Of a stretch of 64,000 nucleotides of DNA, positions 1-64,000 are shown one piece after another. Every line of letters begins with the position of its first letter. Positions within the stretch are counted from its first letter, which is position 1. The DNA comes from Nostoc linckia z4. Its GTDB lineage: Bacteria > Cyanobacteriota > Cyanobacteriia > Cyanobacteriales > Nostocaceae. Below the pieces are notes generated by a model that saw nothing but the letters and a program-made list of their open reading frames with translations, did not search any database and was not told the origin of the DNA. The stretch lies in the NCBI RefSeq assembly GCF_002608075.1, contig NZ_LAHA01000007.1, positions 77,263 to 141,262 of the forward strand. Reading direction: 5' to 3'. The translations under genes were made by a program, and so were the position numbers.

Positions 1-1
1 A

Positions 2-379
2 GACCTCAGCCGCGCAGACCTCAGTGGCGCAGACCTCAGTGGCGCAGACCTCAGCGGTGCAGACCTCAGGAGCGCAAACCTCATCAGCGCAGACCTCAGA
101 GGCGCAGATCTCAGCGGCGCAGATCTTAGCGGCACAGACCTCAGGGGCGCAGATCTCAGCGGCACAGACCTCAGGGGCGCAGACCTCAGCGGTGCAGACC
201 TCAGCGGTGCAGACCTCAGCGGCGCATACCTCAGCGGCACAGATTTCAGCGATAAAGTTTTTGGAGATATCCGCTGGGATGAAAATACAAAATGGGATTA
301 TGTCAAAGGGCTGGATACAGCAGGGAATGTGCCAGAAGCCTTAAAACAACAGTTGGGGTTGAGTTTAGAAGAAGTATGA
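2..379 (+). CDS. Pentapeptide-repeat protein, C-terminal part (cut by window start)
   Basis: The frame beginning at base 2 reads as near-perfect pentapeptide repeats of the form A-(D/N)-L-(S/R)-G for about 80 residues ([20 protein letters not shown]). It then leaves the repeat into a short tail rich in D, W and K and stops with TGA at 377-379. Such repeats fold as a right-handed quadrilateral beta-helix, and cyanobacteria encode many of them, mostly without a known role. The 15-bp DNA period is very regular, so copy number can vary by slippage. Another frame is also open (AQTSV repeats), but only the A-D-L-S-G frame matches a known fold. The N-terminus lies outside the window. Confidence 0.85.
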
Positions 380-691
380 GGAAAGGAGTAGGAGAAAATT
401 ATTCATTACGATTCTTGTTTGTATGCAACACACTGTAGGGACGCACAGCTGTGCGCCCCTACGAATCGGTGTATTTTACTCAATTGATAAAATTTCACCG
501 TCATCATTCGAGTTGCAAACTCGATTTTTCTACTTCCAATGCCAAAAGATGGGCATCTTCCCTTGAACAATCACCAATACTACCTCAAAGCTGGTTCTGA
601 GAATGCTAACTGCACAACAGAGGGCTATGTCCCGCTTGCTAGAGTGTGAGTCGTTCACGTAAAATATAGTGCCATTGTTCCGGCAGTTCTC
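380..691. other. Intergenic region with one GC-rich palindrome
   Basis: No coding signal is seen. At 435-462 lies an almost perfect palindrome centred on CACAGCTGTG inside GTAGGG...CCCTAC. The same element recurs at 6120-6147. The rest is unremarkable AT-rich sequence leading to the LOG-family gene. Confidence 0.6.
435..462. repeat. Palindromic intergenic repeat (GGGCGCACAGCTGTGCGCCC family), copy 1
   Basis: The element is a self-complementary 28-mer with flanks GTAGGG and CCCTAC. It could form a strong hairpin in RNA on either strand. It matches the element at 6120-6147 with only two or three changes, so it is a dispersed repeat and not a gene-specific terminator. Confidence 0.75.
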
Positions 692-1762
692 ATGATATCA
701 TCTGCGTCGTTCGACACGTTAGAGTCTTTACAGGCGGATATCGCTGAATTAATCGTTCGTCTACCGACATTAAAAAATCGGCAATTTATTCAGCAAGCAC
801 TTGCTACTATTGTTCGCCTTGCTGATACTGAAATTGAGCGCCTTGATTGGAAAATCTTGTCGGCTGCGCTGGCAGATATGGAGCGAGGTTTCCAGCTGTT
901 TTATGATTACCGACATGTTCGTAAAGTCACCATTTTTGGTTCTGCTCGTCTCGCAACAGATACACCAGAATACCAAATGGCGCTGGAGTTTGCTCGCTGT
1001 GTAACTAAATTAGGATTTATGGTGATGACCGGTGGCGGCGGCGGAATCATGCAGGCGGGTCACGAAGGTGCAGGACGAGAAAATTCTTTTGGCTTGAATA
1101 TTCAGTTACCCTTTGAACAGGAAGCCAACCCATTTATAGATGGCGATCCTAAGCTAATTCACTTTAAATATTTCTTTACCCGCAAGCTGTTTCTTTTGAA
1201 AGAAAGTGATGCTGTGGCTTTGTTTGCTGGGGGCTTTGGTACTCAAGATGAAGCTTTTGAATGTATGACATTAAGCCAAACTGGTAAATTTGGCCCCGTA
1301 CCTTTGGTTTTAATTGACCACCCCGGTGGTGATTACTGGCGCTCTTGGAGCGAATATATTGATAAGCAATTGGTTCATAAAGGTCTTGTCAGTCCTGACG
1401 ATCCCAGCCTTTACACAGTGACAGACAACTTGGATGTGGCTTGTGATGCCATCACCCGTTTTTACCAGGTTTACCATTCTAGCCGCTACGTTGGCGATCG
1501 ATTAGTCATTCGTCTCAAAACAGATTTATCAGATGCCCAAGTCGAGCAACTGAATACTGAATTTAATGACATTATTATCCAAGGAAGAATTGAAAAAAGT
1601 CAAGCTTTACCCCAAGAAGCTCAAGATGAAACTGTTGAATTACCCCGATTGATTTTGTATTTCAATCAACGAGATTTAGGGCGTTTGTATCAGATGATTG
1701 CAATAATTAATCAGATGGGTACTCCTTCACTGGAAGATGCAGCACATCCCGAAAGAAAGTAA
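692..1762 (+). CDS. LOG-family (lysine-decarboxylase-like) Rossmann protein
   Basis: This is a 356-residue protein. Its central Rossmann domain carries the two LOG-family signatures: GGGGGIMQAGHEGA at about residues 113-126 and GGFGTQDEAFE at about 180-190, the latter corresponding to the usual PGGxGTxxE motif. LOG proteins hydrolyse nucleoside 5'-monophosphates at the N-glycosidic bond (for example cytokinin riboside 5'-phosphates). The PGG proline is Ala here, as in the larger bacterial branch. About 90 extra N-terminal and 90 extra C-terminal residues make it longer than the 180-200-residue minimal LOG enzyme, as in other cyanobacterial members. The exact substrate cannot be read from the sequence. 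It stands alone between long intergenic regions. Confidence 0.85.
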   Translation: MISSASFDTLESLQADIAELIVRLPTLKNRQFIQQALATIVRLADTEIERLDWKILSAALADMERGFQLFYDYRHVRKVTIFGSARLATDTPEYQMALEFARCVTKLGFMVMTGGGGGIMQAGHEGAGRENSFGLNIQLPFEQEANPFIDGDPKLIHFKYFFTRKLFLLKESDAVALFAGGFGTQDEAFECMTLSQTGKFGPVPLVLIDHPGGDYWRSWSEYIDKQLVHKGLVSPDDPSLYTVTDNLDVACDAITRFYQVYHSSRYVGDRLVIRLKTDLSDAQVEQLNTEFNDIIIQGRIEKSQALPQEAQDETVELPRLILYFNQRDLGRLYQMIAIINQMGTPSLEDAAHPERK

Positions 1763-1823
1763 GATTTATGGGTGGATTTTTCCACCCGTACCCCAATATT
1801 TTTGACGCCGTAAAAATAAATAC

Positions 1824-1945
1824 AGGACTTACGCAAGTGTCACAAAAAATAAATTTTTTTTGCTTGTAGTAAGGACTTCAGTCCTTATTAGAGGACTAAA
1901 GTCCTTACTACAAACTTAAAATAATATGCCAGTTGCGTAAGTCCT
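1824..1945. mobile_element. MITE-like element with 13-bp terminal inverted repeats
   Basis: The ends AGGACTTACGCAA and TTGCGTAAGTCCT are perfect inverted repeats 122 bases apart. Inside lies a second palindrome made of AAGGACTTCAGTCCTT and GGACTAAAGTCCTT. It has no coding capacity, so it is a non-autonomous element or remnant. Related AAGGGCTTTAGCC sequence occurs near 40450. Confidence 0.75.
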
Positions 1946-2230
1946 ATAAATAAAAAGGTTCAGGATTAAACAATCAAAAGTAAATCTGAATTCTGTTAAT
2001 GCAGCGGGGCATAGCCCATTCTGAATTCTGACTCCTATTTTATAATCTTACCTCTATATTTATTTGTTTTATTTTAAGTAAATATAGGACTCCTATTTGA
2101 TTTTTGAACAAGATTCAGTACACATCTATACCCTTCTTTTCTGTTCCCTGTTCCCTATTCCCTGTTCCCTACCTACGCAGATAATTTCAGGAATCAAATC
2201 GGATTACTATAGTCATGATTAAATCTAAGA

Positions 2231-2318
2231 TGTCATTGCGAGCGAAGCGAAGCAATCGCAAAGTCTCTGGGATTGCTTCGCTTCGCTCTCTACGAGACGC
2301 TACGCGAACGCAATGACA
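2231..2318. repeat. Long imperfect palindrome (TGTCATTGCGAGCGAAGCGA family)
   Basis: The left arm starts TGTCATTGCGAGCGAAGCGA and the right arm ends in its complement CGCAATGACA. Central GAAGCGAAGCAATC and GATTGCTTCGCTTC also pair. This is a dispersed cyanobacterial intergenic repeat with hairpin potential. Confidence 0.7.
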
Positions 2319-2904
2319 GAACATATTATATTTATTTATGTCCATCTACTTATCAAAATTTTCGTGATTTATTTAGTACTTTCAATCTATTTTGACTTGA
2401 ATATAATATTATTAAAAACAAAATTAAAAATTAAGCATTATATCATTGAATTATTTATGATTTGTGGCTGAATAAATGATTTTAATTTGACCACCAAATC
2501 GTTTGTAAAAAAAAATAACGAATTGGTGATTTTATAGCTAATACCAATTCTGTATGAAGATGCGCCAAACTATATGCAAAACAAACCGCAAAGGGCGCAT
2601 TCGCGCAGCGTCTCGTCAGAGAAGGACACAAAGAAAGAAAGAAAATTAGGCGCACGCTCACAAAGAAATGGTATAAGTTATCCCATTGAAAATATGAATT
2701 TACATATCTAATGAAAAGTTAAATCAGAGGGCAGACGATCGCTAAAAATTCCCAATCATGCCCACAGCTTTTTAATTGGTGCAGCTTGTTCTGATGAATG
2801 GCGATCGCAATTCAAAGAACTAGAAAAAAATCACTGTGAAAATTAATCGAAAAAATGATTCAATATGGCAATGCAATTCGCTCTATCTACTTTATACTGG
2901 CTTT

Positions 2905-2938
2905 CAAGAGACGTGACTCTTGTAGTTCGTCTTTTTTT
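2905..2938 (+). terminator. Hairpin plus T-run, possible terminator of an unannotated RNA
   Basis: CAAGAG and CTCTTG form a 6-bp stem with a 6-base loop, followed after 9 bases by seven T. No gene ends just upstream on this strand, so if real it would close a small RNA or a transcript from the repeat region. The 9-base gap before the T-run weakens the call. Confidence 0.3.
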
Positions 2939-3094
2939 GGTAAAAAGTGTAACGAAAATCAAGTAATTAAACTTACTTCCCCATGAAAAAAACACCAGTT
3001 ATGATGACTCAATCCCGAACGCGATAAAAAAACGTGTATATTAGCACAGTAAATAATACATTAACATCCTAAAACCGACATAGAGGAATAAAAT

Positions 3095-4417
3095 ATGCTG
3101 GAAATACTGGGTTCTGGTTTGGTGTCACTTTGGCTAGAAATGGCTGGGGTACACATCAAGCCTCTAGATGCCTTAGATGCATTGGCTTGGCAAAGTAGCC
3201 CCGGCTTAGTTCTCGCCCCCGATCCAAATCCAGCTGGGGCAACTACAGTACAGGCATATCTCAAGGAATTAATCACAGCCAAGGTGGTAGGACAAAATCT
3301 GGCTGAAAGTCAGGGCATTTGGATGCAGTCAGGGCCGATGCTCATGGCAAATCATCAAGGCACAACACCTCTACCAGCAGCTTCTTTAACTAAAATTGCC
3401 ACTTCATTAGTTTCTTTGAAAACCTGGGGGCCAGACCACCAATTTGATACTTTGGTAAGTGTCACTGGGCCAATGGTAAATGGCGTTGTGCAAGGCGATT
3501 TGGTAATTACTGGTGGCGGCGATCCGATGTTTGTTTGGGAAGAAGCGATCGCCCTTGGTAATACTCTCAATAAAATGGGTATCAAGCAAGTAAAAGGAAA
3601 TTTGGTCATTACTGGCAATTTCGCCATGAATTTCCAACGTCAGCCGATGCTGGCGGGTCTCATACTCAAGCAAACACTCAATTCTGCCACTTGGGGTCGC
3701 CCCGCTAATTACATATATTCCATCATGCCCAAGGGAACCCCCAAGCCGAAAGTCGTAATTGCCGGTGCTGTGAAATTTGAAGCACAACCAAACCCCCGAC
3801 AAACTTTGTTGGTGCGTCATCGTTCGTTACCTCTAAAGCAATTGATTAAGGAAATGAACGTTTATAGCAACAATGAAATGGCAGAGATGTTGGCAGAGTC
3901 AGTGGGAGGAGCTGCTGTAGTACAATCAACTGCTGCTTATCTTGCCAGAGTACCGCAATCGGAAATTCAGTTAATCAATGGTTCTGGACTGGGGACAGAA
4001 AATCGCATTTCTCCAAGAGCTGCTTGTTCTATGCTCATGGCCATTCAACAGCAAGCAAGCGCCCATCAACTAAATCTCGCTGACTTATTTCCCATGTCTG
4101 GATTCGATCGCCGGGGCACACTCCACTCTAGACACCTCCCCTCTGCTACTGTAATTAAAACAGGCACTCTCCGCGATGTCAGCGCTTTAGCCGGAGTCAT
4201 GCCCACCCGCGATCGCGGTTTGGTTTGGTTTGCCATCATCAACCGTGGTACAAATGTCTGGAGTTTACGTACTGAACAAGACCAACTTTTGCAACGTGTT
4301 GTCCAACAATTACAAGTACCTGCAAGCGTTCCCACTGCCCTCACTCCCCATTCAGCCATCAACTCTTTACCCCAGCTAGGTGCAACCACTCGCAACGAAA
4401 TTTTATTCCCCGGTTAG
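3095..4417 (+). CDS. dacB: D-alanyl-D-alanine carboxypeptidase / PBP4-type (peptidase S13)
   Basis: This 440-residue penicillin-binding protein has the three active-site motifs in order: SLTK at about residues 97-100 (acylating serine and lysine), SNN near 265 (YSNNEMAE), and KTG near 355 (VIKTGTLRD). The insert between the first two motifs fits the S13 (DacB/PBP4) family, which trims or cleaves D-Ala-D-Ala cross-links in periplasmic peptidoglycan. GGGDP in the insert is also typical. The N-terminus has a hydrophobic start but no clear cleavable signal peptide. GAGGAATAAAAT lies just before the ATG. It is alone, and the HtrA protease follows on the same strand after 460 bases. Confidence 0.9.
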   Translation: MLEILGSGLVSLWLEMAGVHIKPLDALDALAWQSSPGLVLAPDPNPAGATTVQAYLKELITAKVVGQNLAESQGIWMQSGPMLMANHQGTTPLPAASLTKIATSLVSLKTWGPDHQFDTLVSVTGPMVNGVVQGDLVITGGGDPMFVWEEAIALGNTLNKMGIKQVKGNLVITGNFAMNFQRQPMLAGLILKQTLNSATWGRPANYIYSIMPKGTPKPKVVIAGAVKFEAQPNPRQTLLVRHRSLPLKQLIKEMNVYSNNEMAEMLAESVGGAAVVQSTAAYLARVPQSEIQLINGSGLGTENRISPRAACSMLMAIQQQASAHQLNLADLFPMSGFDRRGTLHSRHLPSATVIKTGTLRDVSALAGVMPTRDRGLVWFAIINRGTNVWSLRTEQDQLLQRVVQQLQVPASVPTALTPHSAINSLPQLGATTRNEILFPG

Positions 4418-4880
4418 TTTATTTTTAATTGAGCCACCATTTCAGAGAAGATTGTTAATTGTTGACGGTTGACTGTTCGCTGTGAACGGTCAACCCCAAA
4501 ACCGGAATCATTTCTTTTTTGCAGCTCCTGAGAGGAGATTCCTGGGTAAAAACCAATACGCTTCGGTTAAGAAAGATCCTCTGTGAAGGTAAGGGAACAG
4601 GGAACGGGAAACAGGGGAAAGAAAAAACAGGCTTATCTCAGCTGTATTGGGGTAAAAACCGAACTTGTAAAGTGTAAATCCCCATAATAGCTTTTGGGGT
4701 AAATTTTCCATTAATTTGATTAGAGAACTCCAAAAATAAACAACAACTAAAAGTAGTTGATTGTTGACCGTTAACTGCGAACCGTCAACGGTCAACAATC
4801 GCAATAAATTTGTAAAAATAATTGTAAATAGATTTTTTACGACTAAGTAACAATTGAGCCTCTAAGTTTAGGTTGTGATT
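4418..4880. repeat. Intergenic region with two GTTGAC-type repeat clusters
   Basis: Two clusters (about 4452-4494 and 4755-4800) are made of TTGACGGTTGACTGTT-like units, each arranged as a loose inverted repeat. The same family occurs near 10090, 25883, 54940 and 57583. No gene is seen. Confidence 0.6.
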
Positions 4881-6095
4881 ATGCGATTTCCCAAATTACC
4901 CAGGTCTATGCGTCAATTCGGCACTCATGTATTAGCGATCGCGCTAGGAGTTGTACTCACAATCAGCACATTACAGGTGTTGCCCTCCCAAGCCGAACCT
5001 GCCCCCATTGCTCCCAGTGTGGATAGTCCAGAAATCATTGCCCAACGACAATCACCAGCAACTTCCGCCATTGGTAGCAATAGCTTTGTTACCGCAGCAG
5101 TTAATCGTGTGGGCACAGCAGTAGTCCGTATTGATACTGAACGTACAATTACTCGCCGCATCGATCCATTTTTACAAGACCCCTTTTTCCGGCGCTTTTT
5201 TGGCGATGGTTTACCCCAACAAATGCCTTCTGAACAGCTGCGGGGTTTGGGTTCGGGTTTCATTATTGACAAGAGTGGGTTAGTTTTGACTAATGCTCAC
5301 GTGGTGGATAAAGCTGATAAGGTAACAGTCCGGCTCAAAGATGGCCGCACCTTTGAGGGCAAAGTCCAAGGAATTGATGAAGTTACAGATTTAGCTGTAG
5401 TCAAGATTAACGCAGGTAACAATTTACCAGTAGCGCCCCTTGGTTCTTCGAGTAACGTACAAGTGGGAGACTGGGCGATCGCAGTTGGCAATCCTTTGGG
5501 ATTTGATAACACTGTTACTTTGGGAATTGTCAGCACCCTCAAACGTTCCAGCGCCCAAGTGGGTATTAGTGACAAGCGTTTAGACTTTATTCAAACAGAC
5601 GCCGCCATTAACCCCGGTAACTCTGGCGGGCCGTTGTTAAATGAACGAGGGGAAGTAATTGGTATCAACACCGCCATTCGTCCTGATGCAATGGGTATTG
5701 GCTTTGCTATTCCCATTGATAAAGCCAAAGCCATAGCCTCTGCACTGCAAAGAGATGGCAAAGTTGCTCACCCCTATTTAGGTGTGCAAATGGTCACCTT
5801 GACACCCGAACTTGCCAAGCAAAATAACAACGATCCCAATTCTCCCATTCAGATACCAGAAATTAATGGTGTTTTTGTTATGCAAGTTGTTCCCAATTCT
5901 CCAGCCGCATCTGCGGGTATTCGACGGGGGGATATAATTGTTCAAGTCGATGGAAAACCAATTACCAGCGCTGAACAATTACAGAATCTTGTAGAAGACA
6001 GTCGCCTTGGACAAGTATTACAAGTCAAGGTACAACGGGGTAATCAGACACAGCAAATTTCAATCCGCACAGGTGAATTGCAAAACGCTTCTTAA
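4881..6095 (+). CDS. HtrA/Deg-family serine endoprotease with PDZ domain
   Basis: This secreted trypsin-fold protease has the catalytic triad visible as TNAHVVD (His), TDLAVVKI (Asp) and GNSGGPLL (Ser). One C-terminal PDZ domain follows (about residues 290-395, GVFVMQVVPNSPAASAGIRRG). A hydrophobic segment at residues 15-35 acts as signal peptide or anchor, so it works in the periplasm, lumen or plasma membrane. One PDZ domain and the length fit the cyanobacterial HhoA/HhoB/HtrA group; which member cannot be decided by eye. An in-frame GTG at 4875 would add two residues. The ATG at 4881 is preferred because AGG then sits at normal spacing. Confidence 0.9.
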   Translation: MRFPKLPRSMRQFGTHVLAIALGVVLTISTLQVLPSQAEPAPIAPSVDSPEIIAQRQSPATSAIGSNSFVTAAVNRVGTAVVRIDTERTITRRIDPFLQDPFFRRFFGDGLPQQMPSEQLRGLGSGFIIDKSGLVLTNAHVVDKADKVTVRLKDGRTFEGKVQGIDEVTDLAVVKINAGNNLPVAPLGSSSNVQVGDWAIAVGNPLGFDNTVTLGIVSTLKRSSAQVGISDKRLDFIQTDAAINPGNSGGPLLNERGEVIGINTAIRPDAMGIGFAIPIDKAKAIASALQRDGKVAHPYLGVQMVTLTPELAKQNNNDPNSPIQIPEINGVFVMQVVPNSPAASAGIRRGDIIVQVDGKPITSAEQLQNLVEDSRLGQVLQVKVQRGNQTQQISIRTGELQNAS

Positions 6096-6119
6096 TTGCA
6101 ACATAGCCGATTGATTATC

Positions 6120-6147
6120 GTAGGGGCGCACAGCTGTGCGCCCTTAC
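6120..6147. repeat. Palindromic intergenic repeat (GGGCGCACAGCTGTGCGCCC family), copy 2
   Basis: This is the second copy of the palindrome at 435-462. It lies between the protease stop and the methyltransferase start, where it could act as a hairpin in the transcript. Confidence 0.75.
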
Positions 6148-6184
6148 AGCATTTTTGTTGTATCAAATTTAAGTTAGAAAAATT

Positions 6185-6979
6185 ATGTTTATTTTACAAG
6201 AGGCGATCGCTTGTCCTCTTTGTCATCAATCTTTAGCCGCCACACCACAGCACTGTGATACTTGCCACAATTACTTCCAAAAGGAACTCCAAAAAACTCC
6301 TTCATCGTTGATGGATTTAACCCCAGAAGCCGCACACCAACAGATAAAAGGCAATGCCATTCAAGCAAAACCTTTACGCACACAATTATTCCGTTCTCCT
6401 ATAATTTCTTTTTTTTATGAACGCGTCCTACCACCAATTTGGGCAGCAGGACTGCGTAACCCTGGTGGTATTGATGTAGAGTTCGCCCAATGTACACAAT
6501 TCTTTGGTGAAAACCCTGGAATCGTAGCAGATATTAGTTGCGGTACGGGTATTATGGCGCGACGCCTAGCACTGACAGGGAAGTGCAAACAAATCCTCGC
6601 TGTAGATTATTCGGAGGCAATGCTGTCACAGTTACAACAACAAATGAAATTAGATGGCATTTCATCCTCTGAAATCATAGTCATTCGTGGCGATGTTGAA
6701 GCACTACCTTTGGCGTCAGATTCCATAGATGCAATTTACGCTGGAGCCGCAATGCATTGCTGGCCTAATGCGGAAGAAGGAATTCACAACATTTACCGAG
6801 TGTTGCGTAGGGGTGGCAAATTGTTTGCGACTACTTTTCTCAAGCCATTTCCTAGCATTGTTTTTCGATTCTTTTCTGTAGACGAACTACGACATATTTT
6901 ACTGAGGGCAGGCTTTAATTCCGAATACGTGCAGATAGAAGCTCGCGGACTTTATGCAATCATCCGATGTATTAAGTAA
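6185..6979 (+). CDS. SAM-dependent methyltransferase with N-terminal zinc-ribbon-like segment
   Basis: The 264-residue protein starts with two Cys pairs, CPLC and CDTC (residues 11-30), looking like a small zinc knuckle. A class I methyltransferase domain follows, with motif I VADISCGTGIMARRL, an acidic post-I residue in AVDYSEAM, and a motif IV region IYAGAAMHCWPN. The architecture resembles RlmA-type and UbiE/COQ5-like enzymes. The substrate is unknown. ATG 6185 follows directly after a weak purine stretch (TTAGAAAAATT). Confidence 0.8.
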   Translation: MFILQEAIACPLCHQSLAATPQHCDTCHNYFQKELQKTPSSLMDLTPEAAHQQIKGNAIQAKPLRTQLFRSPIISFFYERVLPPIWAAGLRNPGGIDVEFAQCTQFFGENPGIVADISCGTGIMARRLALTGKCKQILAVDYSEAMLSQLQQQMKLDGISSSEIIVIRGDVEALPLASDSIDAIYAGAAMHCWPNAEEGIHNIYRVLRRGGKLFATTFLKPFPSIVFRFFSVDELRHILLRAGFNSEYVQIEARGLYAIIRCIK

Positions 6980-7021
6980 TTCCTTATGATTTGTCCTTTT
7001 TGGCATCAGGAATTTGAGTTA

Positions 7022-7684
7022 TTAAATATGAGAGCTATGTCTAAGGACAAGCCGCTCCGCGTCTAGGCAATTATAATACTTACAGAAAATAGCAGAAATC
7101 AATTGCATTCGTGCAGGGTCTAATTTTAGAGTAGTTAATAGCCGCAAACATTCTGCTTTTACTTGCGGGCGTTCTTGCGGTGAAATATTCATTTTTGCCA
7201 TTAATGCTGCTGCAACTGGGTTTTGTTGGGTTAAATAATCTCGCCAACTAATTCTGTTTAATTGAATTCCTGCAAATTCAAACTTTAGTACATCTAAATT
7301 AGGAAACGTAATGCTGTGTATTTTTGGTTCTGGTCTGAGTGGTTCATCAAAAGAGAAAATTACTACGGGATAAATTGGTAAATCGTATTTTTCGTAAAGT
7401 CTGGCAAAGTATTTAAACATTCGTTTAGTGAAATCTTGCTGTGTATAAGATTGAGATTCCACATGAATTAAGAAAAAAGTATCTTTTTCTTGATATTTGA
7501 CTTTTGCAAGTAAATCTATAATTTTTTTATCTCCGGCAGTCACATCGACAAGTACTTCCTCTGGTAAAAATTGAATGGAGTTTTTATCTATATCACAGGC
7601 AATATCAGGAAGAAATAGCTCGATGAATTCAGTAAAAAATGTAGAAATTAATTCTTTAAATAAGCGGTCACGATCGATAGTCAT
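7022..7684 (-). CDS. Rpn/PD-(D/E)XK-type nuclease family protein, C-terminus probably truncated
   Basis: From Met at 7684 (MTIDRDRLFKEL) the protein matches the Rpn/putative-transposase nuclease family common in cyanobacteria. An LPEEVLVDV/DLLAKVKY core with HVESQSY and RMFKYFARLYEKY follows; the D...E-x-Q triad is the PD-(D/E)XK signature. The frame is open upstream to 7831, but those 49 residues do not look like family sequence. Rpn proteins usually continue for about 40-60 residues beyond the PARMQLIS segment. Here the end becomes unlike the family after LISAIF and stops inside repeat-like DNA (GCCGCTCCGCGTCTAGGC). I infer a 3' truncation. Confidence 0.7.
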   Translation of the reverse strand: MTIDRDRLFKELISTFFTEFIELFLPDIACDIDKNSIQFLPEEVLVDVTAGDKKIIDLLAKVKYQEKDTFFLIHVESQSYTQQDFTKRMFKYFARLYEKYDLPIYPVVIFSFDEPLRPEPKIHSITFPNLDVLKFEFAGIQLNRISWRDYLTQQNPVAAALMAKMNISPQERPQVKAECLRLLTTLKLDPARMQLISAIFCKYYNCLDAERLVLRHSSHI

Positions 7685-7936
7685 AATTTCTTCAATATAA
7701 CTTTTGATTATGCTATCATTAGAGGGTAATTGACCGCCGTAGGTATTAGCTAAATAAACTATCTTAGTGGACAAAATCCATTCCCAAACAGTAAGTGCTA
7801 TCTTCGTGAAATAAATCTTTGACACGAACAATTAGAGACGCGATTTATGGCGTCTTAAAAAAACAATTATCTACACCAATCACTACTGTTGATTAACCCC
7901 TGCCTTTTTTCAAGACACTCTACCAACAACTTTCAA

Positions 7937-8839
7937 TCATTTACCAACAACCACTACTAGACCTTCATGAGCTAGCGATGCTTCAGGAAAAGCAGATTTG
8001 ACATAGGCTTGAACTTTGTCTAGAAAATCATCATGGTCATCTGGGTGGTGATGAGAAATCACTAATCGTCTAACGCCACCATCTAGAGCCACATTGACTG
8101 CAACTTGCCAAAGTAAATCAGCAGAGTCATGGTCGTGAGATGTTGGCGGAGTGTAGGTAGCATTGGCAATCAACAAGTCAACACCTCGAACAAACTCTAA
8201 AATTCGCTCTCGTTCTACTTGGTCTGCATTTTGGTGCAAATCTGTGACGTAGGCAACACTATATTCCTGCCAACTCACTCGGTAGCCCATTGAACGCTGA
8301 GTTTGATTGATTAATGCAGTTGTAATAATCACATCATCTAGCTTCAGGTCGCTATCTGGAGTGAGATTGTAAAACTGTAATTCCGACTGCATTACCTGTA
8401 AAGGGTAAGGAAAGTGCGGCTGGAGCATCTGGTCGCACAGACATTGTTTAATTGAGGCACTATTTGAGGCAGCTGTGCCGTAAATATGGAAGCAATTTTC
8501 AGGAATAAATGCGGGAGCAAAAAAGGGAAAACCTTGAATGCGGTTAGATTGGGAATTGGTAAAAAATAAATGTGCTTCTAGTGGTTCTTGTACTTCTTGC
8601 CAAGTTTTACCAAGTATCCGTAAGCCAGTACCGCCATCAAAAATCAAGCGTTTTCCGGCTACATGCATTTCTACACAAGCAGTATTACCACCATAACGAC
8701 TGGTGTTTTCGCTGGGAGTGGGAATCAAACCCCTGACACCCCAGAACTTTACTAGAAACTGACCTGCTGGACTATTGAGCAAGCTAGTTGATTTTTGAGG
8801 TATGTAACTCTCGGAACCCGACAACTCAAAATTAGACAT
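7937..8839 (-). CDS. Metallo-beta-lactamase-fold protein lacking the HxHxDH metal motif
   Basis: The 300-residue protein keeps the framework of a known metal-dependent hydrolase family: FWGVRG near the start, SRYGGNTACVEM, FDGGTGLR, IQGFPFFAPAF, YVTDLHQN, DLLIANATYTP, and VRRLVISHHHPDDHDDF at the end. Where family members have HTHWDH just before IQGFPFF, this one reads TNSQSNR, so the first metal-binding cluster is gone. It may be a binding protein rather than a hydrolase. It lies 11 bases upstream of nothing coding on its own strand but 11 bases downstream of panD, so the two are probably co-transcribed. Confidence 0.8.
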   Translation of the reverse strand: MSNFELSGSESYIPQKSTSLLNSPAGQFLVKFWGVRGLIPTPSENTSRYGGNTACVEMHVAGKRLIFDGGTGLRILGKTWQEVQEPLEAHLFFTNSQSNRIQGFPFFAPAFIPENCFHIYGTAASNSASIKQCLCDQMLQPHFPYPLQVMQSELQFYNLTPDSDLKLDDVIITTALINQTQRSMGYRVSWQEYSVAYVTDLHQNADQVERERILEFVRGVDLLIANATYTPPTSHDHDSADLLWQVAVNVALDGGVRRLVISHHHPDDHDDFLDKVQAYVKSAFPEASLAHEGLVVVVGK

Positions 8840-8850
8840 TTTTTTTGAAA

Positions 8851-9234
8851 TTAGACCTTACTGAGCAGGTCATCATAGCGCCGCACTTCTAAGAGCCTGT
8901 TGTTTTCGTCCACAATGACTACTGTAGGTGAGTAGCTTTTTAACTCCTCTGGAGTGAACTGCCCGTAAGTCATTATAATCAAGCGATCGCCAATAATGCC
9001 TAGACGTGCCGCAGCCCCATTTAACTCAATGATTCCTGAATTAGCTGGAGCCGGGATTGCATAAGTAATAAAGCGCTCGCCATTGGCATTATTCACCACT
9101 TGCACTTGCTCATAGGGTAAGATGCCAGCTTTTTCTAGTAGGATGCGATCGATACTGATACTACCCACATAGTTAATATTCGCCCCAGTAAGGGTGCAGT
9201 TATGAATTTTTGCCAAAAGGAGAGTGCGCTGCAT
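8851..9234 (-). CDS. panD: Aspartate 1-decarboxylase precursor
   Basis: The 127-residue protein matches PanD along its length. It makes beta-alanine from L-aspartate for pantothenate and CoA. The self-cleavage site is visible as Gly-Ser in NYVGSISID (residues 24-25); the Ser becomes the pyruvoyl cofactor. [18 protein letters not shown] is the usual N-terminus. The [11 protein letters not shown] and NGAAARLG blocks that build the active site are intact. The degenerate metallo-beta-lactamase-fold gene follows after 11 bases. Confidence 0.95.
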
Positions 9235-9289
9235 TTTGATTTGGGGTTAGTGGCAGTTTTGCGATCTGTAACAAGCGAAAGTTATCAAA

Positions 9290-9478
9290 GGTGAGAAGTT
9301 TGGAGTGAGGAGTGAGGAGTGAGGAGTTTGGAGTGAGAAGTTTGGAGTGATGAGTGAGAAGTGAGGAATAAAAATTCATAACTCTTAACTTTTAACTCCT
9401 AACTGTTAATTCTCAACTCTCAACTCCTAACTACTAACTCTCAACTCCTAACTCCTAACTCCTAACTCTTAACTCTTC
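9290..9478. repeat. Heptamer-like low-complexity repeats
   Basis: GGAGTGAGGAGTGAG runs are followed by AACTCCTAACTCTCAACTCC runs. The two halves are roughly complementary, so the segment can fold on itself. It fills the gap between ppa and panD. Confidence 0.75.
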
Positions 9479-9480
9479 TA

Positions 9481-9993
9481 TTATGCTTTATAAGCTTTGA
9501 CGGATTTTTCGACTAAAGCAGCAACCTTATCTACATCTTGCCAACCGAGAATTTCAGTTACCTTTTTTTCCAAATTTTTATAACTACGGAAAAATTCAGC
9601 AATTTCATCCAAACGGTGTGGTGCTACGTCTTTCAGGGATTTTACATTAGCGTAGCGTGGGTCTTTGTCTGGAACACAAAGAATTTTTTCGTCGCGATCG
9701 CCTCCGTCAACCATCTCCAAAAAGCCAATTGGCCGTGCAGCAATAATGCAGCCTGGAAAGGTTGGTTCATCAACGATCACCATCCCATCTAAAGGATCGC
9801 CATCATCAGCCAAAGTATTTGGTACAAAGCCGTAGTCATAGGGATATTTCACCGACGAATAAAGTACTCGGTCTAGAGCAAAAGCTTCTAGTTCCTTGTC
9901 ATATTCGTATTTATTTTTACTCCCACCAACAATTTCAATCAGAACGTTGATTAGGCCTGGTTTTGGTTGAGCAGGAATACGAGATAAGTCCAC
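9481..9993 (-). CDS. ppa: Inorganic pyrophosphatase (family I)
   Basis: The 170-residue soluble family I pyrophosphatase hydrolyses PPi to two phosphates. Signature residues are visible: KYEYD near residue 28, [11 protein letters not shown] near 55, the DGDPLDGMV metal-binding cluster near 66-74, and [14 protein letters not shown] with further Asp ligands and Tyr. The length is typical of bacterial hexameric enzymes. TTATGC at 9481 gives the TAA stop. On the minus strand a run of AGGAG-like bases precedes the ATG. Confidence 0.96.
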
Positions 9994-10395
9994 AAAAAAC
10001 TCCTCTGATAACCGTAGATTATGGGGGCACTCAGCTTCACTCCCCGTGTAGAATTTTAGGGCAATATGGATCTCTTCCCAATAGATGGGAGTGTTGACTG
10101 TTGACTGATGACTGTTGAGTTAAGAGTTAGGAGTTAGGAGTTGAGAATTATTCTCCTTGTCTCCCTTATCTCCCTTGTCTCCCCATCTCCCCATCTCCCC
10201 ATACTTCGGCTCCGCTCAGTACAAGTCTCCCCACCTCCCCATCTCCCCACCCCCTTACCCCAAACAATGGAAAAAGCGTTGCGAGCTAAACTTCGCAACG
10301 CTTTTTCCAAAAGGGTAGTAGGAATTTGCACTCTACAGCACTCGAACAAACGCAAGCATTAGTCAAACAGTTTTAGACATTGCTTGTGTTGTTTG
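9994..10395. other. Intergenic region with CTCCCCAT repeats and a strong hairpin
   Basis: Heptameric CATCTCCC repeats, interrupted by a GCTCCGCTCAGTAC fragment, occupy about 10150-10260. Open frames over them are repeat artefacts. A 16-bp perfect stem follows at 10269-10308. Confidence 0.65.
10269..10308 (-). terminator. 16-bp perfect hairpin with A/T flanks, likely terminator
   Basis: GGAAAAAGCGTTGCGA (10269-10284) pairs fully with 10293-10308 across an 8-base loop. The outer A5/T5 pairs give a T-run on either strand, so it can terminate in both directions. It lies about 90 bases past the stop of the small membrane protein on the minus strand. Confidence 0.65.
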
Positions 10396-10584
10396 TTAAT
10401 CTTTGGTTTCTTGTAGGTTTTGGATCGCGGGTTGCTGGTTATTTTGAACATCATTTGAAGAATAATGCGCTATGACAAATACCGGTAGAGTAAGAGTCAA
10501 CAAAGCGATCGCAGTTCCCACAATGTCTGCCAACCTGTGTGAGTATGTGTCGGCAGAACTGGCAGACGGACTATTTGAATTCAT
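10396..10584 (-). CDS. Small single-pass membrane protein (62 aa)
   Basis: The 62-residue ORF has a polar Ser/Asn-rich N-terminus, one clear hydrophobic helix (about residues 24-42, VGTAIALLTLTLPVFVIAHY) and a polar, Gln/Asn-rich tail. Codon use is normal, a HIP1 site lies inside, and a strong hairpin follows downstream, all favouring a real gene. It resembles short conserved cyanobacterial membrane proteins of unknown role. I do not recognise a family name. Confidence 0.6.
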   Translation of the reverse strand: MNSNSPSASSADTYSHRLADIVGTAIALLTLTLPVFVIAHYSSNDVQNNQQPAIQNLQETKD

Positions 10585-11813
10585 ACAATATTCAAGTTAT
10601 TCGGATTGTTGTGTACGTTGACTTTCAAAAGAGACTTTTGAAGTTATTTTAGCTAGTTTTAAACTCTGAGAGATGTAGCATTGAACTAGCTAAACCACTT
10701 TTATAACTGTCATAATAGCGATTTTATACATCCCATTCGGAACACAAAGTTACACCAAAATACATCATGTTAAATTTGACGATCGGTATTTTCAATTCTT
10801 TATCTGTGTTGTCTAATTAATTGCATAGTCATAACCTTTGCTGGCAGCATCATAGGTTACATTTTTTTCCCTGCTAAAAGATTAATTAGAAAAACGTATC
10901 TTTTAGATACTTCATAATTATAACATCTTTCAACGCCTTTGGTTTGCTTATCTTCATATAATTGAGAATTTGTAATATGGAATACAAAATTGTAAAAACA
11001 ATGAAAGATATTTCTAATTTTTGATTGTTCTATATTAGTTACATTCAAAAATATTTGACACTAGAGAAAAAACGGTAGCAAATAATTTTTAACATTTTTC
11101 ATCATCACCGAATAAATACAGAGCTATCATCTGTCTGATGTAGGATATATTCAGTAATATCACTAAATGAATATTTTCTAATTTAAATTTCTGAGTCTAT
11201 TGATAGTCGTAGCAGATTTGTCAATCTATATATAGGTAGAAATCAAAACTAAATAAACTTAGGTTACAATACGGTTCGGTTAAAGGGGAAAGGGGAAAGG
11301 GGAAAGGTTTTAAATACATCCAAATCCCCTTACCCCTTAACCCCTTCGGGGTTCGCCAGTCGCTCATGGGGGAAACCCCCAAGACCGCGCTGGCTCACCT
11401 TTTCCCAGGCCACAAGGGAAGTTCATACTGCTTATCCGAATCGTATTGACTTAGGTTAGGGTTAACTTTAGGTTAAATTTTGGGGTTAAGCCAAGGCAGT
11501 TGGGAGATTAACAAGATGATATAGCAGTCCGATTTGATTAATGAATCGGTCTGTATGGGCAGGCAAGAGGCAATAGGCAACAGGGTTATAAAACAATACA
11601 ACCAAAACACTTGTAGAGACGGGGATTTATCGCGTCTGGTAAAACCCACAAATTTTTACCACTAGCCCTTAACTAAACCGTATTGGGGCATAGGGGACAG
11701 TCAACAGTCATCTCCCCATATTCCCAAAGTTAGAATTACCTTTGATAACGCAGATTTGCATAAGAGTTTGTTTGTATAACTCTATGGCACAACAATTGTT
11801 ATGCGCTTATTTT
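10585..11813. other. 1.2-kb non-coding region with GGGAAAGG repeat
   Basis: No credible gene is present; the short open frame on the minus strand near 10900 has no family features. At 11278-11410 there is a purine-rich GGGGAAAGGGG run, its pyrimidine complement, and a palindromic CCCTTCGGGG/GGCTCACC segment. Around 11450-11500 are TTAGGTTAGGGTTAAC-like repeats. Confidence 0.55.
11278..11410. repeat. GGGAAAGG/CCCTTTCC inverted repeat cluster
   Basis: AAGGGGAAAGGGGAAAGG is followed by CCCCTTACCCCTTAACCCC and then a CCCCTTCGGGG hairpin. The same family is at 26090-26167, 53930-54000 and, in frame, inside the gene at 52316. Confidence 0.75.
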
Positions 11814-13700
11814 CTATAAGGCTTTGAGTTGGCGATTTCGCACGCGTTCGGGGCTTCCAGTGGGAATTGCAGCAATTAATTTTTGTGTATATTCTTGTTG
11901 AGGTTCTTGGTAGATGCTTTCGGCTGTTCCTTGTTCGACAATTTGACCGCGATTCATGACTAAAATGCGATCGCTCATGAATTTGACTACGCTTAAATCA
12001 TGGGAAATAAAAATGTAAGTCAGCTGAAAATCTGATTGCAATTCTTTAAGAAGATTTAATACTTGTGCTTGTACAGAAACATCGAGCGCTGAAACTGATT
12101 CATCGCAAATAATAAATTTGGGATTTAATGCCAAAGAACGGGCGATGCAAATTCGCTGGCGTTGACCGCCAGAAAACTGATGAGGATAGCGGTTCATTGC
12201 ATCTGCACTCAAACCCACTCGTTCTAAAAGTTCGGCTACGCGTTCCCGTCGTTGTTGTTTTGTCTTCCCAACTGAGTGAATAAATAACGGTTCCATCACC
12301 GCGTCCCCAACCTTCATCCGTGGGTCGAGGGAACTAAAGGGATTTTGGAAGACTATTTGCATTTCCCGCCGCAATTTTTGTAATGGTTCTCCTTTGAGAT
12401 TGGTAATATCTTGTCGGTCAAAGATAATCTGACCGCTCATTGGTTCAATTAATCGCAGCAAGGTTCTACCAAGGGTCGTTTTGCCACAACCAGATTCTCC
12501 CACCAATCCCACAGTTTCCCCTGGTTTAACATTAAAGGAAACACCATTTACTGCCATGCTGTAGCGTTTAGTACCACCAAAGATTCCACGTACTGGAAAA
12601 CCAACTTTTAAATTGCGAATTTCTAATAGGGGTTCTTTCTGTTCTAAGTTTACCAACCTTGCAGCCATCTCTTGGCTGCTTACTTGTGGAGGTTGTGTAG
12701 GTTCTTTTGGCTGAATTACTATTTGTCCTGTAGGTGTTTCTTCTACACTCATGTAGTCAGAAACCGTCAGTAATTTTTCGGGACGGCGGTCAAGGGTGGG
12801 GCGACAAGCTATTAAGCCTTTAGTGTATGGGTGTTGGGGATTGGTAAAAATTTGCTCAGAAGTGCCAGATTCGACGATTTTGCCTTTGTACATTACCGCG
12901 ACTTGGTCAGCAATTTCAGAAATTAGCCCCAAGTCGTGGGTGATGAAAATCATCGCCATGTCACGGCTTTGCTGCAATTCTCGCAACAATTCCAAAATTG
13001 TTGCTTGTACAGTTACGTCCAAGGCTGTGGTTGGTTCATCCGCAATTAAAATTAATGGGTTGCAAGAAATTGCCATTGCAATCATCACCCGTTGCAACTG
13101 ACCCCCAGAAAGTTCATGCGGGTAGCGTTCCAGCATGGCTTCTTTGTGTTCTTTAACCAACTGTGCCAACTTTGGCGTATCTGGTTTCGATGAATTGGCG
13201 TTGGTTTGATGCCAAGTTTCAATATACTGTTGTTGGATCTCTTCATCGCTAGGTAAAAGTTTTACCTCTTGTAGACCGGCGATCGCAATTTGTCTAGCTT
13301 CGGCAGCTGAGACATTTTGATGCCGCATAATTGCTTCTGTGAGTTGAAATCCAATGTTATAAACCGGATTCAGGGAACTCATGGGTTCCTGAAAAATCAT
13401 AGCAATGTCGCCACCACGATGTAGCTGCATTTCTTCAGGCGACAATTTGACTAAATCCATCGCCTTGGCATTTTCTTGAGGACGAAACAAGATTTCACCA
13501 CCAGCCACTCTACCGGGAGTCTGCAATAAACCCATCACAGCTAAGGATGTGACTGATTTGCCGCTTCCAGACTCTCCTACTATCCCCAGAGTCTCACCTC
13601 GACGCAATTCAAAGGAAATACCATCCAAAGCTCTGACGATATTGCCATCACCGGGAAATTCAACTTGTAGATTGCGAACCTCTAGGACAGTTTCTCTCAT
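11814..13700 (-). CDS. Peptide/nickel-type ABC transporter ATPase with two ATP-binding domains
   Basis: The 628-residue protein is a DppD-DppF-type fusion. Domain 1 has Walker A GESGSGKS near residue 42, signature LSGGQLQRV near 197 and Walker [10 protein letters not shown] near 217. Domain 2 has GESGCGKT near 405, FSGGQRQRI near 515 and [12 protein letters not shown] near 535. Both domains carry the oligopeptide-transporter C-terminal extension ([10 protein letters not shown] and [10 protein letters not shown]). It would energise uptake of peptides or similar solutes. No permease or binding-protein gene is adjacent, as is common for this scattered cyanobacterial system. About 40 residues between signature and Q-loop of domain 1 are longer than usual. 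Confidence 0.92.
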
Positions 13701-14253
13701 AGGAGTCGGGTAGGAGTTTTAACTGAAAATTATTTGGATTTTAACAGTAGTTTTGATGAGTATGTCAGTTTTTCCACTGCTGACATCATACTTTCCACAA
13801 TATACACGCATCTCCAATGTAGAACTGCTTGGAATTTGCGGAAATTGCCATCACCTCATAGTATCTTATGTTTCCATGACTTCAGTGTTTACATCACTTT
13901 GCATCACGAATAAAACAGCCAGATAGCCTAAGGGCATAGGCTCCAGCTTACCGTAGAGTACCACCCTACGACCTTAGAGGTTCTTGCATGTGTATCAAGA
14001 GATATTCACAGCAATTTTCAGGTAAATAAACCACCTTGTAGGGGCGAACGGTTGTTCGCCCCAAACGGTTGTTCGCCCCGAAGGGTTGTTTGCCCCGAAC
14101 GGTTGTTCGCCCCCACCAGAAATTGTGGTTCAAATAGATGAATTTTTACAACCGCAGACAAAAAAAATAGCACATCTTAAAAGATGGCTATTTCTAGAAA
14201 CTGTCTAACCGTAATGATTAGTTAGCAAGTTGAATACACGTGAATTAGCAACT
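13701..14253. other. Intergenic region with GGGGCGAACGGTTGTTCGCCCC repeats
   Basis: No gene is seen. At 14038-14116 one palindrome GGGGCGAACGGTTGTTCGCCCC is followed by three more half-copies of ACGGTTGTTCGCCCC, an expanded form of a common dispersed repeat. A TAAAAGATGGCTATTTCTA hairpin-like stretch lies near 14177. Confidence 0.6.
14038..14116. repeat. Expanded palindromic repeat (ACGGTTGTTCGCCCC units)
   Basis: Four successive units of (A/G)A(C/G)GGTTGTT(C/T)GCCCC stand in tandem behind a single GGGGCGAA half. The single palindrome is the usual form, so this is local slippage expansion. Confidence 0.75.
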
Positions 14254-14823
14254 TTAGAACGGAATATCATCTGGGTCTGGTTCTTCTGGTTTCACTGCTG
14301 GGTAGGTGGTTCGTTCGTAATTCGCAGGTTGGGGTGTGGGTTCATAATTTGTCGGGGGAGTAACGCCAACAGGACTTGGTGCTGGGGTAGGTGCTGGACG
14401 TTGCGACTCGTAAGTGGAGAAATTTGTCTCTGGCTGACGAGATGGTGGTGCTTGTCGTGGCGACGAAGTTTCAGTAAATGATGGGGTTGGTGTTGACGAG
14501 AAGGATGTAGTATTAAAACTGCTGCCGACTGATTGAATTTGTTGTACTGTTAATTCAGCGCGTTTTTCTTTAAAACCTTCTTGACGGTCAACAGTATTCA
14601 TACTCAAACGTCCCACCAAAATCACGCGATCGCCTTGATGATAATTTTGCTGAATTTCTGTTGCTAAATTCCCCCAACCAACAACTTTGAGAGTTGCTGG
14701 CGGGTCTTCTGGTTTTTGGGAATTGGGAAATTGTACTAACATTTCCGTGACTCCCAGATTATCTGCTGTGTAGCGCAGTTGCGGCTCGTTAATAATTTCC
14801 GCCATTAAAACGCAGCTGTTCAT
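14254..14823 (-). CDS. ssb: Single-stranded DNA-binding protein
   Basis: The 189-residue protein has an N-terminal OB fold (residues 1-105: MNSCVLMAEI, LKVVGWGNLA, DRVILVGRLSMNTVD, KRAELTVQQIQSVG). A long Pro/Ser/Thr-rich disordered linker follows. The C-terminus is acidic, DPDDIPF, the partner-binding tip of bacterial SSBs. The OB fold differs from E. coli-type SSB in its opening, as in the cyanobacterial branch. It binds ssDNA in replication and repair. A run of GGAGGAA lies just before the start on the minus strand. Confidence 0.9.
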   Translation of the reverse strand: MNSCVLMAEIINEPQLRYTADNLGVTEMLVQFPNSQKPEDPPATLKVVGWGNLATEIQQNYHQGDRVILVGRLSMNTVDRQEGFKEKRAELTVQQIQSVGSSFNTTSFSSTPTPSFTETSSPRQAPPSRQPETNFSTYESQRPAPTPAPSPVGVTPPTNYEPTPQPANYERTTYPAVKPEEPDPDDIPF

Positions 14824-14894
14824 TAAGATTCCTCCTGACTGTAAAAAGTGCCTCTTAAAAAAGAGGAGATTTTTCTATATAGTGCCAATTAATA

Positions 14895-15140
14895 TGAAGA
14901 AGAATTCAGAATTCAGAACTCAGAATTCAGAATTGAAAATTATTCTTTGTCAGTAATGAAGATTTGCCATATCAAAAACCAGAAAATTGAAAATTTGATT
15001 TAATGTTTCAGCTTTAATTCATCCACCACGAGTTACACATTTAATTCTGAGTTCTGAATTCTGAGTTCTGAATTCTGACTCCTGAATTCTGAGTTCTGAA
15101 TTCTGAGTTCTGAATTCTGACTCCTGAATTCTGAATTCCA
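14895..15140. repeat. GAATTCTGA-type repeat clusters
   Basis: Two blocks (14902-14935 and about 15040-15140) consist of alternating GAATTCAGAA/TTCTGAGTTCTGAATTC units. The same units occur near 22415, 22500, 33875 and 36885. A short minus-strand frame (15019-15255) reads through them as RIQESEFRTQNSEL, which is probably not a protein. Confidence 0.75.
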
Positions 15141-15289
15141 TTCTTAGCATAAAAGCCAAGCGATCGCTTTGAACAGCATTAAGTATGCTGTTCGCCGCTT
15201 CCGCCTGACTGAGATGAGCATTGAATTCTGCATTTGAGTAGTATAATTGTACCATTCATTGCTAACATATCAAAAATTCTCAGCAAAAA

Positions 15290-16546
15290 TTAAGTTTTCA
15301 CGTGAACGGGAAAAACACCCAAACCAATCAACCTTCCTGGGAGGTCGCGCAAGATAGGTAAGCGTAAAAATGCAGGTGGTACAAAGGTGCGGTTTGAGGT
15401 GAGAACAGGGGCAAATACCCGCTTTTGGACAAAAGTTTGAAACGCCTGAATGATGCGTGTGGGTAACTCCCGTTGCTGTTGTACTTTTGCCAGGTCACTA
15501 AGTTGTACTTGTCGGTTCTTGAGTGGTTGAGTGAGTACGTTCGCCGCCACTACAGCATCTTGAATTGCGTAGTTAATGCCAACTCCGCCAACTGGAGACA
15601 TGGTATGTGCAGCATCACCGATGAGTAATAATCCTGGACGATACCAGCGTTTGACGCGACTGGATTCCACTGAGAGAAAGGCTACTTGCGACCAATCATG
15701 TAAATTTGCGATCCGTTGCTGGAATTCCGGCACGACTTCCACAATAGATTTTTTTAATTCTTCCAAACCCGCAGCCCGGAGTTTTTGATAACCGCCTTTA
15801 GGAATCACATAGGCAACTTGCCACTCATCGCCACGGTCAAGCATGGCGATAATCTGACCTTGACCAAAGCGCCCCATTCCCCCCTCAGGATCTTCTGGCT
15901 GACGAGGAAGGCGGAACCAGAGGACATCCATTGGTGGAGAGGTATCAATGGACTCAAATTCACCCAAATTTCGTAAACGTGAGTGACGACCATCTGCGCC
16001 AACAGTGAGAATTGCCCGGACTTCATGCCAACCACCGCCTCCGCGATAGCGCACACCATGAACCACGCCATTTTCTGTAATTAATTCGTGGACATTTGCA
16101 CCCATCACCAGATGGAAACTCGGATATTTTTGGGCTTCTTGGGTGATGAACTCCAGGAATTTCACCTGGGGAAGCATCGTAATATAGGGGTAGTGGGTTT
16201 TTAAATGGCTAAAATCAGCCAATGTCACAGAATCTTCAGGAGTTTGAATACTTAGGCGGCGGATTTTGGTATGGGGAAGTTGTAGCAAGCGATCGCTTAA
16301 TTCCAATTCTTCCATAATTTCCATCACCGATGGATGAATTGTATCGCCACGAAAATCGCGATCGAAATCTTTATGCGCTTCCAATAACATCACAGAAATG
16401 CCTTGACGCGCCAGCAATAAGCTTAATACAACCCCCCCTGGCCCTCCACCTACAATACAACAATCAGTGGTTTGTACGTCTACAATGTCATGAGCAGCGT
16501 TAACATCTGGTTCTTGAGAAGAATTTGTAGGTATATGGGTAGTCAT
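15290..16546 (-). CDS. FAD-dependent monooxygenase/oxidoreductase (PHBH/UbiH fold)
   Basis: The 418-residue flavoprotein has an N-terminal dinucleotide fold GGGPGGVVLSLLLARQG (near residues 32-48) followed by VMLLE. The middle motif GADGRHSRLR lies near 205, and GLLLIGDAAHTMSPVGGVG (near 310) binds the FAD ribityl chain. These three mark class A flavin monooxygenases that hydroxylate aromatic or related substrates with NAD(P)H. The substrate is not evident. It stands alone and is divergent from the ABC ATPase at 16712. Confidence 0.88.
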   Translation of the reverse strand: MTTHIPTNSSQEPDVNAAHDIVDVQTTDCCIVGGGPGGVVLSLLLARQGISVMLLEAHKDFDRDFRGDTIHPSVMEIMEELELSDRLLQLPHTKIRRLSIQTPEDSVTLADFSHLKTHYPYITMLPQVKFLEFITQEAQKYPSFHLVMGANVHELITENGVVHGVRYRGGGGWHEVRAILTVGADGRHSRLRNLGEFESIDTSPPMDVLWFRLPRQPEDPEGGMGRFGQGQIIAMLDRGDEWQVAYVIPKGGYQKLRAAGLEELKKSIVEVVPEFQQRIANLHDWSQVAFLSVESSRVKRWYRPGLLLIGDAAHTMSPVGGVGINYAIQDAVVAANVLTQPLKNRQVQLSDLAKVQQQRELPTRIIQAFQTFVQKRVFAPVLTSNRTFVPPAFLRLPILRDLPGRLIGLGVFPVHVKT

Positions 16547-16711
16547 GACAACACCTCTTAACAGCCCTAAAATTCAGGGTAGTTTGCTTTTTATGGTGTA
16601 AGCTATTTTTTTAACTTTTCGTATTCACATAATTAGTCATTGGTCATGAGTCATTAGTCCAATGCCCAATGCCCAATTCCCAATTCCCAATTCCTAATCA
16701 AATAATTAGTT

Positions 16712-18040
16712 GTGGCCGAAGTTGTATTAGAAAACGTTTATAAAAGTTTTTCCCCGCGTCAAGGGGAAAGTGTGACCTCACAAACTCAATCTCCTCTCAA
16801 AGCAGGGGAAAAAACTGATGCAAGCCGAGAACGTGCAGAAAGCATCAATGTTTTGCGGCGGATTAACTTGACCATCGCAGATGGAGAATTTATGGTGCTG
16901 GTGGGCCCTTCTGGTTGTGGCAAAAGTACCTTGCTGCGGTTAATCGCTGGGTTAGAAGGGATTACAGGAGGTAATATTTGGTTAGGCGATCGCTTAATTA
17001 ATGATTTACCACCAAAAGAACGCGACATCGCAATGGTTTTCCAAAATTACGCCCTCTATCCCCACATGACGGTGTATGACAATATCGCCTTCGGGTTACG
17101 CCGCAGGGGAGGGGAAAAAGAAGACGCCGGGACGCGGGGACGCGGGGACGCAGTGAGTTTTTTTGCGTCAGTGTTCTCAGTTTGGGCTGAAAATTTCCTT
17201 GTGGGGGCCACAAGAAAGTTACCGAAAGGACTGCGTTATATTTCTGACAAAGAAAGGGTTGTAGACGAACGGGTGCGTAGTGTTGCCCAATTGTTACAAA
17301 TCGAAACATTGCTGAAACGGTTACCGAAACAGCTATCGGGGGGACAAAGACAGCGAGTTGCATTAGGAAGGGCGATCGCTCGGAATCCTCAAGTATTCTT
17401 AATGGATGAACCGCTTTCTAACTTAGACGCTAAATTGCGGGCGGAAACCCGCGCCCAAATTGTGAAATTGCAGCGCCAATTAGGGACAACGACGATTTAC
17501 GTCACCCACGACCAAACCGAAGCGATGACAATGGGCGATCGCATTGCGATTATGTCTGAAGGTAAAATTCAGCAAGTTGCTTCCCCATTAGAAATTTACA
17601 ATCATCCTGCCAACCTTTTTGTCGCAGAGTTCATTGGTTCGCCACCAATGAATTTTATTCCCGTAGAATTTCATGCCCCGCTATTAATTACCCATTCCCA
17701 TTTTCGTTTTACACTTCCAGAAATTTGGGCAAATTCTTTACAAAAATATGATGGCAAAACTTTAATTTTAGGCATTCGCCCAGAACACTTAAACTTGAGT
17801 CTACCTGCTACTAAAAATCTACCCGTGCAAGTGGATTTAGTAGAAAATTTAGGTAACGATTCCTTTCTTGCTGTTAAGATTGCTGAACCTGATTCTCAAC
17901 CGAAATCTATCAGCAATTATCTCCAAGTACGAATACCACCAGAGCGATTTGTCCAAGTTGGCGAACAACTTTGGTTGTCTTTAAATCCAGAGAAAATTCA
18001 CTTTTTTGACCCCGAAACTGAATTGGCGATATTTCCCTAA
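16712..18040 (+). CDS. MalK/UgpC-type sugar ABC transporter ATPase with in-frame insertions
   Basis: This CUT1-family ATPase (442 residues) starts at GTG 16712. Visible motifs are Walker A GPSGCGKS (near residue 70), Q-loop FQNYALYPHM, signature LSGGQRQRV (near 210), Walker B VFLMDEPLSNLD, switch His in YVTHDQTEA, and a C-terminal TOBE/regulatory domain (PPMNFIPVEF, ILGIRPEHL). MalK relatives have about 360-370 residues. The extra length comes from a Ser/Thr/Arg-rich insert at residues 12-46 and a roughly 50-residue insert after GLRRRG (about 17105-17265), part of which is a GACGCGGGGACGCGGG minisatellite read in frame. No permease genes are adjacent. Confidence 0.9.
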   Translation: MAEVVLENVYKSFSPRQGESVTSQTQSPLKAGEKTDASRERAESINVLRRINLTIADGEFMVLVGPSGCGKSTLLRLIAGLEGITGGNIWLGDRLINDLPPKERDIAMVFQNYALYPHMTVYDNIAFGLRRRGGEKEDAGTRGRGDAVSFFASVFSVWAENFLVGATRKLPKGLRYISDKERVVDERVRSVAQLLQIETLLKRLPKQLSGGQRQRVALGRAIARNPQVFLMDEPLSNLDAKLRAETRAQIVKLQRQLGTTTIYVTHDQTEAMTMGDRIAIMSEGKIQQVASPLEIYNHPANLFVAEFIGSPPMNFIPVEFHAPLLITHSHFRFTLPEIWANSLQKYDGKTLILGIRPEHLNLSLPATKNLPVQVDLVENLGNDSFLAVKIAEPDSQPKSISNYLQVRIPPERFVQVGEQLWLSLNPEKIHFFDPETELAIFP

Positions 18041-18085
18041 AACTAAACTGAAAAACATCTAAATTGCATAATCAAATCAATCTCT

Positions 18086-18114
18086 TGTGGGGTGGGCATC
18101 TTACCTGCCCTAAT
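18086..18114. repeat. GTGGGGTGGGCATCTTACCTGCCC dispersed repeat
   Basis: The sequence resembles the cores at 33403-33435 and 40583-40610 (GGTGGGCGTCTCGCCCGCC), flanked by CATCTAAATTGCAT. It lies between the ABC ATPase and the DUF2442 gene. Confidence 0.6.
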
Positions 18115-18137
18115 TATAAATTTAACAAAATAAAAAT

Positions 18138-18416
18138 ATGTTAAAAGATATTATTGCAGTAGAACCGAGAGAAAATTATCAACTATATATCCGTTTTGAA
18201 GACGAGGTAGAAGGAATACTTGATATAAATAAGCTAATTAAATTCACAGGTGTTTTTGCACCTTTGCAAGATAAAAAATACTTTGCTCAGGTTGAATTAA
18301 ACCACGAATTAGTCACAATCCAATGGCCATCGGGAGCCGACCTCGATCCAGATGTACTTTATGCAGTGATTAGCGATCGCCCTATTCCTAAGTATAAGTT
18401 AAGTCGTAGTGCTTGA
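18138..18416 (+). CDS. DUF2442 domain protein
   Basis: The 92-residue protein fits DUF2442: an N-terminal beta-rich part (YQLYIRFEDEVEGILDI), then the hallmark GVFAPLQD, FAQVELN and IQWPSGADLDPDVLY. The family is small, soluble and common in cyanobacteria. It is often next to DUF4160 proteins, in pairs suspected to be toxin-antitoxin-like, but no DUF4160 partner is present here. Function unknown. Confidence 0.85.
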   Translation: MLKDIIAVEPRENYQLYIRFEDEVEGILDINKLIKFTGVFAPLQDKKYFAQVELNHELVTIQWPSGADLDPDVLYAVISDRPIPKYKLSRSA

Positions 18417-18457
18417 TAGAAAAATTTTGAATTAGCGATCGCACCCTCGATATATAC

Positions 18458-18733
18458 TTAACAAAGCTTTCGCCGTCCCTTCTGGCAAGCATTACAAGCA
18501 GAAGTTTTCGGTTCAAAATCAATACAACCAATAGCTTGTTCTGTACAAGCTTTTTTTGGATGTACAGTACATTTAAGGCGGTAATCATTCGTAAAATAAT
18601 CACAACCAGAACATGGAATTTGATGCAGCCTTTTTAAATGAATTATTCCTTTCTTCAAGGTTAACCAAACACTCGAAACACATACAATCAAAATTGTCCA
18701 AGTGCAAAAGGCACACAAAATCATAGCTAACAT
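18458..18733 (-). CDS. Cys-rich small membrane protein (91 aa)
   Basis: One hydrophobic helix at residues 1-25 (MLAMILCAFCTWTILIVC) is followed by a cytoplasmic or lumenal part with nine cysteines, arranged CSGCDYF, LKCTVHPKKAC, IGCIDF, SACNACQKGRRKLC. The pattern suggests a metal or Fe-S site. I do not recognise a named family. The ORF is separate from its neighbours and convergent with the DUF2442 gene. Confidence 0.6.
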   Translation of the reverse strand: MLAMILCAFCTWTILIVCVSSVWLTLKKGIIHLKRLHQIPCSGCDYFTNDYRLKCTVHPKKACTEQAIGCIDFEPKTSACNACQKGRRKLC

Positions 18734-18891
18734 TGGTTGTCCTCATAACAATTCCAAAAAAATGCCCGCAGTTCACTGCGTTTCACCGCAGGCATAGGAG
18801 TTTATTTAGCTAGCGTTGAACGAATTTAGGATTCAGCAGTCATAATTCACAATCATTTGCTCAGTCAAGGACTACAAAATCCAAAATCTAA

Positions 18892-19860
18892 TTAAGCATT
18901 AACTTGACGAGATGAACGCCAAGAATGCCAAACGTAACCTAAGAACGCCAATACACCAAGGAAAAACTGAATATCTGCTAATCCCAGACGTTCTGTTCCG
19001 TAAAATTCTGTTGGAAAAACTGTCGTGTTATATGCCACAAATGCCGCAGAAATCCAAGCCATCAAAGCTAAACCAAGCAAGCTGTAAGAAAGAATTTCTT
19101 CACCGCTTTCAATTGGCAAAATTCGTCTCACCCACCCAAAAGGCTGGACAAGAATATGCCACACACCACCAGTAATTAAGATAAAACTAATCCAAATGTG
19201 ACCGCCAATGACATCTTCTAAGTTGTCAACACTTGCCATTCCTAAAGGCGTCCAATTACCATCTTTCAGACCAACTAAGTAACCAAAAATTGTCGCTGGG
19301 TTTAAATTAGGATTGGTAATTAAGCGGACATTTTGTACATTACTATCATAAATGCCACCAAAAACCGTGGCTTTTAGTACTAGCAAAAATGCGCCCAAAC
19401 CGAGAATAATTAAGTGATGACCTAAAATTAAACCCAATTGCTTGGCGTCGTTCCATTCATAGTGAAATTTTGCTGCTTGTCCGCCAGCATTATATAAAAT
19501 TGCTGGAGCGCGAAAAACATGAAAAAGTCCACCTGCACCCAACACAGCAGATGCAACTAAATGCAAAATACCAATTATAAAATACGGATAGGTATTGACT
19601 ACTCCACCACCAGCACCTACACCCCAGCCCAAAGTAGCTAAATGAGGTAATAGAATTAACCCCTGTTCATACATTGGTATCCCAGGAACAAAACGCGTAA
19701 CTTCAGATATTGTAATTGCTCCTGCCCAAAACATAATCAAGCCTGCATGAGCAATGTGAGCGCCCAATAATTGACCAGACAAATCAATTAAACGAGCATT
19801 ACCCACTAACCAAGATAAATTCGTGTCTTCTGCTAAGGTTCTCTCAGTTGAAATTGTCAT
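18892..19860 (-). CDS. CP43'-type chlorophyll-binding protein (IsiA/Pcb paralogue, short form)
   Basis: The protein belongs to the six-helix CP43/IsiA/Pcb antenna family, with [44 protein letters not shown] and [12 protein letters not shown]; conserved His residues in the helices bind chlorophyll a. The frame is open to 19923, but the first 21 residues are repeat-derived, so I place the start at [12 protein letters not shown] (19860). It lacks the large lumenal loop of CP43. At 322 residues it is slightly shorter than the other copies. Its final helix ends [17 protein letters not shown] instead of the GHLWHALR of the paralogues, which removes one His-containing motif. It is the last gene of the isi locus, 89 bases after isiA. 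Confidence 0.88.
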
Positions 19861-19949
19861 AGTTACATACCCTGATGAGCATTTTGAATTTTGAATTTTG
19901 GATTTTAGATTGTGATAATCCAAAATCCAAAATCTAAAATCTAAAATTT

Positions 19950-20984
19950 TTACGATTCGCTACCTATGGCATTTAAGGCCTTTTCAATTCGGCTAAAATC
20001 AACGCCAATTGCTCGTAAGGCGTGCCACAGATGACCTTGCAGGAAGAAGAAAGCTAGGAAGAAGTGAGCATTCGCTAACCATGCTCTAGAAGTGTAACCG
20101 CCGTTAGGTAACTTAATACTGTCGGCAAAATATGGGCTAACTCCAAGTTTGACTTCCAAAGGAGCGCCATAAAATTCCACGGGATAAGCTAAGGTATTCA
20201 CTGCACAAAAGTAAGCTGCAACAAATCCCGCTAAGGCAATACCACCTAAAGAATAGGAAAGAATCGCTTCACCGGAGAAAATTAAAAGCTTTTTCGCCCA
20301 AGGTAAAGGTTCTATGAGGATGTGCCAAATACCACCACCAATGAGTAACAAACCTACGTAGATATGACCGCCGATTAAATCTTCTAAGTTGTTAACAGTG
20401 GCAAAGTGGGTTTGGTAGCCATAGATAACCAACGGGTTGAGGGTGGGGTCAGTGACAACTCGGACATCGTGAATTGTGGAGTCGTATATTCCTCCCCAAA
20501 ACATGGCTTTTCCCACCAAAAGTAAAGCACCTACTCCCAAGAAAATTAGGTGATGCCCTAAGATGAAACCAAGTTTTTTCGGGTCATCCCATGTAAAGTG
20601 AAATTTACGAGCGCGACCAGTGGCGTCTTTTAAGTTTTTTGGAGCTTTAAAGGTGTGGAAAAGTGCGCCTGCACCAAGCACAGCTGAGGAAATTAGGTGC
20701 AAAGCGCCGATAACAAAATAGGGGTAAGTATTGATTACCTGACCGCCTTCACCCACACCAAAACCCAAAGTAGCTAAGTGGGGTAGCAAAATTAGTCCCT
20801 GTTCCCCCATCGGTACATCGGGGTTGTAGCGAGAGATTTCAAACCATGTAAACGCCCCAGCCCACAGTGTTGTCAGCGCTGCTTGTGCCACGTGAGCGCC
20901 GATAAATAAGCCAGAGAGGTTGGCGAAGCGGGCGTTACCATTCCACCAATCAAATTCGACGTTGGGATTACCGTATGTCTGCAT
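19950..20984 (-). CDS. isiA: Iron-stress chlorophyll-binding protein IsiA (CP43')
   Basis: Of the four paralogues here this one is nearest to canonical IsiA. Its N-terminus [20 protein letters not shown] matches the known IsiA start, as do [32 protein letters not shown] and [21 protein letters not shown]. IsiA forms antenna rings around photosystem I under iron limitation and dissipates excess energy. Six transmembrane helices are seen over 344 residues. It is preceded by a 639-base gap and probably has its own promoter. Fur and the antisense RNA IsrR control isiA in other cyanobacteria, but I saw no clear Fur box here. Confidence 0.92.
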
Positions 20985-21623
20985 TGTTAAGCTACTTCGT
21001 ATTTGTTGCTAATAATACTCAACTAATTGATTCTGATTTCAGCAGTTAAATGTCTCGTTAGTGCAGCAAATCAGTTGCTATCCATTAGGATATGAAGCTT
21101 TTTAGCTTGTATAGAGAGCTTCTTCCAATTGGTAGCAGGTGCTATTGATTGTCGTCAGACATCGCTGCTAATTGCCAATCATTGAGATTACAAATTTAGT
21201 TTATTGAAAATTATTCTTATTAGTCAATGCTCTTTACAAAACTTAATCCTTAAAAAGAAGAATTCAGAATTTACGTCTGATGTGAATTATCCAAATCAAC
21301 GAAATATCAATAATTATCCGTTCTGTAAAAATATTGCAATTGCTAGTAGGCTGTCCCATTAGTTCTGAAAAGTTCGTAGTAACCACTTTAGTGCTTAAAA
21401 ATTAAGAACTAAAGTGCTTGCTATAAACATTTTTATTAATGGGACAGACTACTAGTCTGTACAACGATTCATTTGCCTGTGTATTCTTGTTAAAAATAAA
21501 TAGAAAATTAAGCAGTAAAAACGAAGCAATAGTATTAACTACTGCCGCTCTAACTGCTCTTAGCTATCAAAAATATCAGTAGTAATTGATTCAGAATCTA
21601 GAATTATGAATTCTTCTTCAAAA
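20985..21623. other. isiA upstream region with a MITE-like element
   Basis: The gap holds an inverted-repeat element at 21343-21455 and otherwise AT-rich DNA. The isiA promoter is expected in the 250 bases next to 20984. No gene is seen. Confidence 0.55.
21343..21455. mobile_element. MITE-like element with 19-bp terminal inverted repeats
   Basis: CTAGTAGGCTGTCCCATTA at the left end is the complement, with one mismatch, of the right end TAATGGGACAGACTACTAG. Inside, ACTTTAGTGC and GCACTTTAGT-like arms form a second inverted repeat. At 113 bases it has no coding capacity. Its insertion splits the isiC-isiA interval. Confidence 0.75.
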
Positions 21624-22376
21624 CTAACTTTTGGAAGTGCTAAAGGATAGTGTAGATGCTTCTACAAAATGGGAATCGTGGTGTTCCCAAAAATCCAAAA
21701 TTTGTTCGCCAACCTCTTGCGGATAAAAGTAGTGAAAGAAATGATAGCCTTGTGGGCATTCCCAGAGTTTATCTTCTGGTTTCAACCAATTTAACCAATC
21801 ATGCAATGCAGGCGAGTTAACAATTGGATCGGTTTTGCAGCCGCATATCATCATGGGCATAGAAACTCCACCTTTTGGTAAATAAACTAACTTAAATAAA
21901 GAGTGTGGACTGGGAGATTGTTCTAAATCTTTATCTAAGGCAGCGACTAATTTTTTAGCAGTTTTAGCTGGTTGATTGCCAAAAAGACTGCGAACGTTGC
22001 TTGCCAAAATTTGCTCGCGGCTGATGCTAAAAAGTTGTCGTTGAAAGTAATAGTGAGCGTGCCAAGTGTTGGCGGGTTGAGATGCTACAGCTAGTAGAGT
22101 TAGCGATCGCACTTTTTGGGGATACCGTCGAGCAAAGCTCAAAGCCATCGTACCACCCATACCATGTCCTGCTAAATGCACAGAGCGATCGCTGTATTCT
22201 AAAAATTCATACAACAACTCTACACCCTGGTCTATGGAACTACCTTCATCTATATTTTGTAGGTATTCCCAATGGGCAATTCTCCTATACTTAGATAAAT
22301 ATCCAACTAATGGTTGATCGAAACGCTGTAAAACAGAACTGGCACTCAACCACAAAACATCAAATGAATCAGACAT
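21624..22376 (-). CDS. isiC: IsiC-like alpha/beta-hydrolase-fold protein with Gly in place of the nucleophile
   Basis: The 250-residue alpha/beta-hydrolase-fold protein sits directly behind flavodoxin in an isi locus, the usual place of isiC. The nucleophile-elbow region reads LAGHGMGGTMAL: the G-x-S-x-G serine is Gly (codon complement at 22161-22163). The later acid and His regions, MMICGCKTDPIV and PQGYHFFHYF, remain. So it may not hydrolyse anything, or may use another residue. The role of IsiC in iron stress is not established. The gene name follows position and fold. Confidence 0.75.
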   Translation of the reverse strand: MSDSFDVLWLSASSVLQRFDQPLVGYLSKYRRIAHWEYLQNIDEGSSIDQGVELLYEFLEYSDRSVHLAGHGMGGTMALSFARRYPQKVRSLTLLAVASQPANTWHAHYYFQRQLFSISREQILASNVRSLFGNQPAKTAKKLVAALDKDLEQSPSPHSLFKLVYLPKGGVSMPMMICGCKTDPIVNSPALHDWLNWLKPEDKLWECPQGYHFFHYFYPQEVGEQILDFWEHHDSHFVEASTLSFSTSKS

Positions 22377-22571
22377 AAATACCTATAACTTCTCAATTAT
22401 CAATTTGTAAGAAAGAATTCAGGAGTCAGAATTCAGAATTCAGAATGATTGGAAAATCAAGCTAACTAGAATTTCTTGATTTTTTAAAATTGTCAAGGGT
22501 GTTAACTATTCTGACTTCTGAATTCTGAATTTTGACTTCTTTATAGGCGTACAATCGTACACCCCGAATTT
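22377..22571. repeat. GAATTCAGAA and TTCTGACTTC repeats between isiB and isiC
   Basis: Two complementary repeat blocks (about 22415-22447 and 22508-22540) could form a hairpin in the isiB-isiC transcript. They belong to the same family as the cluster at 14895-15140. Confidence 0.6.
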
Positions 22572-23084
22572 CTACAAACCAAATTCTGTCTTCAATTGAG
22601 CGACCCAAGTTTTAATTCGTTCATCTGTTAAATCAGATTGGCTACCTGTATCAAGTGCCAAACCCACAAACTTGCCATTTTTTACAGCTCTAGATTCATT
22701 AAAGTCATATCCATCTGTTGGCCAATAGCCAACGGTTTTCCCACCTCGTTGAGAAATTTTTTCTTCCAGAATTCCGATGGCATCTTGGAAGTTATCTGCA
22801 TAGCCAAATTGGTCTCCATCACCAAAATAGGCGACTAACTTACCATTAAAATTGATGTCATCGAGATCGGAGAAAAAGCTTTCCCAATCGCTTTGGAGTT
22901 GACCAATATCCCAAGTAGGAGAGCCAATAATTAGCAATTCATACTCATCAAAAGTGGAAGTATCAGCTTCATAAATGGGATGTAATGTGACAACATCACC
23001 ACCAAACTCATCTCGAATTTGTTCGGCAGCAGATTCAGTGTTACCGGTTTGAGTACCGTAGAATAGACCAATTTTTTTAGACAT
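22572..23084 (-). CDS. isiB: Flavodoxin
   Basis: The 170-residue protein is a long-chain flavodoxin. The FMN phosphate loop is visible as GLFYGTQTGNTESAAEQI (residues 6-23), the W loop as IGSPTWDIGQLQSDW (near 55-68), and the Y loop as YFGDGDQFGYADNFQDA (near 90-105). It replaces ferredoxin in photosynthetic electron transport when iron is scarce. Its place between CP43'-type genes is the classic isiAB arrangement, expanded here. AGGTGTCACC lies just before the start on the minus strand. Confidence 0.96.
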   Translation of the reverse strand: MSKKIGLFYGTQTGNTESAAEQIRDEFGGDVVTLHPIYEADTSTFDEYELLIIGSPTWDIGQLQSDWESFFSDLDDINFNGKLVAYFGDGDQFGYADNFQDAIGILEEKISQRGGKTVGYWPTDGYDFNESRAVKNGKFVGLALDTGSQSDLTDERIKTWVAQLKTEFGL

Positions 23085-23213
23085 GGTGACACCTCATATA
23101 TGGATTGGCAATGCAATAATTCATGCAACGATACCCATACCAATTTGCATCTCAATCAAAAATCTCAAATCCAAAATGGTATGGTTTATCCAACTCAGAA
23201 AAATAAACTGCTA

Positions 23214-24635
23214 TTACTTAATACTTAACAGCAGGAAGGCAAATAAGGCTCCTCCACAGCTACCTATCGTCCACCCAGCATTGAATTCGCTCCAAGATTT
23301 AGCTGTTTTCAAATTTTGGGGTAGTTCTCCTTGGGCAGGTTTGCGCCCTTGGAACGATACACTGCCATACAGCCACAAGCAAATCGATAAAATCAACAAC
23401 AAACCGATGGTGGCAATTAGTCCTGCTTGGTTTGCTAACTCTGTATCCCTTAGTGGCCCTAGTTTGACAAACGGCCCAATCAAGAAATAACCGTGGGCCA
23501 TACCAATTTCCAGCCCCCTGGAAAAGGAAGATAATCCTTGGCGGTAAATAGGAAGATTTGCTAACAAGTCCAGCGTGATATCAGAAGTATTCACTGGCGT
23601 ATGTAAATTTCCGATTTCCGGTATCCCCGCAGCATTGACAACTCCCTGCTGAAAATCAAGTCCGGCGGCTGTGACGCGTACTCTCAATGCGTGCCAAATA
23701 TGACCAGCTAAAAATACAATTGCCAGAGCAAAGTGACTCGTTGCTAGCCAAGTGCGAACAGTAATTATTCCTGATGCTGTGGTACTCAATCCCAACGGCC
23801 CATAGAAAACTGTGGGATAAACGGTATCATTGACGGTGACAAAGTATGCTGCCAACAAACCCATGTAAGCCAAAGCACCCAGACTATAGGATAGGTAAGC
23901 CTCACCAGACCAAAACAACACTTTTTTCGCCCAAGGAAAAGGCTTGGTGAAAATGTGCCAAAATCCTCCAGCAATGCAAAGTATTCCTACCCAAATATGT
24001 CCGCCGATGACATCTTCTAGGTTGTTAACTGCTGCTATTCCTTGTTGGCCAAAAGCACCAAACAGATAGCCAAAAATCCGACTTGGATTAAGAGTTGGTT
24101 CAGTAATGACGCGTACAGATGCCACTGCTGGATCGTAAAGACCGCCCCAAAATAAAGCTTTTGCCACCAATAACCAAGCCCCTAACCCCAACAACAGTAA
24201 ATGAATACCGATGATGGTGGTCATCTTGTCTTCATCTTTCCAGTCGTAGCCAAAGAAGCCAAAAAACGAGTTATTTTCAGGTAACACTTCGGGGCCTAAA
24301 ACGGCATGATAAATCCCGCCTGCACCAAGTACAGCAGAACTAATTAGATGTAAAACACCGATGGCAAAATACGGATAAGTATCAATAATTTGGCCGCCAT
24401 CACCAACACCAAATCCCAAAGTTGCTAGATGTGGCAGTAAGATTAACCCCTGCTCATACATCGGTCGGCCAGAGTCGTATTTGGTGAGTTCAAACAAAGT
24501 CATGGCTCCGGCCCACAGAGCAATCAACCCAGCATGAGCAACATGAGCGCCTAAAAGTTTACCGGAGAGGTTAATAAATCGGGCATTACCAGCCCACCAA
24601 CTGGATTGTTGGGGGTTTATGGTTGCAGTTGTCAT
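23214..24635 (-). CDS. CP43'-PsaL fusion protein (IsiA-PsaL type)
   Basis: Residues 1-330 form a complete six-helix CP43'/IsiA antenna domain ([48 protein letters not shown]). Residues 340-473 are a PsaL-like domain: [61 protein letters not shown] and a last hydrophobic helix. PsaL is the subunit at the centre of the photosystem I trimer, so the fusion could tether an antenna to the trimer interface. Such fusions are known in heterocystous cyanobacteria. It starts 2 bases after the preceding CP43' stop, so the two are co-translated. Confidence 0.92.
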
Positions 24636-24637
24636 GG

Positions 24638-25669
24638 TTAAATTGCCTCCCCACGAGTTGCACGTATGACTCTCCAGGTACGGAAGTCAAATCCAGCAGC
24701 ACGTAGGGCGTGCCAGAGATGTCCTTGAAGAAAGAAAAAGCCCAGCCAGAAATGAGCATTGGCCAGCCAAACACGAGAGGATAGTAAATTTCCACTCTGG
24801 AAATAGGGAAAGCGGTCAAACCCAATACTCAAGGCTGGGCCATAAAATTCGGGTGGATAAGCTAGGGTGTTGACACAGACAAAATAAGCAGCAATAAAAC
24901 CCATGAGAGCTAAAGCACCCAAACTGTAAGAAAGATATGCTTCTCCTGACCAGATAAAAAGCTGCTTTGCCCAGCCGAAAGGTTGAGTAGTAATGTGCCA
25001 GATACCACCGGTAATGCAGAGAATACCCACCCAAATATGACCGCCTACCAAGTCTTCTAGATTATTCACTCCAGCAATCCAGTGCTGGCCACCACCACCG
25101 AACAAATAGCCAAAAATAACTACGGAGTTCAAAGTAGGGTTAGAAACTATTCGCACTTCACCCACCGTAGCATCGTACAAGCCGCCAAAGAACATAGCTT
25201 TGGCAACTAGTAAGCCTGCTCCCACACCGAGCAACACTAGGTGAATACCTAAAATCGTAGTCATTTTATTCGCATCTTCCCAGCGATAGCCAAAGAAGGA
25301 AAATCTTTGTTCTAAAATGGCGGGGCCGCGTAGGGCATGGAAAATGCCGCCAAGTCCCAGAAAGGCAGAGCTAATTAAGTGCAATGCTCCAATGACGAAG
25401 TAGGGATAGGTATCTACTATTTGTCCGCCACTGCCTACACCCCAACCGAGGGTTGCCAGATGCGGCAATAGAATTAAGCCCTGTTCGTACATTGGTTGCG
25501 ATCGATGGAAGTGAGCAAGTTCAAATAGGGTGGTTGCACCAGCCCAGAGAACAATTAAGCCCGCATGAGCAACGTGAGCGCCCAAAAGTCGTCCTGAGAG
25601 GTTAGTTAACCGAGCATTCCCCGCCCACCAGGGAATTGACTCTGGTTTTTGAACAGCCACGTTTGTCAT
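24638..25669 (-). CDS. CP43'-type chlorophyll-binding protein (IsiA/Pcb paralogue), first gene of the isi operon
   Basis: It has six hydrophobic helices with chlorophyll-ligand His residues ([61 protein letters not shown]). The frame is open to 25696, but the start is set at 25669 ([15 protein letters not shown]) because AGGAG lies 8 bases upstream of that ATG. It resembles the PsaL-fusion antenna domain more than isiA (similar IHL and DFR motifs), suggesting tandem duplication. It is the first gene of a likely operon with the PsaL fusion, isiB and isiC. Confidence 0.9.
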
Positions 25670-26271
25670 GGCTTTATCTCCTGAGAAAGTTTGCAACTAG
25701 CTGAAATATATCGTTAGCTTAATGAATATCTATATCAATAAGCCTGAGGATATCCTACCAGAGTTATTGATAAATATTTTCATTTGTCGAGAATAAACTT
25801 TTGTAAAGTATTTCAGCTACTAATACTAAGTCGAAAACTAACAGCGACGGCTATCTTTGCATCAATACAGCACATATTTTTGTGTTGACTGTTGACGGTT
25901 AAGTGGTCAGCACTCAACGAATTTGGCAAGTGAGTGTGGAATTTAAAGGGGTAATAGCCGATGCAGTTTGATTTGGGAGGAAGTTGTGCGATCGCCTCCT
26001 TGGGATAAACTACATTAAACCGATAAACTTACAGTAGTTTTATTTTAAGGGTGACTAGCCGACTGTGCAAGAAAATAGTTTCTTGTGGTCAAAGGGGAAA
26101 GGTTAAAGGGGAAAGGGGAAAGGGAAAATACCAAACCTTTCCCCCTTTCCCCTTCCCTTTTCCCAACTTCTGCAAGAAGTCTGATATCTTCACCAAATAT
26201 TCCCAGTTATTACTGATTTAAAATAACACATCGGTAAATGAAGCTAGATGAAGTGAGCTTTTTGCCGATAT
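25670..26271. other. isi operon upstream region and GGGAAAGG repeat
   Basis: The 100 bases upstream of the first CP43' gene contain AT-rich sequence with TTATTGATAAATATTTTCAT (around 25762-25781), loosely like a Fur box; this is weak. A GGGGAAAGG/CCTTTCCCC inverted repeat lies at 26090-26167. No gene is seen. Confidence 0.45.
26090..26167. repeat. GGGAAAGG/CCTTTCCC inverted repeat
   Basis: About 35 bases of GGGGAAAGG-type runs face about 35 bases of CCTTTCCCCC-type runs around a short AAATACCAAA loop, forming a large potential hairpin. It belongs to the same family as 11278-11410. Confidence 0.75.
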
Positions 26272-26574
26272 ATGAAATTAACCCAAATACTAAAAATAGC
26301 TGTAATTCCTGTTTTGAGTGGATTTACCTTCGTCTCTGCTTCAAATACAGCCCTCGCTGACTATTTAAACAGTCAGGGTTCGGGGGGTGATTATCGCTAT
26401 GAATTATGGTCTAGTGATGATAACAGCAGGTACTACTTAAAAATTTGGTTATATGAAGCAAGTCCAACAAGTAGCCCACACACTACAACTAGAGGATTCG
26501 ATTCTACTAGGGAAGCTTTAATTTATTTTGATTGCAATTACGCCGAGAGAAGTTTACCAGAATGTCCTCGCTGA
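26272..26574 (+). CDS. Small secreted protein (100 aa)
   Basis: It has a clear signal peptide: MKLTQILKIAVIPVLSG, a hydrophobic core, and likely cleavage after ALA in NTALADYL (near residue 30). The mature part is about 70 residues, Tyr/Ser/Asp-rich, with two Cys near the end (DCNYAERSLPEC). I do not recognise the family. It faces the nucleotidyltransferase gene convergently. Confidence 0.7.
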   Translation: MKLTQILKIAVIPVLSGFTFVSASNTALADYLNSQGSGGDYRYELWSSDDNSRYYLKIWLYEASPTSSPHTTTRGFDSTREALIYFDCNYAERSLPECPR

Positions 26575-26596
26575 TAATTCACGTCTGAATGCGCCC

Positions 26597-26627
26597 TGTA
26601 GAGACGTTGCAGTGCAACGTCTCTACA
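26597..26627. terminator. Perfect palindrome TGTAGAGACGTTGCA..., hairpin between convergent genes
   Basis: The 31-base palindrome (TGTAGAGACGTTGCA-G-TGCAACGTCTCTACA) sits between two convergent genes and would form a strong stem on both strands. It belongs to a widespread cyanobacterial repeat family, so terminator function is inferred from position only. Confidence 0.55.
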
Positions 26628-26679
26628 ACGATAAATCAAGGGTTTTGGCGTCTAATCCACATAATGCGTCAATTAGAAA

Positions 26680-29208
26680 TTACACTTCTGCGGGTTGATA
26701 TTCTTCTTGTCTTTCCACAAAAGTCTGGACGCGGGTGCGGTAGTTTCTTACAGTCTCGTCTACCCAATCGCGATCGTTGCTATTTGCGTACAAATGTACT
26801 AAAGGTTCGCTGGCATCTGGTAAAACTAACAGCCAACTGTCATCGTAGGGTTGGCAAATTTTCACGCCATCGATGAGTTCTAGATTTTGGGCTGGGTGAG
26901 TTTCCACCAAGTAACGCATTAAAGCACCTTTGGCTGTCCAAGGACAGCGTACTGTATAGGTTTTGTGAATTACGCGGGGCAATTCTGACCTTGCAGTGGC
27001 AAGCGATCGCTCTTGTATCGTCAACATCTCAATGATCTTCGCAATGCAGAACATGGAATCAAATCCCGGATGCAGTTGCGGGAAAATAAAACCAGTTTCT
27101 CCGCTACCTCCCAAGACTACATTAGGATTTTTTTGGCAAGCTTCCATTAAAGCTGTGGGGTTGGCTTTGGTGCGAATTACTCTGCCATCATGGCGACGGG
27201 CGACTTGTTCAATGGCACTGGAAGCATGAACTGGGACTACTACTGTACCTCTGGGGTTAGCAGTTAAAATCATGTCCACCATCAATGCTGTTAACATTTC
27301 CCCGCGAATTGGGTAGCCTGATTCATCAACTAAAATCAACTGTTCGCCGTTAGCCGAGACTTGCACGCCAAAGTTAGCTTTTAGCGCTTCCACCACATGA
27401 CCTAATTGAGTCAGCAGTCCTTCGCGGTCAGTTACCGACATGGCGGTTTTATTGACACTGGCATTCAATACCACAGCATCAGCGCCAAATTTATCCAACA
27501 TTTGTGGTAGAACTGCCCCAGAAACGGCATACACATAATCAATTACCACTTTTGCTCGACTATTACGCAGTGTATGAACGTGCAAAAGTTTTTCAAAGGC
27601 AGTGCAGTAGGTGTCAATAACTTGGCTGGGGTAAGAAACATCGCCAATTTCATGAATCAGCGCCCGCCGCATATCTTCCTTAAAATAAGCCCCTTCGATT
27701 TTCTTTTCCAAGGCTTTGGTGATGTTAATACCCTTGGCATCCATGAACTCAATCAAAATGTAATCGGGGCGATCGGGGTGTACGCGCACATGGATACCAC
27801 CTGCCACCTTCATGATGGGTATAACGGTGCGGGCGATGGGAATAGCTGTTGCATCCAGGTTTTGAATATCAACACCCACTGACATTAAACCAGCAATTAG
27901 CGATCGCGTCACCATTCGAGAAATATTACGCTGGTCGCGGGAAACAGTCACCTTAGAACCAGGTTTCAAGGTAGAACCGTAAGCAGCTCCCAATTTCACC
28001 GCAAATTCTGGGGTGATATCAATATTAGCCAACCCTTGGACGCCACGTTGCCCGAATAAATTTCGTTGGGCAATATTTCCCCAAATCAAGTTAATGTTTA
28101 AAACAGCACCAGACTCAATTTTTTTACTCGGCCAAACACGCACCCCAGGGCTGATTTGAGCTTCTTCTCCCACCGTAGAAAGGGAACCCACCACAGCAGC
28201 TTCTAATACATGGGAGCGGCGGTCTACACGAGTGCCACGGGAAATTACACAGGCAGAAAGATGTGCTTCTTCGCCGATGATTGCTCCATTCCAGACAATG
28301 GGACGTTTGAGGTTAGCATCAGCACCAATAGTCACATTATCGCCAATTACCGTTCCTGCTTCAATTTGCACTCTTGCCCCGATGCGGCAATTGTCACCAA
28401 TCACGGCTGGAGTTTCAATTACGGCTGTTTGGTCGATGTAAGTATTTTGACCCACCCACAATTGAGGAGAAACTTCTTTGTAAGCGAAATCTAGTTGGAC
28501 TTTTTGGTCTAATGCGTCATACTGAGCTTCGCGATAAGCATCCAAGTGACCGACATCACACCAGTAGCCTTCAGCAATGTAACCATACATTGGCTGTTCT
28601 TTTGCTAAAAGTAGAGGGAATAAGTCTTTGGAAAAGTCGCATTCAGTGTTGGTTGGTAGGTATTCTAAAACTTCTGGTTCCAGAATGTAAGTACCAGTGT
28701 TGACGGTATCAGAAAAAATTTCACTAGTAGAGGGTTTTTCTAGAAATCGCCGAATTCGTGCTTGTTCATCGGTAATTACCACCCCGAACTCAATGGGGTT
28801 AGGAACCCTGGTCAAAATTAAAGTAGCTTTTGATTGTTTTTGTTTATGAAATGCGATCGCTGCTGTCAGGTCAAAATCTGTGATACTATCGCCGCTAATT
28901 ACTAAAAAAGTTTCATCAAGAAGTTCTGCAATATTTTTCACACAACCTGCTGTGCCTAGAGGCTGGTCTTCTTCCACAGCGTAGGTCATTTGGACACCAA
29001 AATCGCTGCCATCTTGGAAATAATCTCGCAAGACATCAGGTAAATAATGCAATGTTGCAATAATTTCTGTGATTTGATGTCTTCTCAGGAGATTGATAAT
29101 ATGTTCGGCAATTGGTCGATTGAGGATAGGCACCATTGGTTTGGGCAAATCGCAAGTTAACGGACGAAGCCGCGTTCCCGAACCGCCTGCCATAAGTACT
29201 GCACGCAT
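26680..29208 (-). CDS. Sugar-1-phosphate nucleotidyltransferase fused to phosphomannomutase-like domain
   Basis: The 842-residue protein has three parts. Residues 1-230 are a nucleotidyltransferase with MRAVLMAGGSGTRLRPLT and KPMVPI. About 250-370 is a left-handed beta-helix of hexapeptide repeats (VIGDNCRIGARVQIEAG). About 380-840 is a phosphoglucomutase/phosphomannomutase-like region. Such fusions, usually annotated as mannose-1-phosphate guanylyltransferase, are standard in cyanobacteria and supply activated sugars for polysaccharides. The mutase part has no TASHNP phosphoserine loop; the corresponding region reads GIHVRVHPDRPDY, so mutase activity is doubtful. Two glycosyltransferase genes follow on the same strand side. 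Confidence 0.88.
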   Translation of the reverse strand: MRAVLMAGGSGTRLRPLTCDLPKPMVPILNRPIAEHIINLLRRHQITEIIATLHYLPDVLRDYFQDGSDFGVQMTYAVEEDQPLGTAGCVKNIAELLDETFLVISGDSITDFDLTAAIAFHKQKQSKATLILTRVPNPIEFGVVITDEQARIRRFLEKPSTSEIFSDTVNTGTYILEPEVLEYLPTNTECDFSKDLFPLLLAKEQPMYGYIAEGYWCDVGHLDAYREAQYDALDQKVQLDFAYKEVSPQLWVGQNTYIDQTAVIETPAVIGDNCRIGARVQIEAGTVIGDNVTIGADANLKRPIVWNGAIIGEEAHLSACVISRGTRVDRRSHVLEAAVVGSLSTVGEEAQISPGVRVWPSKKIESGAVLNINLIWGNIAQRNLFGQRGVQGLANIDITPEFAVKLGAAYGSTLKPGSKVTVSRDQRNISRMVTRSLIAGLMSVGVDIQNLDATAIPIARTVIPIMKVAGGIHVRVHPDRPDYILIEFMDAKGINITKALEKKIEGAYFKEDMRRALIHEIGDVSYPSQVIDTYCTAFEKLLHVHTLRNSRAKVVIDYVYAVSGAVLPQMLDKFGADAVVLNASVNKTAMSVTDREGLLTQLGHVVEALKANFGVQVSANGEQLILVDESGYPIRGEMLTALMVDMILTANPRGTVVVPVHASSAIEQVARRHDGRVIRTKANPTALMEACQKNPNVVLGGSGETGFIFPQLHPGFDSMFCIAKIIEMLTIQERSLATARSELPRVIHKTYTVRCPWTAKGALMRYLVETHPAQNLELIDGVKICQPYDDSWLLVLPDASEPLVHLYANSNDRDWVDETVRNYRTRVQTFVERQEEYQPAEV

Positions 29209-29560
29209 AAATCCTCCTTAACTACAAAAAGCCTTTGCTGCTTGAAAACGTGTCAGATATATTATTTTCTTCTTTCTCTAGTCTCCTATGGATATTGAGA
29301 TTTGAGGAACTTCCACAAGATGCATCTGTATTGGGGATGGGGAATAGGGTGTGGGGGAGGTAGGGAGTGTTGACTGATGACTGATGACTGTTGAGTTAGG
29401 AGTTAGGAGTTAGGAGTTAGGAGTTTGGAGTTTGGAGTTTGGAGTTTGGAGTTTGGAGTTGAGAATTATTCTCCTTGTCTCCCTTGTCTCCCTTGTCTCC
29501 CTCATCTCCCTCATCTCCCTCATCCCCCCATCTCCCCATCCCCCCATCCCCCCATCTCCC
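29209..29560. repeat. Heptamer repeat block (GGAGTTT and CTCCCTT/CATCCCC)
   Basis: About 29395-29460 is GGAGTTAGGAGTTTGGAGTT, and 29470-29560 is TCTCCCTTGTCTCCCT followed by CATCCCCCCAT runs. The halves are partly complementary. No gene; open frames over it are artefacts. Confidence 0.7.
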
Positions 29561-31396
29561 TCATTTATCTTGACAATGATAAAGTTGATATTCGTAGCCG
29601 TCTATGTTCGGTAGAGATTCAGTATTAGACATAACACATGTTTTGACTGCTTCTGCTGTGGGGGCATGAAAGTTTACTAGCCAGACATCGAAGGGTCGCG
29701 GTAGTGTTTTTAAAGTGTTTTCTAAAGCAATGGTAGAGGTATTCGGGTCTTGATTTTGATGGGCAAGGAGGAATAGGGGGTTTTGAGGTGAATTTTCCAG
29801 TTTGATTTCCCTGGCGATTCCCATCATTTCTCCAGTTTGTACGTAAGTTTTATGAGTGGTGGCAATTAATATTGGTGCTGATGATGTTTGTTGAATTAAT
29901 TGCACAAAAAGGTCAGGGCGATAATATTTTTGATAGCCAAGGTTGCAGATTACTGTAATTGTGCTGATGAGTGACATTAACCAAATTAAGATTACGGCTT
30001 TTTTGCCATTGATTTTCCATTGACCAATGTTTTTGACAGTCAATTCTTTGGGAAGATGCCAACAAACGGCCAAACTAGCTGCTAGTAAAACGATAATACT
30101 GGGAAAATAGAAAAAGTGATACCGAGCGCCTCTGGTGAGGTCAATGCCTAAAAAATACGTAAAGATAAAAAACAAAGCCATTGCAGTTATAGTAACTACG
30201 GCTAAGATTTGAATCATTATCCGGTTTTCTGGCTGTTGTAGTTGAATTTTTATCCCACGCACTAAAATAGGTATTGCCCAAATAAAGAAAATCAACATCA
30301 CCAGTCCTGAGGGAATTACAACCAATAGTTGTGCAGATTCAACTGGTAACAGCGAAATCATGGTAATCAATGTTCCTAAAGCTTGAAAAATTGGCGCAAT
30401 CCAATCTAGTCCGTCACGGGAACCTCGAATCCATTGGGTTAAGTTATCGCGATTTCTATTTTCTAAAAAGATTGGTAACCAAATTAAACTTGCAACAAAA
30501 GTACCGATGGCAACTGCATAGATACGCTGCCAGTTAGAAGAAAACAAAGAAAATTTGACGTTAGTTTGTTTTTGCTGCCAAGCAAGGAATATCAAAACTA
30601 CAACTTCGGTACAGAGGGTAAGGCTGAAGAAATAATGGGTAGCAAAACCCAAGGCATTAATTTCTACCCAAGCAAAGGCTACCCACATTGGTAATGGAGT
30701 ACGGTTTTGTAAATGACGGGTGGCAATTACTAAACAAGTGAGGGAAGCAATTACCCATAGGGCTGCTAAGGTGTAGTGGCGTGCTTCTTGTGATAAAAAA
30801 ACTGCGTAGGGACATACTGCCATCATGGCAGCAGCTAAGTTTCCTACCAATGGGGAACGGAATGCTATTCTACCTAATATATAAACACAAGGTATGGAGA
30901 TAGCACCGATCAAAGCTGGGAGCGATCGCGCCGCAAATAGCGATACTAATCCTCCTTCATGGGAAAATAATTTCATCCACAGGTAAGCTATGACAAAATA
31001 TAGCGGTGGATGGGTATCTTGTGTAAGTAAGTTTTGAATTATATGACTAATATTGGCAGCTGGGTTTGGTTGTAGCGGTTGTAATAAGATATCAGCTGCG
31101 ATCGCTTTATCTAGGGGTATTCCTAAAAAATTATTCCCTAAACTAAAAACTAAGGTGCAAAATTCATCAGTCCAAGGAGGTTTTGCTGTTAAGTTACCAA
31201 GACGCAAGCCAAAACCGATAATGAACCACATCAAGGGATGAAACCAGCTAGGAAAAAGTGGAACATACCATTTGTGGGAAAACATCTGTTGCGGGACAGA
31301 TTTTTTAACTCTTGGTGGTAGAATCTTAGCTGCATAAATGTGTAGCAACAAGATAATCTGTTTCCAAAAATAGGATCTATCCCGAAAAACGGTCAT
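29561..31396 (-). CDS. Integral-membrane glycosyltransferase (GT39/ArnT-like, PMT superfamily)
   Basis: The 611-residue protein has about 11-12 hydrophobic helices. The first lumenal/periplasmic loop has PPWTDEFCTLVFSL; its acidic Asp-Glu pair is the catalytic motif of PMT/ArnT-type enzymes that use polyprenyl-phosphate sugars. THPPLYFVIAYLWMKLF after the second helix is also a family hallmark. The C-terminal soluble domain is about 130 residues. It would transfer a sugar from a lipid carrier on the outer face of the membrane. The neighbouring GT2-GtrA gene (100 bases upstream on the same strand) plausibly makes or flips that carrier. Confidence 0.85.
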   Translation of the reverse strand: MTVFRDRSYFWKQIILLLHIYAAKILPPRVKKSVPQQMFSHKWYVPLFPSWFHPLMWFIIGFGLRLGNLTAKPPWTDEFCTLVFSLGNNFLGIPLDKAIAADILLQPLQPNPAANISHIIQNLLTQDTHPPLYFVIAYLWMKLFSHEGGLVSLFAARSLPALIGAISIPCVYILGRIAFRSPLVGNLAAAMMAVCPYAVFLSQEARHYTLAALWVIASLTCLVIATRHLQNRTPLPMWVAFAWVEINALGFATHYFFSLTLCTEVVVLIFLAWQQKQTNVKFSLFSSNWQRIYAVAIGTFVASLIWLPIFLENRNRDNLTQWIRGSRDGLDWIAPIFQALGTLITMISLLPVESAQLLVVIPSGLVMLIFFIWAIPILVRGIKIQLQQPENRIMIQILAVVTITAMALFFIFTYFLGIDLTRGARYHFFYFPSIIVLLAASLAVCWHLPKELTVKNIGQWKINGKKAVILIWLMSLISTITVICNLGYQKYYRPDLFVQLIQQTSSAPILIATTHKTYVQTGEMMGIAREIKLENSPQNPLFLLAHQNQDPNTSTIALENTLKTLPRPFDVWLVNFHAPTAEAVKTCVMSNTESLPNIDGYEYQLYHCQDK

Positions 31397-31498
31397 GGCC
31401 GAGCCTCACACTAATGGATTTGTAAATTTGACGTTTTAGATTCAAGTTCGTTCTCAAATCTAAAAACAAAAATGCAAATCTCAAATCCATCATTGTGA

Positions 31499-32743
31499 TT
31501 ATTTCACATCGGTAACGCGCCAGCTAAGCTTTAAGTTCACCCAGAAATTCCAAATAGTAGCAACTGCAATGGCAATTAAATTGGCAATATAACGATTAGG
31601 AATCACAAAATTAAAGACTAAATTTAATACCAGTACATTTAATATGAGTCCAGCAAGGCAAATGACATTAAATTTTAGAAACCGTTTGGCTCGTTGATGC
31701 CATTCTTGCTGTCTGGAAGTCACATCGGCAAATGTCCAAGCATCATTCCACAAGAAATTATTTAAAATTGCAATTTCACCAGCAATAATTTTGCTACGTG
31801 TTAATGGTAAAGCTAAGGTAGTGGGATCGCTCAGTAAGAATAGCACTGCCATATCAACAAATACGCCACTAAACCCAACTAAACCAAAGCGCAAAAATCG
31901 ACCAACTGGAAAATTAACTTTTCTGCTGAATCGTCCAACTCTGCCTGTGGAAAGCCGTAACCTGATTAAGTGGTGTATGTAGTCTACGTATTGCTTCCAT
32001 GTAACTTTACTTTCGCCTTCTTTGCGTTCGCAAAATACATATCCAACTTCGTCTACTTTGTTGACTTTTCCCCGGCCGATAACCTCTAGGAGAATTTTGT
32101 ATCCTACGGGATTAAGTATTGCATTGGCGATCGCACTCCGACGCACCATAAAATAACCACTCATGGGGTCGGAAACTCTTCCCAATACACCTGGTAAGAT
32201 AATTAAGCCTAATAACTGAGCGCCACGGGACAAGAAACGTCTGGCTACACTCCAACTGCTGACACCGCCTCCCTCTACATGGCGGCTGGCTACTGCTAAA
32301 TCTGCTCCCTGCTCAATATTACGCAGCAGTTCTATCAATACCTCTGGTGGATGCTGCAAATCTCCGTCGATTACTCCCAACACACTTCCTCTGGCTGCTT
32401 GCCAACCACGAATCACTGCTGAAGATAAACCCCGTTCGTGTTGGCGTCGCATTACCCGCAACTGCGGATATTCTGTTGTCAAAGATTGGGCAATTTCCCA
32501 AGTCATGTCTGGGCTATCATCGTCTACGACAATTAGCTCATAGTTACCTGGAATTGATTCATCTAGTATCTCACTCAATACACTGACTATCTTCCGGATA
32601 TTATCACGTTCTTTATAAGTAGGAATTACTAGGGAAAGACCGATGGATTCAGTACTAATATCTATACCCTTGGGAGGTAATTCTGGAATTTTCAGTAAAC
32701 CAGTTGGAACTGTCAACAGTGAATTGGATGAGTTTGTTTTCAT
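31499..32743 (-). CDS. GT2 glycosyltransferase with C-terminal GtrA domain (dolichyl-phosphate-mannose-synthase-like)
   Basis: Residues 30-270 are a GT-A fold of the DPM1 type, with LSLVIPTYKERDNI, DDDSPDMTWE, VIDGDLQHPPEV (metal-binding DxD-like) and MSGYFMVRRS. Residues 285-410 contain four hydrophobic helices of a GtrA-like domain (FLRFGLVGFSGVFVDM, NFLWNDAWTF). The fusion would make polyprenyl-phosphate sugar on the cytoplasmic face and may flip it. It supplies donors for the GT39-like enzyme next to it. Confidence 0.9.
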   Translation of the reverse strand: MKTNSSNSLLTVPTGLLKIPELPPKGIDISTESIGLSLVIPTYKERDNIRKIVSVLSEILDESIPGNYELIVVDDDSPDMTWEIAQSLTTEYPQLRVMRRQHERGLSSAVIRGWQAARGSVLGVIDGDLQHPPEVLIELLRNIEQGADLAVASRHVEGGGVSSWSVARRFLSRGAQLLGLIILPGVLGRVSDPMSGYFMVRRSAIANAILNPVGYKILLEVIGRGKVNKVDEVGYVFCERKEGESKVTWKQYVDYIHHLIRLRLSTGRVGRFSRKVNFPVGRFLRFGLVGFSGVFVDMAVLFLLSDPTTLALPLTRSKIIAGEIAILNNFLWNDAWTFADVTSRQQEWHQRAKRFLKFNVICLAGLILNVLVLNLVFNFVIPNRYIANLIAIAVATIWNFWVNLKLSWRVTDVK

Positions 32744-34451
32744 ACTTTAAATAACATTACAACGATGGTAGATGTCGTGATGAATGGAACCAAACATCTG
32801 CTATTTTTATCGGCTCAATGTACTTGGTTTCAAGTTTGGCAATTACTTTTTTTACAGGCTGTTATTATAAAAGTTTAGTAATTTCCACATGCGAATTTCC
32901 AGTATTTTTACTAAATTTATCTAAATTTTATATTTTCCTGGCTATTCCTGTGCTGATCTTTATGTACTGAAAAAGGACTATTGATACCAGTAAAAACACA
33001 GTCTACCATTAAATTAAGTTATTAAGACTATTTTTAATTTTAAATTGTGCCCAAAATTTAGCTAGTGGTACTTCAGTACATTATGTTGTCAAGTCACAGA
33101 TCTGGAGTTAAGACAGTTGGCTAATTTAAGTTTTCTAAGTGCCAGCAGAAAATCATCTTTCGATCAATAGAAAATTCTTATATTTTATCAAAATTTTCAT
33201 ATTTAATAATTAAAATTAATGATTTAACTCTTGACTAAATGACACATGTTTTGTAATTCACATTGTATTTTAGAGGCTAGTACTGCAAGGCTTAACGCTG
33301 TTTAATTTTTTTCTCCAGAGAAAAAAACTCAGAAATGATTTGTAAAGTAAAGTTTAAATTGTAGTAGCGTGGAAGCTTAAAATAGTGCATTAGCTTCACT
33401 CTAGTGGGATGGGCGTCTCGCCCCTCCGGGGCGGGCTAGAGAGCTTAACCCACAACAAATTTTATTGCAACATTTTAGCTGGGTCAGTCCACTACATTAA
33501 TTTTATTTTTCACTTTATAAATAACCTCTAAAGTTAGTTTTTCTCTTGCCTTGTTGTTGAAAACTTAGCTGAAATTTTTCTTTAACCAGAATGATGAAAG
33601 AGTGTGAAATAGGGATACCATTTTAAAACAGTAATTGTAAACGCGAACGACCGTACCCTACGGGAAGGGAAAGCCTACGCCATACCTGTGTACTTCATTT
33701 ACCTAAAAAACGTTTTATGGTGGTTAACACTCAACAATCAAAAATCCTATTTTAGTTGTGAAATATAGGTGTAAACTTCCTTTTTAATTGGTCATTTATC
33801 CTTGGTTGTGTCTCACTAATAATTTAGGATTGTTCGCCGTCAACATTCAACAATTAACAGTCAATAAACCTGTTGAAGAAGAACTCAGAAATCAGAATGG
33901 GCTAAACGCCCCGCTATCGCTAACAGGAGTCAGAATCAAGACGCTCTCTACGAGACGCTACGCGTAGCTTGCTTAAGAGCAGGGGTACGCAGACACGGCT
34001 TAGCTGCGCTATCAGTCGGGGATTCAAACCCGCGACTGATTGTTCGCGTAGCGTCTCCCCTTGGAAGAAGACCACCAAATTTTAAATTTGGAGGGGGTCT
34101 TAAACCCACTTATTCATTCACCAGTCGGACTCCAATTCGATTCTGAATTCTGACGACTGACGCCTCTATTCTTTCTTGATAATGCAGATATTCATCAAGA
34201 TTTTTCACTTGTGCAATAATCATTTAAAGTTTAGTAATATATTGAAATTGAAAGTTTATGAAAATTAATAAAAACAAAAGAATAAGTGTTATCAGCAGTA
34301 AACATTGTATTGTAAATCTGTCAAAAGTAACACAAAAAAATCCCCCATTGGGGCATTGCAAACAGGAGAAAAGTTTTGTTTGTTATTAATTTATATGCTG
34401 TTACTTTATTACTTGTTTTGAGTAAGTAAAAATCTAAAATACAGGGTAGTT
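32744..34451. other. 1.7-kb non-coding region before cbiM
   Basis: No gene is visible on either strand. It contains a GGGATGGGCGTCTCGCCCC repeat (33403-33470) flanked by a TTAAAATAGTGCATTAG-like arm, fragments of the GAGACGCTACGCG family (33640-33690, 33940-34065), GAATTCTGA and GTTGACTG repeats, and a CCCCATTGGGG mini-hairpin at 34343-34353. I did not find the conserved boxes of a cobalamin riboswitch upstream of cbiM. Confidence 0.5.
33930..34130. repeat. Mixed repeat debris including a T-arm-like sequence
   Basis: Sequence blocks CTCTACGAGACGCTACGCG, CAGTCGGGGATTCAAACCCG and CACCAAATTTTAAATTTGG (a 7-bp palindrome core) are typical dispersed cyanobacterial repeats. GGGGATTCAAACCC looks like a tRNA T-arm, but no acceptor stem, D-arm or anticodon arm surrounds it. 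Confidence 0.5.
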
Positions 34452-35375
34452 ATGCATATTCCGGATGGATTTGTTTCCGTGCCAGTGGCGGGAGCTACTA
34501 GTTTAGCGAGTGTGGCAGCCCTTTTTGTGGCCTTGGGGCGATCGCAAGAGGCCTTTGGTGTGCGTCGCGCTCCTTTGTTAGGGCTAACCACTGCCTTTGT
34601 TTTCGCAGCTCAGATGATTAATTTTCCTGTAGCAGGAGGTACTAGCGGTCATTTATTGGGGGGAACTTTAGCGGCGATCGTTTTAGGCAGTCCTTGGGCA
34701 GGAATGCTGTCTATTGCCACAGTTTTAATTATTCAAGCCGTGCTGTTTGCTGATGGTGGAATTACAGCATTAGGGGCAAATATTTTGAACATGGCAGTAA
34801 TTGGCGTTTGGGTAGGCTGGATTTTGACCCAAACCTTACAACGACTGTTTGGAGGGTCTAAAGGGCGTTTACCATTAGCGGCTGGTATTGGGGCTGGTGT
34901 TAGTGTAGTAGTAGCCGCCATCGCAGCAGCCATTGAATTAGCCCTCTCTGGAACTGCACCTGTAGCCGTGGTTTTACCAGCCATGACGGGCATACATATT
35001 TTGATTGGCATTGGTGAAGGTCTAATTACTGGTGGTGTACTCACTTACTTAGCCACCACCAGACCAGATTTATTACCAGGAGAACAGCACGAATTTCGTG
35101 GATGGTCAGTACCTATTGTCAGTATTTTTTTAATTGCAGGAGTATTATCACTGTTTGCCTCCGCTTGGCCTGATGGTTTAGAAAAAGTTGCGGAAAACTT
35201 AGGTTTCATTAACCTAGCTGACAAAGTACGGATAATTGTACCGACTCCCCTAGCTGACTATGGAATTGAAGGTTTAGGAGCAATTGGCACTAGCATCGCT
35301 GGACTTGTGGGGGCTGCGGTTTGCTTTGCTGTTGCCTTTGGCATTGCCAAGATAGTGAAACCAAAAAATGCTTAA
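34452..35375 (+). CDS. cbiM: Cobalt/nickel ECF transporter S component, CbiM type with C-terminal PDGLE domain
   Basis: The protein begins MHIPDGFVS, the metal-binding N-terminus in which His2 and the amino end hold Co2+ or Ni2+. NFPVAGGTSGHLLGG and HILIGIGEGLITGGVL follow, as in CbiM/NikM. After about residue 220 it continues with a PDGLE domain (FASAWPDGLEKVAENLG) and a final helix, the CbiN/NikN-like part, here fused. About eight membrane helices are seen. cbiQ overlaps its end by 8 bases and cbiO follows. Cobalt versus nickel cannot be decided by eye. Confidence 0.92.
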   Translation: MHIPDGFVSVPVAGATSLASVAALFVALGRSQEAFGVRRAPLLGLTTAFVFAAQMINFPVAGGTSGHLLGGTLAAIVLGSPWAGMLSIATVLIIQAVLFADGGITALGANILNMAVIGVWVGWILTQTLQRLFGGSKGRLPLAAGIGAGVSVVVAAIAAAIELALSGTAPVAVVLPAMTGIHILIGIGEGLITGGVLTYLATTRPDLLPGEQHEFRGWSVPIVSIFLIAGVLSLFASAWPDGLEKVAENLGFINLADKVRIIVPTPLADYGIEGLGAIGTSIAGLVGAAVCFAVAFGIAKIVKPKNA

Positions 35376-36021
35376 CCTTTCCTTACCGCTACGTTTGCAA
35401 CTGTCCCTAACGATCGTGGTGGGGGCAGCTTTATTAAAGCATCATGCTTGGTATGGGCTGAGTGTGTATGCGGCGATCGCACTTTTGTGGGCTTGGCTGT
35501 TGCGCGCACCAATTCGCCAGTTGGGCGGATTACTCGGTACAGAGTTGATTTTTTTATCGTTGCTGACATTACCCTTGGGATGGCAGAAAGCTAGTTTTTT
35601 ACTAGTTCGTTCCCTGATTTGTCTGCTTGCGATGAATAGTTTTTTGTTAACCCTACCACCACACAGTTTTGGTATCGCCCTCAAAAGCTTACCCGTACCA
35701 GCACCTATCAAAGAAAACTTACTTCTAGCTGGGCAGTATATGGAGATTTTGCTCTCAGAAGTTACACGTATGCAACGCAGCGCTCAATTACGAGGTTTAA
35801 CTGGAACTGCGGTATGGCTGCGCTACACTAGTGCTGCAATGATTGGAGCCTTGTATCTCCGTAGCTTAGACAGAGCAGAACGAGTTTATGCAGCAATGGT
35901 AGCTCGTGGTTACAACGGACAATTACCAATAGATTCCAATCTCAGACCAAAAGAGCGTTTTACCCTGTTATTAGCTTGGGTCATCGCTGCCGCCATCACC
36001 GTAACTTCCTACAAAATTTAA
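35368..36021 (+). CDS. cbiQ: ECF transporter T component, CbiQ type
   Basis: The 217-residue membrane protein has four to five hydrophobic helices. The cytoplasmic coupling motif is visible as MQRSAQLRG and AAMVARGYNGQLP (the two A-R-G signatures of T components that contact the ATPase). It starts inside the last codons of cbiM, which points to translational coupling. It is slightly short for CbiQ. Confidence 0.9.
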   Translation: MLNLSLPLRLQLSLTIVVGAALLKHHAWYGLSVYAAIALLWAWLLRAPIRQLGGLLGTELIFLSLLTLPLGWQKASFLLVRSLICLLAMNSFLLTLPPHSFGIALKSLPVPAPIKENLLLAGQYMEILLSEVTRMQRSAQLRGLTGTAVWLRYTSAAMIGALYLRSLDRAERVYAAMVARGYNGQLPIDSNLRPKERFTLLLAWVIAAAITVTSYKI

Positions 36022-36048
36022 CTCCCCACTCCCTCACACAGGTAAATT

Positions 36049-36813
36049 TTGAAATCTTTAACTTCCAACTCCCAATCATTGAGCAATAAACCCCACGCCG
36101 CCGTAGTCGAGGTTGAGAACTTGGTATATGCATATTCCCGCCAAGAACCAGTATTGCAAAGAATTTCTTTTAGCTTGAACAAAGGCGATCGCGTGGCCTT
36201 GATGGGAGCCACCGGTTCTGGAAAAAGCACGTTGTTAGAAAACCTAATTGGCTTAAAAGAACCACAATCCGGGAAAATTACCATTAATGGCATCCCCGTA
36301 CAACCGAAAACTTTACCCCAAATACGTCGTCAAATCGGTTTTAGCTTCCAAGATGCCAATGACCAATTATTTATGCCCACCATCTTAGAAGATGTCACCT
36401 TCGGGCCGCGCAACTATGGCATGTCAGCAGCAGCAGCTAGCGATCGCGCCCGTCAGTTATTAGCAGATTTTGGACTAGAAGCCTACGCTAATCGTTCTGC
36501 CCACGAACTGTCCGGCGGACAAAGACGCCTCGCCGCCCTCGCCGCAATTTTAGCCCTAGAACCAACGATTTTAATTTTAGATGAGCCGACTAATGGTCTC
36601 GATCCAGCATGGCGGCGTCATTTGGCACAAGTATTGTTCAAGTTACCCGTAGAAGTAATCTTAATTGCCTCTCACGATCTGCATTGGTTGGGTAGAGTTA
36701 CTCAACGTGCCTTGGTGCTATCTGGTGGTCGCATTCAAATAGACAGTGACATTCAACCACTTTTGCAAGATGGTACGACTTTAGACCAGTTGGGTTTGCC
36801 GGTAGATTGGTGA
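36049..36813 (+). CDS. cbiO: ECF transporter ATPase, CbiO type
   Basis: The 254-residue ABC ATPase has Walker A GATGSGKST (near residue 54), Q-loop SFQDANDQLF, signature LSGGQRRLA (near 150), Walker B ILILDEPTNGLDP and switch His in IASHDLHW. The FQDANDQLF Q-loop is typical of ECF ATPases. No ATG is available before Walker A. TTG at 36049 with AGG 7 bases upstream is the best start. The first 18 residues (SNSQSLSNKP) are coded by repeat-like DNA. Third gene of the cbiMQO operon. Confidence 0.92.
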   Translation: MKSLTSNSQSLSNKPHAAVVEVENLVYAYSRQEPVLQRISFSLNKGDRVALMGATGSGKSTLLENLIGLKEPQSGKITINGIPVQPKTLPQIRRQIGFSFQDANDQLFMPTILEDVTFGPRNYGMSAAAASDRARQLLADFGLEAYANRSAHELSGGQRRLAALAAILALEPTILILDEPTNGLDPAWRRHLAQVLFKLPVEVILIASHDLHWLGRVTQRALVLSGGRIQIDSDIQPLLQDGTTLDQLGLPVDW

Positions 36814-36942
36814 TTTGGGCATTGGGCATGGGGCATTGCGTCTTTATTCTGACTCTTGTTAGTGGTAGCGGGGCGTTTAGCCCATTCTGATTTCTGAATT
36901 CTTCTTCAACGTCTTCCATGCCCAATAACCAATGCCTCCTTT

Positions 36943-37470
36943 ATGAGTAATATTAGATACTATATTCTCGGTTTGATTGGTCTTGGGGTGTTAATGTCCA
37001 TTTCACATAAATATACTGTTTTTGCTCCTGTGAGCCTGAGCATTGCTTTGTTTATTACTAGTTGCAGCGAAACTAAAGTCTCCCAATGCGAGCGATTGAT
37101 TAAACTTGTTAATGAAGGAACGTCATTAATTGATAAAAATAAAGGAACGCAAGTTATAACCAGTATTCAGCTATCTAAAGATTTGGAGTTTATTACTAAA
37201 TCAATTCAAGAGTTGAATTTAACAGACCCCAAGCTCAAAGAATATCAAAGCAGTTTTGCTAAGATTTTTCAAAATCTTGGTCAAGCGATCGCCAAAGCAG
37301 GTAAGGCGTTAGGTTCAGCTAAAATAGCAGAAGCCTCCGCTACTGGTAGGGACAGAATTCAAAAAGCCAGAACCGAAATTGATTCATCACTCACGGCTGC
37401 TGAAGCTCTTGGTAAGCAGTCAGATAAGTTAGTCGATGAAATGAATAAATATTGTAAGCAGGCTGAATAG
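36943..37470 (+). CDS. Putative lipoprotein, helical (175 aa)
   Basis: The N-terminus is hydrophobic, with a lipobox-like LFITSC ending at Cys41 (SIALFITSC). A long, charged, helix-prone remainder (FITKSIQELN, KARTEIDSSLTAAEAL) has heptad spacing, so it may form a coiled coil. The signal region is unusually long, so the true start may be an internal Met at residue 18 (MSISHK). I do not recognise the family. Confidence 0.65.
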   Translation: MSNIRYYILGLIGLGVLMSISHKYTVFAPVSLSIALFITSCSETKVSQCERLIKLVNEGTSLIDKNKGTQVITSIQLSKDLEFITKSIQELNLTDPKLKEYQSSFAKIFQNLGQAIAKAGKALGSAKIAEASATGRDRIQKARTEIDSSLTAAEALGKQSDKLVDEMNKYCKQAE

Positions 37471-37484
37471 TGAATTAACTTTTG

Positions 37485-37554
37485 GCGTTGCTGAATCAGA
37501 GTATGAATTGACAGTCTCTGCGTGAGATAAATTCATACCTGAATTCAGCAACGC
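37485..37554. repeat. Inverted-repeat element between convergent genes
   Basis: GCGTTGCTGAAT (37485-37496) and ATTCAGCAACGC (37543-37554) are perfect inverted repeats, followed inward by GTATGAATT and AATTCATAC. It is a 70-base MITE-like element that could also terminate both converging transcripts. Confidence 0.7.
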
Positions 37555-37557
37555 TGA

Positions 37558-38919
37558 TTAAGTAATATGTCTTTTAACCTGATAAGCTTCTACATATTTT
37601 GCTGGAGAATAGGCAAACTCGCCTTTCCACTGCTCAATTAAGCGTTCCGCCAAGGTACGACCAGACACAGCAATTTCTTCTATGGAGTCGAGGTACTTTA
37701 AAACGATGGGTTGTTCAAGGCCTGCATTAATCCGTGCTTGCAGCCCTTCTTTTGCCAGCTTGAGCATTTCTAAGGCCAGTTCTCTGACTGAATCTTTACC
37801 ATATTTCGCCTGCAATCCCTTGTAGCAGACTTCTGTTTGTGCTTTTTGATAATCCTCTATCCTTCGATTTTGAAAGAGTTTCCACAAAGATTCAAGAGAT
37901 GGTTGATGATAAACTAATCCAGTCCAGAAAGCGCACGCACCACTAACCTGTTCCAAAGCCAGTCCATCCATTGAACGAATTTCGATTGTATTTCGCAACC
38001 GAATATCGGTGTAAATCGATGAAAAGTGACTGCGCCAGTTATCAAATGTGGGTCTGGTTCCATTGTCAAAGCCATGTTCTAGTACAGATGCAAAAGTCCG
38101 TCCGTGCATGGGTTGACAGATACCATTAACAACAGCGACTATCATGGGAACTTGAATTGCCCAATCAATATAATCATCAAAAGTCATAGAACCACTAAGG
38201 GCTGGGGTAAGACAACCACAACGTGCTGGATCCCATCTCAGCCAGTACCTTAACCGATGGGATAATGTACCATCAGCTACTCCCTCTTCTATGGGAGAGT
38301 TAGCGAACAGCGCATTAGAGACGGGTACGGCTGCTACTAGCGATCGCATCTTGCGATTCATATCTGCTTCAGAAACATAATCAAAGGTTAGTTGGGTTGA
38401 TAGAGATCGTGCCATGATGCACTCTCCCAAAGAATCAATTCCCAATTTATTGAGATAATCTAAAATCAATCCATAACGATGGTTCGGTGACCAGTTAGTA
38501 TCTTTGAGCTTGTCAAAGGGCAACATACTGCCAGCAATCAGGACAGCACCTAACTCTTGCGCTACCTCTGCCATCTTGAATATTTCTTGCTGTGTAGTCT
38601 GCACAAGGGTTGCAATATCTCCAATTGGAGGAGATGAATACTCCATCGTCCCCGCAGGTTCTAAAGAAATTTTAGTGCCGTCAGCTCTTCGCAGACCGTA
38701 AATATGACCTGCATCGACAATCGGTGTCCACTCATCGGTTTTGAGCAATGCTTCCAAGATGGCGGATATTCCCGTAGTCCCCTCATAAGGAATAGAAAGC
38801 CCTGTGTGAGGATTGACTACTCCTAATTCCACCTCGATCCCGATTTTCTCGGTTACTGTTTTGTCTTTAGAAAAGAATGTTAATAGATCTTGACGAGTTA
38901 ATAATTGTTCATTGTTCAT
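37558..38919 (-). CDS. Glutamate-cysteine ligase, GCS2/EgtA-like
   Basis: The 453-residue protein matches the GCS2-type carboxylate-amine ligase family: KIGIEVELGVVNP near residue 25 (acidic ATP-metal residues), SLEPAGTMEYSSPP near 80, NHRYGLI near 145, ARSLSTQLTFDY near 170, and TIEIRSMDG near 310. Family members join glutamate through its gamma-carboxyl to cysteine (glutathione, ergothioneine pathways), and some to other amines. The start next to MNNEQLL is likely. It overlaps the EamA exporter gene by 4 bases (ATGA type), so the two work together and the product may be exported. Confidence 0.82.
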   Translation of the reverse strand: MNNEQLLTRQDLLTFFSKDKTVTEKIGIEVELGVVNPHTGLSIPYEGTTGISAILEALLKTDEWTPIVDAGHIYGLRRADGTKISLEPAGTMEYSSPPIGDIATLVQTTQQEIFKMAEVAQELGAVLIAGSMLPFDKLKDTNWSPNHRYGLILDYLNKLGIDSLGECIMARSLSTQLTFDYVSEADMNRKMRSLVAAVPVSNALFANSPIEEGVADGTLSHRLRYWLRWDPARCGCLTPALSGSMTFDDYIDWAIQVPMIVAVVNGICQPMHGRTFASVLEHGFDNGTRPTFDNWRSHFSSIYTDIRLRNTIEIRSMDGLALEQVSGACAFWTGLVYHQPSLESLWKLFQNRRIEDYQKAQTEVCYKGLQAKYGKDSVRELALEMLKLAKEGLQARINAGLEQPIVLKYLDSIEEIAVSGRTLAERLIEQWKGEFAYSPAKYVEAYQVKRHIT

Positions 38920-39923
38920 TGTTCATTGATGTTTGCTTCGAGTATGGGACGATTTACTACTTCTATAACTGTTGATTTTTCAACTTTTTCACCGGATTGC
39001 GCTAGGTAAATCCCCAACAAAACTACAAAAAAAGCGAACCAGTTGAGAAGACTTAAGTGTTCGCCAAAGATTACCCATCCCATAACAGCGGTGAAGATCG
39101 GTTCCAGAAGTAGGAATAGAGAAATGAAACTAGAAGAAAACTTTTTAATCTGATGGGCGAGAATCACTGAAGCGATCGCTTGGCAGAAAACAGCCAGGGA
39201 AACCACTGTCAACCAGCCTTGTATGGAAGAGGGAAACATTTTATCCTCGGTGAGCAATACCAAGGGAAATGTCCAACAACTCCTGATTAAGCAAGACCAT
39301 AAGAGTATACCACTTGCTGGAAACTTAGCTCTGAGTTGTTCTGTTGTCAGCATATTTGTGGCAAAGAACACAGCAGAAAGTAACGCCCAACCATCACCAA
39401 TGAGATTATCAGTACTCAATTGCCAATCTTCAAAACCAATGGCGATCGCTCCACCTATGGCTAAAGCCAAACCTATCAGAAATCGCTTATCAAAATAATG
39501 ACCCAATACTAGCCATCCCCCAAAGGCTACGAACACTGGGGTAAAATTATGTAGTAGATTCGCATTAGCGACACCAGTTTGAGTCAAAGACCACACCCAG
39601 GCAAGTTGGCACAATTCCGTTGCAGTGGCAGCTATAAATAAAAGTTTTAAATCGCTGAGGGTGTATTTTTCCTGCGGTACAACTGATTTTTTAGACACTC
39701 TCCATCGCAAAACTTCAATGCTTCTCCAAAATCCAAGGACGATAGTAGCTATCCAGAAGCGATTAAATACCGTAGCATTGGGCCCTAAATCTCGTTCGCT
39801 CAATTTGATCAAGATTGCCGCCAAGGAAAACATAAATACTGCTATGAATACTAAAATACCTTCTATCAGAGTTGCACTTTGCTGCTGTGTTTCTGATTCA
39901 GCCGACTCCAATAAATGATTCAT
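38916..39923 (-). CDS. EamA/DMT-family transporter
   Basis: The protein has ten hydrophobic helices in two EamA repeats (FSLAAILIKLSERDLGP, NLLHNFTPVFVAFGGWLVLG in the first; LLEPIFTAVMGWVIFGEHL in the second). This family exports amino acids, purines and related metabolites. The frame opens upstream at 39977. I chose Met at 39923 (MNHLLESAESE), which directly precedes a hydrophilic N-terminal tail as in relatives. Its 3' end overlaps the GCS2 ligase start by 4 bases. Confidence 0.85.
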   Translation of the reverse strand: MNHLLESAESETQQQSATLIEGILVFIAVFMFSLAAILIKLSERDLGPNATVFNRFWIATIVLGFWRSIEVLRWRVSKKSVVPQEKYTLSDLKLLFIAATATELCQLAWVWSLTQTGVANANLLHNFTPVFVAFGGWLVLGHYFDKRFLIGLALAIGGAIAIGFEDWQLSTDNLIGDGWALLSAVFFATNMLTTEQLRAKFPASGILLWSCLIRSCWTFPLVLLTEDKMFPSSIQGWLTVVSLAVFCQAIASVILAHQIKKFSSSFISLFLLLEPIFTAVMGWVIFGEHLSLLNWFAFFVVLLGIYLAQSGEKVEKSTVIEVVNRPILEANINEQ

Positions 39924-40556
39924 AATGATTTTTCTATGAACTACGTATACCAAATCGATGTTTGTAACTGGTAGCAAGTTTATATTACTCTTATATCTTT
40001 CTCATAGAAGAATGCAATCGGTTTAGTTAAGCCCACGTAGTGTAAGTATAGCTCTGGCTTTGTTTGTTTGTTCCATAGTTTTTACCCACTGACTAGCTAT
40101 TGCCATTGCAATGGGTTGCTTTGATTTCCTAAGCGAACGTGAGTTCGATGAACCTCTCCCAAACGGCTTTAACATCCTGAGTTGGGTACGAAAAATTAGG
40201 TTTTTTAAACCTTTCCCTGAAGCGGGGAAAGGTTTGGAGAGGGATTCTTTGGAATCTAGGCGATCGTACAAAGCATAGTTCATCTGTTCCCAGATACCTC
40301 CTCCTTGCCAGCTACAACAATAACTGTAAAAAGGCGAACTAAGCTGAAAATTGCCTGCTAGAATATTGCATTAATATTTTCTTTTCAGAGAAAATAGCTG
40401 TATTAAGCTAATCGTCATTCATTTTTCCAGACTGATTCGCTTGTAGTAAGGGCTTTAGCCGTGGTTTTATGCAACTTAAATGCTGATTAGTTTATAGACT
40501 TCGAGCATGTTCGTAGTACAAAATTTCCACCTAATTTTATTAGTGGAACTAAATAA

Positions 40557-40653
40557 GCTGTTCCACATTTAACTTGCATATATTCGGCGGGCGAGACGCC
40601 CACCCCACAAGAAATGTACAATTTCAGATTATGCAAACTAGATGTGGTTTAGC
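40557..40653. mobile_element. Inverted-repeat element (GGTGGGCGTCTCGCC core)
   Basis: GCTGTTCCACATTTAACTTGCAT at the left and ATGCAAACTAGATGTGGTTTAGC at the right are imperfect 23-base inverted repeats around a CGGGCGAGACGCCCACC palindrome. Related pieces lie at about 18050-18114 and 33365-33470. Non-coding. Confidence 0.6.
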
Positions 40654-41148
40654 TTATCATGCCTCTCTTCATTAGAGACTTACTTTTAATCATAATTATG
40701 TTAATTTATACTTTCTTTATAAAAAACTCTCACACTAACCTAAGTCAGGGAGAATAAGCCAAACTATATTAATAAATGTAAACACACTTGAAACCCTTAC
40801 AAATGAAGAATAAATAATGAAAAATGACGATTCTTGCTAATTAGCTTTATTTGCATTACCTTACTTACTTTATTTAACCGTAATTGTTATATTTGTTAAA
40901 AATTCGTATGTTAACTTCTTTTTCAAAAAAATATTTCATTAGATCAATACAAATATAAATTAAGAAAAAAATAAGTTAATTTATCTTAGCATCATTAAAT
41001 ACAATAAATAATTTGCTACTCAGTAATAAGACAAAAAAACCAAAATACGTGAAAAACTCATTAAAATGATGTTATTTAATTTACTTTAAAATGTATTAAT
41101 TCAATATTTATACTTAAAACATCAATTATCAATGAATGAGATTGCTAG

Positions 41149-41177
41149 TTGACTTTAAAATTCAAAAAACATATTCT
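41149..41177 (+). promoter_or_regulatory. Candidate sigma-70 promoter for the mini-peptide array
   Basis: TTGACT (41149-41154) and TATTCT (41172-41177) are 17 bases apart and lie about 90 bases before the first mini-ORF, in AT-rich DNA. This matches the -35 box at 5/6 and the -10 box at 4/6 positions. Predicted from sequence only. Confidence 0.4.
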
Positions 41178-41265
41178 GAATTTTCAAGCAAGACTAAAAT
41201 AACTAGACATTAAAGTCAGTTTTTAGATACTTGTGAACATTGACAAAAATTAAAGGAGTCAACTC

Positions 41266-41316
41266 ATGAAGAATCGCAAGAAAAATGGACAATATACTGG
41301 CTCTTTACTCGGTTAA
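41266..41316 (+). CDS. Mini-peptide MKNRKKNGQYTGSLLG, copy 1
   Basis: This is a 16-codon ORF with TAA stop. The product has a basic N-terminal half (K-N-R-K-K) and an uncharged C-terminal half (N-G-Q-Y-T-G-S-L-L-G) with no Cys. It has no signal peptide and no membrane helix. AAAGGAG lies 7 bases before the ATG. Codons used are AAT for Asn3, AAG for Lys5, TAT, TTA and CTC. I do not recognise the peptide. The two-part composition fits a leader/core precursor or a signalling peptide, but neither is shown. First of seven copies, about 1.2 kb before the M29-like gene. Confidence 0.85.
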   Translation: MKNRKKNGQYTGSLLG

Positions 41317-41389
41317 TCAACTAGATTAACTTGACGAAAGTCAGTTTTATTTACTTGTGAACATTGACAAAAATTAAAGGAGTCAACTC

Positions 41390-41440
41390 ATGAAGAACCG
41401 CAAAAAAAATGGACAATATACTGGCTCTTTACTCGGTTAA
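41390..41440 (+). CDS. Mini-peptide MKNRKKNGQYTGSLLG, copy 2
   Basis: The peptide is identical to copy 1. DNA differs only by AAC (Asn3) and AAA (Lys5), both silent. It has the same ribosome site and the same following hairpin. Confidence 0.85.
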   Translation: MKNRKKNGQYTGSLLG

Positions 41441-41514
41441 TCAACTAGATTAACTTTACAGAAGTCAGTTTTTAGATACTTGTGAACATTGACAAAAATT
41501 AAAGGAGTCAACTC

Positions 41515-41565
41515 ATGAAGAACCGCAAAAAAAATGGACAATACACTGGCTCTTTACTCGGTTAA
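41515..41565 (+). CDS. Mini-peptide MKNRKKNGQYTGSLLG, copy 3
   Basis: The peptide is identical. DNA has AAC, AAA and, uniquely, TAC for Tyr10, all silent. The linker before it is the GTTTTTAGATAC type. Confidence 0.85.
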   Translation: MKNRKKNGQYTGSLLG

Positions 41566-41638
41566 TCAACTAGATTAACTTGACGAAAGTCAGTTTTATT
41601 TACTTGTGAACATTGACAAAAATTAAAGGAGTCAACTC

Positions 41639-41689
41639 ATGAAGAACCGCAAGAAAAATGGACAATATACTGGCTCTTTGCTAGGTTAA
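41639..41689 (+). CDS. Mini-peptide MKNRKKNGQYTGSLLG, copy 4
   Basis: The peptide is identical. The two Leu codons change to TTG CTA (silent). The hairpin loop after the stop is AACCA instead of AACTA; the stem is unchanged. Confidence 0.85.
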   Translation: MKNRKKNGQYTGSLLG

Positions 41690-41762
41690 TCAACCAGATT
41701 AACTTGACGAAAGTCAGTTTTATTTACTTGTGAACATTGACAAAAATTAAAGGAGTCAACTC

Positions 41763-41813
41763 ATGAAGAACCGCAAGAAAAATGGACAATATACTGGCTC
41801 TTTGCTAGGTTAA
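41763..41813 (+). CDS. Mini-peptide MKNRKKNGQYTGSLLG, copy 5
   Basis: Peptide and DNA are identical to copy 4 over the ORF, which suggests recent duplication of this unit. Confidence 0.85.
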   Translation: MKNRKKNGQYTGSLLG

Positions 41814-41886
41814 TCAACCAGATTAACTTGACGTAAGTCAGTTTTATTTACTTGTGAACATTGACAAAAATTAAAGGAGTCAACTC

Positions 41887-41937
41887 ATGAAGAATCGCAA
41901 GAAAAATGGACAATATACTGGCTCTTTGCTAGGTTAA
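41887..41937 (+). CDS. Mini-peptide MKNRKKNGQYTGSLLG, copy 6
   Basis: The peptide is identical. It combines AAT for Asn3 (as in copy 1) with TTG CTA (as in copies 4 and 5), a recombinant pattern that suggests gene conversion between units. Confidence 0.85.
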   Translation: MKNRKKNGQYTGSLLG

Positions 41938-42011
41938 TCAACCAGATTAACTTTACAAAAGTCAGTTTTTAGATACTTGTGAACATTGACAAAAATTAAA
42001 GGAGTCAACTC

Positions 42012-42062
42012 ATGAAGAACCGCAAGAAAAATGGACAATATACTGGCTCTTTACTCGGTTAA
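42012..42062 (+). CDS. Mini-peptide MKNRKKNGQYTGSLLG, copy 7
   Basis: The peptide is identical. The codon pattern is AAC, AAG, TAT, TTA, CTC. After the stop the sequence turns to TTAATCAAGTAAAG, the GTTAATC/GATTAAC hairpin is lost and the array ends. Confidence 0.85.
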   Translation: MKNRKKNGQYTGSLLG

Positions 42063-42527
42063 TTAATCAAGTAAAGATAGCTTACAATGATGTAATTATG
42101 TTCTTCTAAGTGCAACAAAAGAGCATACTACCTTGTAATCTACTCTAATTATTTGGCTTAGAAAAACAATAAAGCATCTATGCTATGTAGGTTCTAGATA
42201 ATTTAACTAGAGCAAAGTATTCCAGCATATCTTACTTATACCAATTTTCTGTGAAGGTGAACATTATTGTTACCCTTCCTAACCTCCAGCCAGTGGTGAT
42301 AACAGACGTAACCTCTGCAACACACTGGCTTTTAAAAGCATAGCGGAAATACCGCAGACGGTGGGTTTTCTTATCATGTGTCTTCATCTAAAAAGGGTAT
42401 ATTGTATTTATATATATGCTGGAATCAATCTAGAAAAATTGTTTTTTCTTGTTACAAAGGCTTTGATTTTTTAATAGTTTCATAATTGCACATCAGTAAT
42501 CATTCCTTAAAATATGCAGGTGATATT
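42063..42527. other. Region between the array and the M29-like genes, with RNA-like inverted repeats
   Basis: No ORF is seen. At 42288-42330 AGCCAGTG pairs with CACTGGCT around a 27-base loop, followed by TTTT. At 42343-42355 GCGG-AAATA-CCGC forms a second hairpin. TCTGC in the first loop can pair with GCAGA after the second hairpin. This may be a transcription terminator/attenuator or a structured leader between array and biosynthetic genes. Confidence 0.5.
42288..42360 (+). ncRNA. Candidate structured RNA or attenuator
   Basis: The two stems described for this interval (8 bp: AGCCAGTG/CACTGGCT; 4 bp: GCGG/CCGC) and a possible cross-pairing (TCTGC with GCAGA) lie within 75 bases of higher GC content in an AT-rich surrounding. 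No known riboswitch consensus was recognised. Confidence 0.35.
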
Positions 42528-43649
42528 ATGAAGACAATACCTATCTATCCCAGTCTTTTGCGTCAACTTGGTGACCCCGAAGAAAGTACTTTTTACTTTG
42601 TCACTAATTCTCATCTGCTCGATGTTTTTAAGATAGAGCCAGACACAGACTATAAAGATTTCAAAATGCTGAGTTACGATCCAGGTGATAGCTTCATAAA
42701 AATCTTAAAAGAACAAATTAATGAACCTGCTCATATTCTTGTCATTACACCAGATTGTTTATTTGAATCTGTACACCCAGATGATTTAGGCCAGAATCGT
42801 AAACTTTTAATTTTTGCTTGTAATTCTGCTCCAACTTCAATAGAAGCTGTTGAACACTTTTTAAGATGTGGCGAAAAAACAGATCCTGAAGAACAAGAAA
42901 AGATTTCAAACCAATTTTTTGAACGAGGTGAAACTGCTGATATTTTAAAGCTGGTTGACGAAGAATATGGAACAGTAGCTGAATTTAATCATTTAAGCGA
43001 TAACTATGGATGGCATGAGCAATTAGGTATGTTAGGTTGGGGAGAACAGCAAATCTTTCCATCAGGAGAAATAGCTTGTTTTCTTGTACCATTAAAAGGT
43101 ATAGATAAGCTTCCCGAACTTCAATTTGAATTAAATGGAGAAATACCTCTAAAAGGTTTTCCGGTAGTTCACTCAGGGCCTCCATCTTTCTTGCGAGAAG
43201 ACCAACAAAGGATTTATGAAAAACTTTCTACCTTCAAGGATCATGCGGTCATTGCAACTATCAAAGATGGCATAGTAGTTGGAATGAAAGCAACCCATCC
43301 CTCTGTCCAACCAGCTTTAGAAATTCTCGAAGCAATGTTCATGGTTGATTCCAGATTTAGACAGATATTCGAGATTGGGTTTGCTATCAATCCATATATA
43401 GAGATATTACCTCAAAACTCAGCAATGAATGAGGTTTATGGTGGCGAAAAGGGCTGCGTTCATTTTGGTTTTGGAATGCTACCTTACACTCAATATCATT
43501 TGGATCTCATCTGTCCCAATATCAAAGTCCTGGGTAATAATAATGAATTGCTCCTGGGTGGAAATTGGAGCGGTAATTACAAAAACAAACAAAAGCCAAC
43601 AAGGAAAATTGTGCCTCAAAGGGTAGCGCAATGTCCCTGTATTGGATGA
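42528..43649 (+). CDS. M29-aminopeptidase-like protein, first copy
   Basis: The frame opens at TTG 42486, but ATG 42528 (MKTIPIYPSLLRQLG) has AGG 7 bases upstream and matches the paralogue's start. The N-terminal 170 residues are unfamiliar. From about residue 175 the motifs parallel the metal core of M29 aminopeptidases (AmpS/aminopeptidase T): FPSGEI (like PxGEVFT), FEIGFAINP (like ELGxGxNP), NEVYGGEKGCVHFGFG (Glu and His five apart) and YHLDLICP (H-x-D). The first M29 domain is missing or very divergent. A roughly 30-residue basic tail ending CPCIG is absent from the paralogue. The role is inferred: cutting or holding the upstream peptides. Confidence 0.7.
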   Translation: MKTIPIYPSLLRQLGDPEESTFYFVTNSHLLDVFKIEPDTDYKDFKMLSYDPGDSFIKILKEQINEPAHILVITPDCLFESVHPDDLGQNRKLLIFACNSAPTSIEAVEHFLRCGEKTDPEEQEKISNQFFERGETADILKLVDEEYGTVAEFNHLSDNYGWHEQLGMLGWGEQQIFPSGEIACFLVPLKGIDKLPELQFELNGEIPLKGFPVVHSGPPSFLREDQQRIYEKLSTFKDHAVIATIKDGIVVGMKATHPSVQPALEILEAMFMVDSRFRQIFEIGFAINPYIEILPQNSAMNEVYGGEKGCVHFGFGMLPYTQYHLDLICPNIKVLGNNNELLLGGNWSGNYKNKQKPTRKIVPQRVAQCPCIG

Positions 43650-43709
43650 TAAACCGCGTCTGCTTTGAAACCCTTAGTTTTTTTTAATCGGGTTTTGTTT
43701 CCAAATCCT

Positions 43710-43732
43710 AAACTCTTCCCTGTTAAGAGTTT
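43710..43732 (+). terminator. Weak hairpin between the two M29-like genes
   Basis: AAACTCTT and AAGAGTTT form an 8-bp AU-rich stem with a 7-base loop. There is no strong T-run after it, so it more likely affects stability or partial termination. Confidence 0.3.
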
Positions 43733-43820
43733 CATTTTGAAAAAGTCCACTTCTGAACTCGGACAAAGTTTAAATTTGCTTAGCATGAATGATTGTGCAG
43801 TAAATTAAGAGGATTAGCTA

Positions 43821-44861
43821 ATGTCAAAGATTGCTATACGTCCAGGGCGTTTGCAGCAATTTGGTAACACAGAAAAAAACACTTCATTTTGTGTTGTCAC
43901 CAACTCTAGCTTGTTAGACAAGATAAAAATTTCTCTAGAAAAAGACTACAAAGACTACAAATTAATCTCCTATGATGCAGGAGATGATTTTTCAAAAATA
44001 CTAAACGAGCAAATACCTGAACCAGCTCATATTCTTGTCATTGCGCCAAATTGTTATTTCCGTTCACCAGAGCCAGAACATCTTGGCCCTCATAGAAAGC
44101 TCTGTATCATGGCTTGCAATTCTACTCCTACATCAGTGGAAGCAATTGAGCATTTCCTCAGATGTGGTGAAAACACAGATCCTTACGAACAAGAAGAGAT
44201 TGCTGAGCAATTCTTTACTAAGGGTGAAAACGCAGGTTACTTCAAGTTTGTAGACGAAGAATATCAAACTGTTGCTGTATTCGAGCATTTAGATGATAGG
44301 TTACAGTGGCACGAGCAAGTAGGACGACTGGAATGGGGAGAACAGCAGTTATTTCCCTCAGGAGAAATCAGCGTGCTACCTGTAGATGTTTTTGCTCTTA
44401 ACCTCAATGTCAAACTTAATATCAACGGAAAATTAGCATTTAAAGGGATTCCCGTACTGCATTCAGGTACGCCTTCATTTCTACCAGAGGATCAAGAACG
44501 AATTTTTCAGGCTTTGTATACAATGCGGGATCATGCTGCGATCGCAACTTTGCAGGATGGCATAATCGTTCACATAGAAGCATCTAGTCCATCTGTCCAG
44601 CCTGCTGTAGATATTTTGCAAGCCATGTATCAAGTAGATTCTAGATACAGAATGATTATCGAGATTGGTTTTGCAGTGAATCACCATTTAAAGCTATTTC
44701 CTGGAAATTCAGCGATGAATGAAGTCTACGCTAATACTAATGGAACTGTCCATTTTGGGCTGGGACTAATTCCTCACACCCAATATCATTTAGACATCAT
44801 CTGTCCATCCATAAAAGTATTTTCTGAAAATGATGAATTGATATTTGGAGGCATACGATAA
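43821..44861 (+). CDS. M29-aminopeptidase-like protein, second copy
   Basis: The 346-residue protein is clearly paralogous to the preceding gene over its whole length (for example HRKLCIMACNSTPTSVEAIE against the first copy's ACNSAPTSIEAVEHF). It keeps FPSGEI, IIEIGFAVN, GTVHFGLG and YHLDIICP. The Glu five residues before the His (GEKGCVH in copy one) is missing: this copy reads NTNGTVH. One metal ligand may therefore be lost, which suggests the two differ in role or form a heteromer. AAGAGGA lies upstream of the ATG. Confidence 0.7.
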   Translation: MSKIAIRPGRLQQFGNTEKNTSFCVVTNSSLLDKIKISLEKDYKDYKLISYDAGDDFSKILNEQIPEPAHILVIAPNCYFRSPEPEHLGPHRKLCIMACNSTPTSVEAIEHFLRCGENTDPYEQEEIAEQFFTKGENAGYFKFVDEEYQTVAVFEHLDDRLQWHEQVGRLEWGEQQLFPSGEISVLPVDVFALNLNVKLNINGKLAFKGIPVLHSGTPSFLPEDQERIFQALYTMRDHAAIATLQDGIIVHIEASSPSVQPAVDILQAMYQVDSRYRMIIEIGFAVNHHLKLFPGNSAMNEVYANTNGTVHFGLGLIPHTQYHLDIICPSIKVFSENDELIFGGIR

Positions 44862-44973
44862 ATTAGCTTCTAAATTATAGAGGATTGCCAATAACAATCC
44901 TCTTTTATCAAAATACTTTCCGCAAAATAGATTAACTATTGTCAGTCAATTACAATATCTTAATAAAGACTAG

Positions 44974-45732
44974 GTGAAGCTTACTAACTCTTGGATTGTT
45001 CGACCTAAATTAAAACATCAATCTCCCTTCCTGCGTCTATTTTGTATTCCTTATGCTGGTGGTAGTGCTTCCATATTTCACCATTGGTCAAATTATTTAC
45101 CAGCAGATATCGAAATTTGCTCGATACAACTTCCTGGTAGAGAAAAGCGCCTGAAGGAGCCACCATTTACAGAATTATTACCTTTAATTGAAAGTCTGGC
45201 TCCTGTCTTACTTCCTTATCTAGATATACCCTTTGCCATCTTCGGCCACAGTACAGGAGCTATAATCAGCTTTGAATTAGTCCGTCAACTGCGTCACCAA
45301 AAAGCACCCAACCCCGTTCATCTGTTTGTTTCTGCTCGTGGCGCTCCCCAATTTCCTTTAAAGGAACCACCTATTCATCAACTACCTGAAGCTGCTTTTA
45401 TAGAAAAGTTGCGTCGTTATCAAGGTACGCCAGAGGCAATACTGAAAAATCCAGAGCTGATGGAAATCTTTTTGCCTACCTTACGAGCCGACTTAGCTAT
45501 TAATGAAACCTATATATACACCAGTGAACCCCCGCTTGAGTGCCCGATATCTGCGTTCGGAGGTTTGCAGGATATGGAGGTGAATCGTGATGATCTCGCT
45601 GCTTGGCGTCACCAAACTAATAGTACTTTCACTCTGCGTATGTTTCCTGGGAATCACTTCTTTCTTCATAGCGAGCATCATGCACTGCTGTCATGTATAT
45701 CCCAAGACTTAAATTCAGTTTTATCTATTTAA
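44974..45732 (+). CDS. Type II thioesterase (GrsT-like)
   Basis: The 252-residue alpha/beta-hydrolase starts at GTG 44974 (MKLTNSWIVRPKLK). Family marks are RLFCIPYAGGSASIFHHW near residue 21, QLPGREKRLKEPPF near 55, the nucleophile FGHSTGAIISFEL near 90 (usually GHSMG), the Asp region GGLQDMEV and the His in GNHFFLH. Such enzymes remove or release acyl groups from carrier proteins in NRPS systems; in the SyrB/Cma systems related enzymes move the halogenated residue. It sits 28 bases before the A-T didomain gene. No classical Shine-Dalgarno is obvious before the GTG. Confidence 0.88.
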   Translation: MKLTNSWIVRPKLKHQSPFLRLFCIPYAGGSASIFHHWSNYLPADIEICSIQLPGREKRLKEPPFTELLPLIESLAPVLLPYLDIPFAIFGHSTGAIISFELVRQLRHQKAPNPVHLFVSARGAPQFPLKEPPIHQLPEAAFIEKLRRYQGTPEAILKNPELMEIFLPTLRADLAINETYIYTSEPPLECPISAFGGLQDMEVNRDDLAAWRHQTNSTFTLRMFPGNHFFLHSEHHALLSCISQDLNSVLSI

Positions 45733-45760
45733 ATAATGTGATGATGGGAGTCAATTTATT

Positions 45761-47599
45761 ATGTCCAAATTACAATCTCTGACGGAAGCAGAACGGCATC
45801 AATTATTGGTTGAGTGGAATGATACCAAAGCAGATTATCCCCAAGAGAAATGTATTCATCAGTTGTTCGAGGAACAGGTAGAGCGGACTCCCAATGCATT
45901 GGCTACAGTCTTTAAAGACCAACATTTGACTTATCAACAGTTAAATGAAAGAGCAAATCAGTTAGCAAATTACCTGCAAAAACTGGGTGTGGGGCCAGAA
46001 GTCTTAGTAGGAATTTGTGTCGATCGCTCTTTAGAAACCATCGTGGGAGTTCTTGGTATTCTCAAGGCTGGAGGTGCTTACGTCCCTCTAGATCCAGAAT
46101 ATCCACAGGAACGTTTAGCTTTTATGCTAGAGGATAGTCAAGCATCGGTGTTGTTGACTCAGCAGCGCTTAATCGAACATCTTCCCCGACACCAAGCAAA
46201 AGTTATCTGTCTGGATACCGACTGGCCAGCCATTGCTACAGAGAGTAAAACCCTAGTCTTGAGTTCAGTACGCTCAGACAATCTGGTTTATGCAATGTAC
46301 ACCTCAGGTTCCACAGGAAAACCGAAGGGTGTTCTTATTCAGCACCAAGGGTTGTGTAGTGTTATCCTGACATCTATTAAAGCTTTCGGAATCAACGATA
46401 GTGACAGGGTTTTACAGTTTGCCACCTTCAGCTTTGATGTTTCTGTATGGGAAATTTTTTCTGCCTTGGTTAGCGGAGCCACATTATACTTAATCGATCG
46501 CGAAACAATGCTCTCAGATCGAGAGTTGCTCGCGCTCATCCGTAACCAGCAAATGACTACAATCTTCCTTTTACCTTCAGTCCTCAAACGACTTCCTTCA
46601 CAAAACTTACCAGCTTTACGCAGGGTAATTACAGGTGGAGAAGGGTTTTCTGAGGACTTTATCACGCGTTGGGCTAAAGGAAGGCAGTTCTTTTATGTCT
46701 ATGGCCCCACAGAAGCAACTATCCTTCAATCTTTTATTGACTGTAGTGAAGTCTGTCCGCAAAAGGCGCTACTCGGTCGCCCAATTGCCAATTTTCAATA
46801 CTATGTACTAGATTCCGAGCTAAAACCTGTGCCCATTGGAGTGATTGGAGAACTCCATATTGGTGGTGTCGGTTTAGCCAGAGGCTATTTGAATCAACCC
46901 GAACTCACCGAACAAAAGTTTATTGCTAATCCTTTTAGCCACGAAGAGGGAGCGCGTCTTTACAAAACGGGTGATTTGGTTCGCTATCAAAGCGATGGTA
47001 ACTTAGAATTTTTGGGTCGCAGCGATCATCAGCTAAAAATCCGAGGCTTTCGTATAGAACTGGGAGAAATTGAGGTAGCCTTGGCTCAACATCCAGAAGT
47101 ACGGGAAGCTGTGCTTATGGGTCGGGAAGATATACCAGGTGACAAACGCTTAGTGGCTTACGTAGTTCCTGTGAGAAAGCAAGCTGTAAATGTAAATCAG
47201 CTACAAGACTTTTTGCGCCAAAAATTGCCGGAATATATGATTCCATCTGCTTTTGTCATGTTGGATGAGTTACCGTTAATGCCCAATCAAAAGGTGAATC
47301 GTCAAGCCCTTCCCGCACCTACTCAAGAACGACCTGAACTTGAAGAACCCTTTGTGGCTCCTCGTACCCCGATTGAAGAATTACTAGCTGAAATTTTTGG
47401 GGAAATTTTAAATCTGGACAAGGTTGGTGTTTGCGATGACTTTTTTGAATTGGGAGGACATTCTTTATTAGCTTCTCAAGCGATCGCTCGGATATGCGAA
47501 GCTTTTGAGATGGACATTCCCCAGCGAACTTTGTTTGAAACCCCTACTGTTGCTGACCTGGCTGCGGTAATTACAAAAAAACAAGCTGGCAAAAATTGA
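45761..47599 (+). CDS. Free-standing NRPS adenylation-carrier didomain (A-T)
   Basis: Residues 1-45 are the usual linker (LTEAERHQLLVEWNDT). The adenylation domain has core motifs LKAGGAYVPLD, YTSGSTGKPKG, FSFDVSVWE, VYGPTEAT, GELHIGGVGLARGY, YKTGDLVR, GRSDHQLKIRGFRIELGEIE and NQKVNRQALP. A carrier domain follows with DDFFELGGHSLLASQ (Ser carries phosphopantetheine). There is no condensation or built-in thioesterase domain. Aligning by eye with GrsA, pocket positions read D-V-W-L-I-G-V-I-L; the D-x-W start is shared with Ser- and Thr-type codes, but I cannot name the substrate safely. The architecture equals SyrB1 and CmaA, which load the substrate for a halogenase. Confidence 0.92.
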   Translation: MSKLQSLTEAERHQLLVEWNDTKADYPQEKCIHQLFEEQVERTPNALATVFKDQHLTYQQLNERANQLANYLQKLGVGPEVLVGICVDRSLETIVGVLGILKAGGAYVPLDPEYPQERLAFMLEDSQASVLLTQQRLIEHLPRHQAKVICLDTDWPAIATESKTLVLSSVRSDNLVYAMYTSGSTGKPKGVLIQHQGLCSVILTSIKAFGINDSDRVLQFATFSFDVSVWEIFSALVSGATLYLIDRETMLSDRELLALIRNQQMTTIFLLPSVLKRLPSQNLPALRRVITGGEGFSEDFITRWAKGRQFFYVYGPTEATILQSFIDCSEVCPQKALLGRPIANFQYYVLDSELKPVPIGVIGELHIGGVGLARGYLNQPELTEQKFIANPFSHEEGARLYKTGDLVRYQSDGNLEFLGRSDHQLKIRGFRIELGEIEVALAQHPEVREAVLMGREDIPGDKRLVAYVVPVRKQAVNVNQLQDFLRQKLPEYMIPSAFVMLDELPLMPNQKVNRQALPAPTQERPELEEPFVAPRTPIEELLAEIFGEILNLDKVGVCDDFFELGGHSLLASQAIARICEAFEMDIPQRTLFETPTVADLAAVITKKQAGKN

Positions 47600-47636
47600 A
47601 GACTTATTTAATATTTCCCCAAAAGAGGTTAAATAT

Positions 47637-48542
47637 ATGGTGACAACACAAATTAGTTCTTTCTACTTAACAGACGCAGAAAAAACTTTTTTTAATGAAA
47701 ACGGCTATGTCGGCCCCTTCAAAGTCTACGAACCTGAAGAGATGAAAGAAATCTGGAAGAGAGTGAGAGTCGATCTTCTCGATACCAGTCGTGCGCCATT
47801 CACAAACAGTAAACTCAATTATGACAGACATTTAGATGTCTCAGATTTAAGCAAGCTAATTATCAAACCGGAAATTGTCCATCGACTCCAAAGCATTCTC
47901 GGACAAAATGTTCTGTGCTGGCGATCGGAATTTTTTCAAAAGAATAGTGGCGACGGAGGAACTGGTTGGCATCAAGTTGAACTCTATGGAGTGGGTGAGA
48001 AAAATCAAGCTGAATTAATGCCAATTGAAAGATATGAAAATAGACCCATTGAACTAGCAGCTTGGGTTGCAATGACTGATGTTCCAAGGGAAATGGGCCC
48101 TCTTAAATTCATCCCAGGTTCGCATAAACAGTGGTATTTTAATGAGCTTGGTGACATAACCCATCATCCTGAAAACATTAACAAGGATGGATGGTTTTAT
48201 GGATACAATTACAATGAATTAAGGCTCGATCCCAACTGGGAACCAGACAAGTCAGAAACTGCTGTAGTCGAGATGAAAGCAGGAGAAGTTGTCTTATTTA
48301 CATCTAAATGCGTACATGGATCGTTGCCAAATAAGGCAAGAAAAAGTCGAGTAGGTTACGCCATTCGCTATGTTCCCACAAATGTAATAGTTTACCCAAA
48401 TATCACCACCTTTACCGAATTTGGCGAAACTTTAAGCACTGAGAAAACAGGTTGTGTTTTGGTTGCAGGAGAAGACAAGTACAAACACAACAATATCAAG
48501 ACAGAAAATGCTCTTGGTGAATCATTTGTTCCCCTACCATAA
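47637..48542 (+). CDS. SyrB2-family non-haem Fe(II)/2-oxoglutarate halogenase homologue with H-Q-V in the triad
   Basis: The 301-residue protein resembles the threonyl chlorinase SyrB2 from end to end: NGYVGPFKVYEPEEMKEIWK, NYDRHLD, SILGQNVLCWRSEFF, LKFIPGS, YGYNYNELRLDPNWEPD, MKAGEVVLF and RYVPTNVIVYPN. The first iron His is His112 (GWHQVEL) and the second His227 (KCVHGSL). Arg244 fits the 2-oxoglutarate anchor. The third triad position, Asp in hydroxylases and Ala or Gly in halogenases, is Val114 (codon 47976-47978). A carboxylate ligand is thus absent, as in halogenases, but Val is bulkier than any I know there. Glu115 next to it is an alternative ligand. The substrate would sit on the A-T protein's carrier. 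Confidence 0.9.
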   Translation: MVTTQISSFYLTDAEKTFFNENGYVGPFKVYEPEEMKEIWKRVRVDLLDTSRAPFTNSKLNYDRHLDVSDLSKLIIKPEIVHRLQSILGQNVLCWRSEFFQKNSGDGGTGWHQVELYGVGEKNQAELMPIERYENRPIELAAWVAMTDVPREMGPLKFIPGSHKQWYFNELGDITHHPENINKDGWFYGYNYNELRLDPNWEPDKSETAVVEMKAGEVVLFTSKCVHGSLPNKARKSRVGYAIRYVPTNVIVYPNITTFTEFGETLSTEKTGCVLVAGEDKYKHNNIKTENALGESFVPLP

Positions 48543-48604
48543 TCACAAGATAAGTAAGTTGGTGTCATAAAACCAAACTGTGTAAATAAAAGTAAATAAA
48601 GCTC

Positions 48605-48705
48605 AAACTCTTTTTCCCCCTGCCGTTAAATGATAACTTTTCAACCGGATATGATACTCATATTTGATTTGGTGAAAAAAACTTCCTTCAAGGCAGGGAG
48701 AGTTT
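48605..48705 (+). other. Long-range inverted repeat between halogenase homologue and PLP enzyme genes
   Basis: AAACTCT plus CCCTGCC (48605-48611, 48618-48624) pairs with GGCAGGG plus AGAGTTT (48692-48698, 48699-48705), with a T/C-rich bulge and a 67-base loop. It may separate expression of the PLP-enzyme gene from the genes before it. Seen by eye only. Confidence 0.35.
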
Positions 48706-48789
48706 CATCGAATTCACGTTATTTTATAGATTCAATTAGTGAATTTTCATCAAAAAATAATTACTGTTTTTAAGTGAACTATAAAAAAT

Positions 48790-49974
48790 ATGCATTCTAT
48801 CCAAGAAATTTCAAGTCTGTGCAAGAAGTCACTATTTCAATTGGATGATGTTCGCTATCTTAATTGTGCCTATATGTCCCCACTATCAAAAAGTGTGGAA
48901 GCAGCAGGGATAGTAGGTATGCAAAGAAAAAGAATTCCTACTGCTCTCAAAAGAAGCGACTTTTATGAGGATAGCGAAAAAATCCGTCAGCTTTTCGCTC
49001 AAATGATTTTTGCTCAAGATCCATATCAAATAGCGATCGTTCCTTCACTTTCCTATGGAATGGCAATTATCGCAAAAAATACAAATTTCCAACGGGGTCA
49101 AAACATTGTTGTCACATCTGAGGAATTTCCCTCTAATGTTTACACTTGGCTGAGAGTATGTCAGGAACACGATTTAACATTAAAGATAGTTGAACCTGAC
49201 AATCAACTCAATAATTGTGGTCATCAATGGAATGAAAAAATTTTAGAAGCTATCGATGGAGATACTGCTCTTGTAACACTGGGACATGTCCATTGGACAA
49301 ATGGAACACTTTTTAATCTTAAAGAAATTGGTCAACGTGCTCGTGAGTGTGGAGCAGCTCTAATTATAGACGGTGCCCAATCTGTAGGAGCATTGCCGTT
49401 CAATGTATCAGAAATTCAACCAGATGCCCTTTTCTGTCCAGCCTACAAGTGGCTGATGGGCCCCTATGGAAATTGCCTTGGTTACTTTGGTTCTCGCTAT
49501 TTAAATGGAATTCCACTAGAAGAAAATTGGCTCAATCGTTATCCCTATGATAGTGATAGCTTTCAGGATCTAGTTATCTACAGAGATGAATATCGTCCTA
49601 AAGCAATTCGCTACGATGTCGGTGAAATGAGCAACTTTATTTTGTTACCGATGATCGTCAGAGCGCTTGAACAATTAGTCGAGTGGGGTATTGACAATAT
49701 TCAAACTTATTGCCGCAACTTAGTCAATCACAAATTTATTAACAAAATCGGCGAACTCGGATTTTTAGTAGCTGAAGAAGATAGTAGAGCAGCTCATCTA
49801 GTTGGTATTAGTTTGCCAGATAATATAGATTTGGAAAAGTTGCGGAGTCTTTTAATTAAAAATAAAATTTTAGTTTCTATACGCGGTCAGTCAATACGAC
49901 TTGCGCCAAACATTTATAATGACGAAGATGACATGAATGCTTTTGTGGATGCATTGCGTCAGTTTCGTAATTAA
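48790..49974 (+). CDS. Class V aminotransferase-fold PLP enzyme (cysteine-desulfurase/IPN-epimerase-like)
   Basis: The 394-residue protein is a fold-type I PLP enzyme of class V. Visible are VRYLNCAYMSPLS near residue 20, VPSLSYGMAI near 85, VTSEEFPSNVYTW near 110, the PLP-binding Asp and Gln in IDGAQSVGALPFN near 195, and the Schiff-base Lys in CPAYKWLMGPYG near 219. Members desulfurate, epimerise, or carry out beta/gamma eliminations. No active-site Cys loop of an IscS/SufS desulfurase is obvious. Behind an A-T/halogenase cassette, elimination or transamination of the modified amino acid is possible. The gene lies 247 bases after the halogenase homologue. Confidence 0.85.
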   Translation: MHSIQEISSLCKKSLFQLDDVRYLNCAYMSPLSKSVEAAGIVGMQRKRIPTALKRSDFYEDSEKIRQLFAQMIFAQDPYQIAIVPSLSYGMAIIAKNTNFQRGQNIVVTSEEFPSNVYTWLRVCQEHDLTLKIVEPDNQLNNCGHQWNEKILEAIDGDTALVTLGHVHWTNGTLFNLKEIGQRARECGAALIIDGAQSVGALPFNVSEIQPDALFCPAYKWLMGPYGNCLGYFGSRYLNGIPLEENWLNRYPYDSDSFQDLVIYRDEYRPKAIRYDVGEMSNFILLPMIVRALEQLVEWGIDNIQTYCRNLVNHKFINKIGELGFLVAEEDSRAAHLVGISLPDNIDLEKLRSLLIKNKILVSIRGQSIRLAPNIYNDEDDMNAFVDALRQFRN

Positions 49975-50289
49975 TATCATGTCTGGCTCATGACTTATGA
50001 TTTAAATCCCTGCGTACCTCTCTGCCTTACTTTGCGTCCCTACCCTGCGGGTTACGCCTTTGGCGGTATGCGTTTCAAAATATTATCCGTACCTCACATA
50101 ACAGAAAATCGCTATAGTACCGATCGCACAAAACACAAATGCCAAAGGGCGATCGTTATCTTGCAATAGTTAGAATTTCCAAAGTCCAGTAACTTTTATC
50201 ACTCTTTTTTTAGGAATATTCCTGATACACGCCAACTTTGACTGTCAAAAGGAATGTTGGTGTAAGTCAAATGAAATACCAGGAGTGAT
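49975..50289. other. Intergenic region with repeat fragments
   Basis: No gene is visible. Fragments of the CCTACCCTGCGGGTTACGCC family are near 50040-50070. The last 40 bases before the porin start contain AGGAGTGAT. Confidence 0.5.
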
Positions 50290-52176
50290 ATGAGTCTACT
50301 GATGGCGAGTGTGCTAGTAACAGCGCCATTATCTGCGCTCAATTTGCCAGAGCAGCCAGTAATTGAGCCAGATAATCAGGTGCAGGAGTCAACACAAAAA
50401 AATTTATCTGAAGTAGTTCCGCCTGTTGAAATTACACCGCCTGAATTTGTACAGCCAGATATAAGTACTTCAATAGTTGCCAAAGCTAAGTACGAAAATA
50501 TACTTAAAAAAAGTAGAGAAAAAATTCAATTTATCAGTTCTTCTAACTCGCCTGAATCAAAAAATACCCAACCTCTACCAGACGAAGCTGACAAAAATTA
50601 TTCCCATCCCCCCATCCCCCCATCCCCCCATCTCCCAATCTCCCAATCTCCCCAGACCGCAGACTCAGACGACCCAATGTCTCAAGTTAACTCGGTATCA
50701 CAGCTTGAGGATGTGCAACCTGCTGATTGGGCTTTTGGTGCTTTGCAGTCTTTGGTAGAACGGTATGGCTGCATTGCGGGATATGCTGACGGTACTTATT
50801 TGGGAAATCGTAGTATTACTCGTTATGAATTTGCGGCTGGTTTAAATGCTTGTTTAGAGAAGATTAACGAAGCAATCACTAACAATAAACTTAACACTGT
50901 TAATGATGAAGATTTAATCCTGCTGCAAAGGTTACAAGACGAATTCAAAGCAGAGTTGCAACAATTACAGCAGCGTGTCGAAGTTCTAGAAAACCGGACT
51001 AGTGAATTACAAGCTAATCAGTTTTCCACAACTACCAGATTATTTGGTCAAGCCGTTTTTAGCGTTCAGGGAAGCAATACCACCGATGCAGATTTGTTTC
51101 CCAGAGATGGAATACCCGAACGCCAAGGAAAAACTAATCTGACTTTCACAAGTAGCGCCCAACTAACCTTAGCAACTTCATTTACCGGGCGAGATTTGCT
51201 GTTAACAGGTCTGTCTGCGGGAAATTTGGGTTCTAATGCATCGTTGTTATCTACAAATATGGGGCGGTTGGGTTTCGAGTCCAACACAGACAACAATCTG
51301 GTGATTAGTGATTTATCTTATAGATTTCTCGCTGCGGATAATTTGGGAATTGTCGTCGGTACGGCGGGAGTCAACCCCATCAACACTTTTCGCGGTATTA
51401 GCCCATTAGAAGGTTCTAGTGATGGTGCAATTTCTCTATTTGGTCAACGTAACCCAATTTTAGGCATTGGTAACGGTACTGGTGGTATAGGTTTTGACTG
51501 GCAAATTAGCGATCGCATTAGTTTGCAAGGTGTTTACAGTGCAGAAATTCCCAGTTTTCCTGGCAACATCAACCAAGGTGGATTATTTGGTGGTAGATTT
51601 ACTACTGGCGCTCAGTTAAGTTTAGCACCTACTAATAATCTTGATATCGGCATACATTATCTTTATTCCCACTCCCCAGATGGACTATTGGGAACTGGTA
51701 TCGGGGATTCTCAACTGATTTCTCCTTTTGCTGATGCTACAGCTTTCAATACCCACGCAGTTGGCGCTACCGTTGCTTGGCGAATTAACCCTAACTTACA
51801 GGTAGGTGGTTGGGGTGGCTTCACTTCTTCTAAACCATCCAATCTTTCTGGAAGCGTAGAAACCACCAATTGGATGGTGTTCGCGGCTTTTCCTAATTTG
51901 CTGCGTCGTGGGAATTTAGGAGGTGTTTTAGTGGGACAACCACCGAAAATTACCTCTAGTACTTTACCTGACGGATTTAACCTTCCCAACTTTTCTGATG
52001 GCGGGACAGCAGGGGGACGCACTGACACATCAATTCATCTAGAACTTTTTTACCGCGCCCAACTAAGTGACAATATTGCTCTAACTCCAGGCTTATTTGT
52101 TATTTTCAATCCCGATCACAACACTGCTAACGATGCTTTAGTGGTTGGAGCATTAAGAGCAACTTTCCGGTTTTAA
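50290..52176 (+). CDS. Iron-uptake-type porin (SLH domain plus OprB barrel)
   Basis: The 628-residue outer-membrane protein starts at ATG 50290 behind AGGAG. A short hydrophobic start, MSLLMASVLVTAPLSAL, serves as signal peptide. Residues 150-200 are an SLH domain (VQPADWAFGALQSLVERYGCI, TYLGNRSITRYEFAAGL) that binds cell-wall polymer. A coiled coil (LQDEFKAELQQLQQRVEVLE) follows, then an OprB-type beta-barrel ending in a terminal Phe (ALRATFRF). This layout is the common cyanobacterial porin. Residues 105-120 (PPIPPSPHLPISQSP) come from a CCCATCCCCC repeat expanded in frame. Confidence 0.9.
   Translation: MSLLMASVLVTAPLSALNLPEQPVIEPDNQVQESTQKNLSEVVPPVEITPPEFVQPDISTSIVAKAKYENILKKSREKIQFISSSNSPESKNTQPLPDEADKNYSHPPIPPSPHLPISQSPQTADSDDPMSQVNSVSQLEDVQPADWAFGALQSLVERYGCIAGYADGTYLGNRSITRYEFAAGLNACLEKINEAITNNKLNTVNDEDLILLQRLQDEFKAELQQLQQRVEVLENRTSELQANQFSTTTRLFGQAVFSVQGSNTTDADLFPRDGIPERQGKTNLTFTSSAQLTLATSFTGRDLLLTGLSAGNLGSNASLLSTNMGRLGFESNTDNNLVISDLSYRFLAADNLGIVVGTAGVNPINTFRGISPLEGSSDGAISLFGQRNPILGIGNGTGGIGFDWQISDRISLQGVYSAEIPSFPGNINQGGLFGGRFTTGAQLSLAPTNNLDIGIHYLYSHSPDGLLGTGIGDSQLISPFADATAFNTHAVGATVAWRINPNLQVGGWGGFTSSKPSNLSGSVETTNWMVFAAFPNLLRRGNLGGVLVGQPPKITSSTLPDGFNLPNFSDGGTAGGRTDTSIHLELFYRAQLSDNIALTPGLFVIFNPDHNTANDALVVGALRATFRF
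50600..50660 (+). repeat. In-frame CATCCCCC/CTCCCAAT repeats inside the porin gene
   Basis: The DNA equals the intergenic heptamer family at 29520-29560. It is translated as a Pro/Ser-rich stretch (PPIPPSPHLPISQSP) in the disordered segment before the SLH domain. Confidence 0.75.
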
Positions 52177-52315
52177 TTTTGTACTGATGTAAATGTAATC
52201 AAATACGCTTTTTTATTACTGACAAAATCAGTAAATAAATGCTTCTATTGACTAATGGAACGCAGAAAAAAAACATGCGTATTTTTTCATACGTGATTAA
52301 AGGAGCAAATTTTTC

Positions 52316-53671
52316 ATGACCGTAAATTCATCAACTCATAACACTTGCAAAAATCCAAAATCTCAAATCCAAAATCCAAAATTCTATTGTGCGGTTGTTA
52401 GCAGCAGTAGTAGTTCGCCAAGTGAACTTAGCTCTTTAAAGGGGAAAGGGCAAAGGAGAAAAATTTTAAATCCCTTACCCTTTACCCCTTTCCCTTTCCC
52501 CAGCCCTCACCAAACATTTTGGGGTTGGCAGATTAGTGGTTTAGCCGCACTCATCGTTGCTTTAGGTGGAACAAGTGCTGTAGCTCAAATCACAATTCAA
52601 AGCACTGGGACATTATCAGGTACAATTCAACTCCCTACTAATAATCCGAATTTCAATCAAAGCATTACTCGTATTGACACAGACGACACAGGGACTTACT
52701 CGCGGAACTTGGGTACTAAAAACAATCCTAATTACGTCCCCATATACAAGTCAGACTATGTGAAAGTACAAACACGTAATGATGGTACTTTGCATTATTT
52801 TGTTGACTTTAAAGGAATTCCCATCATCTCCTTTAATGGCGTTCTGAATTCACCTGTTCTCTCTGACGGCGAGTTGACAGGTTTTAAATATCAGGGACAA
52901 GTAGCCGGAACTAAGTTTCAAGGGGTTGTTCAGGATGAATTTAATCTCACAAAAGCTTTATACACAGGTATTGTTACCGACCCAAAAACCGGAAACCAGT
53001 ATCAGGGAACTTTTGAAGTCAGTGGATACGGGCCCAGGTATAGCGATCCTAATGGTGGCGCAACTCCTACAGTCTTCGATTTCAAGTCAGATCTCCCTGG
53101 TTCCCCAAAGGTGACATCCTTGGAAATGACTAACTCTTTTATCGGGAAATTGACAATTAAAGTACCTGCAAATGCAACTCTTATAACTCCTACACCCACA
53201 AGCGGTGGCGGTAGCAGCACACCCACTCCTACACCTGTAGTTAGCGGTGGTAGCAGTACACCCACTCCCGCACCTGTAGTTAGCGGTGGTAGCACACCCA
53301 CTCTTCCAACGATAGTTAATAGTGGCGATGCAATAACTGTGACACCGATAGTTAACAGTGGCGATGCAATCACAACTACGCCAATAGTTAATAGTGGCGA
53401 TGCAATCACTGTGACACCGATAGTTAATAATGGTAGTGCGATCGCTTCGCCGACGGCTACAACTTACACATCTGAATCCAATTCTCCATCACTGTCTACA
53501 GCACCTAACATAGAATTCAGTAGCGGTAATTTTCCAACAGTTAATCAAGTAGTGATAAATCCTGCAAACCTAACTCAAACTGCTTGTTCAAAAGATTCTG
53601 CTGATAGCTGTACAAAAGTGACTTTACCCAAACAAGCGATCGGCCCGCGCAGTCGAGTGCTGGTACGTTAG
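52316..53671 (+). CDS. Secreted Pro/Thr-rich protein with duplicated C-terminal repeats (451 aa)
   Basis: The first 70 residues look repeat-derived (AAATCCAAAATCTC and GGGGAAAGGGCAAAGG units read in frame, giving KNPKSQIQNPKF and KGQRRKILNPLPFTPFP). A hydrophobic signal follows at about 80-100 (ISGLAALIVALGGTSAVAQ). The mature part has a beta-rich domain (residues 100-280), then Thr/Pro/Ser repeats (STPTPTPVVSGG) and four tandem (I/V)VNSGDAITVTP units. The domain is not recognised. The annotated start may be too early; no Met lies just before the signal segment, so I keep ATG 52316. Confidence 0.65.
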   Translation: MTVNSSTHNTCKNPKSQIQNPKFYCAVVSSSSSSPSELSSLKGKGQRRKILNPLPFTPFPFPSPHQTFWGWQISGLAALIVALGGTSAVAQITIQSTGTLSGTIQLPTNNPNFNQSITRIDTDDTGTYSRNLGTKNNPNYVPIYKSDYVKVQTRNDGTLHYFVDFKGIPIISFNGVLNSPVLSDGELTGFKYQGQVAGTKFQGVVQDEFNLTKALYTGIVTDPKTGNQYQGTFEVSGYGPRYSDPNGGATPTVFDFKSDLPGSPKVTSLEMTNSFIGKLTIKVPANATLITPTPTSGGGSSTPTPTPVVSGGSSTPTPAPVVSGGSTPTLPTIVNSGDAITVTPIVNSGDAITTTPIVNSGDAITVTPIVNNGSAIASPTATTYTSESNSPSLSTAPNIEFSSGNFPTVNQVVINPANLTQTACSKDSADSCTKVTLPKQAIGPRSRVLVR

Positions 53672-54241
53672 ATATTTACACCAATTTGCACATCTTCAGA
53701 TAACTTTCACTTTAGCTGGGGAGTATGAAAGGATTGGGAAGATTTCTTCACCATCTACCCATCTCCCCATGAAAACTTTAGGGTACTTCTGGAACTCGAA
53801 TACAGGAGAATGAAATCAATATAATAGCTAAAATGGGGTAATATTCCAATTCAAAAGTCTACCATCGGCTATTCTGTCGCGTTTTACAGACCAGTACTCT
53901 GCCAACCCAAAAATGCGCTTGTTTCGGGCTGGGGAAAGGAGAAGGGGTAAAGGGTAAGGGATTTAAAACCTTTCCCCTTTCCCCTTTCCCCTTTCCCCCA
54001 CTAAGTCACGAAAGCGAACTACTAGGCTTCCTTTTTGTGGTAGATTTTGCCCTAATGATTTTCTGGCTATACTAGTGACTTCAACCGATTGACTAAAAGG
54101 AATTCAGGACTGAGGACTAGAGACTAGGTAATAATATTAAAAGTACTATTTTCCCATTCCCAATACCCAATTCCCTTTTTCAATCACATTAACACTACAA
54201 AGTAAATTTAGAACAATTAAACATCTTCTGAGTTAACACCT
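53672..54241. other. Intergenic region with GGGAAAGG inverted repeat
   Basis: At 53930-54000 a GGGGAAAGGAGAAGGGGTAAAGGG run faces CCTTTCCCCTTTCCCC. The rest is AT-rich. No gene is seen. Confidence 0.6.
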
Positions 54242-54901
54242 ATGAAAGAAGAATTGATAGCCAGAGTGGTACAGGTCTTACGAATTAATATGAGTTGGAT
54301 GACTTGGAATTTATTTCTGGCTTTTATACCTTTAGCTTTGAGTGTATGGCTATTTCGTATTAAGCGTGGCCGCACTTGGCTTTGGTGGCTAGGATTCTTA
54401 GTCTTCTATGCATTTTTACCTAATGCACCATATTTGTTGACAGATGTAATTCACTTGATAGATGATATCCGCACGATCCAATCAGTGTGGATGATTACTT
54501 TAGTACTAATTCCTGTGTATTTGTTAGTAATTTTAGGTGGGTTTCAAGCTTATGTAATATCGTTAATTAATTGGGGATACTACTTGCATCGCATCGGCAA
54601 AAGTGAATGGATTTGGCGGCTGGAATTGATTACCCATGCTCTGTGTGCAGTTGGTATTTATTGGGGGCGTTTTTTACGTTTCAATAGTTGGGATTTTATC
54701 ACTCAACCTGATGCACTATTAACCAAAGGTGTTGAGGAAATTCTTGGAAAACAACCACTGGTAATTATTGCCATCACTTTTGTAATCCTTGTGGGACTGT
54801 ACTGGATTATGAAACGAGTAACTTTAGGTTTTGTACTGCAACCAAAAAATGGATATGCTATTAAAACACAAGCGGTAAATTCCAATACTCCCAACACTTA
54901 A
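54242..54901 (+). CDS. DUF1361 membrane protein
   Basis: The 219-residue protein has six hydrophobic helices with the DUF1361 landmarks WNLFLAFIPLALSVWLF, FYAFLPNAPYLLTDVIHL and GRFLRFNSWD. The family is found in many bacteria, with no known role. It stands alone, and a GTTGACTGTT repeat pair follows its stop (54940-54985). Confidence 0.85.
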   Translation: MKEELIARVVQVLRINMSWMTWNLFLAFIPLALSVWLFRIKRGRTWLWWLGFLVFYAFLPNAPYLLTDVIHLIDDIRTIQSVWMITLVLIPVYLLVILGGFQAYVISLINWGYYLHRIGKSEWIWRLELITHALCAVGIYWGRFLRFNSWDFITQPDALLTKGVEEILGKQPLVIIAITFVILVGLYWIMKRVTLGFVLQPKNGYAIKTQAVNSNTPNT

Positions 54902-54936
54902 TTATGTAACCACACCTACCTGGTGTTTTTTAAACC

Positions 54937-54987
54937 AGTGTTAACTGTTGACTGTTGATTGTTGACTGTCAACGGTTAACAGTCAAT
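54937..54987. repeat. GTTAACTGTTGACTG repeat, inverted pair
   Basis: TGTTAACTGTTGACTGTTGA faces TGACTGTCAACGGTTAACAG, which could form a hairpin between the convergent DUF1361 and EAL-GGDEF genes. Confidence 0.6.
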
Positions 54988-55025
54988 CCCTTCAGGGAAT
55001 TGAAAATTCACACATTATTAATTTC

Positions 55026-57227
55026 TCAACAGTCTATTTTGACCACACAATTTCTACCTTGTGCTTTTGCCTGATAGAGTCCTTGGTCAGCAGCAGCAAT
55101 TAAGGTTTCGGGAGATGATTGATTATGAGGAATGATTGTTGCCACACCAAGGCTGAGGGTAATGAATTCACTGACTTCAGAACTCGGATGAGGCAATTGT
55201 AATGCACTGATATTAGTTTGGATTTCTTGAGCAACTGCGATCGCCTCTTCGGCATCAGTATTTGGTAAAATTACGGCAAATTCTTCTCCGCCATACCGAG
55301 CAACTAAATCAGCAGCATGTTTCACTGTCCGAGAGATTGTTTTGGCAACGTTTCTGAGGGCATCATCTCCTGCCAGATGTCCGTGAGTATCGTTATAAAG
55401 TTTAAAGTAATCGACATCACACAAAATCAAAGATAGTGAGTCTTGCTCTCGTGCTAATCTTTGCCACTGTGCATTGAAGGTGTCATCAAAACAGCGGCGA
55501 TTTGCCACTTGTGTCAAACCATCGGAAGAAGCAAGGCGCTGCAATTCTTGGTTTGCTTGCTGTAATTGGTGGTAAAGTTCTGATTGCTGAATGGCGATCG
55601 CGGCTTGACTTGCCAACTGATTAAACAAGTTAATCTCTGATTGCTGCCACAGTCTAGTACTGGAGCATTGATGAGCAATTAACAATCCCCACAAACGCTT
55701 TTGCTGTAAAATAGGCACTACAAGATTTGCCCGAATTTCCAAGCTCCGCAATAGTTGAACATGACACGGTGATAGTCCAGCATTTTCAATATCTTCCGTG
55801 GCTCTAGTATTACCTTGTTGGTAGTAAATTGCACCTGTGGATTGAAAGCATGTATCCATCACATGAAATCCCAGAATGGACATACACCCTTGTGCTAAGG
55901 ACTCTACAGCAACTAAGCCACTCCAATCGTGATTAAACTGATAAATTACTACTCGGTCTACCTCAAACAGTTGTCTGACTTCATCTGCTGTGGTTTGCAA
56001 AATTTCATCTAACTCCAGCGATTGCCGAATGCGCTGGGTAACAGCTGCGACAATTCGCTCGAACTCGGTTTGGTGTTGGACGCGCTGCTCGATTTGCTGA
56101 TGAGATGTCGATGCTACACTCAAGGTTAAGGCATCAAAATGAGGAGTTGTAGTGGCAGGCACGGCATTAGGTTTGGCAATCAAATAACCTTGACCAAAGG
56201 TTGCACCTCGTTCTCGCAGCCAGTTCAGTTCTTCAATGCACTCAATTCCTTCGGCGACGGTTTGGATGTTTAACTTTTGAGTAATTTCTAGAAGTTTTTC
56301 AGTGATTGAGGCTTTATACAAGTCTTGATGTACATCTCGAATTAACTGCATGTCTAATTTGATAAAATCTGGACGTAATTGATGCAGCAAGTTCAAGCTG
56401 GAATAACCAGAACCAAGGTCATCAAGGGCGACTAAAAACCCACTATCCCGGTAGTATTGAAGCACGGCTTTGAGGTGGGCTAAATCTTGAGGATTGTCTG
56501 ACTCCACGACTTCAAAGACAACTCTTTGATGGTTAATACCTGCTCGATCTATTGCTTCTACTGTACTGCGTAGGCAATAAACAGGGTCGTAAAGTGCCGT
56601 TGGTGCAAAATTAATGAAAATGCACCCACTCACTTGATGATGGCTAAATTCCTCAATGGTGTTGAGGCGAGCAACTCGGTCGAGTTGTGGTAGCAGTCCG
56701 GCTTCGCTTGCTAACTCAAAGATTGATTCTGGTGGTACTAAATTGCCTTCTTCATCCATCCCTCGCAACAGCGATTCATATCCATAAATCTGGGATGTAT
56801 CTTGAATTGAGACAATCGGTTGAAAGTGAGTGGTGAATCGTTCCTTCGCTAACATTTCCACTAACCACTCGGACTGACTGAACTTAATAAACCGTTGCAA
56901 TGAGGCGATATCACTAAAATCTTGTAGTTGGGGTTGGATAGCACCTTGAATGAAAAGAACTTGGGTTTCTCTTAATTCTCTGGGTGCAAGGAGTTGAGAC
57001 AAGTTACGGGCAATTTCTTGAGCTTGTCCGGCTTTACAGTTCAAACTTAGACCTGGACGCTGGTGCATCAGTTCATACTTAATACTGAAGTTTTTCAAGT
57101 ATGAGGTGACTTTTGTTAAAGTATGTGAAACGGGGAACCAAAGAAAGAACCTGCCTGCTTCCCCAGTCTCGCAGCGCACAATATTATGACAAGTACAAGT
57201 CTTGGAGAGAGGACATTTTTGGTTCAT
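55026..57227 (-). CDS. Cyclic-di-GMP protein: EAL-GAF-GGDEF
   Basis: The 733-residue protein starts with a Cys-rich segment (CPLSKTCTC, RCET) that may bind a metal. EAL domain at about 115-350: YGYESLLRG, FINFAPTALYDP, FEVVESD, LDDLGSGYSS, FIKLDMQLI, VAEGIE and GYLIAKP, all catalytic positions present, so phosphodiesterase activity is plausible. GAF domain at about 395-550 (VDRVVIYQFNHDWSG, VPILQQKRLWGLLIAHQC), like phytochrome-type GAFs but without a chromophore Cys I can identify. GGDEF domain at 560-730 with intact GGEEF; the upstream inhibitory R-x-x-D is H-A-A-D, so product inhibition may be weak. Confidence 0.92.
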   Translation of the reverse strand: MNQKCPLSKTCTCHNIVRCETGEAGRFFLWFPVSHTLTKVTSYLKNFSIKYELMHQRPGLSLNCKAGQAQEIARNLSQLLAPRELRETQVLFIQGAIQPQLQDFSDIASLQRFIKFSQSEWLVEMLAKERFTTHFQPIVSIQDTSQIYGYESLLRGMDEEGNLVPPESIFELASEAGLLPQLDRVARLNTIEEFSHHQVSGCIFINFAPTALYDPVYCLRSTVEAIDRAGINHQRVVFEVVESDNPQDLAHLKAVLQYYRDSGFLVALDDLGSGYSSLNLLHQLRPDFIKLDMQLIRDVHQDLYKASITEKLLEITQKLNIQTVAEGIECIEELNWLRERGATFGQGYLIAKPNAVPATTTPHFDALTLSVASTSHQQIEQRVQHQTEFERIVAAVTQRIRQSLELDEILQTTADEVRQLFEVDRVVIYQFNHDWSGLVAVESLAQGCMSILGFHVMDTCFQSTGAIYYQQGNTRATEDIENAGLSPCHVQLLRSLEIRANLVVPILQQKRLWGLLIAHQCSSTRLWQQSEINLFNQLASQAAIAIQQSELYHQLQQANQELQRLASSDGLTQVANRRCFDDTFNAQWQRLAREQDSLSLILCDVDYFKLYNDTHGHLAGDDALRNVAKTISRTVKHAADLVARYGGEEFAVILPNTDAEEAIAVAQEIQTNISALQLPHPSSEVSEFITLSLGVATIIPHNQSSPETLIAAADQGLYQAKAQGRNCVVKIDC

Positions 57228-57704
57228 TGCTAACTACCTTGCTCAACCCGAATGATTTTAGTATTCCCCTCAAACTTCTGATAAAAAATGAACTACAGTT
57301 GAAGTAGATGAAGATTTGATGAGAATTAAAAAGTTAATTTGCGATTGGCGTAATCAACTTGGATTAACACGAATTATCCACCAAATAGTGATAGCAAGAT
57401 GATTGATTTATGTTAATTAGATGAAAATTTTAAAATTTACTAACTTATTTTGTTAAAGATAATATCAGAGACTATCAAAATTATCTGATGAGAATATCTT
57501 GATGAAATAAAATTAAGGCAAATATCAAAGTTGGTATAGATATAGCAATTCTATTTGAGTTGTGAGAAATTTCAGTAGTAGTGGTTGATTGTTGACTGTT
57601 AACACTCAACGGTGAACAATAGCAAGATTTCACAAATGATTTAGGACTGCTATATAAACAAGAAAACTGTCTCGATAGTTTTGAGTATTTTCATCGAGAT
57701 GTTT
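57228..57704. other. Intergenic, AT-rich
   Basis: No gene is seen. A GTTGATTGTTGACTGTTAAC repeat pair lies at 57583-57620. The rest is AT-rich. Confidence 0.5.
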
Positions 57705-60077
57705 CTATTTTAATTTACGTCGTGCTGCTGCTAATATCAGGCGTTGTTCAGCACGCCCGATGGCCTGATACGTGCGCTCGATGGCTTCGGGTTCCACAGA
57801 AATGGAAGTTATGCCCCATTCTACTAAGCGATCGATAATTTCTGGATAAAGGACTGGTGCTTGACCGCAGATTGAACAAGGTATGCCAGCAGTTTTAGCC
57901 ATATCAATTAATTGAGCGATCGCACTCATAACTGCTGGATGACGTTCGTTAAATACTTTTGCTAACTGTCCTTGTTCTCGGTCTACTCCCAACAATAGTT
58001 GGGTCAAGTCATTTGTACCAATGGAAATTCCTGCTACGCCAGCTTTGACATATTCTGGTAATAAAAACAGCACGCTTGGCACTTCTGCCATCATCCACAA
58101 TTCAAATTCTGTTACCTGTGTTAAAAGAGCTTCCTCGACTTTGCGGCGACAAAAAACAAATTCTTCCACAGTCCGAACAAAAGGTAGCAGCAAATGAATG
58201 TTGTTATAACCAGATTGCTGTACGCTGGCTAAAGCTTTGAGTTCCAACTCAAACACACTGGAATTTTGCAGATAGCTAAAGGTGCCGCGTTCCCCTAACA
58301 TCGATTGTTCAGAAGATTGTAAACTATTACTCAATGATGGTAAATCTGGCGATCGCCAATCTAAAGAACGATAAAAAACTGGTCTTGGTGCAAAGGCACG
58401 AGCAAACTCCATAATCTCCTCAGACCAACGCTCTAGCAATTGTGCTTGCCGTCCGCCTAAAATCCAACTCTGAGGATGTTGTCCGTCTAATATATTTAAT
58501 ATCATCAATTCTGAGCGTAGCAATCCTACCCCGTCAGTGGGCAAGCTTTTTACTTGCTCAATCAAGCTAGACTGACTCAAGTTAACCAGCAGTTTGGTAG
58601 CAATCATAGGTAGAGCAAAGGGGGATGAGGGGGATGTAGCTTTAGTTTCCCGCAGGGTGGGAGATGAGGGGGTATTTACTCCTCGCTCCCCCTTATCTCC
58701 CCCATCTTCCCGATCTCTCTCATCTCTGACTTCTCCTTCGATCCGATAAATTTCTCCTCTGTCGCCATCAAGCAAAAGTCTTTCCCCAGTTTGAATTAAG
58801 CTTGTGGCTGATGTTGCATTTACTACTGCTGCAATTCCTAATTCTCTGGCTAGAATTGCCGCATGACTAGTTAATCCACCTTGTTCTGTAATAATACCAA
58901 CAACATGTTGTAATAATGGCAACCAGTCAGGTGTAATTTTTGGGACTACTAAAATTACACCTTTGGGGATTTGTTCGGGTTTTTGCTGAGAGTTGATGGT
59001 GACTAAAGCATTGGCTACAGTACGTCCGCCTGCGGCTGCTAGTCCTCTGATGAAGTATACGTGGGGGATGATGGATTGGGGACTAGTAACTTGTGTTAAA
59101 TACAGCTTACTATATGTAGCTTGGCTGGCGATCGTCCATTTGAGAGTAAAAGTTTTACCTAGTTCTGCAACTAATTGAGTTGCTAACCCGATTATTTGTT
59201 GTAAATATTCTGGTTGTAAAGCGTACTGTTTTTGTTGGGCTTCTTGAAGTACGTAGGTTACCAGACAATTTTCCTCTGGTGTGAAGGCTGAATCTGCTAA
59301 AGGTTGGGAAAAAATTTTATGGGAAGGATGATTAACATCGTAAGCCAGCATTTTATTGCCGAGCTGTTGCTCTAAAATAATCCCAGTTTCATTTTGGATG
59401 TAATAGACATCTGGCAACACTTCGCCTTGAGCAATGGCAATTCCTAATCCCCAAGTAGCTTCAATTTCCCACCCAGAGGAATTGGCTTTAAGCAAGCCAC
59501 TGGCGATGGCATTTTCCACAGGTTGTACTAAAACTGCCAGATTAATTTGTTGTAGGTTAATTCCTGTGTGCCGCCAATACAATAAACTTCTGGCACGAAA
59601 TATTTGACTCCAAATACCTTTTAATGCTGTAGCAATGGCGTCTTGTTGGCAATGGCAAAATACTGACTCAAGTAAGCCGGATACATTTTCCATAGGCTGA
59701 ATACTATCGGCTATTGACAAACTCGGTCGAAAAATCAAACAACTTGTTTGCCATTCTCTTGCTGCTGTGAAAATTTTATTCACCCACTCTTGTGATACAC
59801 TTGCACTCAAAATTTCCTCGCGCAAACGTCCAGCCACCTGCTGAAGTTGACGCCAATTACTGACATCTAGGTGTAACGAAGAATAAGGTAAATCAGCAAT
59901 TAATGATTCTGAACTGTTGAGATTTTCTAGAAATTGCCGCAAAGCTTCTGCCGAAACCACAAAACCAGGTACCACCGGATAGCCACGTTGGATAATTCTG
60001 CTTAAGTGAAACGCTTTGTCACCTACTTTGGCGCGGTCTTGTAGTTTAATTTGGTCTAGCCAGTAGAGTTTTTCCAC
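57705..60077 (-). CDS. PEP synthase / pyruvate-phosphate dikinase-like protein
   Basis: The 790-residue protein has the three-part layout of PEP-utilising enzymes. The N-terminal ATP-grasp part (YWLDQIKLQDRAKVGDKAFHLSRI, YPVVPGFVVSA) is degenerate: where active enzymes have V-R-S-S-A-x-x-E-D, this has FRPSLSIADSIQ. The swivelling phospho-His domain is intact (GGLTSHAAILARELG, His near residue 410). The C-terminal PEP/pyruvate barrel has LLRSELMIL, GERGTFSYL, MAEVPSVLFL, GTNDLTQLLLGVDRE and Cys in SICGQAP. Residues 455-495 (DERDREDGGDKGERGVN...) are translated from a CCCCCTTATCTCCC repeat. The role may differ from classical PpsA. Confidence 0.82.
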   Translation of the reverse strand: MEKLYWLDQIKLQDRAKVGDKAFHLSRIIQRGYPVVPGFVVSAEALRQFLENLNSSESLIADLPYSSLHLDVSNWRQLQQVAGRLREEILSASVSQEWVNKIFTAAREWQTSCLIFRPSLSIADSIQPMENVSGLLESVFCHCQQDAIATALKGIWSQIFRARSLLYWRHTGINLQQINLAVLVQPVENAIASGLLKANSSGWEIEATWGLGIAIAQGEVLPDVYYIQNETGIILEQQLGNKMLAYDVNHPSHKIFSQPLADSAFTPEENCLVTYVLQEAQQKQYALQPEYLQQIIGLATQLVAELGKTFTLKWTIASQATYSKLYLTQVTSPQSIIPHVYFIRGLAAAGGRTVANALVTINSQQKPEQIPKGVILVVPKITPDWLPLLQHVVGIITEQGGLTSHAAILARELGIAAVVNATSATSLIQTGERLLLDGDRGEIYRIEGEVRDERDREDGGDKGERGVNTPSSPTLRETKATSPSSPFALPMIATKLLVNLSQSSLIEQVKSLPTDGVGLLRSELMILNILDGQHPQSWILGGRQAQLLERWSEEIMEFARAFAPRPVFYRSLDWRSPDLPSLSNSLQSSEQSMLGERGTFSYLQNSSVFELELKALASVQQSGYNNIHLLLPFVRTVEEFVFCRRKVEEALLTQVTEFELWMMAEVPSVLFLLPEYVKAGVAGISIGTNDLTQLLLGVDREQGQLAKVFNERHPAVMSAIAQLIDMAKTAGIPCSICGQAPVLYPEIIDRLVEWGITSISVEPEAIERTYQAIGRAEQRLILAAARRKLK

Positions 60078-60414
60078 TCAATTTGATTAGTTGTCAGTTA
60101 TCTATTCGTAGCCACAGTACAGCCATTCCTGATTGAAAAATGCAAACCTACATTTATTGGTTAAAACAATATTTTTTTAGAAAAAATCCTTCAAAAAGTC
60201 TAAAACTGTATAATTATTGAATCCTAACCCATCGTATTCAGAATTGTGCATACTTTTTAAAAGCAGCTGGTGGGTTGCACAGCACCCGCTACAAATGAAA
60301 GAAACACTTGCTTTTTTCCCCACTCGTTACTCCCTAGTCTCCACTCCCCATGTTTCTTAAAAGATATATTACCAATTATCGTAGTAAATATAGTTATCCA
60401 TACCAGAACCAACC
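60078..60414. other. Intergenic, between divergent genes
   Basis: AT-rich with no ORF of substance. Near 60310-60350 CCCCACTCGTTACTCCCTAGTCTCC is a small repeat fragment. Promoters of both flanking genes are expected here. Confidence 0.5.
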
Positions 60415-60873
60415 TTGCCAAACACTTACTATCTTGCAACTAATGATTGGTTAAATATCAGTTTCCGACTATGCATAGCATTGCTGATTGGAGGAATTAT
60501 CGGTTGGGAACGGGAAATTAGGCGCAAACCAGCTGGTTTAAGAACTCACATGCTGGTAAGTTTAGGTTCAGCTTTATTCACCATCATACCTCTGCAAACA
60601 GGTCAGTTACAGACTAGTCCTGATGCACTCAGCCGTGTGATTCAAGGAATTGCAACTGGCGTGGGATTTCTCGGTGCTGGAGAAATTGTGGGGCAATCTT
60701 CCCAGCCATCACAGCAATTGGAAATCAAAGGACTCACTTCAGCAGCGGCTATTTGGGTTTCAGCTGGTTTGGGAATTGCTGCTGGCTGTGGTTTATGGCA
60801 GTTGGGATTAATCGGTGGTATCCTGACTTTTTTAATTCTCAAAGTTTTTAAAGTGTTGGAGAAACATAATTAA
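60415..60873 (+). CDS. MgtC/SapB-family membrane protein
   Basis: The 152-residue protein has four hydrophobic helices. The MgtC hallmarks are RLCIALLIGGIIGWEREIRRKPAGLRTHMLVSLGSALF and GVGFLGAGEIV. The C-terminal soluble ACT-like domain of virulence MgtC is absent, as in the short bacterial SapB-like form. No ATG precedes the first helix, so TTG at 60415 is taken as start with limited certainty. The family is linked to growth under low magnesium or phosphate stress. Confidence 0.85.
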   Translation: MPNTYYLATNDWLNISFRLCIALLIGGIIGWEREIRRKPAGLRTHMLVSLGSALFTIIPLQTGQLQTSPDALSRVIQGIATGVGFLGAGEIVGQSSQPSQQLEIKGLTSAAAIWVSAGLGIAAGCGLWQLGLIGGILTFLILKVFKVLEKHN

Positions 60874-61426
60874 AGCTTGCTGAATAATGGGATGAGTTAG
60901 GCTAACGCGGAGATGCGGGGATGCGGGGATGCGGGGACAGGGAGACGCGGTGACACGGGGACGCGGAGATTATGTCTTGATGCAAATTCTCAAATCATCC
61001 TGCAATTATGCAACGCCTAAAATCCTTACATTTCAAATTTTGAAATCCTTAAACCCACATTCTGCACCGGAAAGTGTCATAGTCAGTGATTACGTAAAAA
61101 ATAAATAAGAAGTATAAAATTAAACCGTGATGAACAAAATTAGCATTTGAAAAACCATCAACTATGATTCCTATACTTGCATTGGAACTTGGATGAAGCC
61201 AGTGTAAAGTTCGCATGGGTGTATATGCGATCGCCAATAGAAACTTTTCATTCACCCAAAAATCCCACTAACACAGTGTATTTGCTGAGGTTTTACTCAA
61301 ATTTAGACAATAAGCTGTATAGTGCATTCCTCACCTTGCTAGCAAAGAATGTCACTCTTGCTGACTATTTCGGAATTTGAAGAGAAACAAGTGTGAGGTA
61401 ACCGAATATCATACTTCAAAACAATT
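60874..61426. repeat. Intergenic region with GATGCGGGGA minisatellite
   Basis: At about 60895-60970 (A/G)GATGCGGGGATGCGGGGA and GACGCGGTGACACGGGGACG units repeat. The same minisatellite is translated inside the ABC ATPase gene near 17130. The short ORF at 61177-61380 has no supporting feature. Confidence 0.6.
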
Positions 61427-64000
61427 ATGACTGCATCATTTACAAATGCCACTAACTTTTTAGCTGGGATAACTGCTACTTCAGCAGACATGGAAGGCGA
61501 TCGCGCAGTTGACTTGGTGGCAGGTAATTATATACAGCCTGCTAATCAACTGGTTTTTATTGATTCACAGCTAGAAAACTACCAAAATCTGGTATTAGGT
61601 GTTTTGCCTAATCTGACTGTTGTTGTCCTAGATGCCAACCAGGATGGTATTGAGCAAATTAGCCAAGTATTGGCATTGCATCAACAAGTTAGCAGCCTGC
61701 ACATTGTTTCCCACGGCGCACCAGGGCGGCTTTATTTGGGAAACAGTCAACTGAGTTATGAAACGCTTCATCGCTATAGTTGGCAACTCATGGGTTGGGC
61801 TAATGCTTTGACTGCTGACGCACAACTGCTTGTGTATGGTTGTGAAGTTGCTCAAACACAGCAAGGCATGGCATTTGTACAGCGATTGAGCGAATTGACC
61901 GGTGCAGCGGTAGCAGCCTCAAATCACTTAATAGGAAGTCACACATTAGGCGGAAACTGGAAACTGAATATTTGTACCGGGGCAATTACTTCTGGTTTGG
62001 CGTTCCAAGAACAAGTAATGACAGCCTACTCCTCAGTACTAGGAAAAGTAATTCTTGACACCAGTTTCAACACCACTGGTAAAGTTACTACCGATTTTAA
62101 CGGCAATGATGAAGCTAGTTACAGCATCGCTGTCCAAGATGACGGCAAAATTCTGGTGGCCGGATATAGCAATAACGGTACTGATAAGGACTTTGCCATC
62201 GTCCGTTATAACAGCAATGGTACTCTCGACACCACCTTCAACACTACTGGTAAAGTTATTACTGACTTGAACGGCAATGATGATGGTAGCTATAGCATCA
62301 CCGTTCAAGATGACGGCAAAATTCTGGTGGCCGGATATAGCAATAACGGCACTGATGATGACTTTGCCATCGTCCGTTACAACAGCGATGGCACTCTCGA
62401 CACCACCTTCAACACCACTGGTATAGTTACCACTGACTTTAACGGCAACAATGAGGGCGGTAACAGCATTGCTATTCAATCTGACGGCAAGATTCTGGTG
62501 GCCGGATATAGCAATAACGGCAGTGATGATGACTTTGCCATCGTCCGTTACAACAGCGATGGCACTCTCGACACCACCTTTAACACCACTGGTATAGTTA
62601 CCACCGACTTTAACGGCACTAATGAGGCTGGCAATAGCGTTGCTATTCAATCTGACGGCAAGATTTTAGTGGCCGGATATAGCAATAACGGCACTAATAA
62701 TGACTTTGCCATTGTTCGTTATAACAGCGATGGCACTCTCGACACCACCTTCAACACTACTGGTAAAGTGACTACCGACTTTAACGGTAAAGATGAAGGT
62801 GGCTACAGCATCACCATCCAAGATGACGGCAAGATTCTGGTGGTGGGAGTTAGTAATAACGGCACTGATGATGACTTTGCCATTGCCCGTTATAACAGCG
62901 ATGGTAGTCTCGACACCACCTTCAACAGTACTGGTAAAGTTACTACCGATTTTAACGCCAGCAATGAGACTGCCAACAGCATCACCGTCCAAGATAACGG
63001 CAAGATTCTGGTGGCTGGATATAGCAATAACGGCAGTAATGATGACTTTGCTTTCGCCCGTTATAACAGCGATGGCACTCTCGACACCACCTTCAATACT
63101 ACTGGTAAAGTTACTACTGACTTTAACGGCAATGATGAAGGTGGTAATAGCATTACTATCCAAGATGATGGCAAAATTCTGGTGGCGGGAGTTACCAATA
63201 ACGATACTGATTATGACTTTGCGATTGCCCGTTATTCGGTGAATCAATCTCCAGAGTTAGCGAATGAAATTCAGGATCGAGAAGCCACCGAAGATAGTGT
63301 TTTTAACTTCATTATCCCAAATGACACCTTCAGCGATGCAGATGCCGGAGATATCCTGACTTACACTGCAACTCTGGAAAACGATCAACTACTGCCCACT
63401 TGGTTGAACTTTAACCCTGGTACTCTCACCTTCAGCGGCACTCCCACAAGTCAGGATATTGGTAGTCTTAACATCAAAGTTACTGCTAAAGATATTGCTG
63501 GAGATGAAGTCAGTGATGTGTTTACACTTGCAGTTGCCGAGAAGAATTCTGCGCCGACAAATTTAATATTTAGCATTGTCAGCGACGATAATGATGATGA
63601 CGATGACGAACAGAAAATTATCGGTTTTTTCACTACTATTGATTCAAATCAAAATGATAAACACACCTATAGCTTAGTGACTGGTAATGGTGATAGCGAT
63701 AATGAAGCATTTATCATTGAGGGTAATAGCCTCAAAATTAAATCTGATATCACCAAATCTAGTTATAAAATCCGCGTCCGCACTACTGACGTTGGCGGGC
63801 TTTATTTTGATAAGGAATTGGATGTTAATGCTAGCAGTTTTGGCTCTACAAATATCGAGATAACAACTATTTTCCAATTGGTTAATATTACTCAGAATAT
63901 CTTTACTGTGAAAAGTAAAGATAAGGGCGGCAAAGGAAAACTTTCCATTAAAATTAAAGCCAACAAATCCAAAGAAGTAAATGAACTGTGTGTATTTAAT
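61427..64000 (+). CDS. DUF4347 / delta-60-repeat surface protein (cut by window end)
   Basis: Starting at ATG 61427 the frame stays open for 858 codons to the window end. Residues 20-200 are a DUF4347 domain (LVFIDSQLENYQNLV, LHIVSHGAPGRLYLG, LVYGCEVAQTQQG), the usual N-terminus of huge cyanobacterial surface proteins. From 62054 to 63250 there are seven delta-60 repeats of exactly 57 residues (LDTTFN, DDGKILVAGYSNNGT, DFAIVRYNSDG). Cadherin/He_PIG-like domains follow (ANEIQDREATEDSVF, TWLNFNPGTLTFSGTP), with an Asp-rich DDNDDDDDEQ and YSLVTGNGDSDNEAF segment that could bind calcium. No signal peptide is seen at the N-terminus, typical of type I secreted proteins whose signal is C-terminal. 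Confidence 0.9.
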   Translation, partial: MTASFTNATNFLAGITATSADMEGDRAVDLVAGNYIQPANQLVFIDSQLENYQNLVLGVLPNLTVVVLDANQDGIEQISQVLALHQQVSSLHIVSHGAPGRLYLGNSQLSYETLHRYSWQLMGWANALTADAQLLVYGCEVAQTQQGMAFVQRLSELTGAAVAASNHLIGSHTLGGNWKLNICTGAITSGLAFQEQVMTAYSSVLGKVILDTSFNTTGKVTTDFNGNDEASYSIAVQDDGKILVAGYSNNGTDKDFAIVRYNSNGTLDTTFNTTGKVITDLNGNDDGSYSITVQDDGKILVAGYSNNGTDDDFAIVRYNSDGTLDTTFNTTGIVTTDFNGNNEGGNSIAIQSDGKILVAGYSNNGSDDDFAIVRYNSDGTLDTTFNTTGIVTTDFNGTNEAGNSVAIQSDGKILVAGYSNNGTNNDFAIVRYNSDGTLDTTFNTTGKVTTDFNGKDEGGYSITIQDDGKILVVGVSNNGTDDDFAIARYNSDGSLDTTFNSTGKVTTDFNASNETANSITVQDNGKILVAGYSNNGSNDDFAFARYNSDGTLDTTFNTTGKVTTDFNGNDEGGNSITIQDDGKILVAGVTNNDTDYDFAIARYSVNQSPELANEIQDREATEDSVFNFIIPNDTFSDADAGDILTYTATLENDQLLPTWLNFNPGTLTFSGTPTSQDIGSLNIKVTAKDIAGDEVSDVFTLAVAEKNSAPTNLIFSIVSDDNDDDDDEQKIIGFFTTIDSNQNDKHTYSLVTGNGDSDNEAFIIEGNSLKIKSDITKSSYKIRVRTTDVGGLYFDKELDVNASSFGSTNIEITTIFQLVNITQNIFTVKSKDKGGKGKLSIKIKANKSKEVNELCVFN
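62054..63250 (+). repeat. Seven direct repeats of 171 bp (57-residue delta-60 units)
   Basis: Unit starts (CTCGACACC or CTTGACACC) are at 62054, 62225, 62396, 62567, 62738, 62909 and 63080, exactly 171 bases apart with no insertion or deletion. DNA identity is high, showing recent expansion or conversion. Confidence 0.9.

Follow-up and report, generated by a model that had tools for sequence, protein, structure and literature searches.

The microcin C7-type gene mccA is a stand-alone heptapeptide gene whose product is modified by its neighbours, and coronamic acid and barbamide-type modules use carrier-tethered chlorination by SyrB2/CytC3-type halogenases. In the pearlins (3-thiaglutamate and ammosamide), a ribosomal peptide is used to make amino-acid-derived products, and a peptide aminoacyl-tRNA ligase (PEARL) is needed. 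Closest to the locus analyzed here is crocagin of Chondromyces crocatus (CgnA, CgnB, CgnC and CgnE). In its biosynthesis, a basic precursor of 21 residues is bound by CgnB and CgnE, which act with the dioxygenase CgnC to remodel the precursor's C-terminal residues; the dizinc site of CgnB has been lost from CgnE, and a CgnC homologue and Tyr-Trp precursors are present in the two-copy genomes (PMC10070186). Within the open-access literature, crocagin occurs in the title or abstract of that article only.

We analyzed a window of 64,000 nucleotides from Nostoc linckia z4 (RefSeq assembly GCF_002608075.1, contig NZ_LAHA01000007.1, positions 77,263 to 141,262 of the forward strand), in which a first-pass annotation had described seven tandem 124-125 bp units, each with its own AAAGGAG and an identical 16-residue peptide gene. 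The ORF, motif and tandem-repeat (TRF) data confirmed this architecture (Table 1). The starts of the seven ORFs were spaced by 124, 125, 124, 124, 124 and 125 bp, and each ORF had 17 codons including the stop, with AAAGGAG and then a 7-base gap before the start in 7/7 units. The motif TTAAAGGAGTCAACTCATG stood exactly 5′ of every peptide ORF (7 matches vs. 0 in 100 shuffles), and a GTTAATC...GATTAAC inverted repeat, overlapping the stop codon, followed 6 of the 7. The array unit was found at one place only in its own genome (8,995,472 bases). A coding minisatellite, which the first-pass annotation had also discounted, was rejected, since start, stop and ribosome-binding site are separate in each unit. 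Promoter-like sites were not in excess (12 sites vs. a mean of 8.1, sd 3.0), and a + strand promoter for each unit was likewise rejected, as none was found within the array except one hexamer pair spanning its left edge. As a stand-alone mini-gene the window ORF resembles mccA, which differs in being a single gene with different enzymes; we know of no kinship between the two.

Table 1. Features of the peptide locus, with positions counted from the first nucleotide of the window.
Feature	Position	Strand	Remarks
Tandem array	41213..42062	+	seven units of 124-125 bp; AAAGGAG and a 16-codon ORF in each; TRF: 41212-42063
Peptide ORF 1	41266..41316	+	MKNRKKNGQYTGSLLG
Peptide ORF 2	41390..41440	+	peptide identical to that of ORF 1
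Peptide ORF 3	41515..41565	+	peptide identical to that of ORF 1
Peptide ORF 4	41639..41689	+	peptide identical to that of ORF 1
Peptide ORF 5	41763..41813	+	peptide identical to that of ORF 1
Peptide ORF 6	41887..41937	+	peptide identical to that of ORF 1
Peptide ORF 7	42012..42062	+	identical peptide; inverted repeat 3′ of the stop missing
ORF1, CgnB/CgnE-like, 373 aa	42528..43649	+	six putative metal positions (E181, E282, E302, H312, H324, D326); C-terminal CPC tail
ORF2, second CgnB/CgnE-like protein, 346 aa	43821..44861	+	same six positions intact; without CPC tail
Type II-like thioesterase	44974..45732	+	PF00975; likely cluster member
Stand-alone NRPS adenylation-carrier (A-PCP) protein	45761..47599	+	
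Fe/2-oxoglutarate chlorinating enzyme, SyrB2/CytC3 type	47637..48542	+	TIGR01762; HQV aligned to CytC3 HQA
PLP class V enzyme, SufS-like fold	48790..49974	+	K220 invariant; no invariant Cys in the C-terminal RGxSIRxxPNIYN loop
Glutamate-cysteine-ligase-like protein	37558..38919	-	second GCS2 copy in the genome, not the housekeeping gshA; tentative cluster member
EamA-type transporter	38916..39977	-	overlaps the GCS2-like gene; tentative cluster member

Elsewhere in the window, the IsrR antisense RNA family was matched four times on the + strand within ~6 kb (19278-19455, 20414-20591, 24065-24242 and 25105-25282); the matches presumably lie opposite several isiA-like genes, in an unusual multi-copy arrangement. 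A 171-bp tandem repeat, in about seven copies, occupies 62053-63235.

The only variable columns of the array ORFs were the third positions of codons 3, 5, 10, 14 and 15, and all changes were silent, as had been noted on first inspection. Among 217 genomes of the family, the 125-bp unit was present in three, namely its own (7 copies), that of a close relative of the same genus, Nostoc sp. ATCC 43529 (5 copies), and that of Mastigocoleus testarum BC008, from another genus (2 copies). Differences were silent only, and the same peptide is encoded by all fourteen ORFs. The two Mastigocoleus ORFs are mutually identical; set against the commonest window ORF they show 6 differences, every one silent. 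When 6 changes were placed at random, the peptide was retained in 0.02% and 0.005% of 20,000 simulations (two runs; P ~1e-4). A contig binned as Heimdallarchaeota encodes the identical peptide with 12 differences, all of them silent, an outcome seen in 0 of 20,000 simulations. Frameshifts or amino-acid changes, which would point to a small RNA, were not found in these ORFs, and an ungapped search revealed no broken extra copy within 1.5 kb of the array. These comparisons support selection on the peptide sequence itself, as the first-pass annotation had proposed for the array. A repeated small RNA, or a non-coding repeat of another kind, in which the ORF is incidental, would suit the strong unit-to-unit DNA identity and the inverted repeats, but it is hardly credible given silent-only divergence across genera and phyla, the lack of any Rfam match within the array and a fold of one unit only slightly better than that of its shuffles (z -1.70). 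On the same z value, strong RNA structure in the unit was rejected.

At the window locus, the two genes downstream of the array have a predicted CgnB/CgnE fold. Searches of the PDB with sequence profiles A1 and A2, at E limits of 1 and 10, did not reach any CgnB chain, so the kinship rests on the predicted fold. Pfam gave the CgnB/E-like proteins no label (one chance match to a viral family, E 0.075, was far below cut-off), and among the 120 homologues listed, 10 had a precomputed PF26231 tag and 1 a CgnE/B-domain name. The six putative metal positions would correspond to CgnB Glu161, Glu252, Glu274, His280, His291 and Asp293, an equivalence drawn from order and invariance. The EEEHHD set was kept in 74 of 121 CgnB/E-like rows (119 ORFs from 67 loci plus the two window proteins), both window copies included, and at least one intact row was present in 65/67 loci; in actinobacteria, degenerate second copies had lost two or more of the six positions. 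A basic, conserved CxC tail was found at the C-terminus of a CgnB/E-like protein in 61/67 loci. Model confidence was low over the ORF1 tail (about 43600-43649). The CgnB/E-like genes were sporadic, occurring in 9/217 genomes of the family and in 2/388 genomes drawn from the order.

Crocagin and the window system share a very short Lys/Arg-rich precursor with a C-terminal working part, a putative one in the window, and paired CgnB/CgnE-fold proteins encoded near the precursor, the window fold being predicted. Crocagin has a Tyr-Trp core and a single precursor gene, whereas the window has an SLLG end and tandem identical precursor genes; CgnE has lost its site, whereas both window paralogues keep the metal-site positions; and the window partners include NRPS, halogenase and PLP enzymes with, unlike crocagin, no evident CgnC, the sole Fe/2-oxoglutarate enzyme among the 8 window proteins scanned being of the chlorinating type. 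The window precursor lies within 1.5 kb of a CgnB/E-like gene but ends in YTGSLLG, and the two adjacent CgnB/E-like copies both have EEEHHD. With neither the Tyr-Trp core nor the broken second metal site, the window locus is not crocagin, and as a two-copy locus without those features it falls outside what PMC10070186 describes for two-copy genomes. The earlier statement that no described system is built in this way was too strong, since crocagin already combines a very short basic precursor with partners of the same fold, albeit with a single precursor gene and another core (PMC10070186).

Searching named genomes with an alignment of ORF1 and ORF2 provided 70 loci. A common C-terminus was already evident in a motif-free list of short basic ORFs, chosen by SD-like site, length and basic residues. 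The first motif pattern found a peptide ORF in 64/70 loci and in 0 of 700 shuffled loci; a looser pattern, which admits the Fischerella version (L027), found it in 65/70. In the five loci without it (L023, L033, L083, L085 and L086), the CgnB/E-like gene runs off a contig end or lies within ~65 bases of one. The linkage to these genes, first described as M29-like, reaches far beyond cyanobacteria: the hosts include members of Cyanobacteriota, Actinomycetota, Pseudomonadota, Chloroflexota and Acidobacteriota, with one contig binned as Heimdallarchaeota. As in RiPP clusters, a short conserved precursor ORF, with silent-only divergence, is thus linked to putative modifying proteins.

The 96 ORF endings were YLGTLLG (79), YTGSLLG (13), YTGNLIG (2), YTGSLIG (1) and YLGSLLG (1); Y-7, G-5 and L-3 were fixed by both patterns and G-1 by the looser one, and their invariance is by construction. 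Among the 24 distinct 16-mers, N stood at -10 in 24/24 (N, D or T being allowed) and K/R at -11 in 23/24; of the other open positions, -6 held only L or T, -4 held T, S or N, and -2 held L or I. The last residue was Gly in every match, though the first scan also permitted Ala or Ser. Five longer versions of the peptide had no NCBIfam match at E up to 10. Outside the 70 loci, a near relative of the Fischerella locus (G070, one 7.0 Mb contig) also fits, and Paraburkholderia largidicola has the peptide, then a CgnB-like gene with a CPC tail, then AzlC- and AzlD-like frames (44% and 34% identity to those of the Acinetobacter calcoaceticus locus L032). In two of the eight records examined, the Streptomyces plasmids L110 and L111, a distant CgnB/E-like branch (~30% identity) has a 46- or 40-residue ORF ending in SKYGKYDRLEG directly before the CgnB/E-like gene. 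These two plasmids also encode an ACT-domain protein, NRPS genes after the CgnB/E-like gene and a GntD-like hydroxylase.

This distribution bears on two further readings. The ORFs could be attenuators, leader peptides that regulate the downstream genes by sensing leucine or ribosome stalling. Adjacent Leu-Leu codons, and loci in which the peptide lies 5′ of a branched-chain amino-acid exporter gene pair, would fit. We nevertheless hold this to be very improbable: in actinobacterial loci the peptide ORF lies behind, not before, the first CgnB/E-like gene, conservation extends beyond leucine (N at -10 and K/R at -11), and seven tandem leaders, with a single weak terminator-like site found, make little sense. 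The peptide could also be a secreted signal or antimicrobial that is trimmed or destroyed by the CgnB/E-like proteins, given their M29 aminopeptidase-like fold. Signals usually diverge between lineages, whereas this peptide barely does; an export signal is not apparent by eye in the 16-mer, and NRPS, halogenase, ligase and exporter genes accompany the CgnB/E-like pair. Furthermore, CgnB and CgnE are reported to be without aminopeptidase activity (PMC10070186), and a signal or antimicrobial is quite unlikely overall.

Tandem copies were not confined to the window. Between 2 and 5 peptide copies were present in 15/70 loci, with the last 16 residues identical within each locus, and an ungapped search of the 1.5 kb around the window array and around each of these 15 loci found no broken extra copies. 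Multi-copy rows fell in the Nostoc/Mastigocoleus line, Calothrix, Acinetobacter and one Streptomyces group with a Streptosporangium record. A tree built from 66 intact CgnB/E-like proteins requires, on its well-supported branches, at least four switches between single and multiple copies. Some of these could be losses, and the Calothrix and Fischerella rows are long branches. The gene has therefore been repeatedly amplified or reduced, which fits dosage. The earlier suggestion that identical tandem copies serve dosage is in line with their recurrence in unrelated lineages without broken copies nearby, and a dosage role may be inferred.

In the window, the stand-alone A-PCP, chlorinating enzyme and thioesterase genes lie side by side, as in SyrB2/CytC3 carrier-tethered chlorination; unlike those systems, the set sits inside a peptide/CgnB-like locus. 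The chlorinating enzyme scored 326.8 bits against TIGR01762 (cut-off 226.3), matched CytC3 at 6.4e-69 and SyrB2 at 1.1e-67, and has an HxA-type motif without Asp/Glu, where Fe/2-oxoglutarate hydroxylases have HxD/E. The PLP enzyme has a SufS-like fold but not the character of a SufS-type cysteine desulfurase, because no invariant Cys was found in the C-terminal loop among 7 sequences, where SufS has its active-site cysteine. A role of the PLP enzyme as sulfur donor to the CPC tail of ORF1 was dropped because its active-site loop has no invariant cysteine. The GCS2-like ligase has a relative (38% identity) directly behind the CgnB-like gene of the Calothrix locus L035, and was found (E up to 1e-80) in 4/217 family genomes, 3 of them with CgnB/E-like genes, two of these being close relatives. 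The halogenase was found (E up to 1e-60) in 5/217, 2 with and 3 without CgnB/E-like genes, so it is not specific to the system.

The 70 loci were then compared with 25 accessory queries. A haem-oxygenase-like enzyme (Pfam match of 25.2 bits, under the 28.9 cut-off) was found in 36, an unnamed partner in 36, DUF2817 in 33, an ATP-grasp protein (L-amino-acid-ligase domain just under cut-off) in 19, MFS in 14, a second MFS type in 3, SDR in 14, S9 peptidase in 9, AzlC in 9, AzlD in 5, the PLP enzyme in 6 and the halogenase in 2. With these counts, and with 3/5 halogenase genomes lacking CgnB/E-like genes, the PLP enzyme and halogenase have a weaker tie to the peptide than the CgnB/E-like genes. 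In 7/9 loci AzlC immediately followed the CgnB-like gene in the same orientation, the weak matches in L069 and L077 (24-25%, opposite strand) not being among the seven. In Acinetobacter calcoaceticus (L032), tandem peptide genes are followed by the CgnB-like gene, AzlC and AzlD with overlapping frames.

Activating enzymes of another kind were also encountered. ValRS-like proteins are encoded in L063 (4213-6159, 648 aa), after a PLP gene, and in L086 (489-2321, 610 aa), before carrier-like and halogenase genes; both are below the ValRS model cut-offs and shorter than the 860-863-position models. A Pyrinomonadaceae contig has the end of a CgnB-like gene, a likely PLP-enzyme remnant (34% over 47 residues), then ValRS-like, carrier-like and halogenase genes, the last 48% identical to the window halogenase. 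On one MAG contig, in comparison with the SyrB2/CytC3 systems, a ValRS-like protein takes the place of the A domain before a carrier-like protein and halogenase. Near the peptide/CgnB system of a Cylindrospermum plasmid (L018 4547-8449), a 1300-aa ORF with condensation and carrier domains has class I tRNA-synthetase parts in swapped order, the KMSKS-type part standing ahead of the HIGH-type part. Peptide subtype went with enzyme set: the PLP enzyme was found in 5/10 T-type and 0/55 L-type loci, and the haem-oxygenase-like enzyme in 0/10 and 35/55; AzlC and S9 were each in 0/10 and 9/55 (both P 0.33). Shared descent is partly behind this association.

The peptide might alternatively be a reusable carrier, with an amino acid joined to the C-terminal Gly, altered and cut off in pearlin fashion. 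Carrier-peptide logic has precedent in the literature, the Gly-ended C-terminus is strongly conserved, and enzymes that activate or ligate amino acids, with amino-acid exporters, are encoded nearby. This reading is nonetheless unlikely. None of the 25 queries was common to all architectures, and Acinetobacter-type loci had only AzlC and AzlD among them; no LanB-like PEARL was found among the 8 window proteins scanned (Pfam, NCBIfam); and a recycled carrier needs no repeated amplification. The window system also differs from the pearlins in its 16-residue, multi-copy peptide.

These data suggest that (i) the array comprises high-dose precursor genes for the two CgnB/CgnE-like metalloproteins; and (ii) the predicted pathway is crocagin-like, without being crocagin. 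We give this reading a probability of about 0.7. Because genes of predicted CgnB-like fold lie downstream and near-identical endings stand beside such genes in distant phyla, the peptide probably supplies the starting material of a hitherto undescribed family of small natural products. We infer that the peptide is translated, bound, modified and released. The basic N-terminal half, MKNRKKN, would serve as a leader bound by the CgnB/E-like proteins, as CgnB and CgnE bind CgnA, and the C-terminal YTGSLLG would be the part modified and released; no dedicated protease emerged from the 8 window proteins scanned. Each product molecule would use up one precursor molecule, which would explain the repeated amplification of identical copies. 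An amino-acid-like product is proposed from the gene company, because exporters, ligases and activating enzymes accompany related loci. In the window, the PLP enzyme and the set of A-PCP, halogenase and thioesterase would take over such a small product; other genomes would hand it to ligases, to activating enzymes resembling valyl-tRNA synthetase or directly to an amino-acid exporter. RiPP cores usually vary between clusters, and the near-invariant C-terminus (79/96 YLGTLLG) counts against such a core; it would also suit a carrier or ligand.

A wider proposal is more tentative, and we place it short of an even chance. One conserved amino-acid-like block would be made by a ribosomal route in at least five bacterial phyla, YxGxLLG being consumed by CgnB-like metalloproteins and the precursor gene amplified for dose; locus by locus, the block would then be chlorinated on a carrier, activated by ValRS-like proteins that stand in for adenylation domains, ligated, or left unaltered and exported by AzlCD.

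A 16-residue ORF is below the length that ordinary gene callers keep, so a precursor family spanning several phyla could go unseen. In the main texts of the open-access literature, YLGTLLG, YTGSLLG and PF26231 were unmentioned, and an earlier listing elsewhere, for example in the crocagin supplement, is possible. There, too, the fragment KNRKKN alone was matched, mostly in pig-virus papers, and GTLLG with RiPP, AzlC with RiPP and DUF2817 with gene cluster returned nothing related. If the reading is true, crocagin-type biochemistry would extend far beyond pyrroloindolines, and ribosomal and non-ribosomal logic would be joined at one locus. The family would also offer a very small system (peptide, one metalloprotein and two exporter subunits, as in Paraburkholderia largidicola or Ferruginivarius) for testing the reaction of the CgnB fold, and a clear example of a gene amplified to raise peptide dose.
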